Origin: a virus
Reading direction: 5' to 3' (one strand)
IMG/VR virus record: IMGVR_UViG_3300031706_001093
Coordinates: 1 to 22,691 of that record
DNA: 22,691 bases
Under the pieces are notes generated by a model. That model saw only the letters and a list, made by a program, of their open reading frames with translations, had not been told where the DNA came from and ran no database searches. This document shows, in pieces, positions 1 through 22,691 of the stretch (positions are counted from its first letter, which is position 1; each line of letters begins with the position of its first letter). A program made the position numbers and the translations under genes.

Positions 1-1534
1 TAAGAGATGGAGCAGTTTTTATAGAACTGTTCCATTTTTCTTTTTTGTAATCTAAATTTCTAATCATTTGTTGGAACTCGTCATGCAAATTAACTCGCGA
101 AAGGAATATTTTACCTAGAACACATTTGTTACTAGGGTTCCAATTCATTCCTGCTGCAAGACAATTTACTCCATCGTCGTCTTGTAAATAGTCTATAAAG
201 TTTTTATTATATATACTAGAAAAATAAACTCCTTGCGTTTGAAGATTGCCTAGGTTAGTAAATTCAGAAACATAAGACGTTTCGCTTATCTTGCGCCAAT
301 ATTCTGTATCGTTCCTGTGACTTAACGCATAGTGCATACTTACAAAATGTGCCCAATAGTTAAATAACTCTTCACAAACAATGTTAAATTCATCGCGATC
401 CCATTGACTGTATGCATTACTTCTTACTAGCATTTTTGTTAAGCTAGTTGCAAACTCGTGTGTAATAGCAAGACCTGATGATTCTAATGGTTCAACAAAC
501 GCAGCACTTAGGCCAATAGCAACTACATTTTTAACCCATAATTTTTCGTGTATACCTGTACGTATTTTAATATCTTTAAACTCACAATCAGTAGTACTAT
601 ACCCTTTTTGTTGTAGATGAGATATTAACTCACTTTTAGCATTTTCAGGAGTTACAAATTCGTCACTATATACATAACCAGCTCCTACCCTATTCCATAA
701 TGGTATATTCCAAATCCATCCATTGTCCATTGCAGTGCAATCAGTTACACTAGTTAACTGGGACTCTTTATCAGTATACTGTACCCTAGTTGCCCAAGCT
801 CTGTTATTTGGCAATATATTAGAATAATCATTAAATGGAACACCTAATGTTTCGCCCAATAATAAACTTTTAAACCCGGTGCAATCAACAAATAAATCGG
901 CTGTGACTATTCTATCATTTGTTAATTCTAATTCTTTTATACCTGCGTTATCTGTGTTAATTTTTTGTACTTCGGCACATATGTATTCAACTCCTAACTT
1001 TTTACAAAAAGTGTCTCTTAACCACGCACCAAACATAGTTGCATCAAAATGAAATGCAGTATCATCAAAAAAATTAAAATTGTCTAACATAGGATTATGT
1101 GTATCAATTTTATTTTGTGTTACTAATGCCATTTGTGGATACAAGCAGTCGGCATAATCTTTTACAGGAGTATCGGGATATAGCATTTTTTTAATAAACC
1201 AATCTTCTCTATTATGTATGTTGCCTTGGTCGCTAGTGCGTCCAAACGGATAGTACCAAGATCCGTAATCCTTTTTATAAAAATCATTAAATTTTATTGC
1301 AAGTTTATAAGAAGCGTTAGCATTTGTAATAAGATCCTTGTCAGTAATGCCTACTAGTCGCATCCAAGCTCGAATACCTCCTATAGTACTTTCACCTACG
1401 CCTACAGTAGGTATGTTAGGACTTTCTATAACTTTAATATTGACGTTTTCTAATTGTGAAGCAAGTGTAGCCGCAGTCATCCAGCCAGAACTACCGCCTC
1501 CTACTATTACAATATCTTTAACGTTTGTGGTCAT
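1..1534 (-). CDS. Flavin-dependent tryptophan-type halogenase (hal1), 3' end outside window
   Basis: The reading frame is open from ATG at 1534 down to base 1 (511 codons) with no stop. This is already about full family length, so little of the C-terminus is missing. The N-terminus has an FAD-binding GGGSSGW loop (residues 12-18), followed by GVGEST (45-50), which is typical of the family. The catalytic lysine matches K77 (SYKLA). WIWNIP (273-278) is the WxWxIP signature. EPLESSG (348-354) carries the catalytic glutamate E351 and the chloride-site residues. Enzymes of this family use FADH2, O2 and chloride or bromide to halogenate tryptophan or other electron-rich aromatics, and need a separate flavin reductase; none is visible here. 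The start overlaps the end of the upstream unknown gene by 17 bases, with AGGA just upstream, so translation is probably coupled. The substrate is unknown. Confidence 0.9.
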   Translation of the reverse strand, partial: MTTNVKDIVIVGGGSSGWMTAATLASQLENVNIKVIESPNIPTVGVGESTIGGIRAWMRLVGITDKDLITNANASYKLAIKFNDFYKKDYGSWYYPFGRTSDQGNIHNREDWFIKKMLYPDTPVKDYADCLYPQMALVTQNKIDTHNPMLDNFNFFDDTAFHFDATMFGAWLRDTFCKKLGVEYICAEVQKINTDNAGIKELELTNDRIVTADLFVDCTGFKSLLLGETLGVPFNDYSNILPNNRAWATRVQYTDKESQLTSVTDCTAMDNGWIWNIPLWNRVGAGYVYSDEFVTPENAKSELISHLQQKGYSTTDCEFKDIKIRTGIHEKLWVKNVVAIGLSAAFVEPLESSGLAITHEFATSLTKMLVRSNAYSQWDRDEFNIVCEELFNYWAHFVSMHYALSHRNDTEYWRKISETSYVSEFTNLGNLQTQGVYFSSIYNKNFIDYLQDDDGVNCLAAGMNWNPSNKCVLGKIFLSRVNLHDEFQQMIRNLDYKKEKWNSSIKTAPSL

Positions 1535-2252
1535 AGGGACATCCTTTTGCTTTTGCTAAACTTTTATATCTTTCTTTTAATGGTCTAAATGTATTCTTGT
1601 TACGTATAGTGTTACATAACCTAATATCGTCCCAAGGACATTGTTGCTCTTGTAGTTTTACAGCACTGTCACTATAAAATTTAAAATATGCGATAGCATC
1701 ACCCTTTTTAATTTTAATACTGTCTTTATTATTTTTACATTCAAATACTATTTCAGCAGGCCTAGTCCATTTTGAAATATCAAACTCTCCTGGCATTAGC
1801 GTAGTTTTTTGTGTAAACTCATTGTAGTGCATAAATGCGGGTAACATTTGCATTGTCATAGAAGTGTCTGTTTGAAATATGTTAAGCCAATCTATACCTA
1901 TCATAGGATATGGACTATTGCCTCGTTGATCATCAAATAAGAATCTTGTATCTATTAATAGTTCAAATTGTTCTTGGCTTAGATTAGGACAGTTTATACT
2001 GATATTGTTTGTGTCGTTGTTCACGTCAATATTAATTGTTAGATCGTATGGAGCACAAAATACAAACATATTTTTTAAAAAATCAGTATGTGCTGGACAC
2101 TTTAGTACTATGTTACCTTTACGTTCTGCAATATAATTTTTTTGTAGACTGCTAATAGTTTTAAAATCTAAATCTAATAACGAATCAAAACATTCTGGAT
2201 GGTCGATGTCCCAGTCGCTACTGGTAATAAACGACCAATTAACTAATGCCAT
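1518..2252 (-). CDS. Unknown protein between two halogenase genes
   Basis: This 244-residue protein is not one I recognise with confidence. It has no membrane segment or signal peptide. Its composition suggests a mostly beta fold in the first two thirds. A conserved-looking block near residues 160-195 (a KWTRP stretch, a charged turn, then GDAIAYFKF) is followed by a basic, helical tail. Several Cys-Pro or Cys-Ala-Pro pairs occur (KCPAH, CAPYD, NCPNL, GCPYD). No HxD...H oxygenase triad is evident. Its start overlaps the end of hal2 by 14 bases and its end overlaps the start of hal1 by 17, so all three are probably translated together. The context suggests an accessory factor or substrate of the halogenases, but that is inference only. 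Confidence 0.75.
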   Translation of the reverse strand: MALVNWSFITSSDWDIDHPECFDSLLDLDFKTISSLQKNYIAERKGNIVLKCPAHTDFLKNMFVFCAPYDLTINIDVNNDTNNISINCPNLSQEQFELLIDTRFLFDDQRGNSPYPMIGIDWLNIFQTDTSMTMQMLPAFMHYNEFTQKTTLMPGEFDISKWTRPAEIVFECKNNKDSIKIKKGDAIAYFKFYSDSAVKLQEQQCPWDDIRLCNTIRNKNTFRPLKERYKSLAKAKGCPYDHKR

Positions 2253-3717
2253 ACTTTTTCATTTCTCGTAATCTATCTATTTCTGTACTATGATGATGGC
2301 CGTCTAAATGACGATATTTTTCGTACTGTACATAACTAGTTAATATAATTTCTCGTGCATCATCGGAAGATATGTCTAAATTTTTCTTAGACAATTCATA
2401 GCCTAACTGTATTAAAAACATACTCCAATTAGGGCCACCAAACATTGTATTATATTTTGCAGACCACGGCAATGTTATATTAGGATCTTTAAAATCTTCA
2501 AGGTAACTTTGCATTTCTTCACTAGGCACAAATGTGTCATTAACAAAATTCCAAAACGGTGTTGTTCTAGAATTATTTGCATAGTGCATTGCTACAAAGT
2601 TTATACAATTTTCAAACACAATTTTCATTTGAATATTAAAATAATCAACTTCATTGGCTGTATAATGATTTTCGTTAAGAATTCCATTTAACTGTCCAAT
2701 AGCATATGTCATTAAGCCAACACCGGTACTTTCTAAAGGCTCAATAAACCCGGCACTAAGTCCTATACTAACTATATTTTCGTGCCATTGATCTTCGTTA
2801 TAATAAGGGTCCCAATTGATAATTTTAAGGTTATCTTTTGAAATTCTATTATCCCAATACTTTACAAAATAATCTTTTGCTGTGTCTACGTCAGTAATAT
2901 TTCTGTTGAACAACATACCACTACCAATTCTATTTTGAACTGGGATTTTCCAAATCCATCCATGATCTACAGCATCACATTTTACATACGGGGTGAGTTC
3001 ATTGTGTTGATCATTATATGTTACGTGTCCTGCTACAGCGGTGTTTACAAACAGTCGATCACTAAGATCAACTCGTTTACATTCCTTGCGTAGTACTTGT
3101 TTAAATCCAGTACAGTCAACAAACAAGTCGCTATTAATTACGTTACCGTTATTTAAAGTTAAGAAATTAATTCCGCCTCGATCAGTGTACGAAATATCAG
3201 TTACTTCGCTATTAATTAGTGTTATTTTATTTTCTAAATGCTTTCTTAAATATTTTACTACCTTACCACAGTCAACATGTAGTGCATAGCGTTCTATGTC
3301 AGTCATGTCTACACTATTATGAAGTATGCTACTATCGTAAAAAGCAAGCAGATATTTTTTAAACTCTAAATCTTGAGTGTGTGTATATAAATCAAATAAC
3401 TTCCATTTTGGATCAATTTCGTCATTGCCTTTATAAAACGGATGCCAAATATCTTCTCCTGGCGTTTGCCAATTTGTAAACAATATTCCTGACTTATACG
3501 CACTATCAAATTCCATAAACCAATCTGCAACTGGTAATCCTGCTTCTTCAAGAAAAGGCAGAAATGTTAGTATCGTTGCTTCACCTACACCAATTGGATC
3601 AGGTACTTCTTTATCAACTACTGTTATATTAATATGCGGTTGTCTATGACTAAGATATGCCGCAGCTAACCATCCAGCAGTGCCGCCACCAACAATAGTA
3701 AGTGTTTTAACTTTCAT
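2239..3717 (-). CDS. Flavin-dependent tryptophan-type halogenase (hal2)
   Basis: A complete 492-residue halogenase. The FAD loop GGGTAGW is at residues 10-16 and GVGEAT at 43-48. The catalytic lysine is K75 (AYKSG), WIWKIP is at 254-259, and EPLESTG at 326-332 gives the catalytic glutamate E329 and the S-T-G chloride-site residues. All key residues of the PrnA/RebH type are present, so an active enzyme is expected. ATG at 3717 is preceded by AAGGA about eight bases upstream. The gene heads a minus-strand operon with the unknown gene and hal1, and is divergent from the oxygenase gene starting at 3757. Only 39 bases separate the two starts. Substrate and regiochemistry cannot be read from sequence. 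Confidence 0.92.
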   Translation of the reverse strand: MKVKTLTIVGGGTAGWLAAAYLSHRQPHINITVVDKEVPDPIGVGEATILTFLPFLEEAGLPVADWFMEFDSAYKSGILFTNWQTPGEDIWHPFYKGNDEIDPKWKLFDLYTHTQDLEFKKYLLAFYDSSILHNSVDMTDIERYALHVDCGKVVKYLRKHLENKITLINSEVTDISYTDRGGINFLTLNNGNVINSDLFVDCTGFKQVLRKECKRVDLSDRLFVNTAVAGHVTYNDQHNELTPYVKCDAVDHGWIWKIPVQNRIGSGMLFNRNITDVDTAKDYFVKYWDNRISKDNLKIINWDPYYNEDQWHENIVSIGLSAGFIEPLESTGVGLMTYAIGQLNGILNENHYTANEVDYFNIQMKIVFENCINFVAMHYANNSRTTPFWNFVNDTFVPSEEMQSYLEDFKDPNITLPWSAKYNTMFGGPNWSMFLIQLGYELSKKNLDISSDDAREIILTSYVQYEKYRHLDGHHHSTEIDRLREMKKYGIS

Positions 3718-3743
3718 ATATCATTTCCTTTATACAATGTACT

Positions 3744-3751
3744 TATAAATA
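3744..3751 (+). promoter_or_regulatory. T4-type late promoter, exact TATAAATA, 5 bases before ATG
   Basis: An exact T4 late promoter consensus TATAAATA lies in the 39-base gap between divergent genes, with only TCACT between it and the ATG at 3757. In T4, late transcription starts roughly six bases after this element, so the first transcribed base would be at or within a few bases of the start codon. There is no room for a ribosome binding site and none is seen. The same arrangement recurs at 7684. Confidence 0.75.
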
Positions 3752-3756
3752 TCACT

Positions 3757-4320
3757 ATGCTTATAGTTGATGATCTGATATCAAAACCGTACCAAGAAGA
3801 AATAAAACAAACACTTCTTGATATAAAATTTCCATGGGGATTTATTCCTGATGTAACGTCTGCAGGATCGGATATAAATGCTCCTGCACTAATACATAAT
3901 TATAGATGGGGCGGTAATACACATAGTCCTTATTTTGATATCATTGAACCTATTGCAAGACTAGGAGCAAAGGCAGTAGACTACGAATATAATAGTGTCA
4001 TACAAGCAAGAAGTTTTTTACAATTTCCTTTAAATACTAAATTTTTTAATAAAGAAACAGATTTATTACATATAGATCTTGACTATAGTCACCTAGTGGT
4101 GTTATACTATGTTTTAGACTCAGACGGCGACACACTAATTACAAATAAAACGTTTGATCAAGAAAAGAAACATTATTTAGATATACCTGCTGAGGAAGAC
4201 ATAGTATTGCGAGTTACACCAAAACAAGGCCGCGCAGTAATATTTGATGGTAAGTATTATCATACAGCTCGACAACCCAAAGATAACCTACGCTGTATTA
4301 TAAATTTTAATATAGAGTGA
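3757..4320 (+). CDS. 2OG-Fe(II) oxygenase family protein, HxD type
   Basis: A 187-residue protein with an N-terminal FPW motif (residues 25-27) shared with the genes at 4324 and 9925. The iron-binding HxD is H105-I-D107, the distal histidine is H169 (YYHTA), and R179, ten residues later, would hold the 2-oxoglutarate carboxylate. The double-stranded beta-helix core runs from about residue 80 to the end. Such enzymes hydroxylate or otherwise oxidise a substrate while converting 2-oxoglutarate and O2 to succinate and CO2; the substrate is unknown. It is the first gene of a four-gene plus-strand run of related oxygenases. The start is fixed by alignment with its neighbour and by the absence of another in-frame start nearby. 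Confidence 0.82.
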   Translation: MLIVDDLISKPYQEEIKQTLLDIKFPWGFIPDVTSAGSDINAPALIHNYRWGGNTHSPYFDIIEPIARLGAKAVDYEYNSVIQARSFLQFPLNTKFFNKETDLLHIDLDYSHLVVLYYVLDSDGDTLITNKTFDQEKKHYLDIPAEEDIVLRVTPKQGRAVIFDGKYYHTARQPKDNLRCIINFNIE

Positions 4321-4323
4321 CAG

Positions 4324-4935
4324 ATGATAGAATTTGAAGTATTAGATAACTTTTTGCCCAACACTGAGTTTAAGCAATTACAACAATTATTGCTTTCTCC
4401 AGAGTTTCCTTGGTTTTATACCGAACATGTGTCTTTAGATCCTATTGATAATAATATTAAAAATAAAGAAGCAGTAGAAACTGACGGGTATGCACATCTA
4501 TTTTATGATAGAGATGAAAAATTAGAAGCATATACAAATTCAGCAATGGTTAATTTTAATTTACACATTGAACGTCATTTAGGAATAACTGCACAGGATA
4601 TTATTAGATCACGAGCAAGTGTAAAGCATCCTAAATTAGGTTATACAGTTGAAAATTATAATTTGCCACACGTTGATTATTTTACTCCACACTTATCATT
4701 AATATATTATATAAACGACTCAGACGGTGCAACTAGGGTGTTTAATGAAAAATTTACACCAGTGCCTAGCGGTAATAATTTAGGAATAAGTTATGATTCT
4801 TTTACAGTAAAAACATGTGTTGAACCAAAAGCAAATAGACTATTAGTAATAAACGGCTTACAATACCATACAGCAAGCAATCCTATTAATAGTACACGTA
4901 GAGTAATTATAAACATAAACACGGAGCAAAAATGA
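4324..4935 (+). CDS. 2OG-Fe(II) oxygenase family protein, HxD type
   Basis: A 203-residue paralogue of the preceding gene with the same layout. FPWFY is at residues 28-32, HxD is H116-V-D118, the distal histidine is H182 (QYHTA), and R192 lies ten residues further on. Both proteins have a YYxxxSDGxT-like strand after the HxD motif. Only three bases separate it from the stop of the previous gene, and its own stop overlaps the next start by four bases (ATGA), so it sits in one operon. The substrate is unknown. The tandem similar-but-diverged copies suggest old duplication followed by specialisation. Confidence 0.82.
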   Translation: MIEFEVLDNFLPNTEFKQLQQLLLSPEFPWFYTEHVSLDPIDNNIKNKEAVETDGYAHLFYDRDEKLEAYTNSAMVNFNLHIERHLGITAQDIIRSRASVKHPKLGYTVENYNLPHVDYFTPHLSLIYYINDSDGATRVFNEKFTPVPSGNNLGISYDSFTVKTCVEPKANRLLVINGLQYHTASNPINSTRRVIININTEQK

Positions 4936-5582
4936 AAATAGACTATGCATTTCCTATTCCTATTGTAACTCTTAGTGTTGATGCGTTAGTAGTACAAGAT
5001 ACTCTTGATAGAGTAAAAAAATATATAGAAACTGACATGCCGGGTAGTAAGAATGAAACAAATAAACTGCTTACTACATATTATCATAACAACAAAAATT
5101 TCTTAGGAAAAATTAACGCTATTCCGTTGCTAACAGAACTTAATCAACATATTAGAGGGTTTTTAGAACTTAGAGGAATGAACCCAGAATGTTATGTTGA
5201 AATAACAAGCTGGTTACAATTAAATCAACCTGGCTCATTATTTAATAGACACGATCATTATGGTGCTATTGTAAGCGGTGTGTTTTATTTAGAAGTTCCT
5301 AAAAATGGCGGCAAATTAAAATTCCACAACCCTTTAGAAGCAAGACGTGCAACAGACGTATTTTTTGATAGAATACGTAAAGAAGAAAATCAATACAATT
5401 ACGATTATATAGAATACGATCCAAAAGCAGGCGAACTAATTATGTTTGAATCGTGGTTACAGCATAGTGTAGAAATTAATAATTCTAATCAAGATAGATT
5501 GTCAGTTTCATTTAATGTTTGGGCAGATGTAGATGACAAAGCTAAGAAATTAAGAGATGAAAGAGGCGATTATGGATCCTAG
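4932..5582 (+). CDS. 2OG-Fe(II) oxygenase-like protein, HxH type (TIGR02466/PF13759-like)
   Basis: A 216-residue protein of the putative 2OG-Fe(II) oxygenase family common in marine phages. H107-D-H109 is followed by the family's SGVFYL strand and a GGKLKFHNP turn. The distal histidine is H178 (LQHSVE) and R189 lies in a DRLSVSFN strand. The second ligand position holds His instead of the usual Asp, as in its paralogues at 5572, 7697 and 19824. Metal and 2-oxoglutarate use are inferred from family membership, not shown. The start ATG overlaps the previous stop in ATGA. The C-terminal 20 residues are charged and probably helical. Confidence 0.75.
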   Translation: MKIDYAFPIPIVTLSVDALVVQDTLDRVKKYIETDMPGSKNETNKLLTTYYHNNKNFLGKINAIPLLTELNQHIRGFLELRGMNPECYVEITSWLQLNQPGSLFNRHDHYGAIVSGVFYLEVPKNGGKLKFHNPLEARRATDVFFDRIRKEENQYNYDYIEYDPKAGELIMFESWLQHSVEINNSNQDRLSVSFNVWADVDDKAKKLRDERGDYGS

Positions 5583-6156
5583 TGTAGAAATGTGGTTTCC
5601 TGTATCTATATATAAAGATACTAACATTATATCACAAGAAGAAAATATGAAATTGTATAACCGTAGTTTAGAACTTCAAAAAACTATCCCAAACGGTGGT
5701 AAAGAATGGTACGGTGATACATATAATACTCATGATACGTTTGATTTAACTCGAGATAGTACGTTTGATTATTTATTATCTCAAATTGAGGCACATGTAC
5801 ACAATTATGCAGAAATGCATGGATCTACTTCTAAGTATAAACTGTCAGGTGCCTGGTTAAACGTTAATGCCGAAGGCACATTCCAAGAATTTCATACACA
5901 CAACAATGCAATTTTTAGTTGCGTATATTGGGTTGCGGCTCCTGAAGGTTCTGGAAAACTAATTTTTGAAGATCCAAAAGAACCTGATATGTTACAAATA
6001 AGAGACATTAAAGAACGTAATAGTTTAAGTTTTACACGTATTGGATACAAGGCAGAAGAACGCAAACTGTTAATTTTTAGATCTTATCTTAGACATATGG
6101 TAGAACCATGTAAAAATACTACACCTAGAGTTAGTATAGCGGTAAACTTTAGCTAA
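5572..6156 (+). CDS. 2OG-Fe(II) oxygenase-like protein, HxH type
   Basis: Third or fourth oxygenase of the tandem run, 194 residues from ATG at 5572. An in-frame ATG at 5557 would add five residues, but AGAGG at 5562-5566 is well placed only for 5572, so I prefer that start. It overlaps the previous gene by 11 bases. H108-T-H110 is followed by a CVYW strand and GSGKLIFEDP, the distal histidine is H175 (LRHMVE), and R186 is in PRVSIAVNF, matching the layout of the gene at 4932. It is the last gene before a convergent halogenase. The 41-base gap to that gene's end shows no clear terminator hairpin. The substrate is unknown. Confidence 0.75.
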   Translation: MDPSVEMWFPVSIYKDTNIISQEENMKLYNRSLELQKTIPNGGKEWYGDTYNTHDTFDLTRDSTFDYLLSQIEAHVHNYAEMHGSTSKYKLSGAWLNVNAEGTFQEFHTHNNAIFSCVYWVAAPEGSGKLIFEDPKEPDMLQIRDIKERNSLSFTRIGYKAEERKLLIFRSYLRHMVEPCKNTTPRVSIAVNFS

Positions 6157-6197
6157 TGTATGATGAATTTTTTAAAATATTTAGATTAAATCAGGTA

Positions 6198-7658
6198 CTA
6201 TTCTTTAGCCCTTAATCTTGTTAAAAACTCTTTATGCCCAATCATCACTTTATTCATAGATAACACATTTCTTTCGCGTTCAATGTTGTTAGCTAGTTGA
6301 TGATTTTCAGGACTTTGCATATTATATTCTCGCAATAAATTATCTCGATCAAAAATTTCTAATCCTGCCAATACTTGCATGTAATGAGGATCTTTAAATA
6401 GTGCATAACTCCCTGATGATATAAAATCTTCTAATATTGGCAAATTATATTTCCAACGTTCTATACATTCTTTTAGACTATCTGGAATAGGCATATTTTT
6501 TACATCTTTCCAAAATTGAGTGTTATCTTTATTTGTAATGTAATGTAAAATAACAAAGTCTCTAATATTATGTAACATTATTTCAACATGTTCGTTATAA
6601 TTGTTTATGCTGTTTTGTGAATAATTAGGCAAACGGTGCATTAATAAAAATGCTTGATTAATACTAGTGCCAATACTTGTTGCTTCGAGCGGCTCTACAA
6701 AACTAGCACTAAGACCTATTGCACAACAATTATTAATCCATACCTTGTCTAAAGCACCAGGATCAAAGTTTATTTGTTTTCCTACTGTTATTTCTTTACC
6801 TAATAATTTTTCTACTTCGTCTTTGGCTTGATCTGCACTTATATAATCACTATCAAAAATGTAACCATTCCCGTTACGGTCATAAACTGGTATAGTAAAC
6901 ATCCAACCGTAGTCCATTGCCCTAGCAGTTGTCCACAAATCAATTTCTTCAGTTGGATCTGTTGGGAATGTAATAGCAGATTTCATTTTAAGCCATTTAC
7001 TATAGCTATTCCATTTTGCTCCTAGCTGTCCTATTAGTAATTTTTTAAATCCAGTGCAGTCAATATAAAAATCACTGTTGTAATTTGTTTTTTCACCAAT
7101 TACATAGTCGATGTCACCAGTTGAATCTAAAATTACATCAGTAATTTCGTCGTCTATAATGGTTATGCCTTTTCTCTCAGCAATGTAACTAAGATAATTG
7201 TTTAATTTTGTTGTATTAAAATGGAATTGATTATACGGACTGGCGTTATCTAGATGCCATTCGTCGACGGTGTTTTCCCAAGTACCAAGAGGGTTTAACA
7301 ATTTGTTTGACATATTGTGTGATATAATTTTTGCGTAATATGTTCTATACTGTCCGTTAATTATTTCATGCTCTGGACCAATACTATGTAAGTAATCCTT
7401 GTCATGCCAGTTTTTAAACATTATACCGCTTTTAAATGTTGCATCACAATTTTTAATAAGGTCTTGATACGTTATTCCAAGATAGTTCATAAATTCGTTC
7501 CAGTGTTCGGTACTACCTTCACCAACACCTATGATGCCTATCTTTTTTGAACGAATTATTTGTATTTTTTTACTAGGAAACCTAGTTTTAAGTATTAGTG
7601 CTGATACAAAGCCGGCTGTGCCTCCGCCGACTACTGAAATTTTTTCTAGTTTATTCAA
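6198..7658 (-). CDS. Flavin-dependent tryptophan-type halogenase (hal3), TTG start
   Basis: A complete 486-residue halogenase. The FAD loop is GGGTAGF (residues 11-17), GVGEGS is at 44-49, and the catalytic lysine is K76 (TFKSG). The WxWxIP signature is changed to WMFTIP (252-257), with Phe for the second Trp. EPLEATS (322-328) keeps the catalytic glutamate E325 but differs from the ESTG form of hal1 and hal2. No in-frame ATG lies near the N-terminus. The TTG at 7658 sits eight bases after AAGGA, so a TTG start is likely. It is divergent from the oxygenase gene at 7697, with 38 bases between the two starts. Activity is likely but less certain than for hal2. Confidence 0.88.
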   Translation of the reverse strand: MNKLEKISVVGGGTAGFVSALILKTRFPSKKIQIIRSKKIGIIGVGEGSTEHWNEFMNYLGITYQDLIKNCDATFKSGIMFKNWHDKDYLHSIGPEHEIINGQYRTYYAKIISHNMSNKLLNPLGTWENTVDEWHLDNASPYNQFHFNTTKLNNYLSYIAERKGITIIDDEITDVILDSTGDIDYVIGEKTNYNSDFYIDCTGFKKLLIGQLGAKWNSYSKWLKMKSAITFPTDPTEEIDLWTTARAMDYGWMFTIPVYDRNGNGYIFDSDYISADQAKDEVEKLLGKEITVGKQINFDPGALDKVWINNCCAIGLSASFVEPLEATSIGTSINQAFLLMHRLPNYSQNSINNYNEHVEIMLHNIRDFVILHYITNKDNTQFWKDVKNMPIPDSLKECIERWKYNLPILEDFISSGSYALFKDPHYMQVLAGLEIFDRDNLLREYNMQSPENHQLANNIERERNVLSMNKVMIGHKEFLTRLRAKE

Positions 7659-7683
7659 GACTTGCTTCCTTAAAAATTTAACT

Positions 7684-7691
7684 TATAAATA
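7684..7691 (+). promoter_or_regulatory. T4-type late promoter, exact TATAAATA, 5 bases before ATG
   Basis: A second exact TATAAATA in a halogenase/oxygenase divergent gap, again preceded by ACT and followed by ATC, and again with five bases (TCTAC) before ATG at 7697. The 13-base core (ACTTATAAATATC) is identical to that at 3741-3753. No ribosome binding site fits between element and ATG, which predicts a leaderless or near-leaderless late mRNA. Confidence 0.75.
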
Positions 7692-7696
7692 TCTAC

Positions 7697-8323
7697 ATGA
7701 ACAATATACATTTAGAATATAATCCGATGTTTGTTACTGCTTCTTATGTTACTTATGTTGATAACATTGATCTTAGTAAGATAACTGAACATGTAAATTA
7801 TTTAGACAAACATGTTCCAAACGTGCGCCGCCAACGGAGTAATGCTGGAGGGTTTCAAACTGAGGACATCCATCCATTGCCTTATGATTTTGAAGAAACC
7901 GGAAAATTATTTGACCAATGGATAAAACCGTCAGTTGGTACCATATTAGATAGTTGGAAAGTACCGCATGAGATTGACAATTTTAGTTATTGGTATAATT
8001 TAAATACAAAATATACATATAACAGAGAACACATCCATGCAAACTCATTAGTTAGCGGCGTCTATTATGTAAAGGTGCCCAGCGATAGCGGAAAAATTGT
8101 TTTTAATAGAAGTGTTAATGAATATGACCGTATGCATAACATTCAAAGCATTTATGCAGCTAATGATACTCAGGTAGACCACCCTGAAACAAATAACTCA
8201 CACTGGTATGTTCCTAAAGAAGGTATGCTTGTGTTATTTCCAAGTCACGTTAGTCATTATGTAGAACAAAATGTTACTAACGATGAAAGCGATGGTCGTA
8301 TTTCAATTAGTTTTAATTTTTAA
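7697..8323 (+). CDS. 2OG-Fe(II) oxygenase-like protein, HxH type
   Basis: A single-gene plus-strand unit between two minus-strand halogenases, 208 residues. H112-I-H114 leads into SGVYYVKVP and SGKIVFNR. The distal histidine is probably H187 (SHYVE; H184 is nearby) and R201 is in GRISISFNF at the C-terminus. The same fold and motif order occur at 4932 and 5572. Another in-frame ATG lies at residue 11, but the first fits the family's N-terminal length better. It is expected to be transcribed from the late promoter at 7684. The substrate is unknown; pairing with a halogenase is the only functional clue. Confidence 0.75.
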   Translation: MNNIHLEYNPMFVTASYVTYVDNIDLSKITEHVNYLDKHVPNVRRQRSNAGGFQTEDIHPLPYDFEETGKLFDQWIKPSVGTILDSWKVPHEIDNFSYWYNLNTKYTYNREHIHANSLVSGVYYVKVPSDSGKIVFNRSVNEYDRMHNIQSIYAANDTQVDHPETNNSHWYVPKEGMLVLFPSHVSHYVEQNVTNDESDGRISISFNF

Positions 8324-8379
8324 ATCTTAATTTTTGTAATTCTGATAGACTTAAACAATTTTGTGTATTGTAATTCCAT

Positions 8380-9906
8380 TCATTTACGTATTCCTCTAAA
8401 ATACTCTATGAATTCTTTATATGTATAACAATACTGGGTATCGTCTCGCCATTGGTGTTGTAATTCGTAATAGCTTTCTTGTGTAATTTCATAAAGGTCG
8501 CCTTCTTTAAACTGTATGTCAATTTCGGCTCCAGCAATGTCTTTGTTAAGTACGTTAATGCCTTCCATAACGTAACTATACAACGGCCATCCAGCCGCGC
8601 CTTGGTAATGCGGGAAGTCGTTAAATGTAGGTGTTTTTGATTTTGCCATAGCTAACAGTTCTTTAACAAACTCTGTTTGAGTTGCTCCTGTTTTTATGTA
8701 CTTCCAAAATTCACTATCGTCTCGGCCGCCCATGTAGTGCAATACTAGGAAGTCTTTTACATCGTCGTATAATTTTCGTGTTCTTTTATTATAAATTGAC
8801 ATACTTCCTTCGTTTATTGTTTCGTCAAAGGTAGGTTTAATGTATTCTAAAAATAAATTGTTTGCTTGAACAATAGTAGAATGAATACTAGTTGCTTCTA
8901 GTGGTTCTAAGAATGCACTACTAAGTCCAATGGTAACACAGTTCTTGATCCATGCTGATTCCTGTCGTCCTGAATCAAATTTTATTATTCTAATAGGATC
9001 AATCTCTTGACCTAGTATAGTTTCAATTTCTTCCTGCGCCTTTTCTGGAGTAGTAAAGTTATCGTCGTATACATATCCGCAACCTTTTCGATCTAGTAAC
9101 GGTATTTGCCACATCCATCCAGCCTTCTGAGCCCAGGCGGTTGTATAAGGTTCTGGTATCTCGCCTTCTTTGTACTTTAAGTGGAATGGCATTCCGGTAT
9201 TAAGGGGTAAGTTCTCTTTAAAACTTACCCATTTACTCGGTAAGTGTTTCATAATTACTTGATTAAACCCTGAGCAATCAATAAAAAAGTCGCCCTCGAC
9301 TACGCTATGATCTGCTAATACTAAATTTTTTACAAAACCTTGTTCGTTAAGATTTACATTAATAACTTCAGAATCAATATGTTTAGTGTTAGGTCTTTTT
9401 AGCGCAACCTTTTTAAAATACTGCCCAGCAAGATGTGCGTCTATATGATACGCATGATGGGTGTCAATAAACTGTTTTGTAAATTTATTAAAGTTACTAA
9501 GTTCATGATGGATCCAGTACCCGCATTTTGAAAGTTTCAACATGTCGTTGCGTTGAAGTTTATCTAATCCAAAATTAAACAGACAGTCGGGGATGGCACT
9601 AGTTGTGTGCGTACCGTCAATAGGGCCTATGTAATAATCATCAATATTATTTGTCCACCCTTTATGTTTGATTGCATACTTTAATGTTGCTCCAGTTTCT
9701 TTTATAAAGTCGTGTTGGTCGCATCCATAATTTGTAGCCCAGTTCATTAGTACATCAGTAAAGTGGCCAGTTGTACTTTCGCCGACACCGACTACTCCAA
9801 TTTTGCTACTGTCTATTATAGTAAATTCGTGTGCAAGATGTCGAGAGCTGGCAATTAATGCAGTAACCCATCCAGCAGTGCCACCGCCTACTATTACAAT
9901 TTTCAT
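8380..9906 (-). CDS. Flavin-dependent tryptophan-type halogenase (hal4)
   Basis: A complete 508-residue halogenase. GGGTAGW is at residues 7-13 and GVGEST at 40-45. The catalytic lysine is K76 (TLKYA), WMWQIP is at 264-269, and EPLEATS at 334-340 holds the catalytic glutamate E337. The PLEATSI form groups it with hal3 rather than hal1/hal2. ATG at 9906 is preceded by AAGGAA about ten bases upstream. It follows the minus-strand oxygenase gene with 18 bases between, so the two form a halogenase-oxygenase operon. It converges with the oxygenase at 7697-8323, and the 56-base gap shows no obvious terminator. Confidence 0.92.
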   Translation of the reverse strand: MKIVIVGGGTAGWVTALIASSRHLAHEFTIIDSSKIGVVGVGESTTGHFTDVLMNWATNYGCDQHDFIKETGATLKYAIKHKGWTNNIDDYYIGPIDGTHTTSAIPDCLFNFGLDKLQRNDMLKLSKCGYWIHHELSNFNKFTKQFIDTHHAYHIDAHLAGQYFKKVALKRPNTKHIDSEVINVNLNEQGFVKNLVLADHSVVEGDFFIDCSGFNQVIMKHLPSKWVSFKENLPLNTGMPFHLKYKEGEIPEPYTTAWAQKAGWMWQIPLLDRKGCGYVYDDNFTTPEKAQEEIETILGQEIDPIRIIKFDSGRQESAWIKNCVTIGLSSAFLEPLEATSIHSTIVQANNLFLEYIKPTFDETINEGSMSIYNKRTRKLYDDVKDFLVLHYMGGRDDSEFWKYIKTGATQTEFVKELLAMAKSKTPTFNDFPHYQGAAGWPLYSYVMEGINVLNKDIAGAEIDIQFKEGDLYEITQESYYELQHQWRDDTQYCYTYKEFIEYFRGIRK

Positions 9907-9924
9907 ATTATTTAAAATTCCTTA

Positions 9925-10530
9925 TTAGGCATATGTGAATACTACTACCACTCGTCTCTCGTGTAGTGCAGGATATTTGTGTGCATGATAACATCCTTTA
10001 AAATGCGACACTTGATATTTTTGAGCAGGCATTTCGTGCCATGCATCAAGTTCGTAATCCCATACCAGTGTCGGGGCTTCAGGATTATCAGTTAGATACA
10101 TTAGCCAATTATAATGATGCCAAGTATGGTCGTTGTGTGGCACAGTTATAGCATCTTCACCATTGTACCAATTACAATTTACATTGGCTCTAAAAATATT
10201 ATGATACGTCTTGTTGTTACTTTTCATCCACCTATCAAAAATACTAAAGAAAAATTCAGCATAGCCGTCACTAAAATGATCTATAGGTCTATCAGTGTGT
10301 TTTATATGTTCTTCTTCGGTGCGTCTTAATAACGAATGACTTAAGAAAGAAGTATTAACATATGTACCTTCCTTAATTTTTTCTGGAGTGTCTGCGGGAG
10401 GAATAAAAGTTGTTTGCTTACTTATATAATACCACGGAAAATGAAATCCTAAAATATCATTTTCTATAATTGCTTGTTCGTGTTGAGTTAGCAATGCGGA
10501 TGAATATGTTGTGTCTGTTGTTAAACTCAT
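9925..10530 (-). CDS. 2OG-Fe(II) oxygenase family protein, HxD type
   Basis: A 201-residue protein from ATG at 10530. The frame extends upstream to a TTG at 10578, but that has no ribosome binding site. Starting at 10530 puts the FPWYY motif (31-35) at the same distance from the N-terminus as in the gene at 4324. HxD is H132-N-D134, the distal histidine is H182 (YHAHK), and R192 lies ten residues later. It is the first gene of the operon that includes hal4. A late-promoter-like GTTAAATA ends five bases before the ATG, the same geometry as at 3744 and 7684, though the match is weaker. The substrate is unknown. Confidence 0.8.
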   Translation of the reverse strand: MSLTTDTTYSSALLTQHEQAIIENDILGFHFPWYYISKQTTFIPPADTPEKIKEGTYVNTSFLSHSLLRRTEEEHIKHTDRPIDHFSDGYAEFFFSIFDRWMKSNNKTYHNIFRANVNCNWYNGEDAITVPHNDHTWHHYNWLMYLTDNPEAPTLVWDYELDAWHEMPAQKYQVSHFKGCYHAHKYPALHERRVVVVFTYA

Positions 10531-10535
10531 ATGTA

Positions 10536-10543
10536 TATTTAAC
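10536..10543 (-). promoter_or_regulatory. Possible late promoter (GTTAAATA), 5 bases before ATG
   Basis: On the minus strand GTTAAATA matches six of eight consensus positions and lies exactly five bases before the ATG at 10530, the same spacing as the two exact elements. It is the weakest of the candidates. The remaining divergent gap up to 10635 has no exact TATAAATA on either strand; a TATATAAG near 10610 is a poor match. Confidence 0.35.
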
Positions 10544-10635
10544 CTAGACTCATTTTCAAATGCATAATTACGAATCAAAAAAAATGTATAAGTAATGTAC
10601 GTAGATAAGTATATATAAGCTAACCGGAGGATAAC

Positions 10636-11256
10636 ATGAATACAGAAAATTCAGGATCGTTTACAAATCCTGCTATAGAGCGTACAGAACCTGACACGCC
10701 AGTAAACACTCAACCAACTTTACAAGTTACATCTATAAATCATAGTGATTTATTTACCGAAGAAGATTGTGTTACTATTAATGAAAACACAATTGACGAA
10801 CTTTGGATGCCTATAAAAGTAATAGGCGACGAAGAATTGCACAAAGGATTTAGACAAAAACTAAGAGGCGATGTTGCTGCTTTTCCTTTTGATAAGATTA
10901 GAGAAATAACAAAAGCCGCTAACGATCAAATTTATAATTTTGATCTGTTAGGTATTATTGATCAAGACTTCCCGCAAGTTTACAAATATACTGAAGATTG
11001 TTATTACAATTACCATATAGATATAAATTTATTAGCACCAACAAGAAAAATGACTTGGATAGTAAATTTATCTGACGAAACAGATTACGAAGGCGGTGAC
11101 ATTACGTTTATGAATACTGACACTAGTGCAGTAACTACAAAACGTAAAGGGTCAATATTAATCTTTCCATCCTTTATACCTTTCCAAATTAATAAAATTA
11201 CAAAGGGCGAAAAGAAATTAATTATAGGACATGTACACGGGGCAGTGTTCCGTTGA
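10636..11256 (+). CDS. Prolyl-4-hydroxylase-like 2OG oxygenase, probably degenerate active site
   Basis: A 206-residue protein starting six bases after GGAGG (10626-10630). The core looks like the prolyl-4-hydroxylase branch: H127-I-D129, then a TWIVNLSD strand and YEGGDI (151-156), and a C-terminal FPS...GHVHGAVFR block. Aligned to the next gene, the distal iron-binding histidine is replaced by F183 and the 2-oxoglutarate-binding arginine by K193. Two of the four key residues are therefore lost and catalysis is doubtful. The first 30 residues are Pro/Thr/Asn-rich and probably disordered. Its end overlaps the start of the next, intact, paralogue by four bases, which suggests the pair may work together. 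Confidence 0.7.
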   Translation: MNTENSGSFTNPAIERTEPDTPVNTQPTLQVTSINHSDLFTEEDCVTINENTIDELWMPIKVIGDEELHKGFRQKLRGDVAAFPFDKIREITKAANDQIYNFDLLGIIDQDFPQVYKYTEDCYYNYHIDINLLAPTRKMTWIVNLSDETDYEGGDITFMNTDTSAVTTKRKGSILIFPSFIPFQINKITKGEKKLIIGHVHGAVFR

Positions 11257-12044
11257 TTTTAGATTATGATTACTGGTATTTTAAGTCTGCAATAAGTCCA
11301 GATGTGTGCGATGCTATTGTTGCACAGGGTCAGGCAAAGATGAAAAAACAAGAAGAACTATTTGGCGAAGCAGTCTCTGTAGCAACCACGGGCGGATGGC
11401 AACACAAAGGTTCTGACGGGAAGGAACAAGACGCCGTTAATGATAAAACTATAGAAGAATTAAAAAATCAAGGAGTAGACCCAAACAGTCAATATGTTAG
11501 GGATTCACATATCACTTGGTTAGATGACGAACCTTTATTTGATATGGTTCAAACATTTGTTAAAGAAGCAAATACACAAGCAGGATGGAATTTTGATTGG
11601 GATTATACTGAAGAATTTCAATTTACAAAATATGGCCCAGGACAGTTTTACGGATGGCATGTTGACATGGGATCTAAACCTTATAGACAGTTTGATGAAA
11701 CTACAGATAAATGGAAATTAAATCCTGACGGGTCGTCGCTACTAGATACATTTGGTAACCCAATGACTGAAGACAATCTTGCAACAACAAATCCTAGTTT
11801 GTTTGGAAAAGTAAGAAAGCTAAGTGTAACAATTAGTTTAAATAGACCTGAAGAATACGAAGGCGGAAATTTAAAATTTGATTTTGGACCACACGCTGAT
11901 GAAAGATTTCATGAATGTAAAGAAATTAGACCACAAGGTTCTGTTGTAGTATTTCCGTCACACATATATCATCAAGTAACTCCGGTTACACAAGGTACAA
12001 GATATAGCTTAGTTGCTTGGAATTTAGGATATCCATTTAGATGA
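11253..12044 (+). CDS. Prolyl-4-hydroxylase-like 2OG-Fe(II) oxygenase, TTG start
   Basis: A 263-residue protein with the complete set H136-V-D138, H240 (IYHQV) and R250 (GTRYS), plus YEGGNLKF at 202-209. An extra stretch of about 40 residues, including a short proline- and glycine-bearing loop, lies between HxD and the next core strand (about 143-186). The frame begins with TTG at 11253 inside TTGA, overlapping the previous stop. The next in-frame ATG, at residue 30, would cut into the domain, so TTG is preferred. The stop overlaps the next start in ATGA. Enzymes of this branch hydroxylate proline or related residues in proteins or peptides; the target here is unknown. Confidence 0.82.
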   Translation: MILDYDYWYFKSAISPDVCDAIVAQGQAKMKKQEELFGEAVSVATTGGWQHKGSDGKEQDAVNDKTIEELKNQGVDPNSQYVRDSHITWLDDEPLFDMVQTFVKEANTQAGWNFDWDYTEEFQFTKYGPGQFYGWHVDMGSKPYRQFDETTDKWKLNPDGSSLLDTFGNPMTEDNLATTNPSLFGKVRKLSVTISLNRPEEYEGGNLKFDFGPHADERFHECKEIRPQGSVVVFPSHIYHQVTPVTQGTRYSLVAWNLGYPFR

Positions 12045-12685
12045 CAACTCCGGACTTTTTCAAAAACAATTTTTATATTGACTGTAAACAAATAATACCA
12101 GCTGACCTTTGTAATGTAGTTACAAAGTATTGTTTAATGCGAGAAGAAAACTTTAACGAACCAGAGCCCGAAGATGAAGGCCAAGTTCCATTTGCACACA
12201 GTGTGTATGCAGATACATTAATGGAAACATTAGAATATTTTCTTCTTCCTCACATGGAAGCAAGTACAGGGCTGTCACTTTGTCCTACATATAGTTATTA
12301 TAGAGTTTACCGCCCTGGACAAGAACTAGAGCGACATAAAGATAGAGAGAGTTGCGAAGTAAGTACTTCTGTGTGCTTTGGCACACAGTACAATGATGTT
12401 GATAAAGATTATCATTGGAGTATGTATGTTGATAAAGACTCAAATCATACACCTAAGTTAGGAAATTTTATTAGTGCAAATAATCTAGGAACACCAGTTC
12501 AGCAAACTCCGGGCGACATATTAATATACAGAGGTGTTGATATCGAACATTGGAGAGATAAATTTGTAGCTGGGCTAAATAGTTATCATGTACAAGGATT
12601 CTTTCACTACATAGACAAAGACGGGCCGTATTATCCAGAATGGATATATGATAAACGTCCTCGCCTAGGCTATAAAGAATCTTAA
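12041..12685 (+). CDS. 2OG-Fe(II) oxygenase-like protein
   Basis: A 214-residue protein. A YYRVYRPGQ strand leads to H99-K-D101, then a core ending in PGDILIYRG, a distal histidine H170 (IEHWR), and a YHVQGFFHYID strand near 182-192. The order matches 2OG-Fe(II) oxygenases of the type often annotated in phages and bacteria. A clear 2OG-binding Arg at the usual spacing is not obvious, so co-substrate binding is less certain. It is the last gene of a three-gene run with ATGA/TTGA overlaps. The C-terminal tail is charged and tyrosine-rich. Confidence 0.72.
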   Translation: MTTPDFFKNNFYIDCKQIIPADLCNVVTKYCLMREENFNEPEPEDEGQVPFAHSVYADTLMETLEYFLLPHMEASTGLSLCPTYSYYRVYRPGQELERHKDRESCEVSTSVCFGTQYNDVDKDYHWSMYVDKDSNHTPKLGNFISANNLGTPVQQTPGDILIYRGVDIEHWRDKFVAGLNSYHVQGFFHYIDKDGPYYPEWIYDKRPRLGYKES

Positions 12686-12689
12686 TTTG

Positions 12690-12697
12690 TATAAATA
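12690..12697 (+). promoter_or_regulatory. T4-type late promoter, exact TATAAATA
   Basis: An exact TATAAATA in the 36-base gap before the tail assembly chaperone. The expected start near 12703 would give a leader of about 19 bases containing AAGGAG (12712-12717), which is the normal T4 late arrangement and contrasts with the leaderless layout at 3744 and 7684. Confidence 0.75.
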
Positions 12698-12721
12698 CTA
12701 TTGTAATTAAAAGGAGTCGGA

Positions 12722-13162
12722 ATGGCTATTAAGAATGTTTCCATAAGCAATGTTGTTGCCGTACAAAATGCTTGTTATGTAATGGGTGTTGAAGAAGTAT
12801 GGTGCCAGATTAAATTTACAGATTGTGTAAACTTTTGTGAATATATTGCAGATCCCAACTCAGGCGAAGCGTTATCAAGAGAACTTTACACAAGGTTTCA
12901 AGACGGCGACTACGGCGAATTAAACCACGGAACCGGCGATCATTATACGCTAATGCCCAAGACTCAAACAGAGTTAGAAGTAGCAGTAAAAGCTACAAGA
13001 ACACAGCGTTTACTAGAATCTGACTGGACAGGATTGCCTGATATGTCTGCAACAATGACCTCTGTACAACGGTCGGCATGGTCTACATATAGACAAGCAT
13101 TACGTGACGTTCCGGCTCAAACTAGATTCCCATGGGACCCAGACTGGCCCACATCACCATAA
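12722..13162 (+). CDS. Phage tail assembly chaperone (PF16778-like)
   Basis: A 146-residue protein. The C-terminal half (about 85-146) has the signature order of the phage tail assembly chaperone domain: RTQRLLESDWTGLPD, then QRSAWSTYRQALRD and a closing FPWDPDWP. The N-terminal half (about 1-80) is a small domain I do not recognise, with several cysteines. Members of this family are found beside tail fibre genes and are thought to assist fibre assembly. A strong AAGGAG and a late promoter precede it, and groES follows 72 bases on. The placement with chaperonins and fibre proteins fits a virion-assembly role. Confidence 0.8.
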   Translation: MAIKNVSISNVVAVQNACYVMGVEEVWCQIKFTDCVNFCEYIADPNSGEALSRELYTRFQDGDYGELNHGTGDHYTLMPKTQTELEVAVKATRTQRLLESDWTGLPDMSATMTSVQRSAWSTYRQALRDVPAQTRFPWDPDWPTSP

Positions 13163-13194
13163 ACCACATATAAACATCTCGGACTAAAGTTCAC

Positions 13195-13202
13195 TATAAA
13201 TA
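13195..13202 (+). promoter_or_regulatory. T4-type late promoter, exact TATAAATA, before groES
   Basis: An exact TATAAATA in the 72-base gap after the tail chaperone gene. The expected start is near 13208, giving a leader of about 27 bases that contains AAGGAG at 13222-13227. This places the chaperonin operon under late control. Confidence 0.75.
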
Positions 13203-13234
13203 CCTTGCAAATGTCGTTATTAAGGAGAAGATGA

Positions 13235-15216
<1,982 letters not shown>

Positions 15217-15228
15217 TCATAACTACGT

Positions 15229-15266
15229 AGTCCTTTGTAATAACGATAAATATATTACGAAGGACT
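15229..15266 (+). promoter_or_regulatory. Hairpin that can mask the fibre gene's ribosome binding site; possible weak terminator
   Basis: Bases 15229-15242 (AGTCCTTTGTAATA) and 15253-15266 (TATTACGAAGGACT) pair as a 14-base-pair stem with one G-U pair and a 10-base loop. The loop holds the late promoter element, and the right arm contains AAGGA (15260-15264), the ribosome binding site of the gene at 15274. Read-through RNA from groEL would fold and hide this site. RNA started at the late promoter (about 15258) lacks the left arm and stays open. A short run of Ts follows, so weak termination is also possible. This resembles the hairpin control known for T4 genes e and soc. Confidence 0.7.
15245..15252 (+). 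promoter_or_regulatory. Late promoter (GATAAATA) in the hairpin loop
   Basis: GATAAATA matches seven of eight late consensus positions and lies in the loop of the hairpin at 15229-15266. The expected start near 15258 leaves a leader of about 16 bases with AAGGA nine bases before ATG at 15274. Confidence 0.6.
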
Positions 15267-15273
15267 TTTAATT

Positions 15274-16734
15274 ATGGCATCAAATCAAGCACCAATAGTA
15301 GATAGAATTAGGATTATACCTAGGCCAGACGACTTTCTAGATAGAAATGTTGGTAACAGTGGTGAGGTATTTTTTGATAAGCAGTCCAATACTCTTAGAT
15401 TATATTCCGGTAGAGTTGCAGGCGGTTTCAGCGTTTTAACAGATAACAACATCAGCGAACATTTAACTTCATCCGGAGTCGGAGTTGTTGAATATGCTGT
15501 TACTGTAGGGGTAGACCCCGACGGTGTTGAAGCAGGCAACAAATATTTCATAGATGGTGTGTATAAGCCCGAACTAAGTTTAGTTACTGGGTTTACTTAC
15601 ATATTCAATCAAAACAATCAAACAAACGAATTTTACCCTAATGCAGACGGGGCAACTGCAAATATACATCCAATAAATTTTAGTGCAGATAATGCAAATG
15701 GCGAACTTGGCAGTGGAACAACTTACCTTAATAAGGTAATTTATAAACTTGAAAACGATCCTGTAACAAAGGCAGAATACATAGCAGGCTTTGCAAAGTC
15801 AACACAGCGTAGCATACAAATAACAATTACAAGTACAACTCCTGTTACATTATATTACTGGTGTAGTTACCACTCAAACATGGGTAATACTATTACTAGT
15901 GCAAATCCTGGCGCAGGTACAGGCAGCGGAGCTGCAAGTATTAGTGTAAGTGATACTGTACCAGATAGCCCAGAAAGTGGTGCAATCTGGTACAATAGTA
16001 CAAGTGGCATACTTTATGTTTATGTAGCAGATGACGATAGTAATCAATGGGTACAACCTAGTTTTCCAACACCAACGGCTATAACTGATTTAGGAATTGC
16101 CGACGGCACAGTTGGTCAACTATTAAGAACAGACGGTGCAGGAGCATTTACTTTTATAGATGCACCATCATCGGGCGATAGTATAGGAAACTTTACACTT
16201 GCAGCAAGTGTCATTGACACTGATGATAGTAGCGGAATTGTAATTACTCCACCAGTTACTACATCATCAGACCTAACTGTACAAAATAATTTAACAGTAC
16301 GTAACACTGCATATGCAAATAAATTTGTATCTACATCAAACGGTGTACCTACTATTGATAGTGCAAGTTCTTTTACTATAACAGCAACGGACGGAATTAC
16401 TTTAACGGCAACGGACGGTGTTACAATTAACGGTGAGCCAACACCTTTTATTATGGGTGTGTTAAATGGTAGCTCAGGATCTGGGACTTGGTCAGGAGGA
16501 GGTATTTCTTCAATTACTGATAGTGGAGCCGGGGATCATACAATAACATTTTCTTCAAACCTTGGCACTACTGTAGACGATTTCCAAGTACTTGCAACAG
16601 TGCAAGATAAAACAGCTGGCCACAGTTGTGTAATATCAAAACCAGCTGTAAATCAAATTAGAGTTAAAGTAAATAACTTATCAGGAACTGGAGTAGATTC
16701 CAAGGTATTTCTTGTAATTTATAAAACAACATAA
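15274..16734 (+). CDS. Fibre-like virion protein with cupredoxin-like domain
   Basis: A 486-residue acidic, Ser/Thr/Gly-rich protein. Residues 1-60 resemble the N-terminal attachment part of marine phage fibre proteins. Residues 75-208 form a cupredoxin-like domain: FIDGVYKPELSLVTG, then NIHPINFS with H132, and YYWCSYHSNMG with C197, H200 and M203, an H...CxxHxxM set like a type 1 copper site. Residues 220-262 have the SDTVPDSPESGAIWYN and VYVADDDSNQWV pattern common in phage fibres. An 8-residue repeat (TATDGITL, TATDGVTI) lies around 370-386. It is probably a tail or capsid decoration protein in the virion. Copper binding is inferred only from the pattern. Confidence 0.72.
   Translation: MASNQAPIVDRIRIIPRPDDFLDRNVGNSGEVFFDKQSNTLRLYSGRVAGGFSVLTDNNISEHLTSSGVGVVEYAVTVGVDPDGVEAGNKYFIDGVYKPELSLVTGFTYIFNQNNQTNEFYPNADGATANIHPINFSADNANGELGSGTTYLNKVIYKLENDPVTKAEYIAGFAKSTQRSIQITITSTTPVTLYYWCSYHSNMGNTITSANPGAGTGSGAASISVSDTVPDSPESGAIWYNSTSGILYVYVADDDSNQWVQPSFPTPTAITDLGIADGTVGQLLRTDGAGAFTFIDAPSSGDSIGNFTLAASVIDTDDSSGIVITPPVTTSSDLTVQNNLTVRNTAYANKFVSTSNGVPTIDSASSFTITATDGITLTATDGVTINGEPTPFIMGVLNGSSGSGTWSGGGISSITDSGAGDHTITFSSNLGTTVDDFQVLATVQDKTAGHSCVISKPAVNQIRVKVNNLSGTGVDSKVFLVIYKTT
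16384..16425 (+). repeat. Short tandem repeat, 24-base unit, in fibre gene
   Basis: GCAACGGACGG occurs at 16384 and again at 16408, giving two eight-codon units (TATDGITL and TATDGVTI). It looks like a small duplication in a beta-repeat region of the fibre protein. Confidence 0.6.
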
Positions 16735-18317
16735 TGAGTGAAAAAGAATATACAGTAGTTGTACATAAAGGGATAGATCTTTCTGAAATTGAAGCAGAAA
16801 TTACAGCCAGTTCGGGTGCTGGACCTATTCCAAATCGAAGTGTCGACATTGCTAATCCAAGACCTGGATCTAAAAGACAAACGCATTTTATGCTTACAGA
16901 CGAAGAAGCAACTGCTCTTGAAGCAGATACTAGAGTGCTTGCTGTTGAAATTCCGCCTGATCAACGTACAGATATTCAAATCGGATTTAATTCTACACAA
17001 ATAGGTAATTTTACAAAACCTTTAACATTTGATAATAACACTTATGTCAACTGGGGCTTGCGTAGAAGTATAATGGAAACTAATGGGTACGGAAGTGGGG
17101 AAACATCAGATAATACATTTCCATATGCACTAACAGGTAAAGGGGTAGACATTGTTATCCAAGATAGCGGTATTGAGCCAAATCATCCAGACTTTATAGA
17201 CAGCAATGGCGTAAGTAGAGTTAAGGCTATAGACTGGTATACTGCACAGTCTGTTGTAAGTGGTACACAGAATGCAAACTACAACAGAGACTTTGACGGA
17301 CATGGAACATTATGTGCAAGCATAACAGCAGGTAATGTATACGGATTTGCAAAAGATGCACATATATACTCTATGAAAATATCTGGCTTAGAAGGTTCAG
17401 GAGATGCTGGCACAGGTACTCCTATATCTGATTGTTTTGATGTGATAAAAGAATGGCATAATGCAAAAACAAATAGTCGTCCAACTGTTGTTAATATGAG
17501 TTGGGGATATTCAACTTCACAAACGGGTAATCCAACAAGCGGAGTCTACAGAGGTAGTACGTGGATTTGGGGGACTGACTATAGTACCGATCTAGAAGTT
17601 TGGCAAAATGTCGGAGTAGTAGTACCGTTGGGTAGCGGTGCTCGTGGAATTCCTATTAGAGTTTCTTCAGTAGACGCTGATGTAGATGAACTAATTGCTG
17701 CCGGAGTACATGTTGCAATTGCTTCTGGAAATGACTATTATAAAGGTGATGTAGACGGCGGCGACGATTATGATAATCTACTCAATGTAAATGGTTTAAG
17801 TATTCAATATCACAGAGGCAGTAGCCCACATAGCGATAATGCATTTATAGTTGGAAATATTGACAAGTCTGTTTATAACGATAACGGTGTATATAAAGAT
17901 AGAACAGCAGGGTCGAGCAGTAGGGGGCCTAGAGTAAACATGTGGGCACCTGGACAAAATATTGTAGGAGCAGTAAGCACTACAAATGTTTACACTTCTT
18001 TAGATAGCCCAGTAGATGCTAACTATAAAATTGTATCATTATCTGGTACAAGTTTTGCAGCGCCACAAGTTGCAGGAGTAACAGCATTGCATTTACAGGT
18101 TACCCCTCAAAGCACACCGTTACAACTAAAAACAAAATTATTAGCTGAAGCAAAACCTGTAATGTACAATACTGCTTCAGATACAGATTATACTCAATTT
18201 AACACAAGTTTGCTAGGTGCAAGCACTAAAGTTTTATTTGACAAATATGGAAGACAACCGGTAGAAATAAGTGGTCAAAATTTAACACTTGAACGTGCGA
18301 CACTAACAACTACATAA
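16734..18317 (+). CDS. Subtilisin-like serine protease (S8) of the virion gene block
   Basis: A 527-residue protein. Residues 1-75 resemble an inhibitor I9-type propeptide (TVVVHKG at the start, ending VLAVEIPP). The catalytic domain has D144 (VIQDSGIEPNHPD), H190 (DGHGTLCAS), the substrate-binding VNMSWG (253-258), oxyanion N333 (ASGND) and S440 (SLSGTSFAAP), so the triad is complete. There is no signal peptide or membrane segment, so it acts inside the infected cell or rides in the virion. A unique insert of about 60 residues lies between 260 and 320. The start overlaps the fibre stop by one base (TAATG). Likely roles are maturation of fibre or tail proteins or degradation of host surface protein; neither is shown by sequence. 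Confidence 0.88.
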   Translation: MSEKEYTVVVHKGIDLSEIEAEITASSGAGPIPNRSVDIANPRPGSKRQTHFMLTDEEATALEADTRVLAVEIPPDQRTDIQIGFNSTQIGNFTKPLTFDNNTYVNWGLRRSIMETNGYGSGETSDNTFPYALTGKGVDIVIQDSGIEPNHPDFIDSNGVSRVKAIDWYTAQSVVSGTQNANYNRDFDGHGTLCASITAGNVYGFAKDAHIYSMKISGLEGSGDAGTGTPISDCFDVIKEWHNAKTNSRPTVVNMSWGYSTSQTGNPTSGVYRGSTWIWGTDYSTDLEVWQNVGVVVPLGSGARGIPIRVSSVDADVDELIAAGVHVAIASGNDYYKGDVDGGDDYDNLLNVNGLSIQYHRGSSPHSDNAFIVGNIDKSVYNDNGVYKDRTAGSSSRGPRVNMWAPGQNIVGAVSTTNVYTSLDSPVDANYKIVSLSGTSFAAPQVAGVTALHLQVTPQSTPLQLKTKLLAEAKPVMYNTASDTDYTQFNTSLLGASTKVLFDKYGRQPVEISGQNLTLERATLTTT

Positions 18318-18320
18318 ATA
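18313..18320 (+). promoter_or_regulatory. Late promoter (CATAAATA) overlapping the protease stop codon
   Basis: CATAAATA matches seven of eight consensus positions, and its TAA is the stop of the protease gene. The expected start near 18326 leaves a short leader. The likely ribosome binding site AAGAGG spans 18325-18330, so only part of it may be transcribed from this start. Confidence 0.5.
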
Positions 18321-18336
18321 CAATAAGAGGTAAACA

Positions 18337-19215
18337 ATGGCTATAAATTTTCCAAACACACCAGCAAACGATGAAACATTTACACAAGGTAACACTACCT
18401 GGCAATGGGACGGAACTGCCTGGAGCATTGTAGGAAATACTAGTGCAGTGTCAATACCAAATAATTTTGGCACAATAAGCGTAGCTGGGCAAGACGATAT
18501 TGTTGCAGATACAAATTCTGATACACTTACATTTGTTGCAGGATCTAATGTAACACTAGTAACAAATCCAGCAGGTGATGCTATAACTATTAATTCAACC
18601 GGCAGTGGTGGAGGTGGTGGCGATGCTAACCAAAATGCGTTTAGTGTTGTATCAGTTCTTGGACAAAATAATGTTGAAGCAGACAGTGTAACTGATACAC
18701 TTTCACTTGTTGCCGGCACGGGCATTGTTCTTACAACAAACCAAGCTAATGATTCGGTAACTATAACAGCATCTGCAGGAGTAACTACGTTTGGAACTTT
18801 ATCAGACATACAAACAGCAAGTATAGACGTGCATGATATTTACGAACATTCTGTAGCAACACTTAGAATGGGAAACGTAGGTACAAGTGCATATACAATT
18901 AACAGTCATTACAGCGGCAATAACCCTACTATTACAGTACTAACTGGTACTACTATTGCATTTGATCTAGATGATATCGGTGGACATCCTTTTGAACTAC
19001 AAGACAATTCGTTATCTGCATTAACTAGTAATTTAGCACACGTTGCTGCAGACGGTACCGTGTCACTTGATTCAAATGCACAGGGTAAATCAAGCGGAAT
19101 GTTATACTGGCGTGTAGCTGATTCTATTACTAATAATACTACATACGTTTACCAATGTACATCACACTCTGCTATGTTTGGAACTATGAAGATCAAGAAT
19201 ATGGATAATATTTAA
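18337..19215 (+). CDS. Fibre-like virion protein with internal repeats and cupredoxin-like domain
   Basis: A 292-residue protein. It starts with a WQWDGTAWSIVGN motif (22-34) typical of marine phage fibre proteins. Two copies of a roughly 44-residue beta repeat follow (44-87 and 102-145; compare ISVAGQDDIVADT with VSVLGQNNVEADS), joined by a glycine-rich linker (88-95). The C-terminal domain (about 150-290) is cupredoxin-like: GHPFELQD with H217 and YVYQCTSHSAMFG with C274, H277 and M280, the same ligand pattern as the protein at 15274. It is probably a structural decoration or fibre subunit. Its stop shares a TTAA with the stop of the convergent gene. Confidence 0.72.
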   Translation: MAINFPNTPANDETFTQGNTTWQWDGTAWSIVGNTSAVSIPNNFGTISVAGQDDIVADTNSDTLTFVAGSNVTLVTNPAGDAITINSTGSGGGGGDANQNAFSVVSVLGQNNVEADSVTDTLSLVAGTGIVLTTNQANDSVTITASAGVTTFGTLSDIQTASIDVHDIYEHSVATLRMGNVGTSAYTINSHYSGNNPTITVLTGTTIAFDLDDIGGHPFELQDNSLSALTSNLAHVAADGTVSLDSNAQGKSSGMLYWRVADSITNNTTYVYQCTSHSAMFGTMKIKNMDNI

Positions 19216-19469
19216 CGCGAGTCTGCTACTAATTTATCTAATTTATTCCGTAGCTGACCTAACCCTTTAACATGTTCTTGAATAGAACTAGGTTTGATTT
19301 CACCCGGAGTTGACGAACTATGCAGATCATTAATTATTTTTATTTGTAACTTGTATTCAATTAATAACTTTTCAAAATCTTGTTTTATATTAGTATTAAC
19401 AATTTTTTTAACTGCATTTTCGTAGTTGCGTAGATCTTTTTGTACTTTAGGGCTGTCTAGTAAATTCAT
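19212..19469 (-). CDS. Small helical protein, unknown function
   Basis: An 85-residue, charged protein with no recognisable domain. Residues 8-50 (KVQKDLRNYENAVKK onward) have the heptad-like pattern of a long amphipathic helix or coiled coil, and a second helix covers 62-85. A Ser/Pro break lies at 51-61. ATG at 19469 overlaps the previous stop by one base (TAATG), so it is translated with the cupin-like gene. It is the last gene of the minus-strand block, and its TAA stop overlaps the opposite TAA of the fibre gene within a single TTAA. Confidence 0.65.
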   Translation of the reverse strand: MNLLDSPKVQKDLRNYENAVKKIVNTNIKQDFEKLLIEYKLQIKIINDLHSSSTPGEIKPSSIQEHVKGLGQLRNKLDKLVADSR

Positions 19470-19822
19470 TAATAGCTTTCTTTCTTAACAACAATAAAAT
19501 GATCGTCATTAGTTCCGTTATTAACTTCTGCTATACTGCCAGGCACAGTGCATTGTATTGCACACGGAACAAGGGGCTTTGCAGTGAACACAAACCCTTC
19601 AGATGCTTCTCTTTCAAACACCTGTCCTGTTGCAGTATCTATCCATCTAAAAACAAACGAGCCATTATTAACAAACCAAGACTTTTCAGTTTTATTATTA
19701 AACCAAAAGTCTGTTTTTGATAATTTGTCAAATACTAAAATTTTCCCACCATACGATTCTTCAGCAGTCCAAGTTATTTCATAGCCAAACGGAGTGTGTT
19801 TTATATTATCTTTATCTTGCAT
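19469..19822 (-). CDS. Cupin-like small protein lacking metal ligands
   Basis: A 117-residue protein from ATG at 19822. A second in-frame ATG at 19834 would add four residues, but AGGA lies four bases before 19822, which is therefore preferred. The strand pattern resembles single-domain cupins related to sugar-phosphate isomerases: a KTEKSWFVNNGSFVFRW stretch (44-60) where the first metal-binding motif would lie, and GFVFTAKPLVPCAIQCTV (76-93) for the second. The usual histidines are absent, so a metal-dependent reaction is unlikely. It sits between an oxygenase gene and a small helical gene in one operon. The fold call is tentative. Confidence 0.5.
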   Translation of the reverse strand: MQDKDNIKHTPFGYEITWTAEESYGGKILVFDKLSKTDFWFNNKTEKSWFVNNGSFVFRWIDTATGQVFEREASEGFVFTAKPLVPCAIQCTVPGSIAEVNNGTNDDHFIVVKKESY

Positions 19823-19823
19823 A

Positions 19824-20396
19824 TTATCCTGCATCTAAAATTATATTACCGCTTATAGATATACGAGTATCGTCGCTATTTAAAAAAGGGTAAACGTTAT
19901 GTGGTAACTTTGAAGGAAAAAACAATATTTCACCTTCATTTTCTTTTGTTAAACTAAACCTCTTATTACTAATATTTCCAATTATATTAGTGTACGTAAA
20001 TTCAAAATTTCCTTGATAGTTATTATCATCTATCTCAGGAATTTTAATCCATATACTGTAACTATATATTCCTTGGTGTACATGATTAGGGATAAACTCG
20101 CCTGCTTTTTGATGATTTATCCATTGCTTTTCAATTCGGTAAGGTAAAGATTTTGTTAATATACCTATACGTCCTAGTCCTGGAAAGTCGTTCTCGTATC
20201 GTTTAACAAGAGTTGCTATGTATGTATTTAATTGTTGCGCAGTATCTGTAAGCCTAAAATGTGTTGCAACACCGCTATTTGTTATCCCAGAACTTACTAC
20301 TTCGGAACAATTAAGAGATTCTTCTAATAAATCGTTATAAAGGTCTTGTGGTATTTTTTCTTTGTAAAATCCAAAATTTTCTAAAAACTGTGTCAT
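19824..20396 (-). CDS. 2OG-Fe(II) oxygenase-like protein, HxH type
   Basis: A 190-residue protein with H105-V-H107 (FIPNHVHQG), a YSYSIWIKIP strand, GEILFFPSKLPHNV with H166, and R178 in TRISISGNI. This is the same order and HxH form as at 4932, 5572 and 7697, but far from that block and in the opposite orientation. The start overlaps the Nudix stop in ATGA. Being directly downstream of core tail genes, it may be expressed with them. The substrate is unknown. Confidence 0.72.
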   Translation of the reverse strand: MTQFLENFGFYKEKIPQDLYNDLLEESLNCSEVVSSGITNSGVATHFRLTDTAQQLNTYIATLVKRYENDFPGLGRIGILTKSLPYRIEKQWINHQKAGEFIPNHVHQGIYSYSIWIKIPEIDDNNYQGNFEFTYTNIIGNISNKRFSLTKENEGEILFFPSKLPHNVYPFLNSDDTRISISGNIILDAG

Positions 20397-20821
20397 ATCA
20401 ACTCTATTAGCTTGAATACTGTTTCTAATTTAAGTAGATTAGTTTTGTTTTGCAATGTGTTTCTTAATCCGAGATGTAACGGCTTTGGCCACTTTGAAAA
20501 TGATACCCATGCATACCCATCATGTTCGTCGTTGAGTATAGGAATAAATTCGTTTTCTACAAGACACAAGTATGTATGAAATTGAAACTTGTCATCATTG
20601 CTAACAAACGTTTCTAAAGGTATAGTTTTTTTAATCTTCCTAGTACCAATTTCTTCAGAAATTTCACGCTGTAGGCTTTCCCACGGAGTTTCTTCACCTT
20701 CATTGGTACCGCCTACAAGTCCCCAAAGGTTATTTTGTTTTCCTTTAGTTCTATGTAGAAATAAAAATCTATGAGTATCTAATGTATAGAACAGTGCGCC
20801 ACTGCAAATAATCTTTTCCAT
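20393..20821 (-). CDS. Nudix hydrolase
   Basis: A 142-residue protein with a clear Nudix box. It runs from G38 through E44, with R52-E53-I54-S55-E56-E57 and G59; only the last position (T60, normally hydrophobic) departs from the consensus. The glutamates bind the metal that drives hydrolysis of a nucleoside diphosphate linked to another group. WGLVGGTNEGEET just before and within the box resembles the NTP-cleaning and nucleotide-sugar members. T4-like phages often carry such an enzyme, but the substrate cannot be told here. It begins 13 bases after the gp15-like gene. No strong ribosome binding site is seen. Confidence 0.88.
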   Translation of the reverse strand: MEKIICSGALFYTLDTHRFLFLHRTKGKQNNLWGLVGGTNEGEETPWESLQREISEEIGTRKIKKTIPLETFVSNDDKFQFHTYLCLVENEFIPILNDEHDGYAWVSFSKWPKPLHLGLRNTLQNKTNLLKLETVFKLIELI

Positions 20822-20834
20822 ACAAATAATTATG

Positions 20835-22292
20835 CTAGAATTTCAAACGCCAGGTTCCATTTGGATATTCGCCTTCGAATGATAATATCCATTCGCCGTT
20901 ATCCCACTTGTATTGTACTCCGGTATTTAAGTTAGAAGTATATGCTGTGCCAACGTATGTACTAGAATCAAATACTACAGACCATGCTGTACCATTCCAC
21001 TCAACAATATCGTTAGCACCTGCAACAAAATCAGTACCGTCTGTATTTTTCCAATCGTCAGCACCGTCTGTATTGATGTCATCACCAATACCAGAATCTA
21101 ATAACAAGAATCTATAACCTGATGTTTTTAAATTTACCGGACTTGTTTTAGTAGGGTCAACAATGTAGTGTATTTTATTTGCATCACCGGTTGGACCAGT
21201 AAACACTGTATCACTAGGTAATGTATCTACGTCCCAATTTACAATTAGTTCTGTAGGGCTAGTTGAGTTTATCGCAACTGTGCCTGCAATTTCAGTGGTT
21301 CTGTCTTTACGACTTAACCGTATTTCGGTAATACCTTGTTCAAATATTTCTGGCAGTGCTTTAATATATGCATCCCATTGTACACTACCAACTACGCCGC
21401 GCCTTATAAGTTTAGCTGAAGTTCCTATCACTAATAATCCATAATCTTTAAACGTGTTATTAATTACATTTGTAGCATTATCTTTAATAGCGCCTAGATT
21501 ATTATTTTGCCTTCCAATTTCGCCAGTTGGCGTAACAAACACTCCTGTTCTAATATCTGCTTTAGGAACACTAGTATCTCCTTGCAGTTCTGGTGTACTT
21601 TGCGCTAGTTCAATAGTACCACGTGATTCGTCGTAAATGCTTTGAACAATGCTAGTAACAACTCCTAATCGTTTTACCTTTGTAGGAGGAGAAATGTATA
21701 TAGGTGTTGTAAATCCTAGTTGTGCAACATCTATTTCTGTTTCAGTTCCTACAGGAATACTTCGTGTACTAAACCCAATGTTTGCTAAGTTTACAACACT
21801 AAGACTAGTCCAATCGATATAGTTATCTGTTGTCTGTATTTCAAGACTAGGATTAAACAACATCAATATTTGTTCCATTAGTTGCAATTTTTGATCTGTA
21901 TTTGATGTCCATAAATCCACATTAACACTAAGGGTATATGGAGTAGGCATCAATCGCTCTACAGTATAGTTCTTGCCTTCGGTGTTTAAGTATTCTTTTC
22001 CATCTGCATCATACGCACGTTCTCTAATATTAACTTTATTAACATAGCTACTATCACTAAGTCGCGCACTATCCATTTCAAGACCAGTGATATATACAGC
22101 CATCCTCGGAGCACTTGGAATTTTATTTTCTGAGTTGTCTCTTAAAATATGTCCTACTTGGCGTGTAATATCTCCATACATAACAGGAACTTGTGTTAAT
22201 TGTCCTGCTCCGTCTTGATAAGAAAAGTTACTCATAAGTCTTACTATTTGAGTAATGTATCTTCGTATTTGGCCATCGTAAAAATGTTGCAT
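20835..22292 (-). CDS. 15: Tail sheath stabiliser and completion protein, T4 gp15-like, with long C-terminal extension
   Basis: A 485-residue protein. The first 210 or so residues follow T4 gp15: FYDGQIRRYITQIVRLMSNF (T4 has FYNSSFRRYATLMGDLFSN), VPVMYGD, a central PTPYTLSVNVDLWT strand, and QLMEQILMLFNPSL (T4 QIVEQILPYFQP). gp15 forms a ring that caps the tail tube and sheath and joins the tail to the head. T4 gp15 is about 270 residues. The extra 200 here end in WNGTAWSVVFD and YKWDNGEWILSFEG repeats, resembling phage fibre and adhesin modules. The start overlaps the previous stop by one base (TAATG). This is the clearest T4-like core gene in the window. Confidence 0.78.
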   Translation of the reverse strand: MQHFYDGQIRRYITQIVRLMSNFSYQDGAGQLTQVPVMYGDITRQVGHILRDNSENKIPSAPRMAVYITGLEMDSARLSDSSYVNKVNIRERAYDADGKEYLNTEGKNYTVERLMPTPYTLSVNVDLWTSNTDQKLQLMEQILMLFNPSLEIQTTDNYIDWTSLSVVNLANIGFSTRSIPVGTETEIDVAQLGFTTPIYISPPTKVKRLGVVTSIVQSIYDESRGTIELAQSTPELQGDTSVPKADIRTGVFVTPTGEIGRQNNNLGAIKDNATNVINNTFKDYGLLVIGTSAKLIRRGVVGSVQWDAYIKALPEIFEQGITEIRLSRKDRTTEIAGTVAINSTSPTELIVNWDVDTLPSDTVFTGPTGDANKIHYIVDPTKTSPVNLKTSGYRFLLLDSGIGDDINTDGADDWKNTDGTDFVAGANDIVEWNGTAWSVVFDSSTYVGTAYTSNLNTGVQYKWDNGEWILSFEGEYPNGTWRLKF

Positions 22293-22691
22293 TAGTTATC
22301 TGCCTTAGGTCTAAGTGCTGTTGATAAGCTCTGTCTTTCTTGTACAGTGTCACCGCCAATTGTACTTGTAGATGTATTATTAACAAACGTACCTTTTTGG
22401 GTCGCTTTTGTATCAGTATTAGTTAACGTCATGCGTACTTTATCTTCTTGCTTGACCCAACGTTGTCCGTCATTTCTAAATAATCTATTAGGCATAAAAT
22501 CTGTCCTTAAGAAAAAGTCGCCTTCCATACTACCTCCAGGAAATGTTATGCCATGACCAAATGCTTCGCCGTTGCCAGGTATTCCGTCACCTAATAAGTA
22601 TCCCTGATATCCTTCTCTACTAGGCGTTTGCATTACTCTATCTGCTAATTCGTTGGCAGTACTAGCATCAAGGCTGTTAGTGTCTACAGTA
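22292..22691 (-). CDS. Virion-associated protein, C-terminal part (5' end outside window)
   Basis: The reading frame is open from the window edge at 22691 to the stop at 22292, giving the last 132 or so residues; an internal ATG at 22633 is not needed as a start. The segment EGDFFLRTDFMPNRLFRNDG and QRWVKQEDKVRMTL is of a kind I associate with structural proteins of marine T4-like phages. The final 40 residues are Thr/Ser-rich and probably flexible. It sits directly upstream of the gp15-like gene with a one-base overlap, where T4 relatives have neck and tail genes. I cannot assign it to a named T4 protein. Confidence 0.6.
   Translation of the reverse strand, partial: TVDTNSLDASTANELADRVMQTPSREGYQGYLLGDGIPGNGEAFGHGITFPGGSMEGDFFLRTDFMPNRLFRNDGQRWVKQEDKVRMTLTNTDTKATQKGTFVNNTSTSTIGGDTVQERQSLSTALRPKADN

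Follow-up and report, generated by a model that had tools for sequence, protein, structure and literature searches.

What would a marine phage do with four flavin halogenases and nine members of the 2OG-oxygenase family set side by side? Profile searches found that such a set occupies bases 1-12,685 of the window, that is, of the whole 22,691-nt stretch of viral DNA analysed here, with the following genes:

2-1534, minus strand: hal1, flavin halogenase of VirX1 type, truncated at the window edge (PF04820, 349 bits)
1518-2252, minus strand: x2, conserved protein between hal1 and hal2 (phrog_17480)
2239-3717, minus strand: hal2, flavin halogenase (PF04820, 288 bits)
3757-4320, plus strand: o3, 2OG-oxygenase family (phrog_274; weak PF13640 match, below cut-off; HxD...H...R kept)
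4324-4935, plus strand: o4, 2OG-oxygenase family (phrog_274; PF13640 E=2.4e-4, below cut-off; HxD...H...R kept)
4932-5582, plus strand: o5, 2OG-Fe(II) oxygenase (PF13759, 88 bits; HxH...H...R as in the solved family member 3BVC)
5557-6156, plus strand: o6, 2OG-Fe(II) oxygenase (PF13759, 70.9 bits)
6198-7658, minus strand: hal3, flavin halogenase with variant motifs WMFTIP and EPLEATS (PF04820, 339 bits)
7697-8323, plus strand: o7, 2OG-Fe(II) oxygenase (PF13759, 76.5 bits; PDB 3BVC)
8380-9906, minus strand: hal4, flavin halogenase (PF04820, 310 bits)
9925-10578, minus strand: o8, 2OG-oxygenase family, o3/o4 group (phrog_274; profile match to o4, probability 97)
10636-11256, plus strand: o9, 2OG-oxygenase relative with an incomplete iron triad (PF13640, 33.8 bits; related to o10, probability 98.7)
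11253-12044, plus strand: o10, prolyl-4-hydroxylase-like 2OG oxygenase, module core (PF13640, 55.5 bits)
12041-12685, plus strand: o11, probable 2OG oxygenase (phrog_2954, E=2.5e-41; HxD...H kept)
19824-20396, minus strand: o12, tenth 2OG oxygenase, outside the block (PF13759, 44.8 bits)

The original prediction of four halogenases, nine oxygenase-like genes and a tenth near 20 kb agrees with this inventory: the halogenases score 288-349 bits where the PF04820 cut-off is 21, the nine are present on evidence of uneven strength (o9 being without a full iron triad), and the tenth is a PF13759 gene at 19.8-20.4 kb. The window edge cuts hal1 before any stop codon is reached, so that its last C-terminal residues lie beyond the window, and x2 is one extra gene of the block, neither halogenase nor recognised oxygenase. 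The three divergent halogenase/oxygenase units that had been proposed are real, with intergenic gaps at 3718-3756, 7659-7696 and 10579-10635. Halogenases and 2OG oxygenases are common tailoring enzymes, and a RiPP-like or small-molecule pathway yielding a diffusible halogenated peptide might employ both. Against this, gaps inside the block measure 3-57 bases, leaving no room for a precursor peptide gene even in the largest, and NRPS, PKS and carrier-protein families were absent among the proteins scanned; we regard such a pathway as extremely improbable.

The same genes recur in the same order and orientation in about 25-26 IMG/VR contigs (~45-65% identity) of a lineage of uncultured marine jumbo phages related to PA5oct, Phosso and Atu_ph07. 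The lineage was placed by tail sheath and portal, a terminase search of the 152.8-kb relative G041 having returned no match. Ten of 14 neighbouring gene pairs were kept wherever a contig had both members; for the remaining four the figures were 12/14, 21/23, 18/19 and 17/18 contigs. A search of relatives for the genes in a scattered, unlinked state thus did not refute the idea of a linked set, and E-values together with the conserved gene order exclude a chance origin. Judged by gene order, the block is a conserved, co-inherited set and no random pile.

Next, we examined the active sites. The GxGxxG dinucleotide motif is present in all four halogenases and kept in nearly all orthologues. In alignments the catalytic Lys/Glu pairs are invariant: K77/E351 of hal1 in 13/13 orthologues, K75/E329 of hal2 in 22/22, K76/E325 of hal3 in 23/23 and K76/E337 of hal4 in 33/33. 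By alignment, we take these positions to correspond to K79/E346 of PrnA. The WxWxIP motif occurs in hal1, hal2 and hal4; hal3 has WMFTIP instead, with F in 23/23 orthologues, and we therefore assign it to PF04820 as a motif variant and go no further. The four form separate ancient clades, with hal1 inside the VirX1 clade and VirX1 (6QGM) its best solved relative (E=5e-102). By these alignments, halogenase active-site residues are intact in all four groups. No flavin reductase was found in the block. We did not retain x2 as a flavin reductase or other known enzyme: it has no Pfam/NCBIfam match, and its AlphaFold2 model (pLDDT 91) gave only weak fold matches, dUTPase-like (E>=2e-3, TM 0.22-0.37). 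No x2 relatives were found in bacterial genomes.

Among the oxygenases, the genes at 4932, 5557, 7697, 10636, 11253 and 19824 score above the curated cut-off for PF13759 or PF13640, and o8 and o11 were assigned by PHROG membership and the HxD...H pattern kept in orthologues. The iron ligands HxD/E (HxH in PF13759)...H and the distal Arg/Lys are kept in o3-o8 and o10, and o11 keeps HxD...H. In the alignment, the distal His ligand is not conserved in o9 or its orthologues; because of this loss we do not file o9 as an active oxygenase, and it is probably an inactive partner. We rejected the PHROG labels 'DNA endonuclease V' for o3, o4 and o8 and 'ferrochelatase' for o11.

To place the block in the infection cycle and its surroundings, the following promoter boxes and downstream genes are relevant:

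3744-3751, plus strand: T4-type late promoter box TATAAATA before o3, 13 nt before the ATG
7684-7691, plus strand: late promoter box TATAAATA before o7, 13 nt before the ATG
12690-12697, plus strand: late promoter box before tfa, exact copy of TATAAATA
12722-13162, plus strand: tfa, tail-fibre assembly chaperone (PF16778, 57.5 bits; several phage tail-fibre-assembly families)
13195-13202, plus strand: late promoter box before groES, exact copy of TATAAATA
13235-13537, plus strand: GroES (PF00166, 97.8 bits)
13537-15216, plus strand: GroEL (tblastn matches to GroEL of phages and bacteria, identity at most 47%)

The window holds four exact copies of TATAAATA, all in the gaps preceding o3, o7, tfa and groES. 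In 20 of 22 divergent o7 orthologues the form NATAAATA precedes the ATG by 12-13 nt, and it stands upstream of tfa in 18/21 orthologues. The oxygenase operons are thus predicted to be driven by T4-type late promoters, and the o3 and o7 mRNAs are predicted to be leaderless.

The window stops before the genes on the other side of hal1. In relatives, the block borders on genes for glycine-rich receptor-binding proteins of the tail fibre (PF21722). Exactly three Gly-rich ORFs adjoin hal1 in G001, G002, G024 and G041, and in G041 those three are the only Gly-rich ORFs among 114; we infer that the window's own phage has such genes just beyond base 1. The late virion neighbours that had been suggested therefore hold as regards the fibre region, but in relatives they are specifically Gly-rich receptor-binding proteins and not late virion genes generally. 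Since some contigs without hal1 still have the Gly-rich trio, hal1 was dropped as an essential part. Among 18 complete cultured genomes bearing a halogenase, PF21722 lies <=2 kb from the halogenase in 10, against a mean of 0.95 under random rotation (0/20,000 as high), the linkage extending to VirX1-type halogenases of cultured cyanophages, and in 6 the Gly-rich match is absent or >50 kb off, most of these having hal3/hal4-type single genes. The oxygenase core keeps the same company: where no halogenase is in the locus, o10 stands beside Gly-rich genes in 5/5 o10/o11-bearing phages examined, including podophage HTVC023P, and in 76 of 77 IMG/VR loci the o10 family adjoins Gly-rich fibre genes. 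On this comparison of gene neighbourhoods, the fibre linkage of phage halogenase/oxygenase sets is new here. A PDB sequence search with the Gly-rich protein gave nothing; a low-confidence model of one such protein (pLDDT 59.6), used only as a hint, has the Pam3 fibre as best fold match (E=4.6e-5).

Co-inheritance in phage, the tail-fibre region and the late-promoter boxes bear out the earlier idea of a dedicated system, and they bear on its target. Phages do alter receptors, and many paralogues could suit many substrates, so the target might be a host protein or the surface of the host cell, altered in late infection, for instance to keep out superinfecting phages. Late promoters and fibre-gene linkage speak for the virion instead, and we consider a host target quite improbable. 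Within the virion, there are also fibres of 1,800-3,400 aa (giant CBM5/12) and an S74-chaperone fibre, encoded immediately past the Gly-rich trio, with other tail-fibre genes in the region. These, rather than the Gly-rich tips, could be the substrates, which we judge unlikely: the oxygenase core and Gly-rich genes are still together in HTVC023P, a podophage and no T4-like myophage, and a residue bias was found in the Gly-rich part, where it was measured.

This bias is clearest for His, which makes up 1.17% of Gly-rich regions at halogenase-bearing loci versus 0.57% (p=2e-7; kinship partly controlled). Tyr and Trp are also higher at these loci (p=0.001 each; kinship partly controlled), and Phe, Pro and Asn show no enrichment. 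The His enrichment, which had not been predicted beforehand, holds in 12/12 close pairs. For Tyr and Trp, significance across all loci was not matched in close pairs, and we no longer count their enrichment as decisive proof.

Taken together, we propose, with a probability of roughly 0.58, that the block is a module expressed late to mature Gly-rich receptor-binding proteins, the tips of tail fibres, by post-translational modification. Its substrate, modified residues and benefit, as we infer them, would be these. The 2OG oxygenases would add hydroxyl groups to side chains in the Gly-rich protein, and the four halogenases, each from a different ancient clade, would halogenate activated aromatic side chains at different sites, most likely His and Tyr and perhaps Trp. 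Iodination is to be counted among the possible modifications because VirX1 prefers iodide (PMC8407142). The nearby tfa and GroEL/ES products may aid folding of the Gly-rich protein before it joins the virion, and the modifications may adjust how stable a tip with a mostly glycine backbone is, or how it binds its receptor.

The published reading is auxiliary metabolism (PMC9964418, PMC2984593, PMC3037559, PMC9602691), in which PrnA-like halogenation of free tryptophan gives the host antibiotic protection and the oxygenases draw on 2-oxoglutarate in nitrogen metabolism. The family is indeed annotated as tryptophan halogenase. In VirX1, the phage enzyme that matches best, the site is open and the substrate range broad (PMC8407142); family scans of the window, part of the genome only, detected no other pyrrolnitrin-pathway gene (no prnB, prnC or prnD); and this reading predicts neither the Gly-rich fibre link nor four co-inherited clades. 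We hold it to be highly improbable, and its antibiotic-protection idea has itself been called speculative (PMC2984593).

No role has been agreed for phage halogenases, and the literature assigns phage 2OG arrays to host metabolism. The linkage points to a definite class of substrate, the Gly-rich receptor-binding proteins, and on this basis some cultured phages are predicted to have modified virions. In general terms, we see an even chance that maturation of the receptor-binding proteins depends on dedicated hydroxylases in many marine phages and that a large subset of these phages also halogenates the proteins, probably on His and Tyr, giving virions with halogenated adhesins. Were this true, marine phage host recognition would use side chains not written in the genome, a viral protein-halogenation system without known counterpart and a natural role for VirX1-type enzymes would be at hand, and a set of candidate protein halogenases would be gained.

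The original prediction, which set the dense block against single genes in marine T4-like phages, needs correcting here: dense sets occur outside this phage too and are already known in cultured cyanophages, where they have been interpreted as acting in host metabolism or on free tryptophan. In S-CREM1 a single halogenase precedes at least 8 annotated 2OG oxygenases; S-RIM44 carries three halogenases; Syn9 and Syn10 carry two, together with about ten oxygenase-size genes. In S-RIM44, syn9, P-TIM40 and S-CREM1 the halogenase or halogenases directly follow Gly-rich fibre genes and precede a 2OG-type run, much as the block stands in its relatives. Cyanophage Syn10 encodes VirX1, of the same PF04820 type, and at its locus VirX1 is likewise accompanied by another halogenase, by about ten genes of oxygenase size and by three genes for Gly-rich fibres; unlike Syn10, the window has four halogenases, and hal2, hal3 and hal4 fall outside the VirX1 clade. 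Compared with these cultured arrays, the window represents a jumbo-phage lineage with more halogenases, divergent operons and a fixed order with tfa and GroEL/ES. The 2OG array of S-SCSM1 (24 genes) resembles the block in its many diverse PF13759/PF13640 genes in one phage; in the available part of that report the authors propose host reprogramming and report no fibre link (PMC9602691). The Pam3 gp24/gp25 and S16/PP01 gp38 adhesins share a Gly-rich receptor-binding tip with the linked proteins, and the available parts of their accounts describe no halogenase or oxygenase modification (PMC9608196, PMC12892980). The Pam3 fibre carries a Gly-rich receptor-binding domain and depends on a Tfa-type chaperone (PMC9608196), and the block also ends in Tfa. 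For the combined chemistry there is a precedent outside viruses, styelin D of ascidians, an animal antimicrobial peptide that carries bromotryptophan and hydroxylated Lys/Arg on one polypeptide (PMC8659048).

Family matches placed four flavin halogenases (PF04820; hal1-hal4) and nine members of the 2OG-Fe(II) oxygenase superfamily (o3-o11) at the start of the window, an IMG/VR virus fragment of 22,691 bases, bearing out the count that the original prediction had given for these 12.7 kb, and the tenth oxygenase that it had claimed near 20 kb is indeed present downstream of fibre-like genes and a subtilase. The widest gap between block genes was 57 bases, and hal1 is open at the window edge, where no stop codon is reached. 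The features are:

1-12,685: the block, four PF04820 halogenases, nine 2OG-Fe(II) oxygenase superfamily genes and x2
1518-2252 (-): x2, between hal1 and hal2
12722-13162 (+): tfa, tail-fibre assembly chaperone
13235-13537 (+): GroES
13537-15216 (+): GroEL
16734-18317: subtilase-family gene, 527 aa, among the fibre genes
19469-19834: small gene matching phrog_7851 (label cysteine dioxygenase), adjoining the tenth oxygenase
19824-20396 (-): tenth oxygenase
Also past the block: fibre-like genes, a nudix gene and the tail sheath

Since the counterpart of the subtilase gene in the relative G001 (L144) has 1,303 aa, the product of this gene may be part of the virion and carry a protease domain.

The tail sheath of the window was closest to those of the jumbo phages PA5oct, Phosso, Atu_ph07 and SCTP-2 (29-34% identity), and the portal of a 152.8-kb relative, G041, was ~50% identical to that group; the phage collection yielded no close cultured member of the lineage. 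The block gene order recurred across 26 contigs (a set that includes a few near-duplicates) rather than being scattered, with, for example, the neighbour pairs o9-o10 (24/24 contigs), o10-o11 (25/25), hal3-o7 (20/20) and x2-hal2 (21/23) kept at median identities of ~44-72%. Records of this and related lineages carried one to six PF04820 matches.

The best solved relative of hal1 was VirX1, the halogenase of cyanophage Syn10, and the catalytic Lys and Glu were invariant across all four halogenase orthologue groups. In a tree of 81 sequences, hal1-hal4 fell into four separate clades, all deep and well supported, and cultured cyanophages are represented in every one (hal1 with VirX1; hal2 with S-SSM7; hal3 with P-SSM2 and S-H38; hal4 with S-PM2 and Syn1), indicating from the sequences that they are old paralogues retained together and not a recent duplication. 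A variant motif, WxFxIP, was found in hal3, and hal3 and hal4 have EPLEATS at the position of EPLESxG in hal1 and hal2. Some relatives also encode shorter (~400 aa), divergent PF04820-like proteins with weak scores (L150:7169-8377, L153:8537-9727), possibly a fifth halogenase-like group. No flavin reductase was found in the block, so its supply would need the host or another part of the genome.

The oxygenases sorted into three related groups, o3/o4/o8, o5/o6/o7 (PF13759) and o9/o10, with o11 apart. The distal iron ligand is lost in o9 (10636-11256), which retains its 2OG-family match and adjoins o10 in every contig scored; o9 is maybe a structural partner. The phrog_274 label 'DNA endonuclease V' (3757-4935, 9925-10578) and the phrog_2954 label 'ferrochelatase' (12041-12685) fell on proteins with the 2OG-oxygenase iron pattern, and many cyanophage records carry these labels as denV or ferrochelatase. 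As for x2, it almost always stands beside hal2 and hal1 in relatives; searches returned no family match and no bacterial relative, and its fold, predicted with high confidence (pLDDT 91), showed a weak dUTPase-like resemblance.

Directly after hal1, in the relatives G001, G002, G024 and G041, we observed three paralogous proteins of ~353-382 aa with 30% glycine that match PF21722 or phrog_2295, the tail-fibre receptor-binding proteins; in G041, none of the other ORFs among its 114 is Gly-rich. Beyond it lie an S74-chaperone fibre and then giant fibres with chitin-binding-type modules; at L147:3535-17243, giant fibres of 2,724 and 1,829 aa, bearing several CBM5/12 carbohydrate-binding modules, stand near the trio. 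Among complete cultured halogenase-bearing genomes, 10 of 18 had a PF21722 match within 2 kb of a halogenase (random rotation null: mean 0.95; 0 of 20,000 reached the observed value). The halogenase at that place was VirX1-type in all 10, and single genes of the hal3/hal4 type were mostly located elsewhere. A Gly-rich gene also lay within 2 kb at all five of the examined o10/o11 loci without a halogenase (Mosig, the podophage HTVC023P, S-SM1, S-SSM5 and S-RSM4; product of chance probabilities 2.5e-7), and within 6 kb at 76 of the 77 IMG/VR o10 loci whose upstream sequence was long enough (median distance ~1 kb). Because the oxygenase link persists at loci without halogenases, we conclude that the core is oxygenases plus a Gly-rich receptor-binding protein, and that halogenases are an addition, multiplied in this lineage.

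Were the Gly-rich proteins halogenase substrates, they would be expected to retain halogenatable ring residues. The Gly-rich proteins of cultured phages contained more Trp, Tyr and His when accompanied by a halogenase. After grouping at 80% identity, the IMG/VR loci comprised 27 that carry a halogenase and 43 that lack one, the two sets coming from different queries; the former showed raised His (1.17% vs 0.57%, p=2e-7), Tyr (2.57 vs 2.08, p=0.001) and Trp (0.42 vs 0.17, p=0.001). Pro and Asn showed no difference, and Phe, which is not an expected target of these halogenases, was not raised. When each halogenase locus was paired with the nearest relative lacking a halogenase (o10 identity of 60% or more), His was the sole residue to survive (higher in 12/12 pairs, p=5e-4), and the Trp and Tyr enrichment did not persist. 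Since Trp and Tyr, not His, had been predicted beforehand, the His bias is only suggestive of halogenase action, and metal binding by His is a possible explanation of it.

The window has four exact copies of the T4 late-promoter box, TATAAATA, all of them intergenic, before o3, o7, tfa and groES. Its cyanophage form, NATAAATA (PMC2984593), preceded the start codon by 12-16 bases in 20/22 o7 orthologues with divergent orientation, 7/9 o3 and 5/13 first-position o4, and at that spacing was absent from all other gene classes tabulated. Because a box start at -13 (PMC2988020) puts the mRNA start on the ATG, the o3 and o7 mRNAs are predicted to be leaderless; the tfa box is farther upstream, leaving space for a ribosome site (18/21). 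Both divergent gaps, 3718-3756 and 7659-7696, share ACTTATAAATATC; on the + strand each can be read as a late promoter, from which the oxygenase mRNAs would be leaderless. As the TTATAA core is self-complementary, these promoters might fire in both directions.

From the genes, their order, the promoter boxes, the active-site residues, the linkage and the residue bias, all observed, we infer a substrate, sites and a benefit of modification. The Gly-rich receptor-binding protein would be made late in infection and kept by Tfa and GroEL/ES while several of the 2OG oxygenases hydroxylate it and a number of its aromatic sites are halogenated; assembly would follow. Bromide and chloride are available from sea water.

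A low-confidence model of one Gly-rich protein matched the Pam3 fibre (E=4.6e-5), a Gly-rich receptor-binding protein requiring a Tfa-type chaperone (PMC9608196); the window block likewise ends in Tfa. Phage halogenases, with VirX1 chemistry in vitro (PMC8407142), were already known, and earlier papers describe large phage 2OG sets (PMC9602691, PMC9964418) and Gly-rich adhesins (PMC9608196, PMC12892980). Roles proposed, and termed speculative, are host metabolism or free-tryptophan chemistry (PMC2984593, PMC3037559), and we found no link of these enzymes to fibre proteins in the open-licence papers searched. New here are the finding that a block of four halogenases is conserved in a jumbo lineage, the tie of the block and its wider enzyme family to receptor-binding proteins rich in glycine, the bias towards His, and the prediction that late mRNAs are leaderless.
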